This document shows, piece by piece, positions 1 to 64,000 of a stretch of DNA of 64,000 bases. The notes under the pieces were generated by a model, which worked only from the letters and a program-made list of their open reading frames with translations, ran no database searches and was not told the DNA's origin. Position 1 is the first letter of the stretch, and each line of letters begins with the position of its first letter. The translations under genes were made by a program, and so were the position numbers. This DNA is from Candidatus Omnitrophota bacterium (GTDB lineage Bacteria; Hinthialibacterota; Hinthialibacteria; Hinthialibacterales; Hinthialibacteraceae), in NCBI GenBank assembly GCA_003598175.1, contig QZKN01000141.1:1-64000 (forward strand), given 5' to 3'.

Positions 1-2
1 AG

Positions 3-941
3 TGGGGATTTCAAGTCTATGACTTGACCGCTTTCGATCTGTCTCCTCTCCCCAGCCAGTTTCTCTGGCCCAACCATCATTACACGTATCCCGCCGTGAC
101 GCTACTGTTTTTTGCGATCCTTTCAAGTGTGTGGAGCGCCGTGGTTTTTGGCAAGTTGGTTTTTACCGTTCTCGATGCGGTAAACGCATGGCTGATGTAT
201 AAAATTACCGGCGACCGGTGGATTTCACTGCTTTACTGGCTCAATCCCATCGCAATTTGGTATTCATCCCGCGAAGGACAATTTGAATCGTTCGTCGTTT
301 TTTGGATGGCATTGGCGATTTTGGCCTTGCACAAAAAGAAGCTGTGGGCCTTTGCTTTTCTCGGCTTAGGCATTCAGACCAAATTGTTTCCGATTTTTTT
401 ACTGCCTTATTTTCTGAGCAACATGTCATGGAAGCAACCACGACGTCTTGCCTGCGAATGCGCATGGGGAATCGCGAGTTTTGCGCCGAGTATGTTGGCG
501 CAATTGCGGTGTGATTATTTGATGCATTTATTTCAACCGGGTTACATTCCGCGTTTCAATCCGGTTTCGTGGATGCTAGTCGATCCGTCTTTATATCCTT
601 TCTTTCCGTTTTGGGTGGTTGTCGCGCATTGGCTGGCCGGATTGATTTTTGTTCTCGGTTGTATGTATGGTGTGAAGAAAACCGGAAATTTGGTGGAATT
701 GTCCGCGCCATTACTGTTTATTTTGAGTGTGAAGGCAAGCCGTATCGGCCAATTTTGGTATTTCATGCTAACGCCGGCGTTTTGCCTGACCATCAGCGAC
801 CAGAAAGTAAGACGATTATTGTTTGTTTTATCCCTGCTATTGGGTATACGCTCTCTCTATTCCATTTTCATTGGACCGATCGGCTACCAAAATCCCCCCG
901 ATGCAATGCTTCTCATGGCAAAGACCATGTGGGGTTTTTGA
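3..941 (+). CDS. Polytopic membrane glycosyltransferase (GT87/DUF2029-like), 5' end outside window
   Basis: The reading frame is open to the left edge of the window, so the gene starts outside it. The first in-window start (TTG at 24) is probably internal. The protein is very hydrophobic, with about eight membrane segments. The stretch around NPIAIWYSSREGQFES followed by a Leu/Ala-rich helix, then LGLGIQTKLFP, is typical of dolichol/polyprenyl-phosphate-dependent mannosyltransferase-like proteins (GT-C fold, GT87/PIG-M type), in which the G-Q-F(E/D) loop and a following K lie between helices. The likely role is transfer of a sugar from a lipid-linked donor on the outer face of the inner membrane. 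The catalytic Asp loop expected near the N-terminus is not in the window. Substrate unknown. Confidence 0.7.
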   Translation, partial: WGFQVYDLTAFDLSPLPSQFLWPNHHYTYPAVTLLFFAILSSVWSAVVFGKLVFTVLDAVNAWLMYKITGDRWISLLYWLNPIAIWYSSREGQFESFVVFWMALAILALHKKKLWAFAFLGLGIQTKLFPIFLLPYFLSNMSWKQPRRLACECAWGIASFAPSMLAQLRCDYLMHLFQPGYIPRFNPVSWMLVDPSLYPFFPFWVVVAHWLAGLIFVLGCMYGVKKTGNLVELSAPLLFILSVKASRIGQFWYFMLTPAFCLTISDQKVRRLLFVLSLLLGIRSLYSIFIGPIGYQNPPDAMLLMAKTMWGF

Positions 942-993
942 CTCGTTTCCTGTAATGCGATTCCATGATATAGTGGATGTATTCCTTGCATAT

Positions 994-1014
994 AAGGCTG
1001 AAGGCTGAAGGCTG
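994..1014. repeat. Three tandem copies of a 7-bp unit
   Basis: AAGGCTG is repeated three times head to tail, directly upstream of the NicO-type transporter gene. It is a simple-sequence repeat in the leader and could vary in copy number. No function is evident. Confidence 0.8.
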
Positions 1015-1033
1015 AAGTTTGATGGGGCAAAAA

Positions 1034-2983
1034 ATGAGTCGTTTTCTTCTTTTTTTACTTGTGTTTTTTTCCATGATAGTGATGGTATGGGGACATCCGC
1101 TGGGGAATTTTTCTTTAAACCATTATAACATCATCGAACTCCATGCCGGCGGAATTGTTACTCAGCATGTTTTGGATTTTGCCGAAATTCCTTCGTTCAG
1201 CGAGTTGAACAATGTGGATGTCAATGGGGACAATCGCGTTACTGCGGATGAGATGGAACGATACAAATCCTCTCTGCTCGAACGTTTTTTACCCAATTAC
1301 ACCTTTGCGATTGCAGATGATAAAGGGGCAACGATTCCGTTGGTTCCCAAATTGCTTCGCAATGAAGTGATTTTATCCCGCGGGGAGGGAAGTTTAACCT
1401 GCATCCAAATTCAATTGGCGTTTCTTTTTGCAGCCGATCATCTGCTGCGCGAAGGCGAGCACATTTTTTTATTCGAAGATAAAAATTTGACTCACATGCG
1501 GGGAGTACGTGAGATTCGCGTGAAATCCACTTCGGAAATTGTTGTCGAGCCACAGAACATCCAAACCACTGACTCGACGAATCCCGTTCCGCTTGCTGAA
1601 AATCTGTTTCTATTCAGCGGTTTAAAAACGCAGATTCCATATTTGCTCAAACAGGTTCGCAAAATGGAACGTGTAGAGTTAACCGACGCTTTGACCATGA
1701 TCAACGTCGCATCCATTCCCCAATTTCCCCTTGAGCCGGAAGCGGACGGCGCTTATGCCATCCTGAAATCTCCTTTGCAGCCCAATCAGGAAGTGCAGGC
1801 CAAGATTGCCATGCTCCAGCCGCGCATGGTTATGAATGCCACGGCGGCGTTGTTTGGGCAAATTCAACCGGAATCGCCAACAGCCATACCATACGTAACT
1901 TCAATCGGACAGGATTCCGCCTATATTCGTTCCCAAAGCGATTCTCAATGGTCGGATATGATCGGCCAAAAAGACCTAAGCGCCGGTTTTGTGGTGCTGG
2001 CGATGGTGTTTTCCGTCTTTTTCGGCGCGGTTCACGCCCTTTCGCCCGGCCACGGTAAAACCGTTGTCGCGGCGTATCTCGTCGGATCGCGCGGTACCAT
2101 TTACCATGCGATTTTTCTCGGCATCGTCGTCACGTTGACGCACGTTTCCAGCGTGTTGATGATCGGCTTGATCACGCTTTATTTCTCGGAATACATCGTG
2201 CCGGACAAGTTGTTTCCTATCATCGAAGGTTCATCCGGCCTTTTGATTGTCGCAATCGGCCTGGCGCTGTTTCTCCGGCGCTATGCCGCCTGGCAGCGGA
2301 TTCGATTTGCCGAAAGTATGGGCCTTGAAATTCATGCTCACCATCATCCACATCCCCACGATCATTCGCACCCGCATGTACTAACGGTAGGGGCAGGTTT
2401 GAAATCTGCCCCTACCATTCATGAACACGAACACGAGGGACACCCCCATCCGCATGTTCACGATCACCTGCACGATCACGATCACCTGCACGTTCATGAT
2501 CATCCGCACCCGCATGTACCAACGGTAGGAGCAGGTTTGAAACCTGCCCCTGCCATTCATGAACACGATCACGAGGGACACCCCCATCTGCACAGCGATC
2601 ATACGGATCATAAGCATGGTCCTGGAACGCATACCCACGAAATACCCGCGGACGCCACCTTTCGGGATTTACTGATGTTGGGAATCACCGGCGGTATTGT
2701 TCCCTGCCCCAGCGCCATCGTGGTTTTACTGGTGGCCATCGCCATGCGGCGGATTGTGTTCGGCATGGCCATGATCGTTTTCTTCAGCTTCGGACTGGCG
2801 GCGGTTTTGATCACGATCGGGATTTTAATGGTGACCGCCAGACGGCTGCTGGATCGTTTTCAAACGAAAACCGGCTCGCTGCAATGGCTGCAAATCATCT
2901 CGCCCGTGCTCGTCATGCTGATCGGATTTGTGATTTTTCTGCGCGGTTTACAGACCGGCGGGATTATTTCCTTTCATTTTTAA
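1034..2983 (+). CDS. NicO-family nickel/cobalt transporter with EF-hand-like N-terminus and His-rich loop
   Basis: Likely inner-membrane nickel or cobalt transporter/exporter of the NicO (RcnA-like) superfamily. It begins with a signal-type hydrophobic segment and a periplasmic domain of about 280 residues. Near residues 60-75 that domain has an EF-hand loop (D-x-N-x-D-x-R-x4-E, in VDVNGDNRVTADE). Membrane segments follow, with HALSPGHGKT (the HX4-type motif of the family) and a second set with GGIVPCPSA. Between them lies a cytoplasmic or periplasmic loop of roughly 100 residues packed with His, Asp and Glu, expected to bind metal. The loop contains an internal duplication that carries a palindromic repeat (separate entry). 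I chose ATG 1034, preceded by GGGG; ATG 1022 and TTG 1019 are in frame. The last 4 bases overlap the end of the convergent gene. Confidence 0.82.
   Translation: MSRFLLFLLVFFSMIVMVWGHPLGNFSLNHYNIIELHAGGIVTQHVLDFAEIPSFSELNNVDVNGDNRVTADEMERYKSSLLERFLPNYTFAIADDKGATIPLVPKLLRNEVILSRGEGSLTCIQIQLAFLFAADHLLREGEHIFLFEDKNLTHMRGVREIRVKSTSEIVVEPQNIQTTDSTNPVPLAENLFLFSGLKTQIPYLLKQVRKMERVELTDALTMINVASIPQFPLEPEADGAYAILKSPLQPNQEVQAKIAMLQPRMVMNATAALFGQIQPESPTAIPYVTSIGQDSAYIRSQSDSQWSDMIGQKDLSAGFVVLAMVFSVFFGAVHALSPGHGKTVVAAYLVGSRGTIYHAIFLGIVVTLTHVSSVLMIGLITLYFSEYIVPDKLFPIIEGSSGLLIVAIGLALFLRRYAAWQRIRFAESMGLEIHAHHHPHPHDHSHPHVLTVGAGLKSAPTIHEHEHEGHPHPHVHDHLHDHDHLHVHDHPHPHVPTVGAGLKPAPAIHEHDHEGHPHLHSDHTDHKHGPGTHTHEIPADATFRDLLMLGITGGIVPCPSAIVVLLVAIAMRRIVFGMAMIVFFSFGLAAVLITIGILMVTARRLLDRFQTKTGSLQWLQIISPVLVMLIGFVIFLRGLQTGGIISFHF
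2366..2590 (+). repeat. Tandem duplication inside the His-rich loop, each copy with a palindromic element
   Basis: Two near-identical segments of roughly 80-90 bp (about 2366-2450 and 2503-2590) lie in the transporter gene. Each contains a GGTAGGGGCAGG...CCTGCCCCTACC-type palindrome, at 2386-2416 and 2524-2554. The palindromes are read in frame as VGAGLK(S/P)AP between His-rich stretches. A third member of the same palindrome family lies at 8759-8787. Seen directly; the order of insertion and duplication is inferred. Confidence 0.85.
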
Positions 2984-3663
2984 CGACTGGTTTTTTCCAA
3001 CTGAATCCCCAAAATCAAATATTTCTGCTCCCCTATTGCAGTGCTTTCCCCTGCCGTACTCAAACTCGAACTCGACATGACGTTGGAGCGCACCCGACCG
3101 GTGGAATTGACGCGAATGGGAACGCCGCCGAACGCTTGCCAGTCTTTTTGCGTGACGAGCAGGGCGGAACTCAGGATCGGGAATTCCTGCTTGCCGCCGC
3201 CGGCGGGAGTCGTTTCTTCCAATCGATACAGTTGAGGGCGTTCGCCGATTTCCACGCGGGCTTTTTGCGCGCGCTCTTCGGGAATGTTGTACAATTCAGC
3301 CTTGATTTTAACGGCTTGCCCTTCTTCCGCGGTTCCTTTCGGAATAATGCGCAGATAATGCTCGGGAAACACCAGCGCCGTGGCCTCTTCGTCCGAAAAC
3401 AGGCTGAGACGAATGCGATTCGACAATTCATATGACGGGTATTCGAAGGAACGGGTGAGAATGCGGTGCATGTCGGATAATTCCCGCGGAACGCTGCCAT
3501 AAATGCCCGACGTACCGGCAAAGATTACCCGAACCTGCAGGTAATAAATGTCGGAGGAAGAAGCCTCTGTTTTTTTTTCTTCTTTCACGTTCTCTTTTTC
3601 TCCCGCTTCTAAAATTATCCCCCAACAAAGGATGATCAGGATGAATGGAATCAATTTACGCAT
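2980..3663 (-). CDS. Secreted protein of unknown function, 227 aa
   Basis: Not recognised. It starts MRKLIPFILIILCWGII, a clear signal peptide, followed by a Lys/Glu-rich linker (ENVKEEKKTEASSSD) and a domain of about 180 residues rich in beta-strand-like stretches (IYYLQVRVIFAG, RIRLSLFS, QAVKIKAELYNI). The C-terminus, YLILGIQLEK, resembles the end of secretin-family beta domains, as in the 562-aa protein at 4575-6263, but I cannot prove a relation. Probably periplasmic or outer-membrane associated. It is convergent with the NicO transporter and overlaps it by 4 bases. It is preceded by 900 bp without an intact gene. Confidence 0.7.
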   Translation of the reverse strand: MRKLIPFILIILCWGIILEAGEKENVKEEKKTEASSSDIYYLQVRVIFAGTSGIYGSVPRELSDMHRILTRSFEYPSYELSNRIRLSLFSDEEATALVFPEHYLRIIPKGTAEEGQAVKIKAELYNIPEERAQKARVEIGERPQLYRLEETTPAGGGKQEFPILSSALLVTQKDWQAFGGVPIRVNSTGRVRSNVMSSSSLSTAGESTAIGEQKYLILGIQLEKTSR

Positions 3664-3794
3664 GAGAATACTCCTTTTTGTTTTTTTTTTACAGGAATGA
3701 AAACCGACGTGATATCACCTTCTTGTTCCTATTTATTGTAGCCTTATTTGATCGATCTGCGCAAAAATTGTGCTCGCCTGCATATTCCGCGTTG

Positions 3795-3866
3795 CCGCCT
3801 CGTAGGCGGGTAACATGTCCAAGGCTACGCGCGGAGGAACTGCGTAGCCGCTTCCAGAACGGCTAC
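3795..3866. repeat. Cluster of short GC-rich hairpins
   Basis: Contains GGCTACGC...GCGTAGCC (8-bp arms) and GTAGCCG...CGGCTAC (7-bp arms), overlapping, plus a small CGCCTCGTAGGCG hairpin just before. This looks like a degenerate intergenic palindromic repeat. It abuts the transposase remnant, whose stop codon lies inside the right arm. Confidence 0.55.
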
Positions 3867-4066
3867 AGATTCTCTTTGCCCTTCCCCTCGATCACGAAGA
3901 CCACCACTACCCTCTCCAGGTTCAGCGCCACGTTCGGGTAGCGATGCCCTTTCCGCACCGCGATCTCATCGATGGCGATCCGGCGTAATTTCTTGAGTTT
4001 CGGACAGGTGAAATACCGCTGTAGTACTGTTTTTCGATTTCCTTCTGTTTCAATCCAAATCCGTGG
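3863..4066 (-). pseudogene. Remnant of an ISL3-like DDE transposase
   Basis: Read on the minus strand, about 65 codons remain open, ending in a TAG. They include TCPKLKKLRRIAIDEIAV, then RKGHRYPNVALNLER and VFVIEGKGKENL. The order 'IDE + RKGHRY + beta strand + EGK' matches the first catalytic-Asp region of ISL3-type DDE transposases. There is no start codon, the rest of the enzyme is missing and no terminal inverted repeats are seen, so this is a decayed fragment. Confidence 0.65.
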
Positions 4067-4574
4067 TATAGTAATGATGGTTCATCCGGTTTTCCTTTCT
4101 GAAGGGGAATTTTTAACTCATTCTTCAGAAATATACCGGCTTGTCCACTTTTTCCTTATCCCATGTACTCAAATATCGGATGAATCGTAAAAATGGCTAT
4201 AAAAAGGGGAAAAGTATGAGAAAGAGCCTAATTGTGTTACCAATTTATTACATTATAACCGTCATGTAATAACCAAGATAATCATGCGCAATAGCAAGAA
4301 TTTATGGGATTTCCTATCTTATATCTTTTGGTTCAATTCTGAGGGATACAGACTCTGCGAAAATCGGTGTTAAATCGCTGGGTTCAAACAGCCGAACCCA
4401 TTCGACGAGTTTGAACACCGATGCGATATTCGAAATAACAGGTTTCACAGGAATCCTGCAAAAACGGGAGGAGTATTTTGGCGCGGGGAAGAATTGGTGA
4501 TAGGAACGAAGCGGCGGGCGTGGAGACGATTCCACGCCCGCCTGATAATCATCGATTCCATTTGTTACTTTCGG

Positions 4575-6263
4575 TTATCGTCTTCTCGCTCTGCTTGAAG
4601 CGTCCGTTCTCGCCGCGGTTGGAGCGTCAGCATCCATCACTTGTACGGATGCGTCGCTCATGAAATCCTGTTGTGGAATAATGATCAATGCGCCGGGAAT
4701 CATCGCATGTTCCTCTCTGCGCGTATATCCCACGATAATCGGGCGGTCGATTTTGGCGTTGATCGTGTTTCGCAGAATGATTCTGTCTTTTTCACGCATC
4801 GAGATATTGAGCAGAAAGTCGCTGTCCGGCACGCGCTCCGATTGAATTTCCAGATCCCACGGGCCGATGGGGGCCATGCATTGTCCTGGAACCGCCGTGT
4901 TTCCGAACCAATATCCGATAACCTGGACCATGTTTTCCCCTTTTGTGGATGACTCCTCTTTGTTTCGCTCTTCGAACTCCCGCGCCATTTTCGCATAAGC
5001 AATTTCCTTCGCTTGCAGATTGAGTTGCGCTTGTTCATGGTCGCTTTCCCGCTGAATGCGCGTTGTTATCGCGTTGTCATATTCCGTTTTGGGCGTGGTT
5101 CCACTGTTAAATCTCGCGGCAGCCGTGTTTTCCGCGTTGCGAGCCTGATCCAACAATGCGCCGGATGAGCGAAAGGCCACTTGGGCGCTTTCCAATTGAA
5201 TTTTGGCGTTCTCCAAATCGAATTCCGAGAGTTTCGCTTTGGGTTTGAAGGAAGAGGTTCCAAGCAATTTGTTGACGATGGGCAATAAATTCTCCGGGAG
5301 GGAAATCGGGGAGGAATAAGCAGCGTCCATTTGTGAAGAGCGGTTCGATGTGGTGAATTGCATAACGCGAACAGGACCAAAATGAGCCTGGAAGAATGGA
5401 TAAATCGATTTGATCGCTTCCGACGAATCCGCATGCCCGCTGATCAGGCATAGCAAACTTTTCTGATCGTCTCTTCGATCTCGGTGATTGACCTCGAATT
5501 CCGTGATTTGCACGCCGTCGATATTCAGATTGCCGATATTAAGATTGTCTATTCCATTCAAAATTTCCACACGCATTGAAAAGCGAATGCCATCCGTCGA
5601 TGGATAGTCTGTCTCGACGGCGAAGACCTGAAATGCAAGATTGAATGGCGCGTCGGATAGGGATTTTCCCGGCGGCGGAACATCCAGATCGATCAGCAAA
5701 TCCTGTATTTCATCCATCATTTCCGCCGACGTGGACACGATGAGACGGTTGGTGCGGGAATCGACGGTAATCTGGGTATCTCCGCGTCTTCGAAATAGAT
5801 TTTCGATAATTCCTACAATTGTATTTGCGTTGGCATATTGCAGTACAAACACTCTGGTTTGAAGTTGTCTCGCCGGATACGTTTCGCCGTAGTTCTCACG
5901 AGATCCATACCTAGAGGACGCGGATTCACCGGCAACTCGACCAGCAGAACGTGGAAACGGTTCCGATGTCCTATCGTTTTGGGAAATGTTATCTGCCCTG
6001 CTTTCCACGGCGGACTGTCGGGTCGTTCTGCTTCGCGATGATTCAACAGAAGACGACGCCTGAGTTCGGCCTCGTGGAGGAGTCAATTCCTGGTCTGACG
6101 CCTCCGAAGCTGCAAGAACAGGTAGAACTGCTTCATTTTCTTGCGGTTGCGTTGCCTCGGAAACCGGAGCGGGAACAATGGTAGCGTTTTCCTGGCTATG
6201 AACGGACAACACGACGATGAGACAGAATACGATGAAACCACTATAGATAATGTTACGAATCAT
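4575..6263 (-). CDS. Secretin N-domain (N1-like) periplasmic protein with coiled coil, 562 aa
   Basis: The signal peptide is IIYSGFIVFCLIVVLSVHS, followed by a low-complexity Ser/Arg/Glu region to about residue 125. A secretin/NolW-type short domain follows: RVFVLQYANANTIVGII... with TNRLIVSTSAEMMDEI and LLIDLDVP, the usual pattern of GspD/PilQ N1 domains. A long helical, coiled-coil-like region spans roughly residues 345-440, and a C-terminal beta-rich part ends in a basic Arg tail. The membrane-pore secretin domain is absent, so this is not a complete secretin. It is the third gene of the sigma/anti-sigma operon, 15 bp after the anti-sigma gene. It may be an envelope component whose expression or assembly is coupled to that sigma factor (inference). 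Confidence 0.72.
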   Translation of the reverse strand: MIRNIIYSGFIVFCLIVVLSVHSQENATIVPAPVSEATQPQENEAVLPVLAASEASDQELTPPRGRTQASSSVESSRSRTTRQSAVESRADNISQNDRTSEPFPRSAGRVAGESASSRYGSRENYGETYPARQLQTRVFVLQYANANTIVGIIENLFRRRGDTQITVDSRTNRLIVSTSAEMMDEIQDLLIDLDVPPPGKSLSDAPFNLAFQVFAVETDYPSTDGIRFSMRVEILNGIDNLNIGNLNIDGVQITEFEVNHRDRRDDQKSLLCLISGHADSSEAIKSIYPFFQAHFGPVRVMQFTTSNRSSQMDAAYSSPISLPENLLPIVNKLLGTSSFKPKAKLSEFDLENAKIQLESAQVAFRSSGALLDQARNAENTAAARFNSGTTPKTEYDNAITTRIQRESDHEQAQLNLQAKEIAYAKMAREFEERNKEESSTKGENMVQVIGYWFGNTAVPGQCMAPIGPWDLEIQSERVPDSDFLLNISMREKDRIILRNTINAKIDRPIIVGYTRREEHAMIPGALIIIPQQDFMSDASVQVMDADAPTAARTDASSRARRR

Positions 6264-6278
6264 GATGAAATTCCTTTC

Positions 6279-6848
6279 TCACAGATTAAGAATAATTTGA
6301 ATGTTTCCATTTTCCATCGTGCCTTGAAGCACTTTTTGAGATCCGGAGTCGTTTCCGGATGAATTCAAGATGGAAATCGTCGGATTTTCGATATCCGGGT
6401 AGATTTTTTCTAGCATCCTGCCGCTGACGGTCTGCGACAAACCGTTACTTTCCCAGCGGATGTTGGGCTCCGCCTTCGCCTCAACCGCCGTATCCAACCA
6501 GCCATTCGCAATCGAAACCGTCAGCAAAATCCCACAAGCCAGCCCGGCTACAAAATGAACGATCGGCCGTTGAATCCGATCCATTACGAATCCGATCCAA
6601 TTCAGCGACGAGGTACGCGATGCTTTGCTTCTATTCCACACCGATTCGAACAATTCCGCATGTTCCACGGTTGTAAGAGCCGGAACTTCGTGAAGATTGG
6701 TTTGATTCAACGTCAGAACCAACGAATCGTATTCGTCGCGGCAATCCCGGCAGGCGGTCAAATGACGCAGAACCGCCTGTGAGCGAGACGAGTCGGGTTC
6801 ATAATACAAATCGATCAATTCAGCGTGTGTGGGATGTTCGTTCTTCAT
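6279..6848 (-). CDS. Anti-sigma factor with zinc-finger (zf-HC2) domain
   Basis: Membrane-anchored regulator of the ECF sigma factor encoded immediately upstream. The N-terminal cytoplasmic part has the anti-sigma zinc-binding pattern H-x3-C-x2-C (HLTACRDC, His29, Cys33, Cys36). A single membrane segment follows near residues 92-113 (VHFVAGLACGILLTVSIANGW), and the remaining ~75 residues would be periplasmic. The gene overlaps the sigma gene by 29 bp, the typical translationally coupled arrangement. By family knowledge it sequesters the sigma factor until an envelope signal triggers release. The signal is unknown; the adjacent secretin-N protein is a candidate target. Confidence 0.88.
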   Translation of the reverse strand: MKNEHPTHAELIDLYYEPDSSRSQAVLRHLTACRDCRDEYDSLVLTLNQTNLHEVPALTTVEHAELFESVWNRSKASRTSSLNWIGFVMDRIQRPIVHFVAGLACGILLTVSIANGWLDTAVEAKAEPNIRWESNGLSQTVSGRMLEKIYPDIENPTISILNSSGNDSGSQKVLQGTMENGNIQIILNL

Positions 6849-7431
6849 GTTCTTCTTTCACGTTTTTACACTCAGTGAATTCTGACAATTCCTTTCGCAG
6901 CGCCAGAACCGCTCGATGGATATGGGTTTTCACCGTTCCTATCGAGCAATTCAACACATGCGCGATGGTTGCCAACGGTTCGTCTTCATAATGGCGCAAA
7001 ACGAAGGCGACGCGTTGTTGCACACTCATTCGAGCCAGGGCCTGATCGATTCGTTCGCGGATTTTACGATTTTCCAGTTGTTGAAGCGCGTCCTCGGTCT
7101 GAGAACAAGGGAACAACGGTAGATTCTCATCCACGTCGACGAAAACCATCCTGGCGTTTTTTCGCACGGCGTCGATGGCGGTGTGAACCGCAATCGCCGT
7201 CAGCCACGAGTGGAACGACGATCCTGCTCGAAACCGTTGCCGATACCGAAACACCTTCAGCCAAACCTCTTGCGCGCAATCCTTGGCCTGTATCCGATCC
7301 GACAATACTCGAAAACAAACGCGGAACACCCGCTCGGCATGGCGATAGTACAATTGCGCGGCGGCGCGTTCGTCGCCGTTCGACGCCGCGGTAAATAGCT
7401 CGCTATCGGTTCGGTTGTTTTCGGGTTGCAT
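6820..7431 (-). CDS. ECF-type RNA polymerase sigma factor
   Basis: Sigma-70 family, group 4 (ECF), 203 aa. Region 2 is visible as AQLYYRHAERVFRVCFRVLSD followed by DCAQEVWLKVFRY and FHSWLTAIAVHTAID. Region 4 is QALARMSVQQRVAFVLRHYE with the helix-turn-helix LATIAHVLNCSIGTVKTHIHRA. It would direct core RNA polymerase to a small regulon, possibly including its own operon. It is first in the operon with the anti-sigma factor and the secretin-N protein, and is divergent from rplM. Confidence 0.93.
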   Translation of the reverse strand: MQPENNRTDSELFTAASNGDERAAAQLYYRHAERVFRVCFRVLSDRIQAKDCAQEVWLKVFRYRQRFRAGSSFHSWLTAIAVHTAIDAVRKNARMVFVDVDENLPLFPCSQTEDALQQLENRKIRERIDQALARMSVQQRVAFVLRHYEDEPLATIAHVLNCSIGTVKTHIHRAVLALRKELSEFTECKNVKEEHEERTSHTR

Positions 7432-7543
7432 TGCCGTTTCTACTCATGATTAACGTTATACAGGAGAAGCGGTGTACAGAAGTGATTCTTTTTTTCTCTT
7501 CATTTCAATCACGGTCCGATTTCAGGAAATGTGATCGGGCGAC

Positions 7544-7571
7544 TTGAACTTCTTTCCCGGACGGTTACAAT
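7544..7571 (+). promoter_or_regulatory. Candidate sigma-70 promoter for rplM-rpsI
   Basis: TTGAAC (7544-7549), a 16-bp spacer and TACAAT (7566-7571) lie about 40 bp upstream of the rplM start codon. Position and match are good; no transcript data. Confidence 0.55.
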
Positions 7572-7611
7572 TCTTAATTCTGTGACTCTAATTCAAAATT
7601 GTGGTAGTATT

Positions 7612-8046
7612 ATGAAAACAACCATCGCAAAACCCGAACAAATTCAAGCGACGCACCAATTTCACCTGATCGATGCGGAAGGTGAAATTTTAGGGCGGCT
7701 GGCGACCAAAGTTGCGACGTTATTGACCGGCAAACACAAACCCATTTATACTCCCTTTCTCGATACGGGCGATCACGTCATCATCGTCAACGCCGAAAAA
7801 ATCCGCCTGACCGGGAAAAAAATGAACGACAAATTGATGATTCATTATACCGGTTATCCCGGCGGATTGCGCAAGAAAAACTATGAAAAAGCCATAAAAG
7901 ACAATCCCGTGCGCGTCATCGAGAAAGCCGTATGGGGAATGATGCCGAAAAATCGGCTGGGACGTAAAATGATCAAAAAATTGCGCGTGTATAAAGGATC
8001 CGAGCATCCCCACGCGCCTCAGAAACCCGTTTTTTTGGAGAAATAA
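7612..8046 (+). CDS. rplM: 50S ribosomal protein L13
   Basis: Large-subunit ribosomal protein that binds 23S rRNA early in assembly. The 144-aa product has the family hallmarks: WHLID-like start (HQFHLIDAEGEILGRLAT), ATLLTGKHKPIYTP, GDHVIIVNAEKI and VWGMMPKNRLGR with a YKGSEHPHAPQKP tail. Length is normal. I chose ATG 7612; an upstream in-frame extension to 7531 runs through the promoter region and has no family similarity. Followed 24 bp later by rpsI, the conserved L13-S9 pair. Confidence 0.97.
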   Translation: MKTTIAKPEQIQATHQFHLIDAEGEILGRLATKVATLLTGKHKPIYTPFLDTGDHVIIVNAEKIRLTGKKMNDKLMIHYTGYPGGLRKKNYEKAIKDNPVRVIEKAVWGMMPKNRLGRKMIKKLRVYKGSEHPHAPQKPVFLEK

Positions 8047-8070
8047 CGCAGGAGGATCATAAGACTCGTC

Positions 8071-8466
8071 ATGACACAACAATATCTATCCTATGGAACC
8101 GGACGCCGTAAAACTTCCGTCGCGCGCGTATATCTGAAAAGCGGAACCGGCGAAATCATCGTCAACGGTAAAAAATCCGATGAGTATTTAATGCGGAAGA
8201 CGTTGGAAATGGTTGTCCGTCAACCCTTCGGAGTTACCGAAACCGTCGGAAAATTCGATATTTACGCCAACATCAACGGCGGAGGCCTTTCCGGCCAGGC
8301 AGACGCCCTGCGGCATGGGATTTCCCGGGCGTTGGCCGCTTATGATCACAAATACCGCGCCTCTTTGAAACGGGCCGGCTTCCTGACGCGCGATCCGCGC
8401 ATGGTCGAACGAAAGAAATACGGCCGTCCGGGTGCGCGCAAACGCTTCCAATTCTCCAAACGTTAA
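8071..8466 (+). CDS. rpsI: 30S ribosomal protein S9
   Basis: Small-subunit ribosomal protein whose basic C-terminal tail reaches the P site. 131 aa, normal length. Diagnostic segments: [15 protein letters not shown] near the start, [19 protein letters not shown] in the middle, and the invariant [18 protein letters not shown]-type C-terminus. A strong GGAGG lies about 15 bases before ATG 8071. Cotranscribed with rplM; a hairpin terminator follows. Confidence 0.97.
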
Positions 8467-8491
8467 ACGAATTCAGGGCAAATCGAAGAAG

Positions 8492-8517
8492 GGCACGGTT
8501 ATCCGTGCCTTTTTTGT
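8492..8517 (+). terminator. Rho-independent terminator of rplM-rpsI
   Basis: A 7-bp stem GGCACGG/CCGTGCC with a 4-base loop is followed directly by a T-rich tract, 26 bp after the rpsI stop. Confidence 0.88.
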
Positions 8518-8571
8518 TGGTATAATTCGTTTCAATCGGCGGCTGGCGTCGATACGCAAAATCTTCATGCA

Positions 8572-8601
8572 TTGACTTTTAATACCGCGGATGACTACTA
8601 T
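8572..8601 (+). promoter_or_regulatory. Candidate sigma-70 promoter for the peptide transporter operon
   Basis: TTGACT (8572-8577), an 18-bp spacer and TACTAT (8596-8601). It lies 40 bp before the longest in-frame start (8641) and about 235 bp before the start I prefer (8836). If so, the palindrome at 8759-8787 would fall in the leader. Confidence 0.4.
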
Positions 8602-8758
8602 TTCCACGACGTCATCCCAACCCAATGGTAATAACCAAGGATGAAAAAAAACAGCGTCGGCGTAGGCATCGTGGGTAAAACAAGCGTTTCCCTTGCACAA
8701 ACAAAGCCGGCGAGACGCTGGTTCCACCCATGCTTATTTCTCTGTGAACCTTCCCGTC

Positions 8759-8787
8759 GTAGGGGCAGATTTCAAACCTGCCCCTAC
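8759..8787. repeat. Palindromic repeat element (third copy in window)
   Basis: GTAGGGGCAGATTT...CCTGCCCCTAC is a near-perfect 29-bp palindrome, the same family as the two copies in the NicO transporter gene at 2386-2416 and 2524-2554. It lies in the leader or extreme 5' coding region of the binding-protein gene and ends directly before an in-frame ATG (8788). Confidence 0.85.
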
Positions 8788-8835
8788 ATGGAATTTTCAT
8801 CTCTTCGTTGTGATCAACCGATCCTGTCGGTTTTT

Positions 8836-10434
8836 GTGAATCCACACCGTTCTCTGTTTTTTGTATTTTTTTTCTTGTGTTTTTTTTTGCAAGCCTGCTC
8901 GCCGAAAGGAAAGAATGAGGAATATGGCGGCGCATTCTTCATGCCGCCCGCCGATAAGGATACCCTCGTTCTGTATGATATGCGCGATCCGCCCACGCTC
9001 GATCCTGCCCGTTCGTGGGCGGTATTGGATGGCCGGTTGATCGGCCTGGTTTTTTCCAATCTCGTGCGCTTCGATCACGAAGCGGAAATTCAGCCGGATC
9101 TCGCTTCGGTTTGGTCGATTTCCGCGGATGGAAAGCAGTATACCTTTCATTTAAAACCGCAAGCGAAATTTTCGAATGGCCGGCCGGTCGCGGCAGAAGA
9201 TGTGCGCTATTCGTTCGAGAGGATTTTGGATCCGAAATCGGCGTCTCCGTCGCGGTGGGTGTTGGAACGGATCAAAACAATCGATGTGATTGATCCGCAT
9301 ACGTTATCTCTCACTCTCGACAAACCGTTTGCGCCGTTTCTTGGTCTGCTGGCCATGCCCGCCGCGTCCGTCGTTCCGCGCGAGGAAGTGGAACGATGCG
9401 AACGAGAAGATATTCCTTTCGGCGAACAACCGATCGGCAGCGGACCGTGGTTGTTCAAGGAATGGCAGCACGATCAATATCTCGATTTTGACAGAAATGA
9501 CGAGTATTGGGATGAAAAGCCCAATATTCCGCATCTGCGAATCCGTATTTTCGGCAGTCCCTTCACCGCTATTGCCGAATTCGAAACCGGCAATTCCGCC
9601 GTGATCGATCCGGTGCCCGAAGCGGAAATTCTCCGTTGGAAAACGCATCCGAAATGGAATTCATATACTGCGTTGACGCCTTTATTGACGACGGACATGC
9701 TGGTTTTCAATTGTAAAAGAGTACCGCTCGATCAAATCCATATCCGCAGGGCTTTGTGCCAGGCTATCGAAACGGCGTTGGTGTTGGAATGTGTGCGTGA
9801 AGGCGCCGGAATCGTGGCCACCGGACCGATACCGGTGGGATTGGCCGGCTATACGCCGGATAAAAAACCGTTTCCCTACAATCCGCAAGCAGCGAAAAAC
9901 GTCCTGGCCAGTTCCGATCTGCGCAATCGGGAAATGCGCCTGCTGTTGCCCGCCGCGGAAAATTTTGTCCGCAGCATTGGGGAAGTCGTGCAGGCCGAAT
10001 GGAAAAAAATCGGACTTTCCGTCCGCATCGTGCAGGTGGAATGGGTGACGTATCGGCGCATGTTGCGCGAAGGGGACTTCGACGTGGCCTTTCGCAATTG
10101 GTTTGCGGATTATCCGGACGGCGACAATTTTTTGTTCCCGTTGTTCCACTCCTCCCAACTCGACGCGGGAAATTTTTCCCGATTTCAGGATGAAGAAGTG
10201 GACCATTTTATCGAACAGTCCCAGCTCGAATTAAACGAAGAGCATCGTACGGAACTGCTGCGGCAGGTTAATGATCTGATTTACGAAAAAGCGCCTGCTC
10301 TCTTTCTCTGGTATCGCGCGAAATATATCGTCAGCCAGCCGTGGCTGAAACAGTATACCGAGCCGTTGATCTTCAACGGCACACGATTTCTCAAAGAGAG
10401 AATCGAGCCGCCGGATCGCGACGCCATTCAATGA
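8836..10434 (+). CDS. Peptide/nickel-type ABC transporter substrate-binding lipoprotein (SBP family 5)
   Basis: Extracytoplasmic solute-binding lipoprotein of the DppA/OppA class. The preferred GTG start at 8836 gives NPHRSLFFVFFFLCFFLQAC, a classical lipoprotein signal ending in lipobox LQAC. ATG 8788 and ATG 8641 are in frame but would place an odd 16-65 residue extension, partly encoded by a palindromic repeat, before it. The mature part has the family landmarks PPTLDPARSW, TFHLKPQAKFSNGRPVAAED, VRYSFERILDP, PIGSGPW and the C-terminal NDLIYEKAPALFLWYR. It probably binds peptides or similar small molecules; specificity is not readable. First gene of an operon with two permeases, separated from them by a strong hairpin. 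Confidence 0.93.
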   Translation: MNPHRSLFFVFFFLCFFLQACSPKGKNEEYGGAFFMPPADKDTLVLYDMRDPPTLDPARSWAVLDGRLIGLVFSNLVRFDHEAEIQPDLASVWSISADGKQYTFHLKPQAKFSNGRPVAAEDVRYSFERILDPKSASPSRWVLERIKTIDVIDPHTLSLTLDKPFAPFLGLLAMPAASVVPREEVERCEREDIPFGEQPIGSGPWLFKEWQHDQYLDFDRNDEYWDEKPNIPHLRIRIFGSPFTAIAEFETGNSAVIDPVPEAEILRWKTHPKWNSYTALTPLLTTDMLVFNCKRVPLDQIHIRRALCQAIETALVLECVREGAGIVATGPIPVGLAGYTPDKKPFPYNPQAAKNVLASSDLRNREMRLLLPAAENFVRSIGEVVQAEWKKIGLSVRIVQVEWVTYRRMLREGDFDVAFRNWFADYPDGDNFLFPLFHSSQLDAGNFSRFQDEEVDHFIEQSQLELNEEHRTELLRQVNDLIYEKAPALFLWYRAKYIVSQPWLKQYTEPLIFNGTRFLKERIEPPDRDAIQ

Positions 10435-10478
10435 AATCGTATGTTCCGGTATTCTTTTTGCCGAAGAATTATAATACC

Positions 10479-10536
10479 AGGGTAGAGCAAGCGTCCCGCT
10501 TGCGTCGTTATGCAAGCGGGACGCTTGCTCTACCCT
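10479..10536. repeat. Perfect 25-bp inverted repeat between binding-protein and permease genes
   Basis: The left arm 10479-10503 and right arm 10512-10536 are exact reverse complements with an 8-base loop. The core is AGCAAGCGTCCCGCTTGC. It lies between the stop of the binding-protein gene and the first permease start. In RNA it would form a very stable hairpin. It has no T-tract, so it is more likely an mRNA-processing or stability element, or a mobile palindrome, than a terminator. It belongs to a different sequence family from the GTAGGGGCAGG palindromes. Confidence 0.9.
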
Positions 10537-10557
10537 CACAAAAATCGAGTTCATACC

Positions 10558-11487
10558 ATGTTTACCTACGTTTTACGCCGCTTGTTGTTGATGATTCCGG
10601 TTTTGTGGGGAGTCGTTACGATTACGTTTTTCCTCGGCCGGATGGCGCCGGGCGATCCAGCCGACGCGATGGCCGGGCAACGCGCGAGCGAGGAACAGCG
10701 ACAGCGGATCCGTGAACGGTATGGCTTCGACAAACCGTTGCTGGTTCAATACGGCGTCTATCTGCTCAATATCTGCAAAGGCGATTTGGGCATATCGTAC
10801 GACAGCCACCGTCCCGTCGCCGCCATCATCGCGGAACGTTTTCCCAATACGTTCCGGTTGGCTTTTTCCGCGATGGTGGTAGCGATTTTGCTGGGAATTA
10901 CCGCCGGCCTGGTTTCCGCTCTTTTTCCCAATACGTTTTATGACCGCCTGGCGATGGTGTTGTCGTTGATCGGCATTTCCACGCCGGTTTTTTGGTTGGG
11001 GCTTTTATTGATGTATTTCGTCGGCGTGCGTTTGCAGTGGCTGCCGCCGTCCGGTTTCGGAGACGGCGGGATTCGCTATTTGATCCTTCCCGCCATTGCG
11101 TTGGGAACGCAATCCGTCGCCTTTCTCGCCCGGATGACCCGCGCGGGCATGTTGGAAGTCATGAACGAAGAGTATCTCGTCACCGCGCGAGCGAAGGGAA
11201 TGCGCGAAGTGGTCGTCATCTTCAAACATGCTTTTGCCAACGCCGTTATTCCCATCATCACTATCGTCGGCCTTGATTTCGCCAGTTATCTGTCCGGTTC
11301 GGTGCTGACCGAAAAAGTATTTTCCTGGCCCGGCCTCGGACGGCACATCGTGACCGCCATCGAGCAGCGGGATTATCCGCTGATCAACGGAACGGTATTG
11401 TTTTTCGCTCTGATTTTCATATTGATCAATTTAATCGTGGATTTGTTGTACGCCTATCTCGATCCGAGGATCCGTTACGAATCATGA
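10558..11487 (+). CDS. ABC transporter permease, DppB/OppB family
   Basis: Inner-membrane subunit of a peptide/nickel-class importer. Starts MFTYVLRRLLLMIPVLWGVVTITFFLGR, the standard first helix and N-terminal signature of DppB-like permeases. The RVAPGDP-like motif appears as RMAPGDPADAM. Six membrane segments; the EAA loop near residue 210 reads EYLVTARAKGMREVVVIFKHAFANAV. ATG 10558 is chosen because an upstream in-frame ATG (10510) lies inside the hairpin repeat. The stop overlaps the next start by 4 bases (ATGA). Confidence 0.94.
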   Translation: MFTYVLRRLLLMIPVLWGVVTITFFLGRMAPGDPADAMAGQRASEEQRQRIRERYGFDKPLLVQYGVYLLNICKGDLGISYDSHRPVAAIIAERFPNTFRLAFSAMVVAILLGITAGLVSALFPNTFYDRLAMVLSLIGISTPVFWLGLLLMYFVGVRLQWLPPSGFGDGGIRYLILPAIALGTQSVAFLARMTRAGMLEVMNEEYLVTARAKGMREVVVIFKHAFANAVIPIITIVGLDFASYLSGSVLTEKVFSWPGLGRHIVTAIEQRDYPLINGTVLFFALIFILINLIVDLLYAYLDPRIRYES

Positions 11488-12299
11488 AACTGCCACGACA
11501 CCCCTACATCATGGTCGGCGGAGCCATTTCGTTGCTGCTCATCGTAACGGCAACATTCGCGCCGTTTATTTGTGGTTATCAACCGGACGAAATCGATTTG
11601 CGGGCGCGTTATCAACCGCCGTCATGGCAGCATTGGTTCGGCACCGATGAAGTGGGGCGCGACGTGTTCAGCCGTGTGGTGTATGGCGCGCGCATTTCAT
11701 TGGGCATCGGCCTCACCACCCGCACGGCGGGATTGTTGATCGGCTTGATTATCGGGTGCCTGTCCGGCTATTACGGCGGGAAAACGGATGTTTTGTTGCA
11801 GCGAATTGTGGATGTTACGTTGGCGTTTCCATTTTTACTGCTCGTCATTTCGATTGCGGTCATTTTTACGGAAGGGTTGCTTTCGGTTTTTATCGCCTTG
11901 AGCGCGGTGATGTGGGCAGGCATGGCGCGCATCATGCGTTCGCAAGTGATGGCGATGAAAGAACGGGAATACGTGACCGCGATCAAAGCGTTCGGCGCGT
12001 CGGACTGGCGCGTGATCGTGTATCACATCCTGCCCAACGCTTACGTTCCCGCGCTGATTTGGTGGACGATGGGTCTGGCGCAGGCCATCATGGCGGAGGC
12101 GGGATTGTCGTTTCTCGGTTTGGGCGCACAACCACCCACGCCCAGCTGGGGCAGCATGATTCATTACGGTTCGCAGGCGATTCGAGTTGCGCCGTGGGTT
12201 TCGCTTTTTCCCGGCGCGGCGCTGGCGGTAACGGTTTTGGGATTCAATTTGTTGGGAGAGGGCTTGCGTGACGTGCTTGATCCGCATTATAAACATTGA
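11484..12299 (+). CDS. ABC transporter permease, DppC/OppC family
   Basis: Second membrane subunit of the same importer, 271 aa. It contains the family sequence HWFGTDEVGRDVFSRVVYGARISL after the first helix, and the EAA loop EYVTAIKAFGASDWRVIVYHILPNA. It ends in the conserved GLRDVLDP. Translationally coupled to the DppB-like gene by an ATGA overlap. No DppD/DppF-type ATPase gene follows (the next gene is on the other strand), so the importer must borrow ATPases encoded elsewhere or be incomplete here. Confidence 0.94.
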   Translation: MKLPRHPYIMVGGAISLLLIVTATFAPFICGYQPDEIDLRARYQPPSWQHWFGTDEVGRDVFSRVVYGARISLGIGLTTRTAGLLIGLIIGCLSGYYGGKTDVLLQRIVDVTLAFPFLLLVISIAVIFTEGLLSVFIALSAVMWAGMARIMRSQVMAMKEREYVTAIKAFGASDWRVIVYHILPNAYVPALIWWTMGLAQAIMAEAGLSFLGLGAQPPTPSWGSMIHYGSQAIRVAPWVSLFPGAALAVTVLGFNLLGEGLRDVLDPHYKH

Positions 12300-12495
12300 A
12301 ACTGTTTTGCAGGAGACACTCCACATCTTACCGGATTGGGTATCATGTCTGTATAAATATGGAGGCAACTCCGCGGGCTTTTAGATGAATTTGCAATAGT
12401 ATTATGATTTGTCGAGCGCGAAACGAGATTTCCCTGAAGCCATCAATCCCAAAGTCCAATCTACCTATGCATTGCGCATTATCATCATGAACCGG

Positions 12496-13470
12496 CTAAA
12501 ATTTTTTTTTTACGACGTTGACGAAGCGCGCCATTCGTTGTGCTTTGGTCGTCGATTCCTCTTTCTCGTCATTGATTTCCGGCGGCAATTTCCCGGCTTT
12601 GTCCAGCTTATTCATTTCTTCCATGTTCTTCACGACTTCCTGCATGGACGTGATTGTCGACCAGATTTCCTGGAATTGAACGCGGCGTGTTTCTATTTTC
12701 GTTTTCAAACCGTCGACGGCCTGCGTCAATGAATTTTTCGCCTTGACCAGCAAATCGATATTCAATTCGGCCGAGTTTCCCAGATCAAGAGAGCCTTTTT
12801 TGTCTCCCAGCAAGGCTTTATAGATTCTGTTCAATTCATCAATATTGAATGAGGCCTTGTCTCTTTTCACCTTTTCGAATAATACATTGACGTGTTTGGA
12901 CGCGCACGTTTCGAACGTGTCCCCCAATTCGATTTCTTTTTCATATACGTGATGTAAAACCTGGAGCTGATCGATGACCCATTTCAAATATTCGATGACA
13001 TACGTTCTTCCCACCGGCGTTTGCACCGATTTGCCTTGTTTTTTTAATTCCGCAAGTTTTTCCTTATATTCCTCCAGTTTGACGGTTGCGCGGGCGCAGA
13101 TGCGCTCCTGCTTTTTGATAAACGCATGTTCCCGATTCCAACCTTCTTTATCGTAATGGTAGAACGGCGACGAATGCAGGCAGTCGATGATCAATTTGGA
13201 CTGTTCCGTCGAGGTGATGCATTCTTTCCAGCGTTGATTTTCGTGAATCGTGATACTGGCGAACATCTTTCCGGCATTGTCCAGAGATTCGCGAAAATTT
13301 TTTCGGATTTTCATTTCCGCGAGAACCGCCGCCATATCCGTCAAAATAAGCCGACCGTCTTTGCACGCCATCATGACCTGATGTTTGTCGACGCCGGGAT
13401 TCTGTTTCAGATACTCCTCCACGAGCACATCCGTGATCTCTTCTTTGGCGCGTTCGTATCTCTCGCTCAT
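12496..13470 (-). CDS. Coiled-coil-rich cytoplasmic protein of unknown function, 324 aa
   Basis: Not recognised. No signal peptide or membrane segment. The sequence is highly charged and almost wholly helical: heptad-like stretches occur near residues 125-145 (ATVKLEEYKEKLAELKKQGK), 200-230 and 250-300. Cys and His occur (KECITS, FETCASKH) but not in a clear metal-binding pattern. The ATG is preceded by GAAAGG. It stands alone between the ABC transporter genes and the AAA/PIN remnant. It could be a scaffold or a partner of the lost gene pair, but nothing proves this. Confidence 0.6.
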   Translation of the reverse strand: MSERYERAKEEITDVLVEEYLKQNPGVDKHQVMMACKDGRLILTDMAAVLAEMKIRKNFRESLDNAGKMFASITIHENQRWKECITSTEQSKLIIDCLHSSPFYHYDKEGWNREHAFIKKQERICARATVKLEEYKEKLAELKKQGKSVQTPVGRTYVIEYLKWVIDQLQVLHHVYEKEIELGDTFETCASKHVNVLFEKVKRDKASFNIDELNRIYKALLGDKKGSLDLGNSAELNIDLLVKAKNSLTQAVDGLKTKIETRRVQFQEIWSTITSMQEVVKNMEEMNKLDKAGKLPPEINDEKEESTTKAQRMARFVNVVKKKF

Positions 13471-13693
13471 ACCAATTGAAACCTTTCAGAGCATATTGAA
13501 CGATGCGATGTTCATTTGGAAATACGATCCTGTTCCCGTAGAATCGGATTCAAATTCTTATTTCATTATACCCAATTCATTCGAGTTTGATAACAAAAAA
13601 TTGCGCCCGTCTTTTTTCACGAATACCGGCCTTTTTTCTACTCAAAGCTCGTCCATAATGAATATAGCATAGTGGGGTAAAGAAGGTAATATC

Positions 13694-14076
13694 ATGCTAC
13701 GCAAATTACGGATTCAAAATTTTAAACTCTGGCAGGATACCGCCATCAACTTTTCATGCGTGGTCAACCGGGCGTCGGTGATCGTTTTATGAAATGGGTC
13801 CATGATCATCGGTGGCAATTTTCACCGGAAAATCGTGTTGATATAACGAAAAATGATGATACGTACGATGAATTTCCCATTCACAAAGAAATTGCGAATT
13901 TTGATCCGTCGGACAGAAAATTCGTTGCAGTGGCGAATGCGCATTCCGCTCATCCCCCTATTTTGCAAGCGACCGATTGCAAATGGTGGGGATGGAAGGA
14001 TGCGCTTTTCGAAGTCGGAATAACCGTTATTTTTTTATGCCCGTATTATATAAAAGTAAAATATGAACAGATATGA
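13694..14076 (+). pseudogene. Deletion scar joining the start of an AAA-ATPase gene to the end of a PIN-like gene
   Basis: ATG 13694, preceded by AAGAAGG, opens MLRKLRIQNFKLWQDTAINF, the standard N-terminus of RecF/SMC-like AAA ATPases just before the Walker A region, and then runs to a stop at 13790-13792. A second frame from about 13756 gives GVGDRFMKWVHDHRW, then NFDPSDRKFVAVANAH and PPILQATDCKWWGW, ending ITVIFLCPYYI. That looks like the C-terminal half of a PIN-like protein (FDPSDRKFVAVA is a late-motif signature). Nearly all of the ATPase, including Walker A, and the N-terminal half of the partner are gone. The stop codon of the second frame is provided by the first bases of the MITE that follows. 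Confidence 0.6.
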
Positions 14077-14205
14077 TGCGCCGGCAAAAAGTCGGATGAA
14101 ATTTTGAAACCGGCACATATTGTGGTATTATGAACAATCTGCCACTATATATTGTGCAGACAAGATGTCCGCACCACAATTTTTTGACTTTTTGCCGGGG
14201 CATCA
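14074..14205. mobile_element. 132-bp MITE-like element with ~20-bp terminal inverted repeats
   Basis: The left end TGATGCGCCGGCAAAAAGTC (14074-14093) is the inverse of the right end (14186-14205) with one mismatch. Both ends are flanked by TA (14072-14073 and 14206-14207), as expected for a TA target duplication made by IS630/Tc1-mariner-type transposases. The interior has no ORF. The right end lies 24 bp before the DUF362 gene start, so the element may supply part of its promoter or leader. Confidence 0.75.
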
Positions 14206-14229
14206 TATATAAAGGATAAAGGCTGACTC

Positions 14230-16041
14230 ATGAAACCATACTTTTCATCTGATCGTTTTTTCCTTATTCGTTCCGGCATCGCGTTCCTCATTTGTGGTGT
14301 GATCATCGTCGATCTTTTAGCCCAGTTCCCGAACAAGCCCATGTCGGAAGCGAAACCGGTTTCGCAGCTCAAAGCGGATGGCCTGCCGGCGGATTATTCG
14401 ACGCGAGTTGCGTTTGTTCGTTCCGACGATCCGGTTTTGAGTCAGCCGGTTGGGCTTGATCAGGAATTGAGCGACGAGCAGGTGCACGAAATGGTCTTTC
14501 GCGCATTGGATCAGTCCGGCGACTTGAAACCATTGCTGTTCGATGGCGCGAAAATCACCCTGAAACCGAATATTGTTATCGTGACCGAACAAAAAGGCTG
14601 TACGACCGATCCCCGAGTGGTGGAAGGCATCATTTTATGGATCGAAAAGCAGGGATATTCCAACATCAAATATACCGTGGCGGAATGTGGAGCCGCCTGG
14701 TTGATGCCGGCTATGAAAGATACCGCTTTCAACGCCGGACAGGCGAAGATTGCAGATGGATTCGAGGTAATGGGGTATCGCGAAATTGTCAGGCGACTCG
14801 AATCGTGTGGGATTTCCGTTGAACTGGTGGACGCCAATTTCGGCAGCTATGAAAAGCCGCTTTCCCGCATTCGCGAAGTTCCTGTTCCCGCCTTTATCGA
14901 CTTTCCAGAATTCGATTCCTATTGGATCCATGAGTGTTTTCTCGACGCGGATCTGCTGATCAATGTGCCCGTCATGAAAACGCACATTGTGGCCTATGTC
15001 ACGCTCTGTCTGAAGAATCACATCGGTCTCCCCGCCGGAGCGAAATATGGATTTACTCGCAAGCAGGGCGGGCCGAATGCGGGCGATCCCCATCTGCACC
15101 GCGATTTTCCGGAAAAAAATTCCGTCGAGCAGGAAATCGTTGATTTGGCGGCTATTGGCCGGCCTCAATATAACGTGGTCGACGCCCTCGTGGGGATGGA
15201 ACGCTTTCACATTCCCGGCGGCGCGGCGATTCGTCGAAATATGATCGTTGCCGGGCCGGATATGGTCGCGGTGGATTCGGTTTGCATGAAATTGATGGGA
15301 CTCAATCCGTCCGACGCCGCGCACGTCATGAATGCCGCGCGTGAAGGATTGGGAACGATGGACGACGCGCAAATCGAAATCGTCAGCGAGCGGGGCGTCG
15401 AAGAATCGATGTTTTATTTCGAGCATAGCGTGGAAGATCAAACCAACCGTCCGCGTTACGGCACGACTCCCCGCGTATGGCTGCTCAATTCCTCCGCCGG
15501 GGATGATCTCGGTATTTCCTATTTGGAAAAATCCGATAAAGACATCGTTGCTGAGGCTGGAAAAAATGGGTGGACGGAGCCGCTATACTTTTCTGACGAA
15601 TATATCGATTTTGCGGTGAATTATTCGTTGAAAAACGGCCATTGTTATTATGCATTCTGTTGGATCGATGTTCCTCGCGAGGAAGAGGCGGAATTGTGGT
15701 TCAGCGCCAACGATGACGGCGCGATGTGGATCGGCGGGGAAAAAGTCTATGAAACGCAGGGCGTGAATACGCCCAAATGCGTTCTGCCGGGCCGGGCCAG
15801 CGCGGTGATCCAACTGAAAAAAGGGCGGCATCCGTTGCTGGTGAAGCTGGTCCACACAGCCGGCTTGGCGAAAGCGAATGCGGCGTTCGCTTTCAACATA
15901 TGTCGGATCGTTCCGCGTCCCTTGCCGAAAGATCGGGCGACGTTTTGGGATACGCGGGATGATACGAACCATGCGCGTTATGCGGGCTCAAGAGTTTCAG
16001 GATTGAAATTCGATTGCCATGAAAAAAACAAAGAAAAATGA
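14230..16041 (+). CDS. DUF362 domain protein with C-terminal beta-sandwich-like domain, 603 aa
   Basis: Exported or membrane-anchored protein: an N-terminal hydrophobic segment (FLICGVIIVDLLA) is followed by a DUF362 domain over roughly residues 75-400. Landmarks are ITLKPNIVI, the TDPRVVEGI region, INVPVMKTH and LKNHIGLP, and the late VAGPDMVAVDSVCMKLMG. The family is common in anaerobes and environmental bacteria, often with ferredoxin domains; no CxxCxxC clusters are present here. The last ~150 residues (DVPREEEAELWFSANDDGAM, then VIQLKKGRHPLLVKLVH) look like a carbohydrate-binding or PA14-type beta sandwich. A similar 'xWxxG...GxHxLLVK' segment occurs in the giant protein at 31648. Biochemical function unknown. 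Convergent with the TonB receptor gene. Confidence 0.8.
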   Translation: MKPYFSSDRFFLIRSGIAFLICGVIIVDLLAQFPNKPMSEAKPVSQLKADGLPADYSTRVAFVRSDDPVLSQPVGLDQELSDEQVHEMVFRALDQSGDLKPLLFDGAKITLKPNIVIVTEQKGCTTDPRVVEGIILWIEKQGYSNIKYTVAECGAAWLMPAMKDTAFNAGQAKIADGFEVMGYREIVRRLESCGISVELVDANFGSYEKPLSRIREVPVPAFIDFPEFDSYWIHECFLDADLLINVPVMKTHIVAYVTLCLKNHIGLPAGAKYGFTRKQGGPNAGDPHLHRDFPEKNSVEQEIVDLAAIGRPQYNVVDALVGMERFHIPGGAAIRRNMIVAGPDMVAVDSVCMKLMGLNPSDAAHVMNAAREGLGTMDDAQIEIVSERGVEESMFYFEHSVEDQTNRPRYGTTPRVWLLNSSAGDDLGISYLEKSDKDIVAEAGKNGWTEPLYFSDEYIDFAVNYSLKNGHCYYAFCWIDVPREEEAELWFSANDDGAMWIGGEKVYETQGVNTPKCVLPGRASAVIQLKKGRHPLLVKLVHTAGLAKANAAFAFNICRIVPRPLPKDRATFWDTRDDTNHARYAGSRVSGLKFDCHEKNKEK

Positions 16042-16064
16042 GAACGCTGAGTATCGCCGCATTT

Positions 16065-18110
16065 TCAAAACCGCCATTCTCCTTTTATATATACATTCCG
16101 TTCCACTTCCGAGGCCAGCGAGCGGACCAGTTGTGGATCGCCGAATTCCTGATGCCGATCATCGAACAGGTTTTGCACGCCGATTGACAATTCGAAGGTT
16201 TCACTCGGTTTCCAACCCAGCCGTGCGTCCAAGGTCAAATACGCCGGAACGTTCATTTGTGGGATATTGTCCACGTATCGCAGCCACAAATCGAAATCAA
16301 CCACCTTACTCAGATCCATGGAGGAGCGAAGCGAGAATTGGTGGTGCGGGTTTTGCCGTTCAATCTCATAATTCAGAACATCGTTACTTAGCGAATTGGT
16401 GTGCAACTGGATTTGTAAAAACGTGTAAGCCGGATGCAGACTCCACCAGTTTGCCGGCTGAATATTCGCCGCCAATTCCATGCCGTATGTTTCTCCATTC
16501 ATGTTGTTGTCAACCGTGAGCGGCAGGAAAAAATGCGGGATCGGACTGCTATCAAACGAAATCAAACCAATCTCGGCGGTGCGAAGATGGTCATAGTCGT
16601 TATAAAAAGAGGCGATATCGAACGATAACCAATCCTTTGCCTGAACTCGATATCCCAATTCATACGCAATGACATCCTCGGAATTGAAATCGCGCGATCC
16701 GTATACGAGCGGGGAAACCGGAAGCGGGAGGGGCAGAAACGGATCGTTCGGCGGAAGAATATACTGTTGTAAACGGATATCATGATCGGCGCGGGAAGGG
16801 GTTCGCACCGCGCGAGAGACCGACGCCCAGACCGTGTGCCGCGTATGCGGCGTCCACAACAGACGCGCGTTCGGCTGAATTTCAAAACCGGTATAATCGT
16901 TATGCTCGAATTTGGAACCGAGCGTCAATTTCAGCACATCTTCCCAAATGGTGATCTCGTCCTGCAGAAACGCGTTGAACAGATGATCCTCGCGATTTGG
17001 CGGAACGAGGGATGCGTCAAGAATGGCGTCGAGGGAATCCCCCGTAAAGCGATAGCCGAGCCCCCACATCAAATCATTTCGTGTATTCCATTGATAATGG
17101 TGTTGAAAATCGATATCAAAACTGTGACGCTCTTCTGCGCCGATATTGAATTCACGTTTCGTCCAGTCGTAATAAAGCTGGAGCGAACTATCGGAGACGT
17201 CGGAAAAGATATGGCTCCATCGCGAAAGCAAATTGCCGCCGGCCATCCCATCTCGGCTATGAACATTCAGGTTATAAGGTTCCTGCAGAACCGCGGTTTG
17301 GTAGGTTGTTCCCTCTTTCCCGCCATATAAATCTCCCTGCACCGTCAGTTCATCGCTTTCGGAAAGGGAGGAATCGACGCGAAAACCGCCGCGAATCACA
17401 TCCCATTCATCGTTCCTGTCTGTTCCGGAAGCGTTAACGAAATCGTCGTGGTTCAAATATTTCGTATAAACACGGTAAAACGTGTTGTCGCTGACTTTGC
17501 CGCCATATCGAAAACCGCCGACGGCATTCTCCTCGGTTCCCAGTTTCATCGCCAAGAGGCCGCCCTGCGTATCTTTCGCATGTTTGGTGATAATGTTGAT
17601 GATGCCATTGACCGCGTTCGCTCCCCACAGCGCCGCTCCCGGCCCGCGAATGACTTCGATGCGCTCCACATCGGCGATCAGCGTATCCTGCGCGTCCCAA
17701 AACACGCCGGAAAACAACGGCGTGTATACAGACCGCCCGTCGATCATAACCAATAGTTTGTTGGCGAACATCCCGTTGAATCCCCGTGATGAAATCGCCC
17801 ATTTACTCGCATCGATGCGGGCGACTTGTAAACCGGGGACCATACGCAGCGCTTCGGGAATGCTGTTCACGCCCGATCGGCGAATATCGTCCTGCGTGAT
17901 CACGAAAACGGCGGCGGCTGCCTGTGAAAGGCGTTCCGGTTGTTTGGAAACGGATGTCACCTCGATGTTCATTAATTCTTCGAGGCTTAATTTCGTTAAA
18001 TTCATCGCGAGAAGGTCAGAGGAATTGTCGGTCTTCGCTCGACAAATTCCTGCTGAGGCAAACAGCAACAATATAAGGATCCATCCGCCCTTCATGTTCA
18101 ACGTGTCCAT
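16065..18110 (-). CDS. TonB-dependent outer-membrane receptor
   Basis: 681-aa outer-membrane active-transport receptor. Signal peptide WILILLLFASAGICRA; a short TonB-box-like lead (LTKLSLEELMNIEVTSVSK, typical of colicin I / FepA-type receptors); then a plug domain with VFVITQDDIRRSGV, IPEALRMVPGLQVARI, GRSVYTPLFSGV and VERIEVIRGPGAALWGANAVNG. The remaining ~500 residues are a beta barrel ending in an aromatic residue (KGEWRF) as required for outer-membrane insertion. The substrate could be a siderophore, cobalamin, oligosaccharide or metal; nothing in the neighbourhood decides this. No tonB/exbBD nearby. Confidence 0.93.
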   Translation of the reverse strand: MDTLNMKGGWILILLLFASAGICRAKTDNSSDLLAMNLTKLSLEELMNIEVTSVSKQPERLSQAAAAVFVITQDDIRRSGVNSIPEALRMVPGLQVARIDASKWAISSRGFNGMFANKLLVMIDGRSVYTPLFSGVFWDAQDTLIADVERIEVIRGPGAALWGANAVNGIINIITKHAKDTQGGLLAMKLGTEENAVGGFRYGGKVSDNTFYRVYTKYLNHDDFVNASGTDRNDEWDVIRGGFRVDSSLSESDELTVQGDLYGGKEGTTYQTAVLQEPYNLNVHSRDGMAGGNLLSRWSHIFSDVSDSSLQLYYDWTKREFNIGAEERHSFDIDFQHHYQWNTRNDLMWGLGYRFTGDSLDAILDASLVPPNREDHLFNAFLQDEITIWEDVLKLTLGSKFEHNDYTGFEIQPNARLLWTPHTRHTVWASVSRAVRTPSRADHDIRLQQYILPPNDPFLPLPLPVSPLVYGSRDFNSEDVIAYELGYRVQAKDWLSFDIASFYNDYDHLRTAEIGLISFDSSPIPHFFLPLTVDNNMNGETYGMELAANIQPANWWSLHPAYTFLQIQLHTNSLSNDVLNYEIERQNPHHQFSLRSSMDLSKVVDFDLWLRYVDNIPQMNVPAYLTLDARLGWKPSETFELSIGVQNLFDDRHQEFGDPQLVRSLASEVERNVYIKGEWRF

Positions 18111-18306
18111 TCGCTTCGTTCATTTTGGCCTTCCCGAGAAGAATGCAAGGAACAAGCCAAAAATCAATATCCCGATTTTTCTCTCAAAACGTATAAAAAT
18201 CAACTCGTTTCATCTTCATTTTTTGCAAACTCATTATACTTCGTTGAAGATTTGACAAAAATGCATATCAAATTGACTGCCGGAATTACTCAAGTCCATC
18301 AAAAAA

Positions 18307-18331
18307 GGGGCGCACATGTGGCGCCCCTTTT
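18307..18331 (-). terminator. Hairpin terminator after the phosphofructokinase gene
   Basis: A 7-bp stem GGGGCGC/GCGCCCC with a 7-base loop. Read on the minus strand it is followed by a run of six T, 27 bp after the PFK stop. It also has a T-run on the plus side, so it may act in both directions. Confidence 0.85.
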
Positions 18332-18357
18332 CCTTTAAAAACAAAAAATTTTACGGA

Positions 18358-19584
18358 TTAATCCAATTTCGGCGCCGATGGCGCAAACAAGCGGTCGGCT
18401 TCCGGCGCCGGTCCGATCATCGGCAATAGGTAGTGGCGGAAGGCGTCGGTTACGTTGTTCCCTTCCGCATTGATGAATTCGTCCGGCATGGTTTTGGTTT
18501 TGGCGGCAATCTGATCGAGACTGACGAGATCATATTCGACGGCATAATCGCCGACGCGTTTAATCACGACGGACCCGTCGATGTTGTGCCAAAGCGCGTA
18601 TTGAACCGCTTTTTCTCCCACTTCCCGCGCTTCGTGAGCGTCAATAAGAGAATAGACGCCGAGAAAGCAGCGTTGCGGGTAGCCGAGGGTATCCGCGCGA
18701 ACGCGTTTGATTTTCAATTCGTTTTTCACGAGATCCGAGAGCAAATCACCCAACGCGCCGATGCCGGATAGTTGGACATTGCCGTGCGCATCCTTTTCCA
18801 CGTCTTTTGACAGGGAAACGATGAGAGGAATGTGTTTGCCTTTCTCGTCGATACCGCTCCACACGCCTTCGGAAACCGCCACGATGCAGCGTCCGTATTT
18901 TTTATAACAGTCGTCCACATCGGCGAGGAATTTTTTCGTGTCAAATTGCCGTTCCGGCACATAAATCAGATGTGGACCATCATCCGGAAAACGCCGAAAC
19001 GCCGCGGACGCCGCCGTCAGGAATCCTGCGTGACGTCCCATCACCACGGCGATATAGACGCCCGGCAAGGCGCGGTTATCGAGATTGGCGCCGGCAAACG
19101 CCAGACCGACATACCGCGCGGCGGAGGGAAAGCCCGGGCAATGATCCGTAATCACCAGATCGTTGTCGATGGTTTTGGGGATGTGAACGCATCGGCATTC
19201 GTATCCTTCCGAGTTGGCAAATTCGTTGACGATCCGGCAGGTATCGGAGGAATCGTTGCCGCCGATGTAAAAGAAATACCGAATGTCATATTTTTTAAAG
19301 ACTTCGAAAATCTTACGGCAATAGTCCTTGTCCGGCTTGTCGCGCGTCGACCCCAATGCGGCGCCCGGCGTCATACCGATCTGTTCCAGATTATGCGAGG
19401 TGGCCTGGCTGAGATCGACGAAATCTTCTTTGATGATTCCACTGACGCCATGCCGCGCGCCGTAGACGCGCGTGATTTGCTTGAATTTCCGACATTCCAG
19501 CGCCGCGCCGACCAGACTTTGGTTGATCACCGCGGTCGGCCCTCCGCCTTGTGCGATTACTGCTTTACCGATCAGTTCCGCCAT
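18358..19584 (-). CDS. pfp: Pyrophosphate-type 6-phosphofructokinase
   Basis: Catalyses phosphorylation of fructose-6-phosphate at C1 in glycolysis, probably with PPi instead of ATP. 408 aa. Family landmarks: IAQGGGPTAVINQSL at the N-terminus, GGNDSSDT and IPKTIDNDL, and MGRHAGFLTAA. In the family, Asp in GGNDS (in place of Gly) and the Lys of PKTIDND are the residues that mark PPi dependence; both are present. PPi-PFKs are reversible, so the enzyme could also serve gluconeogenesis. ATG 19584 has AGGAGA 8 bases upstream. Single-gene unit with its own terminator. Confidence 0.9.
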   Translation of the reverse strand: MAELIGKAVIAQGGGPTAVINQSLVGAALECRKFKQITRVYGARHGVSGIIKEDFVDLSQATSHNLEQIGMTPGAALGSTRDKPDKDYCRKIFEVFKKYDIRYFFYIGGNDSSDTCRIVNEFANSEGYECRCVHIPKTIDNDLVITDHCPGFPSAARYVGLAFAGANLDNRALPGVYIAVVMGRHAGFLTAASAAFRRFPDDGPHLIYVPERQFDTKKFLADVDDCYKKYGRCIVAVSEGVWSGIDEKGKHIPLIVSLSKDVEKDAHGNVQLSGIGALGDLLSDLVKNELKIKRVRADTLGYPQRCFLGVYSLIDAHEAREVGEKAVQYALWHNIDGSVVIKRVGDYAVEYDLVSLDQIAAKTKTMPDEFINAEGNNVTDAFRHYLLPMIGPAPEADRLFAPSAPKLD

Positions 19585-19763
19585 GAATCTTCTCCTGATA
19601 TATGAGATGAGTTGAAAATATGCTTTCGGCAGAAACGCCGTTCAGTTTTTTTTAGTCTTCGTTGTATAAACAGATTACTCAGAATAGGGAATAGACCCAA
19701 GGGCTGTGAAAAAACAATGAACATTCGTATCGATTCACATTTTCACCGGATGGTCAGGGCAAG

Positions 19764-19806
19764 CAAAAAAGGATGGATAAGCCATCAGGCATCACTCATC
19801 CTTTTC
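19764..19806 (-). terminator. Probable terminator of the HEPN/MNT pair
   Basis: Inverted repeat AAAAGGATG/CATCCTTTT with a ~20-base loop. On the minus strand the distal arm runs into six T, 65-110 bp after the HEPN stop. The sequence around 19836-19860 is a fragment of a common intergenic repeat (TTACGCTTCGCCTATCCATCC). Confidence 0.5.
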
Positions 19807-19872
19807 TTTGTACCGTTTCGCCTTCAAATCAATAGGTTACGCTTCGCCTATCCATCCTATATTTCTATAATT

Positions 19873-20304
19873 CTAATCACGTCGCAATTCCTCCTTCGAC
19901 GAATGTTCACCAAGAAGATACTCTTGGATTGCATGAACGAAATGAACCGCCTTCCATCGGATTTCCTCGGTTTCCTCTGCTGTGGACATTTTCGTAATTC
20001 GATAATCAAATTCCTGGCGGAGTTCGAAAGCCGAATGAAAATCTTTTGATAAATCCTTTGGGAATATTCCTTTGTGAACGAATTCCTTATCAAAGGAGGC
20101 AAGCACACCCGAATGCTTGGACGTTGATATACCGGATTTTAAAAGCAGTGCGAGAGCCGCGTAGAACATTGCGTAGTAAGACCGATTGACAATACTCTGG
20201 AGACTGCCATTGCCCTCCACCAGGCACTTCGCATCCCGAATAGCCGTGTTTGCCTGTTCCAACCTGTACTCGATTAATGCGGTGATCGCTTCATCTTTTT
20301 TCAT
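19873..20304 (-). CDS. HEPN domain protein of a HEPN/MNT pair
   Basis: 143-aa all-helical HEPN protein. Motif NRSYYAMFYAALALL is characteristic of HEPN proteins paired with minimal nucleotidyltransferases. The R-x4-6-H ribonuclease motif of the HepT (DUF86) toxins is not visible after this Arg, so ribonuclease activity is doubtful. Its start overlaps the end of the nucleotidyltransferase gene by 4 bases (ATGA). By analogy, the pair is a type VII-like toxin-antitoxin module or an addiction-free regulatory pair. Confidence 0.85.
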   Translation of the reverse strand: MKKDEAITALIEYRLEQANTAIRDAKCLVEGNGSLQSIVNRSYYAMFYAALALLLKSGISTSKHSGVLASFDKEFVHKGIFPKDLSKDFHSAFELRQEFDYRITKMSTAEETEEIRWKAVHFVHAIQEYLLGEHSSKEELRRD

Positions 20305-20621
20305 ACGGGGATTCCTTCGGCCATAACCGTCCGGACAAACGGTGAATACCGTTCCGGTCCGTTATCCCATTCGTCTTGGGAATACACAACGGGAGCGACC
20401 ACGATACCATGCTCAAATCCGGCTTCCCAGGCACAAATACTCACTTTTCTTCTTTCTTTTACAGTATACTTATCCGCCAAAACGACGAGTACATCCATGT
20501 CGGATTCAGGATCGGCATTCCCGCGCGCTCTGGAACCAAACAGGATCACCTCGTGCACGGGCAGTTGTTCCTGTAGCAATGATTTGAATTTGTTCACGAT
20601 TAATTTATCCAGTGAATTCAT
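20301..20621 (-). CDS. Minimal nucleotidyltransferase (MNT) partner of HEPN protein
   Basis: 106 aa. Contains the nucleotidyltransferase signature GSRARGNADPESDMDVLV (G-S-x10-D-x-D), with both metal-binding Asp residues intact. In studied pairs (MntA/HepT) such enzymes AMPylate the HEPN partner and neutralise it. First gene of the two-gene unit. Confidence 0.9.
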   Translation of the reverse strand: MNSLDKLIVNKFKSLLQEQLPVHEVILFGSRARGNADPESDMDVLVVLADKYTVKERRKVSICAWEAGFEHGIVVAPVVYSQDEWDNGPERYSPFVRTVMAEGIPV

Positions 20622-20665
20622 TTTTCCATCTCATGTTCTATGCTTATACACATGGGAAATACTTG

Positions 20666-21430
20666 TTAAAAAGGGAAGGCATGGTCCATATCCGCGTCGG
20701 ACAGTTCTTTGATGTAATTTCCGATGCGTTCGGCGATCACGTCAACTAAAATGCGCCCTTTTTCCGCTGTCGCTTTTGCGGGATTGCCGATGCCGCAATG
20801 GGTGGAGATCAGATCGAACGGTCGGGTAACCTGCACCCAGCCTTTGTTGATGGCTTTGAAACGTGAGGACTTGATTACGCCGTCATCGGCAAGAGACACA
20901 TCCGTCAGTTCGGGAAACAGATACAGGCCCAAACTCGTTTCCATTTCTCCCGCATGATCTCCCGCCTCCTTAAAAATTTGCGGATAGAGATCCTTGGCCA
21001 CGGAATACCAATCCACCAGCGAGAGAAAGGCTTTGGTTCTGCCATAAAATTCACGCAACGTGTGTTTCAAACTGTTGCCGCCATGCCCGTTTAAGAGGAC
21101 GATCTTTTGGATGTTGTGATGTTCCAGCGATTTCACGATATCCCAAATGATCCGGTCCAACGTGGAGGGGCGAATGGAGATGGTCATGGGAAATTTCATG
21201 AGATTGCTGTTCACGCCGAAGGGAATGCAGGGCAACAGCAGCACCCTGGCGCCCAGATTGTACGCTTTCTCACAGATCCGATCTCCGATCATTTCCGTTT
21301 CGAGATTGTCGGTTCCGTAGGGCAGGTGAAGATTATGCGGTTCGGTTGCGCCGAGCGGCAACACGGCCACGTTGCAGGGATTCCGAAGCGCGTCGCCTTG
21401 TTTGATTTCAAGAAGTTTCCAGGGTTTCAT
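20666..21430 (-). CDS. Creatininase-family metal hydrolase
   Basis: 254 aa. The family pattern is visible: VAVLPLGATEPHNLHLPYGTD (Glu, His and Asp ligands; the usual E-Q-H-G appears as E-P-H-N), LLLPCIPFG, KIVLLNGHGGN and a later DHAGEMETS with His/Glu ligands. Members hydrolyse cyclic amides (creatinine, F420-type or mycofactocin precursors); the substrate here is unknown. Last gene of the rpoD-aroE-aroK operon; it begins 23 bases inside the end of aroK. Confidence 0.88.
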   Translation of the reverse strand: MKPWKLLEIKQGDALRNPCNVAVLPLGATEPHNLHLPYGTDNLETEMIGDRICEKAYNLGARVLLLPCIPFGVNSNLMKFPMTISIRPSTLDRIIWDIVKSLEHHNIQKIVLLNGHGGNSLKHTLREFYGRTKAFLSLVDWYSVAKDLYPQIFKEAGDHAGEMETSLGLYLFPELTDVSLADDGVIKSSRFKAINKGWVQVTRPFDLISTHCGIGNPAKATAEKGRILVDVIAERIGNYIKELSDADMDHAFPF

Positions 21431-21938
21431 GTCGGTTTCTCCACATCTTCACGATTTGCGCGACGGTCTCATCGTGGGTGCTGGTATCCGTTTGGACGGA
21501 CAGGTCCGATGCTTTCTGATAACGGGGGGTTCGTTCTTCAAGAACATCGACAATCTCGTCGATGTGAGATTTTACGCCGGTCAATGATGGACGGTTTTTG
21601 TCGGTCCCGATTCGTTTGGCGATGGTTTCCGGCCTTGCTTGCAACCAGACCACGAATCCGGTCCGCCGTAAATCGCATATGTTGTCGTCGCGGATAATGA
21701 CGCCGCCGCCCGTGTCGATGATGACTTCGTCCAATTGCGTCAATTCTTCCACCAGCAGCCGTTCCTCCTCGCGAAACGAATCCCATCCGTGTTTTTGCAC
21801 AAAGTTGGTGATTCGTTCGCCAAAACGCTGCTCCAGCATTTCGTCCATATGATACACCGGCATGGACAGCTGCTCATGGAGAAGATCGCTAATGGTGGTT
21901 TTCCCTGTTCCACGATAACCAATCAGTATCAGGTTCAT
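21408..21938 (-). CDS. aroK: Shikimate kinase
   Basis: ATP-dependent phosphorylation of shikimate, fifth step of the chorismate pathway. 176 aa, normal size. P-loop GYRGTGKTT at the N-terminus, MDEMLEQRFG (shikimate-binding Asp), FREEERLLVEEL, the GGG of IIDTGGGVI and the lid region DKNRPSLTG. Starts one base after the end of aroE, with GAGGAAATAA before ATG. Confidence 0.95.
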   Translation of the reverse strand: MNLILIGYRGTGKTTISDLLHEQLSMPVYHMDEMLEQRFGERITNFVQKHGWDSFREEERLLVEELTQLDEVIIDTGGGVIIRDDNICDLRRTGFVVWLQARPETIAKRIGTDKNRPSLTGVKSHIDEIVDVLEERTPRYQKASDLSVQTDTSTHDETVAQIVKMWRNRHETLETS

Positions 21939-22799
21939 TTATTTCCTCAATGCATTTTCGACGGCGGCCTGCATGACGGCAATCGGCGGCTCGATTCCGG
22001 TCCATAAACGGAATTGTTCCGCGCCTTGATGAACGAACATGGGCACGCCGTTAATGATGCGAGCGGATCGTTTCTCCGCCCTTTGCAGTAACAACGTTTT
22101 CGCGGGATTGTAGATGATGTCGAAAACCAGATGGCGCTCGTTCAGCGCGTCTTCCGGAACCAGGCATTCCTCGACGTTCGGCGCCATGCCGATGGGGGTG
22201 GTATTGATGATGACATCCGCATCGGCAAACGCCTCGCGCAGTGCGTTCCATTCGATGGAAGTAATCGCGACCGGCGTCGCGAATTGGTCGGAAATCGCCG
22301 CCGATAGTTTTTCGGCGGCCGGCCGGTCGTCGTCCCGCACGGCAAAAAGGAGCCGTCGGGGATTTCTTTCGCTCGCAATGGTAAAGGCAATCGCCTGCGT
22401 CGCGCCGCCGGCGCCGAGAATCACGATCGTTTTTTGGTCCAGATTTTCGAAGGCTTCCAACGATTTCAAGGCGCCGTATCCGTCGGTATTGGTTCCGAAC
22501 AATCGGCCATCGCGATTGATGATGGTATTGACCGCGCCGATGTTCCCGGCCAGCGGACTGATTTCGTCCAGATACTTCATGATTTCCACTTTATGCGGAA
22601 TCGTGACGGAAAGCCCGCGGATGTTGAATCCGACCATTCCCGCCGCGGCTTTCGCCACATCGCGCACATGAAAAGCGACGTACGCGTAATTCAGGTTGCA
22701 GGCCGCAAAGGCGGCGTTGTGCATGCAGGGGGACAGCGTATGGCCGATGGGGTCGCCGATCACTGCACAGATGGTGGTCGATCCGTGTATGGGTTGCAT
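21939..22799 (-). CDS. aroE: Shikimate dehydrogenase
   Basis: NADPH-dependent reduction of 3-dehydroshikimate. Substrate-binding start AVIGDPIGHTLSPCMHNAAF, catalytic Lys in SVTIPHK, NTDGYGAL, then the Rossmann fold with LGAGGATQAIA and IINTTPIGM, ending in the MFVHQGAEQFRLWTG family motif. ATG 22799 is chosen because CTGGAG stands 7-10 bases before it; a longer in-frame start (22820) would overlap rpoD. Gap of 4 bases to rpoD, none to aroK. Confidence 0.95.
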   Translation of the reverse strand: MQPIHGSTTICAVIGDPIGHTLSPCMHNAAFAACNLNYAYVAFHVRDVAKAAAGMVGFNIRGLSVTIPHKVEIMKYLDEISPLAGNIGAVNTIINRDGRLFGTNTDGYGALKSLEAFENLDQKTIVILGAGGATQAIAFTIASERNPRRLLFAVRDDDRPAAEKLSAAISDQFATPVAITSIEWNALREAFADADVIINTTPIGMAPNVEECLVPEDALNERHLVFDIIYNPAKTLLLQRAEKRSARIINGVPMFVHQGAEQFRLWTGIEPPIAVMQAAVENALRK

Positions 22800-22803
22800 G
22801 GAA

Positions 22804-24579
22804 TCACTCCAGAAAATCACGCAGTTTACGACTGCGAATGGGATGCCTTAATTTACGCAATGCTTTGGTTTCGATTTGGCGCACCCGTTCTCGCGTGACG
22901 CCGAATCGGTTGCCGACTTCTTCCAACGTGCGTTGATACCCGTCGCCAATGCCGAAACGCAGGCGCAAAACCGTTTCCTCGCGTTCGGTAAGGGTTTTCA
23001 GCACGGTCTCCAGTTGCTCGTTCATGATGGAGTCGGACGTGGAAGCGGAAGGGGAGCGAACTTTTTTATCCTCGATAAAGTCGCCGAAATGCGTATCGCC
23101 TTCGTCGCCGACGGGAGTTTCCAACGAGATCGGTTGTTGGGCGATTTTAAAGATGGCGCGGACTTTTTCCACCGGCATGGAAATCAAATGAGCGATTTCT
23201 TCGGGGCTGGGTTCTCTCCCCTGCTCCTGCACCAATCGCCGGGAAATGCGAGTCATTTTATTGATGGTTTCAATCATGTGAACGGGAATGCGGATGGTGC
23301 GCGCCTGATCGGCGATGGCGCGGGTAACGGCCTGGCGAATCCACCACGTTGCATAGGTGCTGAATTTATAACCACGGCGATATTCGAATTTATCCACCGC
23401 GCGCATCAGGCCGATATTCCCTTCCTGAATCAAGTCGAGAAAATGCAGTCCGCGATTGGTGTAATTTTTGGCGATGGAAACCACCAGACGAAGATTCGCC
23501 TTGACCACATCCATTTTTGCCAGATGAGCGATGTTTTCGCCTTCCTTGATCAATTCCACGATGTGATCGAGATCGTCCAGGTTGTTTTCCAGGTCGTTTT
23601 TATGATTTTCCAGTCGTTCCTGCGCCCGAAGAAAGCGTTTGCAGGCCTGCAGGAGTTTGTCGCGCGCCATTCCCGTCCGTTTTTCCAACTCGCTTTTTCC
23701 GAACGTAGTATAGCGCAATTTCTGGAACAAGTCTCGAATATCGGCGGCCGCCATCCCGAGTTTTTCTTCGATCCCGGCGATCTCCGCCTTTGCATCGGTG
23801 ATGTGCCGGTGGCCGACCAATACTTTTTTGGCGATTTTTCCCATCTGTTCATGATCGATTTTCATCGAAATGAGCAGATTTCCCAAACGCCGTTTTTTTC
23901 CGAGCAGTTTACTGCGATGGTTGTGTTGCGCGCGATGTTCGATTTTGATAATGGCTTCATACTCTTTGACCATTTCCGCATACTTGTGATGCAGCTCGCG
24001 AATCAACTGATGGCGATCTTCTTCCAAAAACGATTCCTTCAGATCGAAATTTTGCAGGACGTCTTCCAGGCGGACACGATTTTTTTCCAGATCGCCGATC
24101 AGGCAGCCGATTTCATTCAATGCAATTTTCGAAAGGGTCAATGCGCGGCATACCTTGAATCGGCCGGATTCGATTCGTTTGGACAATTCGATTTCCTGAT
24201 CCCGCGTCAATAAGGGAACCCGTCCCATTTCCCGCAAATACAAGCGAACGGGATCGTCAATTCGCGTCCGTTCGTCTTCCTCCATTAATTCTTCGTCGGC
24301 ATCCTCTTCGGGCTCAATTGTTTTTTCTTCGGTTTGCCGCAGTTCCACTTCGTCCACAACGGGAATTTCCAAATCGTTCAAAACAATAAATATGTCGTCG
24401 ATATCCTCCACACTTAACATTTCGTCGTGAATGATGCGATTGACATCATCGTACGAAAGCCGGCCGTTTCGTTCCCCTAATTCGATTAATTTACGAATTT
24501 TTTCATTGTTAGGGTGATCGTCTCCCAGAAATTCCTTCGGCATGGATCGATTCCCTCTTAAAATAAATGATGCGGACAT
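22804..24579 (-). CDS. rpoD: Primary RNA polymerase sigma factor (sigma-70)
   Basis: Housekeeping sigma factor, 591 aa. Region 1.1 at the N-terminus ([22 protein letters not shown]), an acidic linker, region 1.2 ([25 protein letters not shown]), a long non-conserved helical insert (~residues 175-330), region 2 ([34 protein letters not shown]), region 3, and region 4 with [20 protein letters not shown] 24579 has AGGAGG 5 bases upstream; a shorter start at 24543 is less likely. Leads an unusual operon with aroE, aroK and a creatininase homologue. Confidence 0.97.
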
Positions 24580-24589
24580 GCCATCCTCC

Positions 24590-24968
24590 TAAAGAGATTT
24601 GTCGTCCAGATCTCGGTACTTCAACCCAAAGCATTAGCATCAACAAAGTCGGATGGAACAACTGCGTGAGGACGCCTAACCGGCGATAGCTGATTCAGGT
24701 ACGCGGTGGAGGGGGTCGTATCGGCCCCGACATTCGTATCCTGCTGTGTCACGATCCCATTTTGATTCCTCAACAAAAGCGGATATCCCCTTACCTGTAA
24801 ATCTTCAGCTGCAAGTATAGACAGCTCTTGAAAACCGAACAAGACTTTTTTCGCTCGATTTACGAAAATAAATGGTGGTATGCGGTCCCTCCTTTTTTTA
24901 CAAAATTGACATCGTCAATATTCATATCCTGACCGTTTCTTATCATGTCGGCAAGATGCCGGCGCTGC
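24590..24968. other. 379-bp gap upstream of rpoD, no recognised gene
   Basis: A minus-strand frame at 24621-24842 is open for 73 codons and ends VPSDFVDANALG, but has no known domain and no good ribosome-binding site. I compared it by eye with tmRNA, 6S RNA and SRP RNA and saw no match. A second minus-strand frame at 24860-25072 continues past the end of lnt (see lnt). The rpoD promoter should lie here, but I cannot place it with confidence. Confidence 0.5.
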
Positions 24969-26579
24969 TCAGGGTCGGGAACGCGCAACAGGGTTTCGGC
25001 ATAGCGGTATTTCAACAACACAAAACCCGGGAGCGTGGGCCGGAATGAGTTTGGCCATGCCCCCGTTCGCATTCACCACGCCGGTGATGCCGGTGTTGGC
25101 GGCGCGAAGCACGAAGCGCTGATTTTCGGCCGCGCGGAACACGCATTGTACGAAATGCTGTTTTAATCCGGCCGAGCGCTTAAACCATGCATCATTTGTA
25201 ATATTTACAATAAAATCAGCCCCCTGCCTGCGGGCTTCGGCCGCCGGGCCGGCCAGGGTGGATTCGAAGCAGATAGCCACGGCAAAACGGATATCCCCAT
25301 CCACGGTGAAAATGGTTTGTTCGCGCCCCCGTTCAAAAATACCCGCGCCGGCTTCCTTGATCAGCGTTTCGATAAACGAAAACGGACGGTAGCGACCGAG
25401 CGGAATCCATTCTCCATACGGCACCAAATGCATTTTATCATAGAACGGCAATGCCGCCAAATCGGCTTCCCGCACAGAAAAATCGATGGTTTGATCCGGC
25501 GAAAAGAGGTAGGCGCGATTATAGAAATTCCAGGCGTCGTCGGCTTGATACTCGCCATAAACCGAACCGACCAATACATGCACGCTGTTATCCACGGCGA
25601 AGTCGTGAATCTCTTTTACGAGGGAAGGCCAGTAATTAATGGGAACCGTGACCGAACTTTCCGGCCAGATGATCAAACGCGGCTTTTCCGCAAGGGATTG
25701 GTGAGAAAGGTGCAGCATGACGGCAAGCGCGTCTTCCGGCGGCAGGGATTCTTTCTCTTCCTGCGCAAAATTACCTTGTATCAACGCGATGCGGAACGGT
25801 ATTCCGTTCTCTTTTTTTAGTATTTCAGTATTCCGGACGATCCGAATTCCATATCCCTGCAGGAAAAGCAGGACACAACATGTCAGTATGAGATAAGCCG
25901 GCGCGAAATTGCCGTGAGCGCTCAATCCATCCACGAACTTCCGTCCTGCGGTATTTTCGCTCTTTACTGTGGAAACGCGCCATCGTTGATAGAAAAAATG
26001 AATGGATTCCGCCAACGAAAGATTGCCCATTACAACGAGAAATGACAAACCGGGAACGCCAAACCATCGCGTCATCTGCAATAATGGAATCCACGAATAA
26101 AGCGCATGGCCCAAAAATCCCCACGCGAATGAAAACGGCCCCAATCCGCGCAGAAATTCAACCAACGCCCATGCCAACGCCAAAAAAGGGATTCCATATC
26201 GTTTTCGGCGAAATTTACCGGCCATTGCAAACAGGAAGGCAAAAATCAGGGAATGAAAAATAACCAGAATGATCATGCCCGGCAGGGTGACGTGAAACAG
26301 CCAATACAACGTTCCGCCGTAGTAGAGCAGACCGGCGCAAAATCCCAGCCAGGCGTTGGTGTGCGCGTCATGTTCAGAAAGGCGAAAACAAAGGGGAATG
26401 AACGCGATCCATATGAAACAACTGATTTCCCACGGCGGAAACGCACAGGCCAACAGCGCGCCGGAAACCAGGCACGAAAGCCAATCATTTCGGTCCAGGT
26501 TCGGTTTCAGCCGCGAGATCGATTTCCGGCAGAGGGAGCGGTTCACTGATGCAATAGTCTCCTGAAAACCAGCGTCCAA
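24969..26579 (-). CDS. lnt: Apolipoprotein N-acyltransferase
   Basis: Inner-membrane enzyme that adds the third acyl chain to lipoproteins. Six N-terminal membrane segments, then a nitrilase-type domain with the full triad: Glu in [11 protein letters not shown], Lys in [12 protein letters not shown] and Cys in VAICFEST. Near the end come the family motifs [12 protein letters not shown] and [10 protein letters not shown]. The annotated start overlaps yacG by about 95 bases; a GTG near 26546 is an alternative. The end ([14 protein letters not shown]) lacks the usual TFYTRYGD-like tail. A shifted frame continues for ~50 codons, so a late frameshift or simple C-terminal divergence is possible. 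Confidence 0.9.
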
Positions 26580-26688
26580 GATCAGCCATTTTACATCGCC
26601 GACAGCAGAAAGGAAACGTGGGCGCGGCGCGGCCCTCCGGCAGTAACTTGCCGCAGGTTCGACAGCGCTGTTCGTTGTCCGGCATCAT
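26485..26688 (-). CDS. yacG: DNA gyrase inhibitor / zinc-binding protein YacG
   Basis: 67-aa protein with a four-Cys zinc site: C9-x2-C12 and C28-x3-C32, in CRTCGKLLP and [14 protein letters not shown]. The RCKxxDLGRWxxxxY signature identifies YacG. In E. coli it binds GyrB and inhibits gyrase. It overlaps the 5' end of lnt, suggesting coupled translation. Confidence 0.9.
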
Positions 26689-27112
26689 AATTTTCTCTGT
26701 TCTGATGGTCTATGATTATTATACGCGTGGTATATTGATGATGGAAGAGAGGAATACCGCAAAAAAAATAACCAATTCCCTTTCCTGAAAACACGAGCCC
26801 CTCCATTATTCCATGCCACAATACGGAAAACGATAAAAAATATTGACGCGAAGGAACTTGCATGAACCTGCTAATCATCACCGACCTCGGCAACGGCAGG
26901 ATTCATCTCCGCTGACGGCGCGCAAGGCGTGGTCGCCATGTCTTTTCCCGCCTGCGGGAAATTGCCAGGCAATTGAAAACCGTGTAATTCAACTCACCGT
27001 CTCAAGTGAAAACAGGATATAATATACAAAAACAAAATTACACGGACATGATCATGATCAAAGAAGAAGCCGATCAGGATTTGGAAAGCATTCGTGAATG
27101 GCGCATCAATGA
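26689..27112. other. Gap between yacG and tRNA-Thr, no supported gene
   Basis: Contains two tiny plus-strand frames: 26862-26916 (17 codons) and about 27048-27174 (starting MIKEEADQDLESIREW, running into the terminator and tRNA). Neither has a recognisable domain or credible end, so I leave them out. GGATATAATATAC near 27013-27025 contains a -10-like box without a good -35. Confidence 0.45.
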
Positions 27113-27114
27113 AA

Positions 27115-27145
27115 GCGAAAGAAAAGCCCCTGATGGCTCAGGGGC
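27115..27145 (-). terminator. Terminator of tRNA-Thr
   Basis: Stem GCCCCTGA/TCAGGGGC with a 4-base loop (27126-27145). On the minus strand it is followed by TTTTCTTTC, 13 bases after the tRNA 3' end. Confidence 0.88.
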
Positions 27146-27157
27146 GCATTATTTTTC

Positions 27158-27230
<73 letters not shown>

Positions 27231-27480
27231 GTATTTTCTATGCGAAAATTCGATGTAGAAGTAATAGCAGCAAAAGGAAAACGGTCAAGACATTCGTATT
27301 GAGTTTCTGTTCTCCTGCGCTTACCAGTTTTACCTGAATCAGGCTACAATAAAGGATGCAGATTCGTAAATTCGTAGGATGGATTGTTTTTTTTAATCCA
27401 GTACAAAATTGTGGTGAAGTGATGGGGATTCAATCCATTCCACACCATTAAACCATGGAAAGCGAGGCTGATCGGATATT

Positions 27481-29139
27481 ATGCGTAGTGATGTCATGAA
27501 AGTCGGAATCGAGAAAGGTCCTCATCGAAGTTTGTGGTACGCCACCGGATTGTCCAAACGATCTCTCAATAAACCGATAATCGGTGTGGCCAATTCGTTC
27601 AATGAAATCGTTCCCGGCCACGTGGAATTAAATAAGATCGCGACAGCGGTCAAGCGAGGCATTTATATGGCAGGCGGAACGCCGGTCGAATTCAACACCA
27701 TCGCGGTCGACGACGGGATCGCCATGAACCATCTCGGCATGAGGTATTCGCTGGTCAGCCGCGAAACCATCGCCGACAGCGTGGAAATCATGGCGATGGC
27801 GCATCCTTTCGACGGTCTCGTGCTGGTCTCCAATTGCGACAAGATCACGCCCGGCATGTTGATGGCTGCGGCGCGATTGAATATCCCCGCGATTCTAATC
27901 ACCGGCGGCCCGATGCTGGCAGGGTATGATCGCGGTGAAGCGATTGGGCTGGATGATATGTTTGAGAGAATTGCGCCTGCAAAAAGCGGCAAAATCTCTC
28001 CGGATGAATATGAGGAATCCTGCGCGGCCGCCTGCCCCGGCACTGGCTCGTGTTCCGGCATGTTTACCGCCAATTCAATGAACTGCGTCGCGGAAGCGCT
28101 GGGCATTGCGCTGCCCGGTAACGGAACCATCCCGGCGGTGTTCGCGGATCGCATACGTTTGGCCGAAGCGGCGGGAATTCAAATCATGGAACTGGTGCAA
28201 AAAGACATCAAGACGCGCGATATTCTGACGAGAGACGCTTTTATCAACGCCATCGCTCTCGATATGGCGTTCGGCGGCTCCACCAACACCTCGTTACACA
28301 TTCCGGCCATTGCGCACGAAGCCGGAATCGAACTGACGTTGAAAGATTTCAACGAAGTCAGCGACCGCACGCCGCATATCTGCAACATGGCGCCGGCGGG
28401 ACCGTTTCATATGGAAGATCTGGACCGCGCCGGAGGCGTGCCGTCCATTTTGAAAACGTTGCAGGGCAAAAATCTAATTAAAGCGGACACGATTACGGTG
28501 ACGGGAAAGACGCTCGGCGAGAATATCGCGAAAGCAAAGGCAGGAAACAGCGACGTCATCCGCCCGCTGGAGAAACCGTATCACGAAACCGGCGGGTTGT
28601 GCTGTCTTTTTGGCAATCTGGCGCCGGACGGCAGCGTGGTGAAAGCCGCGGCGGTTTTGCCGGAAATGCTCAAGCATAGCGGCCCGGCAAGAATTTTCGG
28701 ATCGGAACAGGAAGCCGTCAATGCGCTTTTAGGCCATGAGATCAAAGAAGGCGATGTGGTCGTCATTCGCTACGAAGGACCAAAAGGCGGACCGGGAATG
28801 CCGGAAATGCTGACGCCTACCTCCGTCGTGAAGGGAATGGGATTGGCATCGAAAGTGTCGCTGATTACCGACGGGCGTTTTTCCGGAGCGACGACCGGCG
28901 CATCCATCGGTCACATTTCCCCCGAAGCGATGGAAGGCGGTCCGATCGGTCTCTTGGAAGAAGGTGACATCATCGAAATCGATATCCCCAATCGGTCTCT
29001 GAACGTGCGTTTGAGCGACGAAGAATTACAAGAACGCCGCAATCGCTGGAAACAGCCGGAGCCAAAAATCAAGACCGGAGTGATGGCTCGTTATGCGCGC
29101 GGAGTGTCTTCCGCGGCGAATGGCGCGGTATTCAAATAA
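27481..29139 (+). CDS. ilvD: Dihydroxy-acid dehydratase
   Basis: Fe-S enzyme that dehydrates 2,3-dihydroxy-3-methylvalerate or -isovalerate in Ile/Val synthesis. 552 aa, normal length. Cluster-binding cysteines are seen in VSNCDKITPG and PGTGSCSGMFTANSMNC. Other landmarks: GTPVEFNTIAVDDGIAMNH, FGGSTNTSLHIPAIA, and the C-terminal GRFSGATTGASIGHISPEA. The 250-bp upstream gap has a fragment of an intergenic repeat (CGTAGGATGG) and no clear promoter. It is followed within 11 bp by lptF, so the three genes ilvD-lptF-lptG probably form one transcript. Confidence 0.97.
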   Translation: MRSDVMKVGIEKGPHRSLWYATGLSKRSLNKPIIGVANSFNEIVPGHVELNKIATAVKRGIYMAGGTPVEFNTIAVDDGIAMNHLGMRYSLVSRETIADSVEIMAMAHPFDGLVLVSNCDKITPGMLMAAARLNIPAILITGGPMLAGYDRGEAIGLDDMFERIAPAKSGKISPDEYEESCAAACPGTGSCSGMFTANSMNCVAEALGIALPGNGTIPAVFADRIRLAEAAGIQIMELVQKDIKTRDILTRDAFINAIALDMAFGGSTNTSLHIPAIAHEAGIELTLKDFNEVSDRTPHICNMAPAGPFHMEDLDRAGGVPSILKTLQGKNLIKADTITVTGKTLGENIAKAKAGNSDVIRPLEKPYHETGGLCCLFGNLAPDGSVVKAAAVLPEMLKHSGPARIFGSEQEAVNALLGHEIKEGDVVVIRYEGPKGGPGMPEMLTPTSVVKGMGLASKVSLITDGRFSGATTGASIGHISPEAMEGGPIGLLEEGDIIEIDIPNRSLNVRLSDEELQERRNRWKQPEPKIKTGVMARYARGVSSAANGAVFK

Positions 29140-29150
29140 CAGATCGACGG

Positions 29151-30386
29151 ATGCGGTTTGCGAAAACGACGATTTCCTCACAATCACCAAACGGAAATGA
29201 AACGCCATATCGCTTCATGAAAATCAAAGGTTTATCAAGAGCATTCTCGCCGATCGCGCGAATCATCAATCGCCATATCCTCGTGGATTTGTTCGCCGCA
29301 ATCGCCGAAGGTGTGGTGTTGTTCACGTTCGTTTTTTTGCTGAAACGGTTGTTCGGTCTGGCGGATTTATTGGTCGCGGAAGGAACCACATTGCTTGCCT
29401 TCGGCAAACTGATATTTTCACTGTTACCGTCGATCATGATGCTTACGTTTCCGATGGCGGTTTTGCTTGCCAGCTTGCTGGTGTATGGGCGCATGGCCGG
29501 CGACAATGAAATCACCGCGCTTCACGCCTGTGGATATTCCGTCAATCAGTTGCTCGTTCCTGCCTTGATCATCGGCGCCCTGCTCACTTCGCTCTTATTT
29601 TGGTGGGGGCATCGCATCGCGCCGCGTGGATTGCGAATATTTCGCACGGAAACGGCGGAAATCCTGCGCACAACAGCAACAACGGGAATCCGTCCGGGCG
29701 AATTCAATGAATTTGGGAATTTCATCTTTCTTCCGAGCGAAATCGAATCGGGTCACATGATATATTTGCGGTTGTTCGAGAAACGGGAAGATCGGATTGC
29801 CGGCGTCATTTCCTCGCCGAGCGCATCCATCGATTTCTCACCCGAAGACAGTATCCTCTATTTGCAATTGCAGGACGGCGTGCTTCATCAAATTCCCACA
29901 GCCGATCGCGATATCGCGATTCGTTTCGGTGAAATGAATTTTTCATTGCTCATGCAGGATTTGATCCGAAGTTTCGCCCGCTTGGGACGTGAGGAGAGTC
30001 GTTACGGCAGCCATCTCTTGTCCGATTATATCCGTCGATATATAGAAGCATTACAGCGTGATAATCTGGACGCCAAAGTACGCGATTATTACTTAAAATA
30101 TTGGAAACGTTGCGAAGTGGAACAGGCCAAACGAGTGGCGTTGCCGTTTGCCTGTCTGATCATGGCAGTCACCGGAGCGCTGTTAGGAATGGGATCCCGT
30201 TTCGGCAAACGTTCCGCCTGCTATGCCATCACGATTATGGTGATCTTTGCTTACTATATTTTATTGAATTTTGGAATCACCTATGCGGAAGACGGAACCT
30301 TCCCTCCCGTGATCGGCGTCTGGATTCCCAATCTTGTGGGTCTGGTTCTGGCCGTTTATTTCTTGCTGCGAACACGGAAGGTTTGA
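29151..30386 (+). CDS. lptF: LPS export ABC transporter permease LptF
   Basis: YjgP/YjgQ-family inner-membrane subunit of the LptB2FG complex that extracts lipopolysaccharide. The N-terminal half has membrane segments (DLFAAIAEGVVLFTFVFLL, LIFSLLPSIMMLTFPMAVLLASLL) and the coupling region YGRMAGDNEITALHACGYS. A periplasmic beta-jellyroll follows (~residues 170-290), then C-terminal helices with RVALPFACLIMAVTGALLGMGSR. Start at 29151 or 29217 (MKIKGLSRAF). Order before the second permease suggests LptF. Confidence 0.88.
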   Translation: MRFAKTTISSQSPNGNETPYRFMKIKGLSRAFSPIARIINRHILVDLFAAIAEGVVLFTFVFLLKRLFGLADLLVAEGTTLLAFGKLIFSLLPSIMMLTFPMAVLLASLLVYGRMAGDNEITALHACGYSVNQLLVPALIIGALLTSLLFWWGHRIAPRGLRIFRTETAEILRTTATTGIRPGEFNEFGNFIFLPSEIESGHMIYLRLFEKREDRIAGVISSPSASIDFSPEDSILYLQLQDGVLHQIPTADRDIAIRFGEMNFSLLMQDLIRSFARLGREESRYGSHLLSDYIRRYIEALQRDNLDAKVRDYYLKYWKRCEVEQAKRVALPFACLIMAVTGALLGMGSRFGKRSACYAITIMVIFAYYILLNFGITYAEDGTFPPVIGVWIPNLVGLVLAVYFLLRTRKV

Positions 30387-30394
30387 GGAAGCGT

Positions 30395-31498
30395 ATGCGC
30401 AATCCATTGAAGACGGTTGATTTTTTACTCTTAAAGGAGTTTCTATCGGCGCTTCTATTTATTTTTTCGTTATTCGCCGTGATCGGATTCGTGTTGGTCT
30501 TGTTCGACGATCTCGACGTCATTCTCGACCATGAAGCCTCTTTCTCGTTGGGGCTCGCTTACGTTCTCCTGCGGCTGCCGCATACGGTCGTCAAAGCCAC
30601 CCCCATCGTCGTGATCCTGTCGATGGTCATTTCCGTCGGCAATATGGTTCGGCACAATGAAATATTGATGCTCTACATCGCCGGATATAAACCATTGCGG
30701 TTATGTATTCCGTTGGCAATCCTTCTCTCTTGGTTCATTGTTCTTCTCTTTTTTGCCAATGAATATATTTGCGGCCCTTTCGCCGGACGGGCGCAAATGT
30801 TGATGATAACCCAGATCAAAAAATCCGGCCATGGACTATCCGGACAAACGGGAATCTGGTTGTATGGAGAAGGGGATCGAATTTATCGGGCGCGGGCGTT
30901 TTTCCCCGAATCGCAAAAAATCGGCGGCTTGACGATTTTTGAATTCAAAGGCCCGAATCGGACTTTATCCGCCCGCCTCGACGCCGAGTCCGCCGAAATG
31001 AACATGCGGGTCGGCGGTTGGACCCTGCATCAGGTCGTCTCTCGTCATATCAAGGAAGACGGCAGCGTCAAGCGAGAGAAATTTGATGAATATCCGTACT
31101 TTATCGAGCATTCGCCGGAAGATTTCAGCCGGTATACCTTGAACACGGAACAGATGTCTCACGGCGAATTATCCCAGCTGGTGGATACGTTTCGCAGCGC
31201 CGGTGAAAATCCGCGAATCTACCTGCCCGATTTACGGATCAAGGAAGCGTTTCCCTTCGCTGCCTTCTTTTTAGGTATGCTGGGCTTTTGTATCGCGCTG
31301 CGGTTGGGAAAAAGCGGTCACGCATCGGGAATCGGATTGGGACTGCTCGCGGCGATCGGTTATTTTCTAGCGCTGTCGCTGGGAAGAAGTCTGGCGCAGG
31401 TGGGGATTCTCTCGCCGTGGTTGAGCGCATGGCTTCCCAATGTTCTCTGCATCATTCCCACCTTGCATGAATTATATAAAATTAAAGAAGAAATATAA
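30395..31498 (+). CDS. lptG: LPS export ABC transporter permease LptG
   Basis: Second YjgP/YjgQ-family permease, 367 aa. The same architecture: NPLKTVDFLLLKEFLSALLFIFSLF at the N-terminus, GNMVRHNEILMLYIAGYKPLRL as coupling helix, a periplasmic jellyroll and late helices ending LPNVLCIIPTLHELYKI. ATG 30395 is preceded by GAGGAAGCGT, 8 bp after the lptF stop; a much longer in-frame open stretch upstream overlaps lptF and is not used. Confidence 0.9.
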   Translation: MRNPLKTVDFLLLKEFLSALLFIFSLFAVIGFVLVLFDDLDVILDHEASFSLGLAYVLLRLPHTVVKATPIVVILSMVISVGNMVRHNEILMLYIAGYKPLRLCIPLAILLSWFIVLLFFANEYICGPFAGRAQMLMITQIKKSGHGLSGQTGIWLYGEGDRIYRARAFFPESQKIGGLTIFEFKGPNRTLSARLDAESAEMNMRVGGWTLHQVVSRHIKEDGSVKREKFDEYPYFIEHSPEDFSRYTLNTEQMSHGELSQLVDTFRSAGENPRIYLPDLRIKEAFPFAAFFLGMLGFCIALRLGKSGHASGIGLGLLAAIGYFLALSLGRSLAQVGILSPWLSAWLPNVLCIIPTLHELYKIKEEI

Positions 31499-31647
31499 TC
31501 CGTCAGTAAAGAGAGATAAAATGTTTCTTCCCCGCCGTCTTTACGATAGGTCACTCGCCTATATAGCGTAACCGGAGTATCCTTTCATACGTTTTCTTTT
31601 TTTGTTTGCATACAGAACGAAACAACCATTTTTGTAGAAACGATGCA

Positions 31648-34600
31648 ATGATGAAAAAATTGTCTTTTACCCTACATCGATCGGTACCTTCCATCGCCGT
31701 TCTCTTATTCCTCTGCTTGTGCACTCCCGCCGGTTTTACGCAGACGGGCGAAGATGTGTGGCTTGATTTCTTCCAACATAATAACCTCGACCAAACGCTG
31801 ATATCGTTTGCGCAAGCGGTCAAAAACGATGCGGAAGACGCGATGGCCTATGCCGGTTTTGGCTTGCTTGGTCCTTCGCGGGGAATGAATAGGGAAGCAT
31901 TGAACAATTTATTGAAAGCCGTGGAAGTCGGTTATTATCAACCGGCTGCGGCTTTATTTCTCTCCGAAGCCATGAGAATGACGTCCGGTCGAAACGACTA
32001 CGAGAAAATCGATCAATTCATCGCCAACCTGCTGAACGAGGCGGATGATGTTCCCGAGTATTTGCGTTCCCTGTTATTGTTTCATCAGGCGCGGATGAAA
32101 CAGAAATTGGGATTGTGGGAAGAGGCCTCCGTACTTTTCGCCTCCTTGCATTTTGTTACCCAATTCCGTATTTGCGGTCCCTTCGATAATGCGGAAAAAG
32201 GCGGCCATAACCGCATTTTCGGTCCGGAGGAACAATTGGATTTTCAGGCAACCTATCCTGGCCGTCGCGGCGAAGTCGGATGGCGCTCTCTGCCGCTCAA
32301 TCCTGATAATGGATACATCAATCTCCATGCGCTTATCGATCCTTCCAACGAATCGACAACCTATCTGGCCGCGGTTATCGTCGCGGAAAAGGAACAGCGA
32401 TGTCAGCTGCGCTTCGGCCATGCCGGCGCGCTCAAAGTGTGGCTGAACGGAACGCTGGAAGCGGATATGGCTCGTTATCACGGCGCTCAACTCGATCAGG
32501 TCAATATTGACGCGCGCTTCGACGAAGGCGAAAACACGCTTCTGGTCAAAATTTCTTCCGGCAAGCAGGGAAATTACGGACTTTTTACCCGCCTGAACGC
32601 CAATGTACCCGATCAAATCCGCATTATTCCACAACAAGAAATGAATCCATCGTTGGATTTATCGAATCATGCGCCGACGTCACAGCAGGAATCCCCGCCG
32701 ACTTTTCAATTGGAACCGATTCCGATTCGCCAGCTGAAAGCATTGGGGGAAGGGCCGGAAGCCAAGCCGTACCATCATCTGTTTTACGCACTGTTGTTGC
32801 AGCGATTGGATATCGCGGATGAAAACGACCACAGCGCCAACACCATGCTGTCGAAACTCGGTGAACTCTATCCCGGCAATGCCTATCTGGTTCGGCAAAT
32901 GGGCGAGTCGGAAAAACAAGACAATCTGCGCAGACTCGGCTATGCGAAAGCGCTGGAACTCGATCCGGCCGATCCCGTCAGTTTTCTGCTTTTACTCGAC
33001 TATTATCGTAAATCCCCCTACGCCACAAAAGGGTATGAATTGATTCGCCAATGGGAAAAAAAACATGCCGTACCCGCAAAAGCGAAGCTGATGCAGGCGC
33101 AAATGTGGAGCGGAACGGGAATGCGGGAAGCGGCGGTCGAATTGATTCGCTCGATAACCGATGAAACCGGCGTGCATGGGAAATGGAATTTTTATGAAAT
33201 CGGAAACTCGTTCCTGACCGATGATGAGCAGGAAACCTTGCTGCGAGAAATTCTTCAGGAAGACGCGTATCGCGCCGATGCCCTTCATGCGCTGAGACGC
33301 CTGGCGATTCGCACCGGCAAGGAGGCGTCCATTGCGGATTTATTGCAACACGAACGGCGAATCGATCCGTTTTCGATTGCCGGTCAACTCGACCTTGTCA
33401 AGTATCATCAAACGGAAAACGATTATCAAAAGTCCCTCAAATTATTGCAACAAATTCAGGAGATTTCGCCTGCTCATTTCGAAGCGCATACCCTCTCCGC
33501 GATTGCGTATCACGCTCTGGACGAGGATGAAAAAGCGTTGGCGGCGTTGAATGCCGCCTTGGTTGCGCGTCCCTCGGATCCCTGGTGTCTCGAATATCGC
33601 GAATTAATACAGCCGCAAGAGGACAATTACGCTTCTCCCTACCTGCGTGAGTGGAAAGACATCGCAATTCCGGAAACCTTGGACTTATCAAAAGCCAATT
33701 ACGTGACGCTCCTGAATCAAAAAATAGTAAAAGTCCACCAAAACGGCAATTCGAGCGAAACGGTGCGAGAAATTATCAAAATCCTGACTGACACGGGGAT
33801 CCGTATGCAGCGGGTTCGCGGCATTTATTACGATACGGGAAGCTCGGAAGAAGTGCGCATCGTTCGCGCGCGCGTGTGGAAACCGGACGGCACGTTCTAT
33901 GACGCTCCCGCCGCGGAGCGCCGCAGCGCGTCTTCTTCTTCCGACGCCGCCAACCGTTTATACCTTGATTATTATGTCGCAATCGTCCGGTTTCCCGCTC
34001 TGGAAAAAGGCTCGATTGTCGAATTGGAATATAAAAAAGAGCAAAAGGGCGAAAATATTTATGCCGATTATTACGGCGATCTCTTTTTTATCGGAAATAC
34101 CGATTACGAGCCTACCGTTCACAGCGATTATGTCTTGTTGACGCCGAAAACCCGTGAATTTTTCTATAATTACAATGATCACCACTACCCCGCGTCGGTT
34201 TCACAAGAACACGTCGACATCATGAGAACGCCCGAAATCAGCGAATCCGCCGATGAAAAAATCCATCGATGGACATTCGGCCATTTGCCGGCTATCCCGC
34301 GGGAACCTCTAATGCCGTTCGCTTCTGAAATACTTCCCTACATAAAAATATCCACGTTCAAAACCTGGTCAGACATGACAAATTGGTACTGGAACCTGAT
34401 TCGTGAACAACTCAAACCGGGAACGGTGTTGAAACAAAAAGTGAAAGACGTGGTGAACGCATATCGCCAAGCGCGCGGATACAATGAGGAACAAATACTT
34501 GGACCGTGGGATTTGGTACGCGCCGTCAACTCGTTCGTCAATACCGAAGTTCGCTATTTGGGTTTGGAATTCGGCATTCACGGGTATAAACCGCATAAAG

Positions 34601-35565
34601 TGGACGAAATCTGCAACGCGCAATACGGCGATTGCAAGGACAAAGCCGCACTCGCAGTAACCATGCTGACTGAATTGGGCATCGAAGCGTACATCGTGCT
34701 GATCCGGACAACCGACCGGGGCGAAATCGATTTGGAGTTGCCCTCGTTAGGCGTCTTCAATCATGCGATCTATTACATTCCTGATTTGGAAGGGAAGGAA
34801 TATTGGATTGACGGAACCGCCACCTTCTACGATGCAACCGAATTACCGGCGGCGGATGCCGGTGCGAACACATTGATCATTCGCCCGGACGGCGCATATG
34901 AATTCAAGCGAATCCCTCATACCACCGCCAGAGAAAACGGGGGAAAATATACAACCGTATTGACGCTCGACGCAGATGGAAACGGCAAAGGCATCCATCA
35001 AGTGGAATTCAGCGGATTGTATAATCCCATCATTCGAAGAACGTTCGAAAATACGGCGAAAGCCAAGGAAATTGTGGACCGCTCCCTCGTCACCCGCTAT
35101 CCCGGTTCACAATCCTCGAATCTCGAGTTGTCCGATTTGAGGGATTATTCGACGGCGGAGTATATGTCCTATGAAGTGGAAATCCCTCAGTTTGCCGTGA
35201 AACAAGGAATGCAGTGGGTCATGCCCGCAACTCTTTTTGAGGAACAAATTTCGCAGCGGTATGCTCAGCTGTCCAGCCGTGAGTTCGACCTGGTTCTCAG
35301 CTTGCCATGGATGAAAATGAACAATATCAGCATCAATCTGCCGGAAAAGCACGGCAAAACGATTCTCCCGCCCGATCGCGACGCGCGGACCGAATTTGGA
35401 TATTACCTGCGCACGACAAAACAAGAGGAGAATCGCATCGTGATTCGGGAAGAGTTGGTTTGCGAACCGGTTCGCGTGCCGAAAGATCGATATCAGGAAT
35501 TTCGGGAATTTTGTCGATTGGTCGATCTTTATCAGGTGGAAAAAATATATATCGATTTTGAATAA
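31648..35565 (+). CDS. Giant secreted TPR / DUF3857 / transglutaminase-like protein, ~1305 aa
   Basis: Signal peptide (VPSIAVLLFLCLCTPAGFTQ). TPR-like helical repeats run to about residue 680, interrupted by a beta segment with FRICGPFDNAEKGG and LKVWLNGTLEADM (sugar-binding-like sandwich). A DUF3857 domain (near SNYVTLLNQK... RVWKPDGTFYDAPA) is followed by a transglutaminase-like domain with a complete apparent triad: Cys996 in QYGDCKDKAAL, His1039 in FNHAIYYI and Asp1055 in WIDGTATF. A C-terminal beta domain ends YQEFREFCRLVDLYQVEKIYI. Such proteins are periplasmic or surface exposed; substrate unknown. The next gene is a paralogue of the same design, probably in the same transcript (54-bp gap). 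Confidence 0.85.
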   Translation: MMKKLSFTLHRSVPSIAVLLFLCLCTPAGFTQTGEDVWLDFFQHNNLDQTLISFAQAVKNDAEDAMAYAGFGLLGPSRGMNREALNNLLKAVEVGYYQPAAALFLSEAMRMTSGRNDYEKIDQFIANLLNEADDVPEYLRSLLLFHQARMKQKLGLWEEASVLFASLHFVTQFRICGPFDNAEKGGHNRIFGPEEQLDFQATYPGRRGEVGWRSLPLNPDNGYINLHALIDPSNESTTYLAAVIVAEKEQRCQLRFGHAGALKVWLNGTLEADMARYHGAQLDQVNIDARFDEGENTLLVKISSGKQGNYGLFTRLNANVPDQIRIIPQQEMNPSLDLSNHAPTSQQESPPTFQLEPIPIRQLKALGEGPEAKPYHHLFYALLLQRLDIADENDHSANTMLSKLGELYPGNAYLVRQMGESEKQDNLRRLGYAKALELDPADPVSFLLLLDYYRKSPYATKGYELIRQWEKKHAVPAKAKLMQAQMWSGTGMREAAVELIRSITDETGVHGKWNFYEIGNSFLTDDEQETLLREILQEDAYRADALHALRRLAIRTGKEASIADLLQHERRIDPFSIAGQLDLVKYHQTENDYQKSLKLLQQIQEISPAHFEAHTLSAIAYHALDEDEKALAALNAALVARPSDPWCLEYRELIQPQEDNYASPYLREWKDIAIPETLDLSKANYVTLLNQKIVKVHQNGNSSETVREIIKILTDTGIRMQRVRGIYYDTGSSEEVRIVRARVWKPDGTFYDAPAAERRSASSSSDAANRLYLDYYVAIVRFPALEKGSIVELEYKKEQKGENIYADYYGDLFFIGNTDYEPTVHSDYVLLTPKTREFFYNYNDHHYPASVSQEHVDIMRTPEISESADEKIHRWTFGHLPAIPREPLMPFASEILPYIKISTFKTWSDMTNWYWNLIREQLKPGTVLKQKVKDVVNAYRQARGYNEEQILGPWDLVRAVNSFVNTEVRYLGLEFGIHGYKPHKVDEICNAQYGDCKDKAALAVTMLTELGIEAYIVLIRTTDRGEIDLELPSLGVFNHAIYYIPDLEGKEYWIDGTATFYDATELPAADAGANTLIIRPDGAYEFKRIPHTTARENGGKYTTVLTLDADGNGKGIHQVEFSGLYNPIIRRTFENTAKAKEIVDRSLVTRYPGSQSSNLELSDLRDYSTAEYMSYEVEIPQFAVKQGMQWVMPATLFEEQISQRYAQLSSREFDLVLSLPWMKMNNISINLPEKHGKTILPPDRDARTEFGYYLRTTKQEENRIVIREELVCEPVRVPKDRYQEFREFCRLVDLYQVEKIYIDFE

Positions 35566-35619
35566 GAGTACTGTCGGACAGAGATAAAGTTACCATAACG
35601 GGATAGAGGTATTGAATTC

Positions 35620-38600
35620 ATGATGAAACCGGCAAAACAATGGATCCTATGGTCTTTTCTTTTCATCTTATTATCGGTTGTCACTTCACACGCCTCTCCT
35701 GAGGAAGGCTGGAAGGCTCTGTTTGCCAATGATTTTCCTCGAGCACAGACCGTGTTCGAACAGGCGATGCAAACCGAATCGTCGGAATCGGTTCTTTGTG
35801 GTTTGGTTTTATGCGCCTGGGTGGAAAACAATCCACGGGAATTGGCGAAACGGATATCCCAGTTGATTACCGAGTATCCGGAAAGCCCCTATGTTCCCTG
35901 CTATCTTGCGCTCTGGGGAGATCCCAATTTGCAAGGATGGCCGCCACAAGAAAAAATATCGGTTCTTGAACAGGCGCTGCAAACGAATCCTTCCGCTTCT
36001 CGGCGGCAGCAATTGGCTTACAAATTGGCGCAAACGTTGGACATGCTGATCGATGAACGCGCGGAGAAAATGTCGCGTGAGGCGGGGATTCTGCTGGATC
36101 ACTGGAATATTGTCGGACCTTTCGGGCAATTCGGCTCCACCGACTTATCTCGTCCATTCGGTCCGGAAACCGGCATTCGATCCACCTACGCCGGTTGGCA
36201 GAAAGAAGCGGCAATTCGCGAAATCGAACGCGCGGATAAAACCGGTTTGATCGAGTTGGAATCGTTTCTTCATCCGGCCACGGGCGTGATGTATGCATTG
36301 AATGTGATTGAATCGCAAAGCGAAGGAGAAGCCTTCCTAACGGTTCATTCCCCTTCCGATTTTCGCGTTTGGTGGGACGGGCAGCCGGTGATGGAAAAAT
36401 CGTTCAGTTTTTTAGACACGGCCAGGGCTGTTTCCGTGCGGGTGCCGTTGCGCAAAGGAAAGATTCTTCTCACGCTCAAGTCCCGGAGGCATGAAAACTG
36501 GTGGTTTCGCGCCACATTGCAGGCGTCAGGCGATTCTCCCCTCAGCATTTCGACGATTCCGTTGGACGTAAATGATTTTTCCCATCTGTTTTTGCTCCCT
36601 TTCGAAACCTGCGGCGATAGAACGTTTGAAGGAAAGGGCATCGCTTCGGACTATCCGTTCGATTGCGGAGAATCGAAAGCCGATCATGAGATGGCATGTC
36701 TTCTTTTGTTGCGAGCGTTTTGGCATGCCGAACGGTCTGAATTCGATTCCGCAAAAGAATTGGTCATCCAGGCGTCCCGACATTTTCCTGACAGCGCTTT
36801 GATTCTACAAATGTTGGGGGATTATTCGCTGCGGCACGGAAACGCGCGCCCCGGATCCAAATCCCGTTTCCAGCAGGAAGCCGAATCCGCTTTCACTCGT
36901 GCACTGGAATTGGCGCCACGCTGCAAAAGCGCGGTAGTCGGGCTGCAATCCTATTATTTGGATCGGGATCAGGTCGATCCGGCGTTGAAGGTCATGGATG
37001 ATCATGTACGAGAGTTTCCCGAAATCCTTTCATCCGGCTATGGCGGCCTTATTCAATATTCTTACGGCGTTCTCTATTCCCGCAAAGGATTTAAGCACGA
37101 AGCCGCCAAGGCGTTGGAACAGTCAAAGCAGGAATTCATTCCGTCCTTGGAAGTATATACTCAATTATTCGACTATTACGAACAAAATAACAATACTCGC
37201 AAAGCCGCGGAAACCATCACGGAAGCCTTACGATTCTTCCCGGCCTATTTGCCATACCTCAACCGCGCCGCCCGGCTGAAACAGAGGATGGATGGAATTC
37301 CTGACGTGTTGGATTTAATGCAACAAGCCGTTGCCATTCATCCGAACAGTCTGCAATATGCGATGGCATACGGGCGAACGTTGGAACGGTATGGAGAGTG
37401 GGAAAAAGCTCGTTCCTGGTATCAGAACTTGTCCGAGCAATTTCCGGATCATCCACAGCCGCAAGAAAAAATAGCGGGATTGGCGTTTCTCCGTTCCGAC
37501 CGCGATGTGGCTGTTGCCGCATACCGCCAATTATACGACTCCATGCCAATCCGGATGGAACCGTTCCGTGTTTTACGCGATGTGGATAACCAAGCCGATT
37601 TTCCTTATCTCGAATATGACGTCCAATTGGACGATATCGATATCAGTATGGCGGAAAAATGGAAAAATTCCCGCGCATCGGCGATTTTTTTGTTGGATAT
37701 CATGGTCTTGACTCTTTATAACGACGGCACGTTTGAACAATACATTCATCAAGCCATCCGGATTCTCAACGAGGAAGGCAAAAGGAAATGGGCGGAAATC
37801 GTGATACCCAGCGGATCGAACATTGAAATTCTGGCCGCCCGCACGATCACGCCGAAAGGAACGGAATGGGCTGTTTCCAACATCCAAAATCTGAACAATC
37901 GCCAATCATTATCGATGTACGGGATTGAAGAAGGCGCCATCGTCGAATACGCCTATCTCGAACGGACCGGCCGATGGGATCCGGGCGCCAACGTCAATTC
38001 CGGCGGCTATTTTTTCGGCGCGGAGGACGATCCCATGGTCTTATCCAAATTGACGGTGATCCGACCGGAAAATCTTCCTTTGCATCTGGATGGCAATCCT
38101 GACGATCTTGAGGCAAAGATAATACATAAGGATGGCAACATTATTTATGTGTGGGAACAATGGATGTCGGAAGGCATCAAACCGGAACGTTTCTCGCCGC
38201 CCTTGTCGAAACGAGTGCCGGCCCTGCAGTGGAGCACCTGCTCCGACTGGCTTCCGTTTGTGGAAGGATTGCGCGCAACCCTGGCGGGATATGAAGAAAC
38301 TTCTGACAAACTCTCACAATTAGCGGAAGAAATTTGGAACGCCGGCGCATCGAAACAAGAATATGTGCAAAACGTGTACGACTGGATTCGAACCCACATC
38401 GAAGAATCCACCGGTGGAATCACTACCGCGGATACCGTCGCCTTACGGGCAGGCCGCTCTTATCACAAACTCCGTTTAGCCGGCCACTTATTGCGCTTGA
38501 AAGAGATTCGGACGCATGTGGCGCAAGCGTTGGAAAATGACGAAAACGACGGATTTCGCCCTCTTCCCTATCCGGCATTTCCCGGCGCGACCGTGCTTTT

Positions 38601-39411
38601 AATTCCCAAACAGGAAGGGATAGCCAGGCAGATCGTGATGTATTTCAGCAGTCGTTTTGCTCCGTTGGAGCCGTTGGATGCACGATTGCGAAAGATGACG
38701 GCATTGATTTTCGACGGACCGGCGCCTTATTTCGAACCGCTTCAATCCGATTTGTGGGAGCATGGTTTATTGTCACGGCAGTTACGGTTGGTGTTGCAGG
38801 AGGATCACGGCGCATCCGTCGAGGGCGAATATACGTACGATAACGGCTACGATTGGCAGATTCGTGAAGCGTTGACAAATCCGGAAGTCCGACAACGACT
38901 GGCAGACGCACAGATCGTCAGCGATTTGAGTGGAATTCGGGTGGATCGTTTTTCGATTGAGGACGTCGATGAAATCTCCTTGCCTCCTCGCCTGGTCTTT
39001 TCCGGCGCGATTCCCGATGTGGCCAAACCGGCAGGGAATGACGCTTTGAAAATCGTTCCCATTTTAGTTCGTGTGAAAGCATCGGAACTGGTCAACGAAG
39101 TCACTCGTGAATCTTCCATGGTTTTTCAAGGCAGCGCCGCCCACGATCCGCTGCAAATTCGCATCGATGTTTCCACGCTCTTGCGGCAAGGAGCATCCAT
39201 CACGCTGCCTGCGAATACACTTCTCATCAATGAATATGGTTATTACTCCTTATTTTATGGTTGGGATGGTACGGACATTCTCATCCACCGGGCGTTTTTG
39301 ATTCCGCCACAAGAAATATCACCTTCAAAATATGAAGGATTCACACAATTCTGTCGGTTGATCGATCAAATGGAAGATCGGGAAATCGTCATACGATTCG
39401 CAAGGCCATGA
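35620..39411 (+). CDS. Giant secreted TPR / DUF3857 protein with inactive transglutaminase domain, 1263 aa
   Basis: Paralogue of the preceding protein. It shares the signal peptide, TPR repeats, a beta insert (WNIVGPFGQFGS, matching FRICGPFDNAEK), DUF3857 and the same C-terminal ending (YEGFTQFCRLIDQMEDREIVI). The transglutaminase core aligns without gaps at the active-site helix: YGDCKDKAAL in the first protein, AGRSYHKLRL here. The catalytic Cys is Ser947, and the His and Asp segments are also lost (FPGATVLLIP in place of the NHAIYYIP stretch). It is therefore probably a non-enzymatic partner or binding protein acting with its active neighbour (inference). Confidence 0.83.
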   Translation: MMKPAKQWILWSFLFILLSVVTSHASPEEGWKALFANDFPRAQTVFEQAMQTESSESVLCGLVLCAWVENNPRELAKRISQLITEYPESPYVPCYLALWGDPNLQGWPPQEKISVLEQALQTNPSASRRQQLAYKLAQTLDMLIDERAEKMSREAGILLDHWNIVGPFGQFGSTDLSRPFGPETGIRSTYAGWQKEAAIREIERADKTGLIELESFLHPATGVMYALNVIESQSEGEAFLTVHSPSDFRVWWDGQPVMEKSFSFLDTARAVSVRVPLRKGKILLTLKSRRHENWWFRATLQASGDSPLSISTIPLDVNDFSHLFLLPFETCGDRTFEGKGIASDYPFDCGESKADHEMACLLLLRAFWHAERSEFDSAKELVIQASRHFPDSALILQMLGDYSLRHGNARPGSKSRFQQEAESAFTRALELAPRCKSAVVGLQSYYLDRDQVDPALKVMDDHVREFPEILSSGYGGLIQYSYGVLYSRKGFKHEAAKALEQSKQEFIPSLEVYTQLFDYYEQNNNTRKAAETITEALRFFPAYLPYLNRAARLKQRMDGIPDVLDLMQQAVAIHPNSLQYAMAYGRTLERYGEWEKARSWYQNLSEQFPDHPQPQEKIAGLAFLRSDRDVAVAAYRQLYDSMPIRMEPFRVLRDVDNQADFPYLEYDVQLDDIDISMAEKWKNSRASAIFLLDIMVLTLYNDGTFEQYIHQAIRILNEEGKRKWAEIVIPSGSNIEILAARTITPKGTEWAVSNIQNLNNRQSLSMYGIEEGAIVEYAYLERTGRWDPGANVNSGGYFFGAEDDPMVLSKLTVIRPENLPLHLDGNPDDLEAKIIHKDGNIIYVWEQWMSEGIKPERFSPPLSKRVPALQWSTCSDWLPFVEGLRATLAGYEETSDKLSQLAEEIWNAGASKQEYVQNVYDWIRTHIEESTGGITTADTVALRAGRSYHKLRLAGHLLRLKEIRTHVAQALENDENDGFRPLPYPAFPGATVLLIPKQEGIARQIVMYFSSRFAPLEPLDARLRKMTALIFDGPAPYFEPLQSDLWEHGLLSRQLRLVLQEDHGASVEGEYTYDNGYDWQIREALTNPEVRQRLADAQIVSDLSGIRVDRFSIEDVDEISLPPRLVFSGAIPDVAKPAGNDALKIVPILVRVKASELVNEVTRESSMVFQGSAAHDPLQIRIDVSTLLRQGASITLPANTLLINEYGYYSLFYGWDGTDILIHRAFLIPPQEISPSKYEGFTQFCRLIDQMEDREIVIRFARP

Positions 39412-39515
39412 GAATAGTGAGCTTGTCAAAAAATGGAATCCGGGTACGATGAATATTGATGTACGCAAAGATACGGGGTACACAATTCTCTTTTGGGTAG
39501 AAAGAGTGTATTATC

Positions 39516-40670
39516 ATTGCCAGCAGAAATCGCCAGCATACCATTTTAGTGGCAGACGATTCTCGCGTTGACTGCCTGATGATCCGGAGAATCCTCGAAA
39601 GCGCGGGATATCGGGTGTTAACGGCATTTTCAATCGCGGATACGTTTGCAGTATTGCGTGAACAAGTTCCCGACATGATTATCCTTAGCGTCATCATGCC
39701 GGACGGTCATGGCCACGAAGTCTGCAAAACCATCAAATCGAGGATGGAACGGGAGGATCATTTTATCCCGATTATTCTATTAACTTCGCAGAATGAAACG
39801 AAATATAAGATCGCGGGTTTGGAAAGTGGGGCGGATGATTACATGCTGAAGCCTCCTTCCAAACAAGAACTGCTCGCGCGGGTTCACGTGTTGTTGCGCA
39901 ATATGGATTTACAAAATGAATTGCGGGAGGCGCATGACAAACTGGAACGAGAATTCAAAATCGTCGGAGATATTCAGCGTTCCTTCCTGCCGCGTGAGTT
40001 TCCCTCTCATCCCATACTCAAGCTGGCGGCTTGTTACGAGCCATCTCAACAGGCCGGCGGCGATTATTATGACGTGATTGAAATCGACGCTAATCATTGG
40101 GGGCTGGTGATGGCGGATATCGCCGGCCATGGCGTTTCGGCCGCGGTGGTCATGGCGCTGACGCAATGGACCGTCAAGGAATTCGCGCGCGGGATCACCA
40201 GTCCCAGCAAAGCCTTGACGAAATTCAATCAGATACTGACGCGCCATTTGACTTCGGAACACTTTGTCACGATGTTTTATGCGGTGCTGAATCTGCAAAG
40301 GATGGAATTGACGTACGCATCCGCCGGTCACGGCGCCATGTTGTTTTATTCCGCCGCGGAGAGAAACGTTCACTCCTTAAAAACAAAAAACGGATTTCCG
40401 CTCAAATCGTTCGAAGGGGATGAATACGACGAACGCAAAGAAATCGTTCAGGCCGGCGATAGGATTCTTCTGTTTACGGACGGTGTGGTCGAAATGATGG
40501 ACGAAAATCACGTTCTGTATGGAATCGACCGATTAAGCAACTTGTTATTGGCTCACCCGAATGCGTCTTCAACCGCACTGGTCGATAAGATTCTCGACGA
40601 TTCGGAATCGTTTCGGAAAAAACAGGAACGGTTCGACGATTTCACCCTCATGGTCGTTGAACATCTATAA
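39516..40670 (+). CDS. Receiver-PP2C (RsbU/SpoIIE-type) phosphatase with degenerate receiver
   Basis: N-terminal receiver domain, short coiled coil (NELREAHDKLEREFKIVGDIQRSF), then a SpoIIE-type PP2C phosphatase domain (QQAGGDYYDVIEI, MADIAGHGVSAA, LTYASAGHGAMLF, LLFTDGVVEMMD) that looks intact with its metal-binding Asp/Gly residues. In the receiver the acidic pair (ADDS) and Lys (LKPPSK) are present, but the phospho-acceptor Asp is Ser (IILSVIMPDGHG, residue ~58). The first in-frame standard codon (GTG 39549) would delete beta-strand 1 (HTILVADD). The reading frame continues up to a stop at 39498, so an ATT or ATC start near 39513-39516 is likely. The target would be an anti-sigma-antagonist-type phosphoprotein, not found nearby. 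Confidence 0.82.
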   Translation: MASRNRQHTILVADDSRVDCLMIRRILESAGYRVLTAFSIADTFAVLREQVPDMIILSVIMPDGHGHEVCKTIKSRMEREDHFIPIILLTSQNETKYKIAGLESGADDYMLKPPSKQELLARVHVLLRNMDLQNELREAHDKLEREFKIVGDIQRSFLPREFPSHPILKLAACYEPSQQAGGDYYDVIEIDANHWGLVMADIAGHGVSAAVVMALTQWTVKEFARGITSPSKALTKFNQILTRHLTSEHFVTMFYAVLNLQRMELTYASAGHGAMLFYSAAERNVHSLKTKNGFPLKSFEGDEYDERKEIVQAGDRILLFTDGVVEMMDENHVLYGIDRLSNLLLAHPNASSTALVDKILDDSESFRKKQERFDDFTLMVVEHL

Positions 40671-40681
40671 ACCACACGAAT

Positions 40682-42001
40682 TTACGAGCGTTTGCCATCC
40701 TCGATGCGATAAGGCGCGCGATAACGGCGACTTTTTCCCGTGAGAATCGCATTGGCTTCCTCGTCGCCGATGCATTCTTCCTTCTCCGGATCGAAATGCA
40801 ACGTGCGTCCTGTCAAATACGAAGCATTGGCCAGATGGCACAATGCCGCGGAAAGGTGTCCTTCTTCGATTTCGGCATGGAGATCGTCTCGTTTACGACT
40901 GCGAACGGCCTGGATGAAATTTTCGTAGTGATTTTCTCCGCTGCCGCCTTTTGGCCCCGGCGTTCGGTTCTGTCCCAGATACACCTGATAATTTCCATAC
41001 CCCCACGTTTTCATGTATCCTTCCGATCCGAAAAAGAGGTTGCCGATCACGTTGCCGCTTTCGTCGGTATCGAGTTCGTCATTGGTGATCCAATGGCGCA
41101 CCTCGAAAACCAGCAGTTTGTTTTCGTCGGGATATTTGAATGTGGAAACCAGGGTATTGGGAGTTTCCTGATCGTCGTCGAACATGAAATGTCCGCCGAT
41201 GGCGGACGTCAGTCTGGGCAGTTTCACTCCCAATCCCCAGCGGGCGATATCCATTTCGTGTACGCCCTGATTGCCGATGTCGCCGTTGCCGTAATACCAC
41301 TGCCAATGCCAGTTGTAGTGAAATCGATTTTCGGTAAACGGGCGTTCCGGCGCAGGCCCGATCCACAAATCGTAATGCACGCCTTCCGGCGTAGCCGCTT
41401 CCGGTTTTTTCCCGATCGTGTTCCGCCATTTATAGCAAAGGCCTTTCGCATAATAGACGTCTCCGATCACTCCCTCCCGCAACAGTTGCACCGCTTCGCG
41501 GAACGCGTTTACGCTGCGGCCCTGCGTTCCGTGCTGCACGATCCGGTCGTATTTCCGCGCGGCTTCGACCAGTTTTCGTCCTTCATAAATATTGTGGGAG
41601 CAAGGCTTCTCGACGTAGACATCCTTCCCGGCTTCACAGGCCCAAATCCCCATGATCGAATGCCAATGATTCGGTGTGGCAATGGAAACCGCATCGATTT
41701 CCGGATTGCTCAGCAATTCACGAATATCGACATATTTTTTTACGGGTTGTCTGAGGCAATCCTGCAACTGATCCGCTTTGAGATTGATGATATTCTCGTC
41801 GACATCGCAAATTGCTACAATCTCGACGTTCTCCTGTTTGGCGAATCCTTTTATATGATCGGTCCCTCTCCCTTTCAATCCCACTACGGCCATACGAATT
41901 GCGTCATTGGCGCCGGCCCAACGCGCGTTCCCGATGAGTCCCAATCCGATGGTTGCATACCCGCTTTTTTGAAGAAACTGTCTTCGACTTTCGTTTTTCA
42001 T
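40682..42001 (-). CDS. Gfo/Idh/MocA-family oxidoreductase with Tat signal
   Basis: NAD(P)-dependent sugar-type dehydrogenase family, 439 aa. A Tat-type signal (ESRRQFLQKSGYATIGLGLIG) implies export. Rossmann start RMAVVGLKGRGTDH, VAICDVDE, IATPNHWH and the family EKP motif in VYVEKPCSHN; the C-terminal half has WQWYYGNGDIGNQGVHEMDIARW. Exported members are abundant in planctomycetes and other polysaccharide-degrading environmental bacteria, where they act on sugars or sugar acids. ATG 42001 has AAGGGAG upstream. Convergent with the phosphatase gene, 11 bp apart. Confidence 0.92.
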   Translation of the reverse strand: MKNESRRQFLQKSGYATIGLGLIGNARWAGANDAIRMAVVGLKGRGTDHIKGFAKQENVEIVAICDVDENIINLKADQLQDCLRQPVKKYVDIRELLSNPEIDAVSIATPNHWHSIMGIWACEAGKDVYVEKPCSHNIYEGRKLVEAARKYDRIVQHGTQGRSVNAFREAVQLLREGVIGDVYYAKGLCYKWRNTIGKKPEAATPEGVHYDLWIGPAPERPFTENRFHYNWHWQWYYGNGDIGNQGVHEMDIARWGLGVKLPRLTSAIGGHFMFDDDQETPNTLVSTFKYPDENKLLVFEVRHWITNDELDTDESGNVIGNLFFGSEGYMKTWGYGNYQVYLGQNRTPGPKGGSGENHYENFIQAVRSRKRDDLHAEIEEGHLSAALCHLANASYLTGRTLHFDPEKEECIGDEEANAILTGKSRRYRAPYRIEDGKRS

Positions 42002-42109
42002 GTTTTACTCCCTTTCACCATTTCCATAATATTTTGGCACAAACTACTTGATCGGATGAATCGAAAAAAGATTTTTGAACTGAGGTATTATTGCATCAAA
42101 CAATAAAAT

Positions 42110-42403
42110 TCAATCGATGAATACCAGCAATGAATAAACGGCTTTCATATCTGTCGCGGTGCGGAGAGTGGATTCAAGTTTTTTTAAAGTTCCGAGAGAA
42201 TGAACTCGTTTGATTTTGTCCGACACAGCCATCCCTTCATTTCCAAATTTCAATTCCCAGCCGAAAATGATTTTATCTTGATATCCGTCGATTCGACCTT
42301 TCTCACAGATTAAAACCGTATTTCTTGTAAAATAAAGAGGAATCAATTGATTTTCTTCTCCAACGCAACCACCGTCAAATGACAAAGCGAATCTGCATAC
42401 CAC
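42110..42403 (-). pseudogene. Open frame starting inside the direct repeat; probable gene remnant
   Basis: 97 codons. The first ~30 codons are the 114-bp repeat read out of frame relative to the HIRAN gene it came from. The remaining part (IIFGWELKFGNEGMAVSDKI ... MKAVYSLLVFID) reads like a genuine protein fragment of unknown family. It is likely a chimera of repeat sequence and the tail of a lost gene, located just downstream of the island's last gene. Confidence 0.4.
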
Positions 42404-42422
42404 ACTCCCGCGCCGGCGATTT
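42309..42422. repeat. Left copy of 114-bp direct repeat flanking the kinase/HerA module
   Basis: About 93% identical (some 8 differences by eye) to 53494-53607 in the same orientation. It contains the last 20-odd codons of the HIRAN/ARPP-1 gene (GAGVWYADSLCHLTVV on the minus strand) plus ~45 bases after its stop. Here the stop has mutated (EKKIN rather than EK-stop) and there is no upstream part of that gene. Confidence 0.92.
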
Positions 42423-42550
42423 GTTCGTCGTTTCTGAAAACATACGATTGTAAGTAACCGAGCATACCTTAATACCCGAAATTTTTCGGATACTTGTTTT
42501 CTTACTTAAAATTATTTTTTCTATCTCAGGGTTTTGAATCGTCAGTATAT

Positions 42551-45500
42551 TTATGGCGCCAATGAAACAAGAGAATGTCGTTTTTTCCCTTCACAAAAAT
42601 AAATCGCCCTGAATCGTTCCATTTGTTTGATTCTGTCGATGATGAGGCGTTGTTGATCGGAGCTGGCTACGTTTCTGGCCAACGCCTTGGCGTCTGTTTC
42701 CGTCAATCGCAGAACGAGATAATTGGCGATAGTGGAGAATAACGATTCATGAAAGTCTTTCGCTTCCTGCGAGGCGAGGATAAGAGAAATGCCGTATTTC
42801 CGGCATTCTTTTGCCATGGTCGGGATCAACTTCAATTGCGCGGCGCGGTGCGCTTCATCGAAAATGACCGCGTGCGTCAAGCGTTCCTTGGTGCCTCTCC
42901 GGAACATATCTTTATAAAGACCATAGAAAACGAGCGCGGCAAATGCTCTTTGAAGATTATCATTTTGAGTGGTGTGAATCCGGATGATAATAGGCTCATC
43001 GCTTTCCCACAGGCTTTCTCTCATTTCGCCCAGGTCAAAGAATCCATAGTCGGCCAGTTCATTGAGACGGGCCAGGAGTGTGCGCAATCCATGATCCGAT
43101 TTCGGTTGATCTTTTAGTATCTCCAAAAAACGCTTGAATTCCGGTTCGATCATTTCATTGGATTCCGGATCGGGATTATCCCAGCCACGTTCAATAAAAC
43201 TGTCCTTAATGGCTTGCCGAATTCGTTCTCCCTGAATGTCGCCTAATTCCGGAAAAATGGCGGTGAAGATATCACGCAATTTGCCGGCAACATCCAGGTA
43301 AGCATATTTAGAAGTCCTATCATAAACCTGAAGAGGATTGAATCCCAATCCTTGAAAATCGATAAAGCGAACTGAGCCGACAAGATTTTTCAGTTTTTCA
43401 TCAATGTCCTGATGATAGGAAAACACAATCGGACGCATGCCCTGATGCAGCATCTGCCTGCAAATATTAATAAGGCAGGTTGTTTTCCCCATCCCCGGAA
43501 GCCCTACAATCATAAGGTGAGGATTTCCCTTCACGGTAAGAGGCCAACTCACGTCCGCCCCGGAGAGAGTGTCTTTACCAAAATGAATGACCGGCGGCTC
43601 AATGAAGCTATCCTGATTTTGTCGCTCGTTGTTTTCCTGCGCGGGACCTGATTCATCATTCATGGAATGAGTTTCTGTCCCAACAATCATGTCGGCGTTC
43701 GATTTTACCGGATCGCCCTCTCCCCTAATCGGAGGTTGTTGATCATGTTGGGGAACGGATTGTTGTTCAATACACGAATCCGGCAACAAAGCCGGCCCAA
43801 AAATGAATATACGCGTCGACCAGCCATCCGGCGAAACATCCAGTGGTCTTGCTCCCGTATATTCGGGACAAAAAATCCAGCCTCGATCCATTTGGCCTTT
43901 CGGCGAATCCGAAAAAGAATAATTACTTCCTTGCACTATCATGCGATCTATCTCACAGACAAGATCTTTATAATCGGCTTCGGAAAGAAAATGCCGATGC
44001 GCCTTATCCGCGTAAAAGCGCAAAACTCGAGCCAGTTTTGCGCGTCGAAGGGCGCGAAACGAAGAATTCAGATTTTCATCGGCGTATCCGGATTCCCAAC
44101 GTTTTCGAAACGATTCAACTTGATCGCGGATTTGTTCGAGTAGTTCCGGTGTTCTTGCCGTTCTCAAATGTCTGCGATATTTCACTTCGATAAATTGGAA
44201 CCACAATCCTTTGCGTGATCCCAGCGAGACATAAATTAGATCCGGACGAACCTCTGATTCTTTTTCCTCATTATTTGATTTTGAAACCTTCAAAGGAAAT
44301 AATAGATCACGAACATCATCGATGGGAACAAAGAAACCATTACTGAGCGACACCCATTCTTCTGAATTTTCACTAGCTTTCACGCAATGGGCATGACTTA
44401 ACGCCAATGCAATCAACTCGGATGTTGGCGCTTTTTGTCCGGTCAAGCGAATGGCAAGTCTTCCGCTCAACGCTTTCAGATGCTCCAACAAAAACTCCGC
44501 ATTGCGACGGCTGCGGCTCAATCCCATTTGATCCAGCGCTCGATCAAATAAATTTCGGATTTCTTCCTGGTTACTTGTCGAAGTGATCAACTGCAGGCAG
44601 CCCAAATCTTCCCGTTCCGGAACGCAATCAATGACATACGCGTCGTAGATTTCCTGGTTGTCACGCGGGGAATCGAAATATTCGATGCCGGCGTTTCGAT
44701 CCAAGGTGATCACCCAATCGCAAAGTTTATGCAATGACTTTAAATTCTGGGCTTTTTCCGGACTGATTTCCGTCTGGAGCACCGGCATATCTGTATCTTT
44801 GTCGCTTAAATTTCGAACCGTGCACTTATTGATTGATTGTTGAATTTTTATCAATCTTTCCGTATGGGAACGTTCCGAAGGATGCTTCTCCCCTTCACTA
44901 TTCGACGGAAGAAAACTTCGCCATAACGGCGAGGGTTGATTTGAATAGTGTCTTTCAAAAAAGGACATCAAACCAAAAGCGTAGTACGGTCGGTAATGTT
45001 CGAATTGGCTTTCGCTCACAGCCGCGGTTTTAGATTCGAATGTATCAAAAGCAATAGCGAGATGCGCGGCGGTTTCGGGCTCCGCTTTTTCCTTCCGCGC
45101 CCAGCGTAGTTTCGGCAGATTGACGCCGCCGGGCAGACTCAGCGACTCGAGCATCCAGTAATCTTCCGCTGCCAATGAACCCGCGCCGCTACGGTGTTTT
45201 TCACGGATGTCCGAGATAAAGCGTCCGGAAATACTTCGTTGTTCCGGCGATGGATAGAGTTCGAGAACAAAAGCAGGGACGTGTTTTGGGGTATTCTCTC
45301 CGTCCTCTTCCTCCACCTCCGGCTGAAATTCTTTTTGAACGATTCCGAGAGCGCGCGCGACCGTCGATCCGTCTCCCGGTCTGAGGGAATGGATGAGCAA
45401 AAGTCGGGAGACGTCATGGCATTCCAGATATTTGAGGATTTCCTGACTGAGGACTGCCGCGCTTTGTCGGCCCACGGTGGGCGCGGTGTCCGCTGACTCG

Positions 45501-47584
45501 GATTCCCCCAATGCCCTGGCCAACATCGCCACCGCCGCTTTCGGCTCCTTATCGCTGTCTTTGACCATCCCCACTGCGTGAAATCCCAGTGAATCCGCAA
45601 AAACGAATGTTTCCCCGCGATGAATCCCCGGTAAAAATGCCGGAAACATCGAACCATCCAAGGCCGCAAATTCTTCCCGAATTTCTTTTGGTTGGGAATC
45701 CTGCTCATATCGCGTATGCAGAACCAGATTATCATAGGCGGCATGCCAGGATACCCGCAACGGATGGCTGGGCAAGACGATGAGTCCCACCGTCCGGCCT
45801 GACAGCGTTTGCACTTCCACCGTGTTTACTAATGCAAAAGCGGGATCCCCCTCACTGAGTAACGTCGTCCAGGATAATACATATTCTTTTACGATATTTT
45901 CAACCGCTTTTGATTTTTCAGCATAAATCTGTCCCACGCCGCCGCCGCTTTTGTGAAAGTGCTCGGCCATCCGTCTGCTTGCATTTACAGCTCTTTCCCA
46001 AATGGATTCCCAGATCTTTTCAGTAAAGGATTCCGGCGTTGAAAGGGGAAGAAATTCCGGTACACCGGTTCGGTCGCCATTGGCTCGAACCATAATCCGC
46101 CACCGGCCGATCTCCCCGTTTTTTTCGGCCCATTGCGATTCCACATCGCGAATTAACGGAGGACGAAAGACGCGATAACTTTTTTTCTCTCGTGTTCGAA
46201 GAATCAAGAAATCTTTAGCCTCACTCGTATGAGAACCGTTTGTATTGATACAATTATTTACTGATTCCCGATCTGACAGTTCGATCAACCCCTCGCTGAA
46301 GGTTCGTACTTTTTTGCCAATTCCTCTTTTTTCGTTCCCGAGAGGATTACCGAAACGAATGATGAATTCTTCGCTCTCTTGCGGCTCGATATCGTTATTT
46401 CCCATTGCGGAAACCATAACTTTCGCCGGGACGAGAGCATCTTCACTTAAAAACGAAAAATCGTCATTCGTGAAGCGACATTTTTCTTCCTTTTTCCCCG
46501 AATGCCAAACAGATTGCGACACCAGTTCTTCATCCATACCCGAATAAATAGTTACCCGATATTCACCGCTATTCTTTACCAGATTCTCCGGTTTGGTTTT
46601 CCAACGGACTTCTAATTTGGAATAATTCCCGGTCTGTTCGGCGTTCGGTTCCAGGATAAATAATGGGGGGTCGTCCTCATCTTCTGCTCTCGTCAATCCG
46701 GACCATTGTAAAATTGTTCCTGTCTTACTTCTCCAAGGAACCAGATTAATTTCTTGTATCGGCTGGGTACCTTGTTCCACTTGTAGCGCGTTAATCCACA
46801 AATCTGGTTTGTCCGCAAGTTCGGTCAAAGCTTGAGGAATGCTTTTTGTCCCCGCTTCATGTATAAATTTTTCCAGCATAAAGCGTTGAGTATCGGTCGG
46901 ATTCGCCAGCCGGAGAGAATCGATTCGTTTGGCAATGGTTAAATTGGAAGCAGTATTTCCTAACAGACGTTGGACGAATAAATCAGATAAATTTAGCAAG
47001 GTAGCAGAATTTTCATCCTTTTTTTTATGCAAAGGCCAAAGTCCTACAAGATATACAAAGTCGCCCGGATATTTTTTTTCTGCCGCAATACGGACATAAA
47101 AATCAAATTCAACCCAGGGAGAAACGCTGACGCGACGTCCTCGTTGTTGGGCTTTTTTCACGGCTTTTTCCGCGAATTCCCGATAGGGACGTGACAGTTT
47201 CACGGTGATTTCACGAGCCGCCAACCGATTGGCTTCTTTGAAGAGTGTGTTTTCAAACACCTCTTGCGCCGCGCTGTAAATCCCATCCATTCCCGCGCCG
47301 GCTCGGTCCGTATCGACCACTAATAACGTCGGATCTGTTTTGGATTCGCGCATTTCCACGGCTTCATCGGCGGTGATGACACGTTTGCATTGATCATGAT
47401 GATCGGAGACAAAATAGACTTGCCAATTGTTAAGAACAAAACCGGAAGAATTCGCAAGCGATTCCACAACATCGCGGGTTAAACAACGAACAAAAGCGAT
47501 GGTGCCTTTTGTAGGTTCGCCCAAAATATGCTGTAACGCTTCACTCAAAAGTTGGGTGTGCAATTCATGCAATATCATGATCAT
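42551..47584 (-). CDS. Large HerA/FtsK-like ATPase with embedded PD-(D/E)XK nuclease site, 1677 aa (module gene C)
   Basis: Third gene of the island module. The C-terminal ~340 residues are a HerA/VirB4/FtsK-type motor: Walker A GLPGMGKTT at 1361-1369, Walker B with AVIFDEAHR at 1572-1580, then ISLILASQEAKDF and the terminal FYCEGKKRHSLVSLAP typical of DUF87-like proteins. At 1114-1135 the sequence RPD-x17-EVK (Pro1114-Asp1115, Glu1133, Lys1135; FIEVKYRR) matches a PD-(D/E)XK nuclease core. The first ~1000 residues are not recognisable. Overall plan resembles DptH of Dnd restriction and the ATP-binding protein of the MADS defence system (from memory of the families). It likely translocates on DNA and may cut it. 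The start overlaps gene B by 20 bases. Confidence 0.8.
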   Translation of the reverse strand: MIMILHELHTQLLSEALQHILGEPTKGTIAFVRCLTRDVVESLANSSGFVLNNWQVYFVSDHHDQCKRVITADEAVEMRESKTDPTLLVVDTDRAGAGMDGIYSAAQEVFENTLFKEANRLAAREITVKLSRPYREFAEKAVKKAQQRGRRVSVSPWVEFDFYVRIAAEKKYPGDFVYLVGLWPLHKKKDENSATLLNLSDLFVQRLLGNTASNLTIAKRIDSLRLANPTDTQRFMLEKFIHEAGTKSIPQALTELADKPDLWINALQVEQGTQPIQEINLVPWRSKTGTILQWSGLTRAEDEDDPPLFILEPNAEQTGNYSKLEVRWKTKPENLVKNSGEYRVTIYSGMDEELVSQSVWHSGKKEEKCRFTNDDFSFLSEDALVPAKVMVSAMGNNDIEPQESEEFIIRFGNPLGNEKRGIGKKVRTFSEGLIELSDRESVNNCINTNGSHTSEAKDFLILRTREKKSYRVFRPPLIRDVESQWAEKNGEIGRWRIMVRANGDRTGVPEFLPLSTPESFTEKIWESIWERAVNASRRMAEHFHKSGGGVGQIYAEKSKAVENIVKEYVLSWTTLLSEGDPAFALVNTVEVQTLSGRTVGLIVLPSHPLRVSWHAAYDNLVLHTRYEQDSQPKEIREEFAALDGSMFPAFLPGIHRGETFVFADSLGFHAVGMVKDSDKEPKAAVAMLARALGESESADTAPTVGRQSAAVLSQEILKYLECHDVSRLLLIHSLRPGDGSTVARALGIVQKEFQPEVEEEDGENTPKHVPAFVLELYPSPEQRSISGRFISDIREKHRSGAGSLAAEDYWMLESLSLPGGVNLPKLRWARKEKAEPETAAHLAIAFDTFESKTAAVSESQFEHYRPYYAFGLMSFFERHYSNQPSPLWRSFLPSNSEGEKHPSERSHTERLIKIQQSINKCTVRNLSDKDTDMPVLQTEISPEKAQNLKSLHKLCDWVITLDRNAGIEYFDSPRDNQEIYDAYVIDCVPEREDLGCLQLITSTSNQEEIRNLFDRALDQMGLSRSRRNAEFLLEHLKALSGRLAIRLTGQKAPTSELIALALSHAHCVKASENSEEWVSLSNGFFVPIDDVRDLLFPLKVSKSNNEEKESEVRPDLIYVSLGSRKGLWFQFIEVKYRRHLRTARTPELLEQIRDQVESFRKRWESGYADENLNSSFRALRRAKLARVLRFYADKAHRHFLSEADYKDLVCEIDRMIVQGSNYSFSDSPKGQMDRGWIFCPEYTGARPLDVSPDGWSTRIFIFGPALLPDSCIEQQSVPQHDQQPPIRGEGDPVKSNADMIVGTETHSMNDESGPAQENNERQNQDSFIEPPVIHFGKDTLSGADVSWPLTVKGNPHLMIVGLPGMGKTTCLINICRQMLHQGMRPIVFSYHQDIDEKLKNLVGSVRFIDFQGLGFNPLQVYDRTSKYAYLDVAGKLRDIFTAIFPELGDIQGERIRQAIKDSFIERGWDNPDPESNEMIEPEFKRFLEILKDQPKSDHGLRTLLARLNELADYGFFDLGEMRESLWESDEPIIIRIHTTQNDNLQRAFAALVFYGLYKDMFRRGTKERLTHAVIFDEAHRAAQLKLIPTMAKECRKYGISLILASQEAKDFHESLFSTIANYLVLRLTETDAKALARNVASSDQQRLIIDRIKQMERFRAIYFCEGKKRHSLVSLAP

Positions 47585-49391
47585 TATTCTCCGCGCGTTT
47601 GAATCTCGGTTGTAAACGTTTCATCGATTCTGCGTCATTGACGCCCGCCAGCAATCCCAAATCACGCATCCGCCGTTCCAGAATCGCGCGATTGGTTTGC
47701 AGCAATTCATTTGAAATGGTCATGCCGGGAGGCGCTTCATCGATACAAAATCCATAGCGTTCCCGAATTTTGTGAATAAATTCCTTTAATGATAAGGAGC
47801 GGAATTGATGACTGTTTCCGCTGGGCAAAAGATGAACATGGACAAGATAATCGAGTACCGAATCGGTAAAAACCAGAGAACGCGCATCCCGGGTTTTTCT
47901 TCCCGTGTGCGCCTGTCTTTGTGTTGTTTTTCTTATTACGGCGATACCGTTGGGTTGGTTAATGGATAGGGTTGAATTAAGGCATTTTAAAAGATTGGTT
48001 TGCGTGTTTTCTCTACCTTGTAATACCGTGAGAGCCTCCGCTAACCGCAAGACATGATTGGGATAAGTGGAATAATTTCCAAGAATCTCTGTTATTTCCG
48101 GATATTCCTCTTTCAATTTTTCGAATAGTTCTGCCGATTTTCTATCAAAATCGTAAAAAATTGCCTTAGACTCTTCCCGTCTTTCATGAAACAAGTCCCC
48201 TAACAGATTCAACCGATCCGTCGCATAAGGCTTGGTTGAAATCGGTAAATTACTGAGGTTACGATCATAGATTGCCACATAATCCAGCAGGCGGAGTGAC
48301 ATAAGAATCACGGGTAGCTTTTCAAATCGCCTACAAAAGTCATCAAATGATTCTTCTGTAAGTGAACGAAGTTTTTTATCCATACCATGAGAACAATCCA
48401 CAAATAAAGGAACGGAATGTTGTTCGCGTAATATTGGTATTGCTCCGGTTTTTATCCATTCAAATAAAATCTCACACATGCTGGTTAGAATCGTTGTGAG
48501 TCCGATTGCAACACAGGATTCAAGCATGTCAACGAGAGTTTGACGGGGGATTTGATCGGCATAACTTCGGATAAAGCGGCGAATATCTTCAGAAAAATGT
48601 CGCGCCGCCTTTTCGGCGATCGGACGTTGATTTGATATATTTTCCCCTTCTCTATCTCGCAACTTATCCGGCGCTTCTCCAATCTGTTGAGCGAGGCGAA
48701 TCATTAAAAGTTGATCAATTCCAACATGATCGTCTTCTGCAAAACGATCTGATGTTCTACTAGCCAATTCGCCTCGGATTGTGATTCCTTGATGAAAGGC
48801 GTGCATTAATACATTGTTTTCAAACCCTCTCCCCACGGCAAACCAGGTTCGATCATCATCTTTGTTTAACTGAACATGCTCACCCTTTTGATCGGCCAAC
48901 ATCGCAACGATCATTTCCGGAACATAGCGAAGATTGACTACTTTATCAGGAAGATCAATCCAGCTGGCCATATAATGAACCGGCGCAACGCGCTGGATTT
49001 GTTCGGTTCTGCCTGAGTTTCTATTTTTATTTTCCAAACAAAAACACAAGAGTAAATCCCCCAGAATGGCTTGCTCGATTTCACCATTAAATCCCCGGAG
49101 CGAGGGAATGGAAGATAAATGTGCGGCTATCTTCTCAATGGTCGCATTGCGGCGACGTTCGTTTAGTGTTCCTTCCGTTCCTCCAAATACTTGTATGAAT
49201 TTTCCCTTTCCACGGCGTTTGCCAAAGCGAAACATATAAAAAACAGCCGGAAGAATGGCGGAGAGATCAAAGCCTTGAAACGAAATCGGCATTGCTTTTT
49301 CAAAATTTCCAGTCCATATTTTTCGGGTCATCTGACGGCCAAGCACATCTTCAACCATGGTTCTTCCCGTATTTGTTCGTTGGGGGCTCAT
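47565..49391 (-). CDS. Helical partner protein of the kinase/HerA module, 608 aa (gene B)
   Basis: No enzyme motif recognised. Predicted mostly helical, soluble. The C-terminus (LKEFIHKIRERYGFCIDEA, ERRMRDLGLLAGVNDAESM) looks like a winged-helix-type ending often seen in defence-system partner subunits. By position and size it corresponds to the middle subunit of kinase/partner/ATPase trios (DptG- or MAD7-like by analogy, not proven). ATG 49391 overlaps the stop of gene A as ATGA, with GGGAGG 9 bases upstream; an earlier ATG at 49397 is in frame. Strict translational coupling suggests a stoichiometric complex. Confidence 0.7.
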   Translation of the reverse strand: MSPQRTNTGRTMVEDVLGRQMTRKIWTGNFEKAMPISFQGFDLSAILPAVFYMFRFGKRRGKGKFIQVFGGTEGTLNERRRNATIEKIAAHLSSIPSLRGFNGEIEQAILGDLLLCFCLENKNRNSGRTEQIQRVAPVHYMASWIDLPDKVVNLRYVPEMIVAMLADQKGEHVQLNKDDDRTWFAVGRGFENNVLMHAFHQGITIRGELASRTSDRFAEDDHVGIDQLLMIRLAQQIGEAPDKLRDREGENISNQRPIAEKAARHFSEDIRRFIRSYADQIPRQTLVDMLESCVAIGLTTILTSMCEILFEWIKTGAIPILREQHSVPLFVDCSHGMDKKLRSLTEESFDDFCRRFEKLPVILMSLRLLDYVAIYDRNLSNLPISTKPYATDRLNLLGDLFHERREESKAIFYDFDRKSAELFEKLKEEYPEITEILGNYSTYPNHVLRLAEALTVLQGRENTQTNLLKCLNSTLSINQPNGIAVIRKTTQRQAHTGRKTRDARSLVFTDSVLDYLVHVHLLPSGNSHQFRSLSLKEFIHKIRERYGFCIDEAPPGMTISNELLQTNRAILERRMRDLGLLAGVNDAESMKRLQPRFKRAENNDHDIA

Positions 49392-52300
49392 GAGCATTCA
49401 CCTCCCATAACTTGGTTCAAGACGAGTTTCTGAATTGGATTTCCTTCGTCCTGTTCTATCTGGGTTGATATTTTATAGATGGATTCATCCTGCATCGGAT
49501 TCCAGGCCAGCAGTTCATATTCGTCTTCTCGGATCAGTCTGCGAATAAAGATCGATAAATGCGCGAATGTGTCTTCCGTCGATACGTCGCCCAGCTGATA
49601 TCCTTCGTTGAGTTCAAGCAGAAGATGAAAGAGTTCCGCGCCTAAACGCAATCGCTCTTCCCGGCCGTCTTGAAATCGATAAATCAAAAACGCCTGCCGG
49701 TGCAGGCGGTCCCCGCCTTTCAGTTCTTTCGGCAGATCGGGTTCCAGACGAAACGAATCACGCGGTTTTTCCACCCAAAACGCGGTTTCCGTGGGAGTGC
49801 GGGGCGTGATTCGCAGCGGCACATTCAACCGGTCAAGGGCTTGCGGGGGAAGGTCTTCGAGCCGGGAAATGCCTTTGCAGAGATTGGTTATAATTTCTTT
49901 CCTTTTTCCGCTGTCCATATGCTCATTGTTCAAAGGAAGATTGCGAAATAGAAAAAGATGCTTTCCCCGAGCCAGACCGAAAGCCTTCGCATCCCGGTCC
50001 CATTCCAAAATCCGTTCCTCGGTCCATTCAAAATAGGCCCGGCGGCGTGCGGAATCGATTTGCCGGCCATTCGTTTTCTCCGGATCGGTCACAAATTCCG
50101 CATAAAGCCGGCGATCAATATGCGGATGCGCTTCCAATGCGGGATCCAGGCGCACAAGTTCACGCAATACTTCTCCTTGCCGATTCGGAGAGGCGGGATC
50201 AAACGCACGATCCCAATACGGAACGGTTTTTATGGATTCGGCGTCGTGATAATCGGAACAGAAATGAACACCGAAAAGAATGTAGATCAATGACGAGCGA
50301 AGTTCCCGCATCGTGATATGCACTTCACCACGAAGATGAACCGCCTGTAATGCTTCAAATAATCGCTCCCGCGCCCGACGCCGTAGCGCGTCCGCCGCTT
50401 TTTCCGGTAATTCCTCCGGACCGAAAAGTTTCATGGCGCGAAAAACTTCGCATCGGTTTTTGGCGCTGCAAGTCAGGCAGGATTTCCAAATTGCCGCCGC
50501 GTTTTTTTCTCCGTACAGATGTTCGATCAAGGATTCCAGAAAACGGGCGTCAATGGTCCGTTTATCGGCGGATACGCTGCCGACCAAAGAGCGTTGATTG
50601 AGATTAATAAATCGAATGTAGGAATCGGAAGAACATTCTTTTTCTTGTAAGAGACCATCCAATTCATCCGTGAGAAGAGATTCTTCACTTTTTTCGATCC
50701 ATTCCAACAGACGGCCGTCGTTGATCGCGAGCAAATGAATGAGATCCTCATCCGGTTTTCCCTTTTTAAACGGTTCCAGAAACTCATCCAGAATTTCATC
50801 GGCCGAGCGACCGTTCCATGAGGCCGATCCATCCAGGTTCATGCGAACGGTAAGCCCATCCGGCAAATGACCTTCGACAATTCGTTGCGAAGACTCATGT
50901 TTTCCCATACCAAGCCGTTCCGCAAGGTGTTGCAATAGGGCGGTTTTCCCGTCCCCCGCATTCCCGCAAAGAATCACAAGCCGAATGCGTCTTGCCATGA
51001 TGTCCTCAAAGAGAGCAATTTCCAAATTCGTTTTCACGTAGGTTTGTTTGGCAAAATCGGTATCCAAACCCCGTGTTTCCCGGTTTCCCCATTTGGATCC
51101 CGGATACGAGCGAAGCAAAGAAAGCAACCATTCCACACGTTCCTCGCGCAGTTCAATGGAAACACTGTCCTCTTGCTTCACTTCCGCTTCGAGCTCGGTC
51201 CGCGTTCCCGCATCGGAAACAGAAAGCCTATCCAACGCTTCACGGACGGTTGAAAATCGTTGCGCCGGATCCGAATTGGTCGCGCGGTTCAGAAATGCAG
51301 TAAGAATGGGATACTCTTCTTGATTGATCCCTTCCCAATTCAGACCTTTCTCCTTGGATGGGACACCAGGATAAGAAAATGGTTCTTTTTCAAAAACCAC
51401 ATGAAAGAAACTGGCAGACAACGCATAGATGTCGTCAGAGGGAGAGGCGGGCTCCTGCGCTTGAGACCAAGGAGAACAATACAGAACCGTGCCCGGCGCG
51501 CTTCTTTTCTCTCCGATTTTATTTATAAAATCGTAATCGGTGAGGACGATATCATGACCGGCGATAATCATATTTCGTGGACTGATATCGCCATGAATCA
51601 AACCATTTTGATGAAGTAATCCCAGCGCCTCGCACATGGATCGGATCCAGCGAATCGCTAATGCTTCGGGGGTATGCTCTTGAAATTCTTCTGCTAATAG
51701 GGGAAATACACCAATATACTCATTCAGAGGGGTTCCTTCGATCCAGGTCATGAGAGCGACAAAGTTATTCTCACTCCATTCATCTGCTACTTCAAAAATT
51801 GTAGAAAGACCGGCATGACGCCCAAGATGAGGGCGGACTAAATTGTACGATCGGAGAATCCTGTCGCCATTATCTTTGGTAAATAGCACTTTGGCTACAT
51901 ATGTCCCTAAATCTTCTTTGGTTGAACGATCCATCTGGACCACTTTGAACGTTCTTCCCACGCCGCCCGTCCCCAAGTGATTCACAATCCGATAGGTGTG
52001 ATTCCCGAAATGGATTTCCTGATCTTCCGTCCAAAAGCGTGCGGGAGGAGCTTTGGGTAGAGGAACAGATTCACCGAGCATCAGCGATAATTCATTTTCC
52101 AAACCTTGTAACTCACAACGCTTCTCAGGGGCTTCTTCCAATCCCTTTTTTAGACACAGTAAGGCTTTCCTGCAATTTTCTTCCTCTTGTCCTTCAAATA
52201 AGATACAAAGAGATGCGCACAAGGAATAAATATCGGAATATGGAGTCGCCATGCCGAGCCCCTGTGAACGGATTTCCGGCGCGACAGTTTGTTCCCATTT

Positions 52301-53380
52301 TTTCGGAAGAACAAACGTGGATGCCACACTGACGTCTGAAGGAATTTTTGTCCATTTAAACGCGGTAAAAATCGGGGTGTTATCATGTTTGACATGGATG
52401 GTCAAAGGAGACAAATTCCGATGAATCATTAGGACGCCTTGAATATCGCGTTGATGCATCTGCCGAAGGGCCCGGATTGATTCCCGCGCGAAGAATACAC
52501 GATGCAAGGAACTCCATGAATTATCGTTCATTCGCTCTTGAAGAGAGGGGGCGGCAGGATCGGTTATGGTGAAAAAAAACATTTCTCCCGCATATCCCGG
52601 CGCTTCTTGGAAAGAATCCAAAATTCGGGGCGCCCAAGAATATTGTTGGAGATGATGAAGCGCCTCGAACTCTCGGCGCGCCTTTTCTTCAACGTTTTTG
52701 CTGTCGCTTGCCGAAAGATCATATAAATGCATTACAACCCGGTCTTGTCTGACAGAATGAATTCCTTTAAAAATGCGATGAAACCTTTCCTCACGAGCGG
52801 TTTGGAGTTCCAGATTGATATAACTGCCAAGTCGTCTTAGAGAGCCATCAATTGCGACGGCGCTTCGAGGTTCAAGAATGCTGCCGAGAAAACGGATGTC
52901 TGGATCCTCAAGTATTTTGGGTGAGTTGCCATTAATCACAGATTTCCAGTCATTCAATGTATAAATTTGAACGCCGCGTATTGGTTCGTTCTTGATTTGT
53001 TTTAATTTGGAGGAATCCTGTGTGAGAAAGATTACTCCATCCACATGAGGAAGATTTTCAAACCTTTTTCTGAGCGTTGTCCCAATTTTTCGCGCTTTAT
53101 TTGTGAGTTTATCAGCTTCCTGTTCCACGAGGTTGGGATTGGCATTAAACCATTGCGCGCTCCAATGTTTCACTTCGATTACTCGAACGCCGGGAGGCCC
53201 AATCACGACCATATCGATCTCATCCGATTGGAGCTGATGATTGACCGAAAATGCCAGGTTGGTAAGAATGATCCATTCGCCCTCGCCATCCAATGAGTGC
53301 ATTTTGTTTTTTAAATGTTCGAGCGCTTTTAATTCACTTTCATTTGCAACAGAACCACACGCGAAATGGGTGACATTCAT
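49388..53380 (-). CDS. NERD / pseudokinase / Ser-Thr kinase / P-loop NTPase fusion, 1330 aa (gene A)
   Basis: First gene of the module. Residue numbers include two codons before the preferred ATG 53380 (GGGAAGG 9 bases upstream). Domain order: NERD nuclease-related domain ~15-125 with DEID...EVK (Asp58, Glu71, Lys73); kinase-like domain ~195-400 lacking catalytic residues (IHRNLSP for HRD, TAFKW for DFG), so a pseudokinase; a second kinase ~459-720 with G-loop LGTGGVG, Lys499, HGD at 598-600, Asn605 and TDYD at 616-619, apparently active; a P-loop NTPase from ~795 (GNAGDGKT 808-815) with a Cys motif CLTCSAKNRC; a helical C-terminus. PglW (BREX type 2) and the MADS kinase share NERD plus kinase. 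It probably senses infection and phosphorylates partners. Confidence 0.82.
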   Translation of the reverse strand: MNVTHFACGSVANESELKALEHLKNKMHSLDGEGEWIILTNLAFSVNHQLQSDEIDMVVIGPPGVRVIEVKHWSAQWFNANPNLVEQEADKLTNKARKIGTTLRKRFENLPHVDGVIFLTQDSSKLKQIKNEPIRGVQIYTLNDWKSVINGNSPKILEDPDIRFLGSILEPRSAVAIDGSLRRLGSYINLELQTAREERFHRIFKGIHSVRQDRVVMHLYDLSASDSKNVEEKARREFEALHHLQQYSWAPRILDSFQEAPGYAGEMFFFTITDPAAPSLQERMNDNSWSSLHRVFFARESIRALRQMHQRDIQGVLMIHRNLSPLTIHVKHDNTPIFTAFKWTKIPSDVSVASTFVLPKKWEQTVAPEIRSQGLGMATPYSDIYSLCASLCILFEGQEEENCRKALLCLKKGLEEAPEKRCELQGLENELSLMLGESVPLPKAPPARFWTEDQEIHFGNHTYRIVNHLGTGGVGRTFKVVQMDRSTKEDLGTYVAKVLFTKDNGDRILRSYNLVRPHLGRHAGLSTIFEVADEWSENNFVALMTWIEGTPLNEYIGVFPLLAEEFQEHTPEALAIRWIRSMCEALGLLHQNGLIHGDISPRNMIIAGHDIVLTDYDFINKIGEKRSAPGTVLYCSPWSQAQEPASPSDDIYALSASFFHVVFEKEPFSYPGVPSKEKGLNWEGINQEEYPILTAFLNRATNSDPAQRFSTVREALDRLSVSDAGTRTELEAEVKQEDSVSIELREERVEWLLSLLRSYPGSKWGNRETRGLDTDFAKQTYVKTNLEIALFEDIMARRIRLVILCGNAGDGKTALLQHLAERLGMGKHESSQRIVEGHLPDGLTVRMNLDGSASWNGRSADEILDEFLEPFKKGKPDEDLIHLLAINDGRLLEWIEKSEESLLTDELDGLLQEKECSSDSYIRFINLNQRSLVGSVSADKRTIDARFLESLIEHLYGEKNAAAIWKSCLTCSAKNRCEVFRAMKLFGPEELPEKAADALRRRARERLFEALQAVHLRGEVHITMRELRSSLIYILFGVHFCSDYHDAESIKTVPYWDRAFDPASPNRQGEVLRELVRLDPALEAHPHIDRRLYAEFVTDPEKTNGRQIDSARRRAYFEWTEERILEWDRDAKAFGLARGKHLFLFRNLPLNNEHMDSGKRKEIITNLCKGISRLEDLPPQALDRLNVPLRITPRTPTETAFWVEKPRDSFRLEPDLPKELKGGDRLHRQAFLIYRFQDGREERLRLGAELFHLLLELNEGYQLGDVSTEDTFAHLSIFIRRLIREDEYELLAWNPMQDESIYKISTQIEQDEGNPIQKLVLNQVMGGECS

Positions 53381-53493
53381 GATCAAATACCTTCCCTTGT
53401 GTAATCCCTCTATACCGTAGCGAAAAAATAATCATTTCAAACCGGATTTCCAATAACTTTCAAAACATGATACTCGAATTCGTGAACGCACAA

Positions 53494-53607
53494 ATTAAAA
53501 CAGTATTTCTTGTAAAATAAAGAGTAATCAATTGATTTACTTCTCCGACGGAACCACCGTCAAATGACAAAGCGAATCCGCATACCACACGCCTGCGCCG
53601 GCGATTC
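53494..53607. repeat. Right copy of 114-bp direct repeat flanking the kinase/HerA module
   Basis: Parental copy: it covers the 3' end and ~43 bases downstream of the HIRAN/ARPP-1 gene, which is intact here. The distance to the left copy is 11.2 kb, and the three module genes and nothing else intact lie between them. Confidence 0.92.
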
Positions 53608-55027
53608 GATCGCTGTGCACGGCCAGTTCATACCCCAACCCGATAGAGTGTTCACACAGTTGAATATTCTCACGAATCTGATCGAGAAACTCCTCCACGC
53701 ATTTCTGCGATGCCTTCTTTGGAGGATTCGGATCGTTGACCGCTTCCAGGAAATAGGAATCGGCAATCCGTTCCCAGCATTCGTGAAAGATTTCCGACGA
53801 ATCGAAATAATCCAGGCCAACCACGTGATCGCCGCTGCAAACCAGCACTCCCGCCGTCTCTGGCGGCAGTACAATTGTTTTTCGATATTCGTCTATCCGT
53901 TCTTCGCAGAATTGATAACCGTCGGTAATCGAATCCGTGGCGGATGAGGCTTTCATGGCGTGCAGTTGAGCGGAGACTTCCTCCCACACTTCTCCCTGAT
54001 CGCTTCTGGCTTCTCCTGTGTGCAGCCGGCATTCCTGAACCGAGCGCAATTTCTTGCCTCGGAGTTTGGGATGCGCGTAAAAAGCGGATTGAAATTTTCG
54101 TGAGGCATACCGCCACCGTCCCCGTTCCACGCAGCTGACCGGAATGCGGGTGGATTGATGCGCGGCAACGATGATCGTGATGTTGATTACTCGGTTCTGT
54201 TTGGCGCCGATGAGGATTTCTCCTTCCGGCGCAAGAACCGGTTTGTCGCCGCGATTGTGCAGCAACAATTCATGCACCTGACCTTCCTCGGACGCTTCTT
54301 CGATTTCCACCACTCCCATTTCCAACGCCTTTTTTAGCAATACATAATTCCCTGTTGCACCGTTCAGTTTGCCGAACGGAAACAGCGTCAGATTCCGGTA
54401 ATGAATCCCTTCCCCCACTTTCAACCGGCGCAATTGTTCCCGGATTTTTTCGATCACGTTTTCACTATGCTGCCTCCGGATTTCTTCCGCTTTGAACGGG
54501 AATAGCGACAACAACAATTGCGTTTCCGGCAGGACATCCCGGCTGATCAACCGATGCAACCGTTCTTGTAATCCATGAATAACGGCAGGATCGGAAAAGC
54601 CCGGGAGTTTCAAAAACGATTCGAGAATGATCTCCCGGATGGCCTCAATGGCCGTGCCGGGCGATGGATTCGTTTCCAGGATCGAAAATCCCTTTTGACA
54701 CAGATACAACTTGATGATCAATGGAGAGCCATGATGCCGAACCCGCGGATGAGGGGAGAACGTGTTGGGAACCGCTCCCTCGATAAGCACTTTTCCCTGA
54801 TCGATCAGCGGCGCCAGCCAGCGCGTGATTTCTCTCGGGACAAATCCCACATCCTTGAAATCCGGATTCCTGACTCGGATTGCATTGGCGTCATGCTGAT
54901 TGTCCGGATCGCGCTCGAATGAGACTTCTTCTCCCGCCTGTACATTGTCCTCGACGTATTGCATCCCCACGATTCGGGTCTGAAACTCGCCCAGGTATAG
55001 GTTTTGGTGTTGTGTCGCAGATTTCAT
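53537..55027 (-). CDS. HIRAN domain + ARPP-1-type domain protein, ~496 aa
   Basis: The N-terminal HIRAN domain (residues ~10-110: QTRIVGMQYVEDNVQAGEEV, FERDPDNQHDANAIRVR, VGFVPREITRWLAPLID) has the D-x-x-N-x-x-D-x-x-A-I pattern of domains that bind DNA ends or damaged DNA. A helical middle follows. The C-terminal half has the ARPP-1 (DUF6569)-like core: HNRGDKPVLAPEGEILIGAKQNR with STRIPVSCVERGRWRY, ending GAGVWYADSLCHLTVV. Molecular function unknown. ATG 55027 has GAAAGGA 9 bases upstream. It lies between a small gene and the kinase module on the same strand, so it may be part of the same response. Confidence 0.75.
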   Translation of the reverse strand: MKSATQHQNLYLGEFQTRIVGMQYVEDNVQAGEEVSFERDPDNQHDANAIRVRNPDFKDVGFVPREITRWLAPLIDQGKVLIEGAVPNTFSPHPRVRHHGSPLIIKLYLCQKGFSILETNPSPGTAIEAIREIILESFLKLPGFSDPAVIHGLQERLHRLISRDVLPETQLLLSLFPFKAEEIRRQHSENVIEKIREQLRRLKVGEGIHYRNLTLFPFGKLNGATGNYVLLKKALEMGVVEIEEASEEGQVHELLLHNRGDKPVLAPEGEILIGAKQNRVINITIIVAAHQSTRIPVSCVERGRWRYASRKFQSAFYAHPKLRGKKLRSVQECRLHTGEARSDQGEVWEEVSAQLHAMKASSATDSITDGYQFCEERIDEYRKTIVLPPETAGVLVCSGDHVVGLDYFDSSEIFHECWERIADSYFLEAVNDPNPPKKASQKCVEEFLDQIRENIQLCEHSIGLGYELAVHSDRIAGAGVWYADSLCHLTVVPSEK

Positions 55028-55097
55028 CGGTTTTTTCCTTTCTTGCAGAAGCAATAACGAATAGTGAATGCGAAGCATTGCTGTTTTCTGTTGCTGG

Positions 55098-55481
55098 TTA
55101 CGAAATCATTTTGGCGAACGAGTGATCCACCCAGGCAACGTTGGCTTTCGACTGTGGATTCGGGGTATACGTTGTCACCCATGCGTATTCCCCGCTGTTT
55201 TCCGTTTTGGATATGACGGCGATGAGTTCATTGCCCAATTCCGGAAGCAGAAAATACCACGAAGGGATTCCCTGTTGTTGCCGTTGCTTGAAGCCCGGTC
55301 GATACCCGCGTTCCATCATTTCCTCAAAACGCAATTGCCGGCTCTCGCAGAATCGTGAAAACGCCTCGTCGGTTTCGAATTCCCGCCCGGCGTATTCCCG
55401 CAACCGCGCCAGCGCATGACGGGAAATGGTGAATTCCCGTGCATTTCCAAGTTTTAAAAACCGCGTTCCATTGATCGCCAT
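55098..55481 (-). CDS. Small protein of unknown function, 127 aa
   Basis: Not recognised. Contains FTISRHALARLREYAG, a His-Ala-Leu-x-Arg motif also found in some small RNase-like toxins, then YFLLPELGNELIAVISK and AWVDHSF; this is too little to assign a fold. ATG 55481 is preceded by GGAGGAAATAAAA, an excellent ribosome-binding site; upstream in-frame starts are not needed. A sigma-54-type promoter candidate stands 49 bp upstream. Probably the first gene of the transcript that also carries the HIRAN gene (70-bp gap). Confidence 0.65.
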   Translation of the reverse strand: MAINGTRFLKLGNAREFTISRHALARLREYAGREFETDEAFSRFCESRQLRFEEMMERGYRPGFKQRQQQGIPSWYFLLPELGNELIAVISKTENSGEYAWVTTYTPNPQSKANVAWVDHSFAKMIS

Positions 55482-55529
55482 TTTTATTTCCTCCAGCCTG
55501 TTTTTCACGCTTCCGACGCCATCGGTTCT

Positions 55530-55546
55530 ATCAAGAACGATGCCAA
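55530..55546 (-). promoter_or_regulatory. Candidate sigma-54 (-24/-12) promoter
   Basis: Minus strand TTGGCATCGTTCTTGAT: GG at -24, ten bases, then GA where GC is the consensus. It matches TTGGCA-N-TTG well; the one mismatch is at the -12 C. It is 49 bp upstream of the 127-aa gene and downstream of a sigma-54 activator gene on the same strand. No second good site was found in front of the kinase gene. Confidence 0.45.
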
Positions 55547-55715
55547 GTTGCGGATGGAGAATGATAGATATTGTTAAGTGACTGATTTTGTTTCAGTTAG
55601 AGATTGTGAAATTAGATAGAGGGAAATTATACAAGGGAGATAAAAACGAAGGCGCAAACAATCAATTATTGATGGGGACTATTCAGAAAATGATCGAACG
55701 CGAGGTAAAAATCGA

Positions 55716-57263
55716 TCAGTCGGAAAGCCACTTTTTCAGCGTATTTTTTGAAACCTTCAACGCGTCCGCCGTACGCGTGATATTCCCGTCAAACAGCTTC
55801 AACACATGCCGCATATAGGATTTTCGAATCTCCTCTTCCGGAAGCGCTTCGTTGATCGACTCCGGCCGAAATATCTTATAATCGCGGAGGATTTCTTTCG
55901 GCAGCCGGTGATGAGGATCGCCGGAGGAATGTTCGATCTCTTCGTTCAACACCTCTCGCACCGGCATTTTCATATAGGCCGCGCGCTTGAGGATATTGAT
56001 GAATTCTCGAATATTTCCCGGCCAGGAATGGTTGTTGATGGCTTTCCAATCCGCCGGCGATAAATCCAACGGATGGCCTTTTTTCTTTAAATCATACATC
56101 ACGCTCCGGGCAATGGTTTTCATGTCGTCCCGTCGTTCCATCAAGGACGGCGCCCGCAACGTCAACACGTTCAGCCGATGGTACAAATCCATACGAAAAC
56201 GTCCGTCGCGAATCATGGACGGCACATCCTGATTGGTGGCGGCGATGATGCGTACATGAACCGTATGCGATTTCATCGTCCCCAGCGGCGTGATGGTTCC
56301 TTCTTCCAACACCCGCAAGAGTTGGGTTTGGACGGGTAAAGGCAATTCCGCCACTTCATCCAAAAACAAGGTTCCGCCATCCGCCGTTTCGAACGCGCCC
56401 GCTCGGCTTTCCGTGGCGCCCGTATACGCACCGGCGATGTGTCCGAACAACCGGTCATGAGCCAAATCCGCATTCGTGCTGAGAATGGCGCAATTCACGG
56501 ATACAAACAGACCTTCCCGCTTACCGACCTCGTGCAGCAATCGCGCCGCGATTTCTTTTCCCGATCCGGTCGGCCCCAAAACCAGAACCGGCTCTTCCAA
56601 CGGCCCCAGGCGTTTGATCAACGAACGCAGCTGTTTCATCGCCTTGCTGTTGCCGAGAGGGACGCCTGATTTCCCATACTTGCGATAGGATTCGACTTCT
56701 TCCCGATCCGCCTCCGTGAAGGGAACCAAACCGGCCACTTTTCGGATCACATGAACGTAACTGTTTCGATCTTCATATTTGAAATAACGATGCGCGCCGG
56801 CTTCGATCAGATCATGCCAGATTTGCTCTTCGTCGGATCGTTTCATCGATGAATCAACATATTGTTCGGCGAGTATACGCAGCAAATCTGTGGTTGGATT
56901 GGTTGGGAGTTTCAGATGGTTGAAGATCAACTCCGTATTGCTTCGATATTCCTGAAAAATGGGCTTGCAGACTTTCCGTAACGAATCGGCGTACTCGTCC
57001 AGATACGTTCTGCCGCAATACCAGAACACGGAACGCTTTTTCCGTTTCAGTTCCCCCAACGCACGAATCACGCTCTTCAGATTTTCAAAAATACCCACTC
57101 CGCAAATGTGAATGATTTCCGGAACCTTTTCATATCCGATGATTTCTTCCAACGCCATATCCATGCGTCTGGCGCTGGTGATGACAATCTGCAGTTTCGG
57201 ATTTTTCTGCAACACCATTGCGGCCGCACATGCGCCGTCTGTTCCATGAGAGGTTATGATCAT
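55716..57263 (-). CDS. Sigma-54-dependent transcriptional activator with DHH-like N-terminal domain
   Basis: 515 aa. The central AAA+ domain has Walker A GPTGSGKE, the sigma-54 contact loop GAYTGA, Walker B GGTLFLDEVAEL and an Arg-finger region (RFRMDLYHRLNV). The C-terminal Fis-type helix-turn-helix is NITRTADALKVSKNTLKKWL. The ~200-residue N-terminal sensor begins MIITSHGTDGACAAAMVL, resembling the first motif of DHH phosphoesterases, followed by IIHICGVGIFENL and VFWYCGRTYLDEY where those enzymes have catalytic Asp and DHH; the catalytic residues are missing. It may bind a nucleotide or oligonucleotide ligand (compare the CARF sensor of RtcR). Likely regulator of the downstream island genes. 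Confidence 0.87.
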   Translation of the reverse strand: MIITSHGTDGACAAAMVLQKNPKLQIVITSARRMDMALEEIIGYEKVPEIIHICGVGIFENLKSVIRALGELKRKKRSVFWYCGRTYLDEYADSLRKVCKPIFQEYRSNTELIFNHLKLPTNPTTDLLRILAEQYVDSSMKRSDEEQIWHDLIEAGAHRYFKYEDRNSYVHVIRKVAGLVPFTEADREEVESYRKYGKSGVPLGNSKAMKQLRSLIKRLGPLEEPVLVLGPTGSGKEIAARLLHEVGKREGLFVSVNCAILSTNADLAHDRLFGHIAGAYTGATESRAGAFETADGGTLFLDEVAELPLPVQTQLLRVLEEGTITPLGTMKSHTVHVRIIAATNQDVPSMIRDGRFRMDLYHRLNVLTLRAPSLMERRDDMKTIARSVMYDLKKKGHPLDLSPADWKAINNHSWPGNIREFINILKRAAYMKMPVREVLNEEIEHSSGDPHHRLPKEILRDYKIFRPESINEALPEEEIRKSYMRHVLKLFDGNITRTADALKVSKNTLKKWLSD

Positions 57264-57712
57264 GTTTTTACAGTTCCCATTTCACCCAAAAGACATCTGA
57301 TAATTTGGTGTAGTCTTTATTTCATGTTTTTGATTTATCGATTTCAATTAATGGATCTGCCAGTTCGCCAAGAGATTTGAAGGAATTTTGCCTTAATCAC
57401 AGTACAAATTCAATTCTTGTGCCCTTTTTCCGAATGTCAGGCAAATCACACGTTCTCTCGCATAGGATTCCATCAACAACGTACATTATTTTTATCCGTA
57501 TCTTAAATAAAGTTTTCGAATAAGACAAGGAAAAAAGAGAAAGAAATCGGGCAAAATCATTGACCGACTCAAAATCTTCTCAATTCGGCCAAAGCGGCAG
57601 GACGCCGGCATTTTTTTTAGATGCAGCCAAAGGATTTACAGGTAGTGGAAATATCTATATAAACACGAATAGTGTATTGTAATGTAACGGTTATGTCGCT
57701 GGAGGATATTTC
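57264..57712. other. 449-bp AT-rich gap between divergent genes
   Basis: Separates the sigma-54 activator (minus) from the aminopeptidase gene (plus) and must hold both promoters. TTGACC at 57561 is a possible -35 without a clear -10 partner. GGAGG stands 9 bases before the aminopeptidase ATG. No ORF or RNA gene recognised. Confidence 0.5.
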
Positions 57713-60307
57713 ATGAATTTAGTCCGCTATTGGATTCGTTTATTGTTCATCGCGTGTTTATTCGCCGATTTCACCGCTGGATTTCCCGATCATGCGGCAT
57801 CTGCTTTTCCACCAAAACTGAAAGACGACGCGTATCCTCGTCATTATCGACCCGACCGTAGCGTCGATTTTGAGCATATGCGGCTGGAAATCAAAGTTTT
57901 CATGAGTGAAAAACGGATCGAAGGTACGATTCATTACCGTTTCCGACCGTTACACGACAACGTCCGGCAAATCCGCTTCGACGCCGAGGAAATGAAAATC
58001 CAAGCGGTACAATCGCCATCCGGGCGGGACGTCAAATGGAATCACGCGGACAATGCGCTGCATGTCACCTTCCCTGCTCCGCTTGCTTACGGTCAGGAAA
58101 CGGAAATCGCCATTCAATACGCCGCTTCCCCGGCGGAGGGGATGTATTTCACCGACTCGAAACACGTGTATCCGCAGAATCCGGATCAACTGTATACCCT
58201 GGTCGAGCCCTATTGGAGTTCGCGCTGGTATCCGTGTGTGGATTATCCCAACGACCGCATGGTGACCGAAATGATTGTCACCGCGCCGAAAGAATTCGAT
58301 ACATTATCCAATGGATTGCTGGTGAAATCCATTGAATCCGGCGAATGGCGCACGGATCATTGGAAACAAGAGATTCCGCACGTGGTTTATCTCGTCAGCC
58401 TGGTCGTCGGCAAATTCGATGTCGTGAAAGACGAGTGGCGGGGCGTTCCGGTGGAGTATTACGTGGAAAAAGGCCGCGGCGCGGATGCGCGGCCGAGCAT
58501 GGGCAAAACGCCGGAAATGATCGAATGCTTCAGCAATTATTATGGCTGTCCCTATCCTTACGAAAAATACGCGCAGGTCGCGGTTCGTTACTTCGGCGCG
58601 GGCGGGATGGAGCACACGACGGCGACGACCCTGCACGAATTCGCGGTGATCGACGAGGAAGCGCGGCTGGATCACGACGAGGATTGGCTGATCGCGCACG
58701 AATTGGCGCATCAATGGTTCGGCGACTACGTAACCTGCAAATCGTGGGGAGAATTGTGGCTGAACGAAGGCTTTGCGACCTACAGCGAATGCATCTGGGC
58801 GGAGCATGTCGGCGGTAGGGACCTTTATCTCGATCATTTGTGGGATGATATGAAGAGTTATATCGGCTCTTCCCGCCATTATACCCGCGCCATCGTCACC
58901 AATCAGTTCGACGATGCCGACGAAATGTTCGATTCGCATTCCTACCCGAAAGCGGGATGTGTGCTGCACATGCTGCGAGATCAACTCGGCGACGTATTGT
59001 TCCGTAAATGTCTGTCCAATTATTTATCCCGATTCGCGCCCGGCCTGGTCGACACGGATGATTTCATGGAAATCATCGAAGAAACCACCGGTCGCCCGAT
59101 GGATCGGTTTTTCGAGCAGTGGATTTACCGTCCCGGCCATCCTAAAATCCAAGTCACGCACGAATGGCTGCCGGAAAGCAAACGTGTCAAACTGACGGTG
59201 AAACAAACGCAAACCAGGGCCGAAGGCGAACCGCCGTTCGCGTTTCCGCTGGAAGTGGAAATCGATTCCGCCTCGGAATCCATCCGCCAGACCTTCGAGA
59301 TCACGAAATTGAACGAAACCCTTTTTCTTGCCGGCGAGGAAGCGCCCAAAAGCGTCGTGATCGATCCGTTCCTTCGCGTACTGATGGAAGTCGAGCACGA
59401 GAAGTCGGAAGACATGCTGCTGCACGACCTGCAATACGGTTCCTCGGTTATCGTGAAGATGAAAGCGATTCAGGCGCTGGCGCAAAAAACGTCGGGACGG
59501 GTGATCGATGCCTTGATCCATGCGTTGAATCACAACCATTTCTGGCGGATTCAGGAAGAAGCGGCGTATGCACTTAGCAAAATTCATTTCGGCAAGGCGC
59601 GCAAAGCGCTGTTGGATGCCTGCAATCACCCAAATCCAAAAATCCGACGCGCGGTAGTCTCTTCGCTGGGTAAATATTATAAAAACAATGAAGTGAACGA
59701 AGCGTTGAAACATGTATATAAAAACGATGACAGCATCCACGTCATTGCCGAGGCTGTTCGTTCACTCAGCCGCAATCGCGCGGAAGGTGTATATACCTTA
59801 CTCCGCGGCGGTTTGGAGCGGGAATCCTACCGTTACAGAATCCGGCTGGCGGCTCTCGACGCCTTGGTGGATTTGGATGAAGCGAAAGTGTATCCTGCTC
59901 TCGTGAAATTCGCGGATGATCCCTATCCCCGAAACGTTCGCACTTCTGCCATGCGCGGCATGGGAAAATTGGCTTATAAAACGAAACGCAATAACAAGGA
60001 AACACTCGATCTACTCCTGAAATATATGAATTCTCCCGCCGAATCGATCCGCGACGCCGCCATCGACGGATTGCGAGCCTTGCGCGATGAAAACGCGATC
60101 CCACCGCTGCAGCGAATCGCCGACGATGACCCGAATAAACACATTCGGGAACAGGCGCAGTCCGCAATCAATGCAATTCGGCAGGAACGGGGGAGTGAAT
60201 TATCCGCCGAGAATGCGAAAAAAGTGGAGGAATTGGAGAAAAAAATAGAAAAACTACATGATACGATGAAGGAATTAACTCAAAAAATCGATGACCTTTC
60301 TCAATAA
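57713..60307 (+). CDS. M1-family zinc aminopeptidase with C-terminal HEAT repeats
   Basis: 864 aa, with a signal peptide (LLFIACLFADFTAG), so probably periplasmic or secreted. Catalytic zinc motif HELAH at 329-333, with the third ligand Glu352 in WLNEGFATYSE. The exopeptidase motif G-x-M-E-N appears as GGMEHTTATT, with His in place of the usual Asn. After the M1 core (~1-560) come HEAT/PBS-type repeats (~570-830: VIDALIHALNHNHFWRIQEEA, ALLDACNHPNPKIRRAVVSSL and others). The last ~40 residues form a charged coiled coil. HEAT repeats probably mediate protein contacts. ATG 57713 has CTGGAGGATATTTC upstream. Confidence 0.9.
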   Translation: MNLVRYWIRLLFIACLFADFTAGFPDHAASAFPPKLKDDAYPRHYRPDRSVDFEHMRLEIKVFMSEKRIEGTIHYRFRPLHDNVRQIRFDAEEMKIQAVQSPSGRDVKWNHADNALHVTFPAPLAYGQETEIAIQYAASPAEGMYFTDSKHVYPQNPDQLYTLVEPYWSSRWYPCVDYPNDRMVTEMIVTAPKEFDTLSNGLLVKSIESGEWRTDHWKQEIPHVVYLVSLVVGKFDVVKDEWRGVPVEYYVEKGRGADARPSMGKTPEMIECFSNYYGCPYPYEKYAQVAVRYFGAGGMEHTTATTLHEFAVIDEEARLDHDEDWLIAHELAHQWFGDYVTCKSWGELWLNEGFATYSECIWAEHVGGRDLYLDHLWDDMKSYIGSSRHYTRAIVTNQFDDADEMFDSHSYPKAGCVLHMLRDQLGDVLFRKCLSNYLSRFAPGLVDTDDFMEIIEETTGRPMDRFFEQWIYRPGHPKIQVTHEWLPESKRVKLTVKQTQTRAEGEPPFAFPLEVEIDSASESIRQTFEITKLNETLFLAGEEAPKSVVIDPFLRVLMEVEHEKSEDMLLHDLQYGSSVIVKMKAIQALAQKTSGRVIDALIHALNHNHFWRIQEEAAYALSKIHFGKARKALLDACNHPNPKIRRAVVSSLGKYYKNNEVNEALKHVYKNDDSIHVIAEAVRSLSRNRAEGVYTLLRGGLERESYRYRIRLAALDALVDLDEAKVYPALVKFADDPYPRNVRTSAMRGMGKLAYKTKRNNKETLDLLLKYMNSPAESIRDAAIDGLRALRDENAIPPLQRIADDDPNKHIREQAQSAINAIRQERGSELSAENAKKVEELEKKIEKLHDTMKELTQKIDDLSQ

Positions 60308-60349
60308 ACAGTTTGAACATACTCCTGTGCGCGAAGTGGATCGGACTTG

Positions 60350-60798
60350 CTAAGACGCATTTGGGGGAGAAACATTTGAAATGTTTCCTTCATCCATGGC
60401 TATGTCAGCGATTAATGCAACCGGGTTAATTACGGTTAATTCCAACACGCGAGAGAAGTGACGTTCATTAGAAGTAAGAAGTGGCATATCATTCACAAGA
60501 CATGTAGCAGCAATAAACACGTCCTTTATCCCAATATTCTGGTTTTGGCTTATCAGCTCGGCATGCAATTTAGCCGCTCTTTTTGCTATACCACTATCAA
60601 ATGGCAAAACAGTCATCACTCCCAACAACGCCTGCTCGCCAATTTCCCTCTTTGCAAGAGAAACCCCAAAGAGAAGTTCGTAAACAGTAATGGCCGTAAT
60701 TCTTTGACTGCCTTTTCAACGGCTGACGCCCCTGGCTCTCGCCCTTTCAAATAATTAATGAGCACATCGGTATCTAAACAGAGTTGAGTTTTGTCCAT
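60350..60798 (-). pseudogene. VapC-type PIN toxin gene with a frameshift
   Basis: The N-terminal part MDKTQLCLDTDVLINYLKGR is in one frame. The rest (TVYELLFGVSLAKREIGEQ, then IKDVFIAATCLVNDMPLLTSNERHF) is in another. The switch lies near 60690-60705, at an AAA run. All four acidic PIN residues can still be found across the two frames, so a single indel has broken the gene (or it is a sequencing error). Overlaps the end of the antitoxin gene by about 25 bases, the normal vapBC arrangement. Confidence 0.8.
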
Positions 60799-61019
60799 TC
60801 CTGCCATTCTTGATTGAGATATTCTATCGCTGTATTAAATTTTTTGTCATCTTTTAATGTACCACGTAAGGCAAAAAATTGATCCAATGAAGTGATCCTT
60901 AAGGTTTGTCCTTCCAGGATCGTTTTGATCTCATCCCCTTCATTTAAATTAAGAGTTTTCATCAACCAATAGGGTAATGAAATAACATCCTCACTTGAGC
61001 TTTTCACAACCAGTACCAT
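60774..61019 (-). CDS. vapB: AbrB/MazE-type antitoxin (VapB-like)
   Basis: 81 aa with a SpoVT/AbrB-type DNA-binding fold: VVKSSSEDVISLPYWLMKTLNLNEGDEIKTILEGQ follows the usual 'strand, P-x-x-L, L-x-x-G-D, strand' pattern. The C-terminal part would bind the toxin. ATG 61019 has AGGAAG 6 bases upstream; a longer start at 61058 is unlikely. The partner toxin is frameshifted, so the module is probably inactive. Confidence 0.82.
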   Translation of the reverse strand: MVLVVKSSSEDVISLPYWLMKTLNLNEGDEIKTILEGQTLRITSLDQFFALRGTLKDDKKFNTAIEYLNQEWQEWTKLNSV

Positions 61020-61152
61020 AATCCACTTCCTGAAGCTACAGCAACCTGAAATAACCATTCTTAGGATTATACTCTAAATAATATATACGTATACTACATC
61101 AAGATAAAGCAAACAACAATGATCAAAAAAATCGTTCGTCTACGAGGCCATC

Positions 61153-61476
61153 ATGTTTTACAAACAAAAAATAACCAATTACAAACAACCGTTGGAAGGC
61201 GTCGAGTTCAAAACGCTGGTATATGGTGAAAATACCCTGCTGACCGAATTTCGCCTGAAAAAAGACAGTCAATTGCCGATCCACAAGCACGTGTACGAAC
61301 AGACCGGCTATTTGATTTCCGGCCGGCTTCAACTCAAAATCGGCGAGGAAACCATTCTGACGGAGCCGGGCGATGCGTGGTGTATACCCGCCAATATGGA
61401 GCATGGAGCGGCGATTCTAGAGGATTCGGTCGCGTTGGAAGTCTTCTCCCCGGCGAGAGAGGATTACTTGCCGTAG
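61153..61476 (+). CDS. Small cupin-domain protein
   Basis: 107-aa single-domain cupin. Cupin motif 1 is seen as PIHKHVYEQTGYLISGRLQL and motif 2 as EPGDAWCIPANMEHGA, with the metal-binding His/Glu residues (H-x-H, E, H) in place. Small cupins of this kind are sugar-phosphate isomerase-like, dioxygenase-like or simple ligand-binding proteins; the role cannot be read from the sequence. Stands alone, 58 bp before sucC. Confidence 0.88.
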   Translation: MFYKQKITNYKQPLEGVEFKTLVYGENTLLTEFRLKKDSQLPIHKHVYEQTGYLISGRLQLKIGEETILTEPGDAWCIPANMEHGAAILEDSVALEVFSPAREDYLP

Positions 61477-61534
61477 ATACACCTGCAAAAATGTGAAATA
61501 ATGATTGAATTTCAATTTGGAGGAGCAGTAATCC

Positions 61535-62695
61535 ATGAAAATTCACGAATATCAGGCAAAACGGATTCTGGAAAAATTCGATGTTCCGGTTCCGCGTGGC
61601 GAAACGGCCAATACGCCGGAAGAAGCGGAACAGATTTACAAGCGTTTGGGAACGGACGTGGTTGTGGTCAAGGCGCAGATTCACGCGGGTGGACGCGGCA
61701 AAGGCGGCGGCGTGAAATTGGCGCGTTCCGCAGCCGAGGCGCGCGATTTCGCCAAAGCCATGCTGGGAATGAAACTGGTTACCCACCAAACCGGGCCGGA
61801 AGGGAAAGAAGTGTTGAAGGTTCTGATCGAGGAAGGGCTTCCCATCAAGCAGGAATTATATATCGGCGTCGTGATCGACCGCGCCAGCGAATGTCCGGTG
61901 GTGATGGCATGCTCAGAAGGGGGTGTGGAGATCGAAGAAGTGGCATTCCGCTCGCCGGAAAAGATTTTAAAAGCGTATGTGGACCGCGCCGTCGGATTTT
62001 TACCGTTTCAGGCAAGAAGATTGGCTTACGGCATCGGTTTGAAGGGAAAAGAGGCGCAAGGTTGCGCATCGTTTCTATTGAAATTATATAAAGCGTTCGA
62101 ATCCTGCGACGCCTCGCTGGCGGAAATCAATCCGCTGGTGGTCACGAAAGACGAACGGGTGATCGCATTGGACGCGAAGATCAATTTCGACGATAATGCT
62201 CTCTTCCGACACAAGGATTTTCCGGTACTACGTGATTTGAGCGAGGAAGAACCGCTGGAAATCGAAGCATCCAAGTACGATTTGAATTATATCAAACTGG
62301 ACGGCGAAGTCGGTTGCATGGTCAATGGCGCAGGGCTGGCGATGGCGACGATGGATCTGGTGAAACTGGCGGGCTCCATGCCGGCGAACTTTCTCGACGT
62401 CGGGGGAACGGCCAGCGTCGAGCGGGTCGCCGCCGCGTTTCGCATTTTGATGTCCGATCCCAACGTCAAGGCCGTGCTCGTCAACATTTTCGGCGGCATC
62501 GTCCGTTGCGACCGGGTGGCGGGCGGAATCATCGAGGCCATGAAACATGTCGAAGTGAAAGTTCCCGTCGTCACCCGCCTGCAGGGAACCAACGCGGCGG
62601 AAGCGCGGGAATTGCTCAATCAATCCGACTTTCCCTTCCTCGTGGCCGAAGGTCTCGCCGAAGCCGCGAACAAAGTCGTGCAAAGCCTGAAATAA
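61535..62695 (+). CDS. sucC: Succinyl-CoA ligase beta subunit
   Basis: 386 aa, the ADP/GDP-binding beta subunit of the TCA-cycle enzyme. ATP-grasp N-terminal region KIHEYQAKRILEKFDVPVP, VVVKAQIHAGGRGKGGGVKL, SLAEINPLVV, and the C-terminal CoA-ligase region with GCMVNGAGLAMATMD, NFLDVGGTAS and LVNIFGGIVRCD. Normal length. AGGAGCAG lies 8-15 bases before ATG. The alpha-subunit gene sucD, usually directly downstream, is not here: a 320-bp gap and an unrelated permease follow. Confidence 0.96.
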   Translation: MKIHEYQAKRILEKFDVPVPRGETANTPEEAEQIYKRLGTDVVVVKAQIHAGGRGKGGGVKLARSAAEARDFAKAMLGMKLVTHQTGPEGKEVLKVLIEEGLPIKQELYIGVVIDRASECPVVMACSEGGVEIEEVAFRSPEKILKAYVDRAVGFLPFQARRLAYGIGLKGKEAQGCASFLLKLYKAFESCDASLAEINPLVVTKDERVIALDAKINFDDNALFRHKDFPVLRDLSEEEPLEIEASKYDLNYIKLDGEVGCMVNGAGLAMATMDLVKLAGSMPANFLDVGGTASVERVAAAFRILMSDPNVKAVLVNIFGGIVRCDRVAGGIIEAMKHVEVKVPVVTRLQGTNAAEARELLNQSDFPFLVAEGLAEAANKVVQSLK

Positions 62696-62721
62696 TTTTG
62701 GGCGAAAACCACCGTTACCAG

Positions 62722-62750
62722 TTGATACCTCCCCCCCCGCGTCGTATAAT
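62722..62750 (+). promoter_or_regulatory. Strong candidate sigma-70 promoter for the permease gene
   Basis: TTGATA (62722-62727), a 17-bp spacer with a run of eight C, then perfect TATAAT (62745-62750). The start of transcription would be near 62757, leaving a leader of about 258 nt before the permease ATG. Confidence 0.7.
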
Positions 62751-62756
62751 CGGCTT

Positions 62757-63014
62757 GCTGTTTGTCCAGCCGGGGATTGGTATTTTCGGTTTGTGAAAGC
62801 CTTATTGTTGAGTCTGGGGATGATGCGAATGAATCAATCAACCGAGTTCCAGGGTGTTTCCCTGCTTTGAAATCAGTGCAAAATCGAGTAAAAATCATCC
62901 ATCGGCAGGTGGGGAGTGAGTGTTGGATGCGGATAAACGATTCACATGAAAAATCCTTCCATTTTGCTGAGCGGTGACCTATATCATTAAACACAAAGAA
63001 AGGAAATGCGAATT
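62757..63014 (+). other. Long untranslated leader of the permease gene
   Basis: About 258 nt without a credible ORF, ending in AAAGGAAATGCG before ATG 63015. Length would allow a regulatory RNA. I compared it by eye with purine, TPP, cobalamin, SAM, FMN and guanidine riboswitch consensus features and found none. Confidence 0.45.
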
Positions 63015-64000
63015 ATGGAAAGTAATGGTTATCCCCTTCCGGATTATCTTCAGCAGGCAAAGCCGAACCCGCAGGAGAATCGAGCGCCGTGGTATATGAA
63101 CACGGCGCCTTCTTACGCAGGTATTTTTCTCTGGATTGCGTTTTATGACCAACTCGCGCCGACGACGTTGGGAGTCGGCGGGATTGCGGCGGCCGTACTC
63201 GGTCTCTTCATTGCCGCCTTCATCTCCTTCGGCCTTTTTTACCTTGTTCCCGCGTTGTGGGGTATGAAAACCGGGTATCCACTTTATATAGTCGGGACAT
63301 CGACATTTGGCGATAAAGGCGGCTATTTCCTTCCCGGTTTGTTTATGGGCGCGTTGCAGGTTGGTTGGTACAGCGTTGGAACCTATTACGCCACGCAGTT
63401 CATATTGAATGCGATGTACGGCGTCGCCAACGCTCCTCAACCTCGAAGTCTTATGTTTATAATTTTCGGAATCATTTGGGGTTACGTGTTCGCTTTTGTT
63501 GGCGTGAAAGGGATCAATTATGTGGCGAAAATCTCACAATTTTTACCTATCGTTCCACTTGTGATGCTCATTTACGCACTCTTTTCCGGTATGGGAGGAA
63601 TCTCAAAGTTCGATGTCGCCAATTTCACGGATACCCCCAGTTTCGGTTTAGGAACATTGGTAATGATTCAACTGGTCATCGGATTCTTCGCGACCGCGGG
63701 CGCCGCCGGAGCCGATTTCGGGATGAACAATCGTGACAAAAATGACGTCATAATGGGGGGACTTGTGGGTGTCGCTGTTTCCATTTTCATCTGCGGACTG
63801 CTCCCCATTCTCGCCATCGCGGGCGTGATGGCCAACAATCCCGAATTGGCGAATGCGGAAACCGGCGCATGGACGTTTGGACAAGCGATTGGCGCCATGA
63901 CCGGCGGACAGTTGATGTTCCTCCTCTTTGCCATTGCATCCATGGCTCCGGCCTGTTTCTGCTCCTTTATCATCGCCAATAGTTTCTCCACCATGATCCC
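63015..64000 (+). CDS. NCS1-family cytosine/purine-type permease, 3' end outside window
   Basis: The reading frame is open to the window end (about 328 codons). Starts MESNGYPLPDYLQQAKPNPQ, then NRAPWYMNTAPSYAGIFLWIAFYDQL, a typical first helix region of CodB/NCS1 nucleobase-cation symporters. Membrane segments follow with GYPLYIVGTSTFGDKGGYFLPG, and a segment AADFGMNNRDKNDVIMGGLVG that matches the family's conserved D-[YF]-x-R loop between helices 6 and 7. Probably imports a nucleobase, allantoin, hydantoin or related compound with Na+ or H+. AAAGGAAATGCG precedes ATG. Driven by the promoter at 62722-62750. Confidence 0.85.
   Translation, partial: MESNGYPLPDYLQQAKPNPQENRAPWYMNTAPSYAGIFLWIAFYDQLAPTTLGVGGIAAAVLGLFIAAFISFGLFYLVPALWGMKTGYPLYIVGTSTFGDKGGYFLPGLFMGALQVGWYSVGTYYATQFILNAMYGVANAPQPRSLMFIIFGIIWGYVFAFVGVKGINYVAKISQFLPIVPLVMLIYALFSGMGGISKFDVANFTDTPSFGLGTLVMIQLVIGFFATAGAAGADFGMNNRDKNDVIMGGLVGVAVSIFICGLLPILAIAGVMANNPELANAETGAWTFGQAIGAMTGGQLMFLLFAIASMAPACFCSFIIANSFSTMI

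Follow-up and report, generated by a model that had tools for sequence, protein, structure and literature searches.

A DndFGH-type gene trio of the NERD-kinase subtype without linked DNA-modification genes on a Candidatus Omnitrophota contig

In this report, I describe three overlapping minus-strand genes, here called F, G and H, in a 64,000-nucleotide stretch of DNA (the window) that belongs to a contig of 91,417 bases, of which the 27 kb beyond the window were scanned too. The genes and their features are the following.

49388..53386, minus strand: gene F, 1332 aa, with a NERD nuclease domain, a pseudokinase, a Ser/Thr kinase and a DndF/SspF-type P-loop NTPase core (ORF call, PADLOC/Pfam matches, residues)
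53090..53341, minus strand: NERD domain, F residues 16-99, E56/D58/E71/K73 intact (Pfam PF08378)
52187..52819, minus strand: predicted pseudokinase region, F about 190-400 (approximate limits), HRN at 322-324
51188..51994, minus strand: kinase domain, F about 465-733, K499/D600/N605/D617 intact (PF00069, PADLOC kinase matches, residues)
49412..51124, minus strand: DndF/SspF-like NTPase core, F about 755-1325 (approximate limits; SspF match, alignment, residues)
47565..49397, minus strand: gene G, DndG/MAD7-like partner, 610 aa (MAD7 NF047733 and mad7 matches)
42551..47584, minus strand: gene H, DndH/MAD8-like protein, 1677 aa (DndH PDLC02684, DptH chain 7es4)
44165..44248, minus strand: PD-(D/E)XK motif region, H 1113-1140 (motif residues)
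42569..43588, minus strand: HerA/FtsK ATPase domain, H 1333-1672 (DndH and DptH matches, residues)

An earlier note on this DNA had also seen three overlapping genes here, and both the open reading frames and the domain matches agree with it. F starts with TTG at 53386, and the in-frame ATG at 53380 that the note took as its start is present as an alternative; G is 610 aa long, or 608 aa from its next ATG. Of the overlaps of 4 and 20 bases given before, the 20 bases between G and H stand, while F and G share 10 bases and only with the 608-aa start of G share 4. The trio is a real gene set and no chance group of ORFs, since relatives in records of several phyla have adjacent homologues of all three genes, in the same F-G-H order.

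In F, the NERD match scores 39.1 bits against a cut-off of 22.1; the first kinase copy carries HRN in place of HRD, which fits the label "pseudokinase" that it had been given before; and the kinase domain matches Pkinase at 74 bits against 31.7 for the cut-off, best over 465-672, with PADLOC matches of the same region to the defence kinases PD-T4-6 and MkoA and also to MAD6. The core has the Walker A motif GNAGDGKTA, ND at 889-890 (N889-D890) and a Cys motif near 970-979, and the SspF model PDLC02793 matches F residues 783-1031 (E 3.5e-14). Both marks of a DndF core, a P-loop with an intact Walker A and an ND motif, are thus present in F, as is the fusion of NERD, inactive kinase and active kinase to DndF that sets the subtype apart. 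H has the DndH combination of a PD-(D/E)XK nuclease (D1115...E1133-x-K1135 intact) and a HerA/FtsK ATPase with a Gln sensor (K1367/D1576/E1577/Q1606 intact), and matches DndH PDLC02684 over 1304-1669 (E 9.5e-26) and DptH chain 7es4 (E 5.4e-8). The sections of PMC10853773 that define DndFGH describe three genes in an operon-like row, as found in the window, a DndG that is a triple winged-helix protein, and a DndH N-terminus with an SF2-like domain, beta-sandwiches, a TRD and a dead methyltransferase. The AlphaFold model of H 1-1200 was poor (mean pLDDT 57), and its Foldseek matches were weak glycosidase, SF2-helicase and many immunoglobulin-like chains, all of low confidence with a TMq of at most about 0.1. 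G was modelled no better (mean pLDDT 54), and Foldseek with this low-confidence model gave no match at E<=0.001; no DndG model was among the family-model matches of G, which is matched by PADLOC mad7 (E 7e-13) and MAD7 NF047733.

The kin named in the earlier note, PglW, MADS and DptFGH, were the right ones, and profile searches match all of them, but its proposal of a candidate new defence system falls, since PMC10853773 (Rakesh, Aravind and Krishnan) already described, in 2024, both a DndF with NERD, inactive and active kinases fused to the NTPase core and DndFGH as a stand-alone counter-invader system; a new kind of system is thereby ruled out, and a 2026 review likewise presents the DndFGH module as a stand-alone immune system (PMC12948488). 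The window trio is a divergent DndFGH member whose scores fall short of the curated cut-offs for MADS and DptF. It shares with the published NERD-kinase subtype the F-G-H operon, the fused NERD, two kinases and P-loop of F, the PD-(D/E)XK and HerA/FtsK domains of H and the stand-alone state (PMC10853773), but F reaches only 16.7 bits against the DptF equivalog TIGR03238 (cut-off 50). With the MADS core MAD6-MAD7-MAD8 it has the gene order in common, as well as homologous G (E 1.9e-26) and H (first 1330 residues, E 3.3e-55) when their profiles are compared with those of the MADS group, and F by the MAD6 model; however, it forms a separate clade, has no adjoining methyltransferase that could be found, and misses the curated cut-offs of MAD6 (162.4 of 460 bits), MAD7 (152.7 of 410) and MAD8 (26.1 of 175), which rules out MADS membership. 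SspFGH likewise comprises three genes including a motor-like protein, and beyond the SspF match there are weak ones to SspG (E 0.00087) and SspH (E 0.0064), but no linked modification genes were found beside the window trio, and SspF, in the parts of PMC8092258 that describe it, has Walker A only and neither kinase nor NERD. Finally, the N-terminal half of F resembles PglW of type 2 BREX in its NERD, pseudokinase and kinase (PADLOC model PDLC02512, E 6.6e-16), but F reaches only 45.6 bits in a separate search with a PglW model whose cut-off is 990; its C-terminal half is a DndF core and not the PglW C-terminus, as far as that is described in PMC12839542, and the contig has no PglX-like gene by motif scan and phmmer.

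Three clades can be told apart among the 42 related trios, the window clade (n=19), a Chloroflexota clade (n=14) and a MADS-core clade (n=9), and the window clade separates from the MADS group with 100/100 support in a tree drawn at its midpoint, because the only canonical DptF found in 185 genomes as an outgroup was one cut fragment. The P-loop Lys of F is kept in 42/42 relatives, and at the place of the ND motif 32 have ND, 9 NE and 1 NS; among readable relatives, the NERD residues are intact in 35/35, the HerA K/D/E/Q in 33/33 and the kinase catalytic residues in 34/38. One locus (L094) has MAD2-MAD8 all above cut-off with a trio laid out as in the window. The proposal that no trio has lost both of its nucleases agrees with the loci in which both are readable, but it proves little with four altered H nucleases and three missing NERDs. 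Gene order, domains, catalytic residues and kinship to DndFGH and MADS were established here, and no linked modification genes were found.

As for such genes, no DNA methyltransferase, and hence no linked MAD2, was found on the whole contig, either by motif scan or with 12 methyltransferase queries run in phmmer (m5C by motif only), the phmmer scan having been run because the motif scan alone missed the PglX-like gene of one relative (L081). The absence of a methyltransferase seen before in the window therefore extends to the contig, and the 27 kb beyond the window, where a full MADS or BREX locus might have lain, hold no MADS or BREX methylase by the same scans. Nor do homologous trios always come with a methylase or Dnd operon, since no linked methyltransferase was found in the available flanks, several of them short, of 17/19 window-clade and 13/14 Chloroflexota-clade trios. 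DndC (TIGR03183) has 0 matches at E<=0.001 in the window's genome, which is 91.8% complete. Together these results support the earlier view that the trio stands alone. Its other neighbours, where tested, are mostly housekeeping-like, 8 contig genes gave only partial, weak PADLOC matches (one PD-T4-6, one DolB/PDC-M37B), and the upstream HIRAN-ARPP-1, 136-aa ORF and sigma-54 activator were rejected as parts of the system, since none of 18 trio loci compared contains a homologue of them at E<=1e-5. Matches to a sigma-54 promoter numbered 19 in the window against 26 expected, with none between 53387 and 53536, and scans for sigma-70 promoters and terminators stayed at chance level. Carriage by a phage or other virus was rejected as well: neither the F core nor H 1-1300 matched anything in 50,697 phage records, and viral contigs (alignments A2 and A1) gave no relative in a search seeded by exact short peptide patterns only.

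Taken as a sequence-based reading, the trio is probably an anti-invader module of DndFGH type that stands alone and belongs to the NERD-kinase subtype already in print, with the kinase as regulator and without need of linked modification genes. I infer its defence function, its DNA target, the formation of a complex and every regulatory step, and a literature search found no experiment on a window-clade member. H, as HerA/FtsK motor and PD-(D/E)XK nuclease, would capture and translocate invading DNA and then nick or degrade it, with G as its putative DNA-binding partner, F as a nucleotide-binding sensor and the NERD of F as a possible second DNA-cutting domain; the kinase, a regulator and not an effector, would probably phosphorylate the complex and determine which state the nuclease arm of H takes, in which case no linked DNA-modification genes would be needed. 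A stand-alone trio would presumably need some other self-protection, since unrestrained SspFGH damages cells without phosphorothioation, which its authors liken to DndFGH (PMC8092258).

It could be that the trio is a restriction module relying on a mark supplied in trans. Self DNA would then be protected by a methyltransferase or phosphorothioation cluster encoded elsewhere in the host genome, the role proposed for the linked MAD2/MAD5 in MADS. In favour of methyltransferase help in trans, PF02384 N6-methyltransferases occur somewhere in each of the 30 trio genomes tested, that of the window having 6 matches, but this says little, since PF02384 also matched in 10/14 control genomes. Other loci point the same way: methyltransferase (M) and S-like genes adjoin the trio in 7/9 of the MADS group, Rhizobium anhuiense has two methyltransferases directly downstream, and L081 has BrxL besides its PglX-like gene next to the trio. 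Two window-clade genomes (those of L015 and L016) carry DndB, DndC and DndD in a cluster far from the trio, one also with DndE (PADLOC), and no DndFGH was found beside these clusters; they could mark DNA in trans, which slightly raises that reading and lowers the stand-alone one. However, DndC exceeds its cut-off in only 4/31 genomes of the two stand-alone clades (2/11 and 2/20), and most trios of these clades have no methyltransferase in the available flanks, several of them short, so that I regard protection in trans as unlikely.

Less likely again is a barrier against plasmids and conjugative elements, not phages, in which the HerA/FtsK motor would intercept DNA during segregation or transfer, a model proposed for DndFGH (PMC10853773) and in keeping with two window-clade trios whose Rhizobium plasmids are typed as conjugative in their own right, whereas SspFGH restricts phages (PMC8092258). 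The mostly housekeeping-like neighbours of the window trio are neutral for it. Kinase-driven abortive infection, with G and H sensing invading DNA and the kinase acting on host targets, is improbable, for although the kinase resembles defence kinases and is mostly intact, its residues are degenerate in L016, L017, L018 and L087 and it is absent from L059-L061 while the NTPase core stays, which weakens the kinase as main effector.

To return to the stand-alone module with its regulatory kinase, the kinase of F may control the H nuclease, as kinase degeneracy accompanies nuclease loss: H nuclease residues are altered in 3/3 kinase-degenerate trios with a readable H against 1/28 kinase-intact ones (Fisher p 0.0009), or 3/3 against 1/24 (p 0.0014) after thinning to <80% identity, and in 2/2 against 1/28 (p 0.007) without L016, whose H is truncated, in a post hoc test that ignores kinship and rests on three lineages. 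Phosphorylation by a phage kinase reportedly inhibits the nicking activity of DndFGH (PMC12345140). A bolder proposal, doubtful at present, is that phosphorylation by the fused kinase keeps the DndH nuclease inactive until the cell is infected, with NERD as a constantly kept second nuclease, giving DndFGH-type restriction without DNA modification, and that the MADS effector module and the stand-alone trios are one family. If this is true, the core would regulate itself, and the M and S modification genes of MADS would be optional extras. The clades link the MADS effector genes with DndFGH and may simplify the classification of these systems, and those with and without methyltransferase genes, together with the natural losses of kinase, NERD and DndH nuclease, offer a ready comparison for the role of the kinase and the effector nuclease. 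The H nuclease is intact in trios L059-L061 although these lack NERD, kinase and DndC, which counts against a simple rule and against a general need for the kinase, and MADS-group trios retain the kinase although a methyltransferase adjoins most of them.

The trio consists of three overlapping genes:

F, within 53386-42551, minus strand: trio gene of 1332 aa, overlapping the next trio gene
G, within 53386-42551, minus strand: trio gene of 610 aa, overlapping within the trio
H, within 53386-42551, minus strand: trio gene of 1677 aa, overlapping within the trio

F combines a NERD domain, a pseudokinase in which HRN replaces HRD, a kinase with K499, D600, N605 and D617 all intact, and, at its C-terminus, a P-loop NTPase to which SspF is the better match and DndF the weaker one. 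H has its DndH match at the C-terminal end, matches the solved DptH domain 7es4 as well (E 5.4e-8), and contains a PD-(D/E)XK motif (D1115, E1133, K1135). The three-gene minus-strand module described in the earlier note is thus confirmed in its overlaps, domains and intact motifs, and the profile search against defence families proposed there did return SspF, DndH, MAD7 and SspG, although for G the SspG match is weak and the MAD7 match (152.7 bits) falls under the NCBIfam cut-off of 410. The label of a candidate new defence system, however, has to be given up, since PMC10853773 already treats DndFGH as a counter-invader system in its own right, commonly found apart from the modification genes, and includes among its DndF forms one with NERD plus an inactive and an active kinase; the class is therefore known and the trio is a divergent member of it. 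The comparison with PglW is made again in PMC12839542. From this kinship I infer that the trio would serve in defence. In the literature surveyed, which comprised parts of papers and lay outside the original MADS description, no statement tying the effector genes of MADS to DndFGH was found, and I do not claim that such a link is unpublished. PD-T4-6 is a defence kinase that acts on its own.

The window covers the first 64,000 bases of a contig of 91,417 bases in a genome of 6.9 Mb (192 contigs, 91.8% complete). The absence of a methyltransferase, first noticed for the window, extends across this whole contig, where no listed ORF carries the [DNS]PP[YFW] motif (for m5C enzymes the search was by motif alone) and phmmer with 12 methyltransferase queries found none; similarly, the reported lack of Dnd genes is borne out for DndC (TIGR03183), which is absent from the genome at its 91.8% completeness. 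Elsewhere the genome holds 6 PF02384, 3 PF07669 and 9 PF01555 matches, situated on contigs other than that of the trio for 6/6, 3/3 and at least 6 of the 9, respectively, and the products of such unlinked methyltransferases could act in trans. A Pfam search of 15 other genes of the contig gave mostly housekeeping-like families (ilvD, LptF/LptG, a sigma-70 factor, Lnt, a TonB receptor, an M1 peptidase, Gfo/Idh) together with TPR, response-regulator and HIRAN-ARPP-1 genes, and PADLOC returned solely weak partial matches for 8 contig genes, three of them also among the Pfam-tested.

The system is rare and patchy in its distribution. With the F core as query, named genome contigs yielded 10 loci at 53-64% identity, labeled Caldilineaceae, Nitrospirae, Binatia, Pirellulales, Planctomycetaceae, Latescibacterota, Gammaproteobacteria, Bryobacterales, Chthonomonadales and plain "bacterium", and 6 of 72,556 plasmid records had a relative, two being Rhizobium plasmids with the full architecture. 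By phylum, each count including the genome on which the scan was centered, the F-core profile found 1/392 genomes at E<=1e-20 in the phylum of L012 (one of the stretches from relatives' genomes), the match being L012's own genome, and at E<=1e-10 5/396, 20/380 and 5/378 in the phyla of L016, L009 and L015; a single-sequence query found 1/14 in the window's own phylum. An F-core identity of 45-66% across phyla is compatible with horizontal transfer of the trio.

A tree of 42 F cores, rooted at its midpoint without an outgroup, resolves three groups: the window's clade (n=19, 100/100), a Chloroflexota-scan clade (n=14, 100/100) and a MADS-type group (n=9, 100/99). The one MADS-group locus tested of 9, L094, has MAD2 to MAD8, each over its curated cut-off; the one tested of 14 in the Chloroflexota clade, L076, scores 503.1 against the MAD6 cut-off of 460 for F and 476.8 against the MAD7 cut-off of 410 for G, and the 20 kb examined contain no gene resembling the methyltransferase, AAA, MAD4-like or S references beside the trio. 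The neighborhood survey suggested in the earlier note (52 stretches, 1.06 Mb, flank lengths varying) found a linked methyltransferase in 7/9 MADS-group trios, the others being L092, which reaches a contig end, and L088, with none in the flank examined; in 2/19 of the window's clade (directly downstream in L005; in L004 ~5.7 kb off, past insertion sequences); and in 1/14 Chloroflexota-clade trios (L081), a clade for which the survey covers little sequence downstream. In the window's clade, 11/19 trios (including L016 with its truncated H) have flanks of about 2.5 kb or more to either side, and 9/11 lack a methyltransferase there; for trios without a linked one the nearest genome-wide, among the matches listed, lie 16-19 kb away (genomes G1173 and G959). 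L081 is itself a BREX-like locus joined to a trio (555-19211), with BrxL, an unassigned 774-aa gene and a PglX-like methyltransferase directly upstream. The MADS-group trio of L088, taken together with L097, adjoins a 1287-aa gene without a Pfam family; a NERD-UvrD gene and a DEAD/MZB helicase lie farther upstream.

DndC exceeded its cut-off in 4/31 genomes (2/11 and 2/20), and in two of these, the genomes of L015 and L016, the gene is >0.8 Mb away from the window-clade trio, clustered with DndB and DndD. These two clusters, L095 and L096 (the latter with DndE too), each include a gene of 546-554 aa that matches DndB weakly. Profiles built from the 42 trios, which canonical DndFGH might escape, found no F, G or H among the ORFs of the two 20-kb stretches, and PADLOC, run on 9 of these ORFs, assigned none to DndF, DndG or DndH in the matches listed.

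The residue survey covered 42 F and 35 H rows, leaving out the partial H of L013. Constant were the P-loop Lys (42/42), the NERD acidic residues and Lys (35/35 readable) and the HerA K/D/E/Q (33/33 readable); L016 has lost the HerA domain and L010 ends before it. H ends early at about 17330 in L016, at about 8290 in L010, where an ORF on the opposite strand follows, and in L077, where other ORFs separate its two parts (about 15330-18030). The kinase is intact in 34/38 readable rows and degenerate in L016, L017, L018 and L087 (Lys alone); the H nuclease D-E-K is intact in 30/34 and altered in L012 (E-E-R, conservative), L016, L017 and L087. Where both are readable, the nuclease is altered in 3/3 kinase-degenerate versus 1/28 kinase-intact trios (Fisher p 0.0009), in 3/3 versus 1/24 after thinning to <80% identity (p 0.0014), and at p 0.007 without L016, which may be a dying copy; the test is post hoc and its statistics ignore tree kinship, and the three trios sit on separate branches. 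Against a kinase-nuclease link, however, L059, L060 and L061 (about 2700-11700; order G-H-F, F of 578-617 aa) lack both NERD and kinase and keep the H nuclease intact. The co-loss is thus a hint, not proof, of an action of the kinase on the nuclease arm of H.

In the trio, which is without linked marks, the fused kinase would control the H nuclease by phosphorylation. This is a reasonable mechanism because of the fusion, the co-loss and reports of DNA nickase and translocase activities of DndFGH (PMC11662687), of damage by unrestrained SspFGH to cells without its mark, to which the authors liken DndFGH (PMC8092258), and of inhibition of DndFGH nicking by a phage kinase through phosphorylation, the kinase domain alone being insufficient in vivo (PMC12345140). 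By analogy, the phage-kinase precedent favours the kinase as a brake rather than a trigger. N-terminal domains such as NERD are viewed as co-effectors or backups in PMC10853773, and because its residues are constant NERD may be a second cutting domain. That the trio is a kinase-controlled restriction core to which MADS added modification seems to me rather unlikely.

Three further genes of the window were noted; for the HIRAN-ARPP-1 and sigma-54 genes upstream of the trio, a search of the relatives' loci gave no homologue at E<=1e-5:

53537-55078, minus strand: HIRAN and ARPP-1 fusion gene, directly upstream of the trio on the same strand
55716-57263, minus strand: sigma-54 activator gene
57713-60307, plus strand: M1 aminopeptidase domain, then HEAT repeats

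The activator matches RtcR/NorR-type regulators in its AAA+ and HTH part and none of the listed Pfam families in its N-terminal 200 residues; the HIRAN part of the fusion gene matches the PADLOC candidate PDC-M03B.
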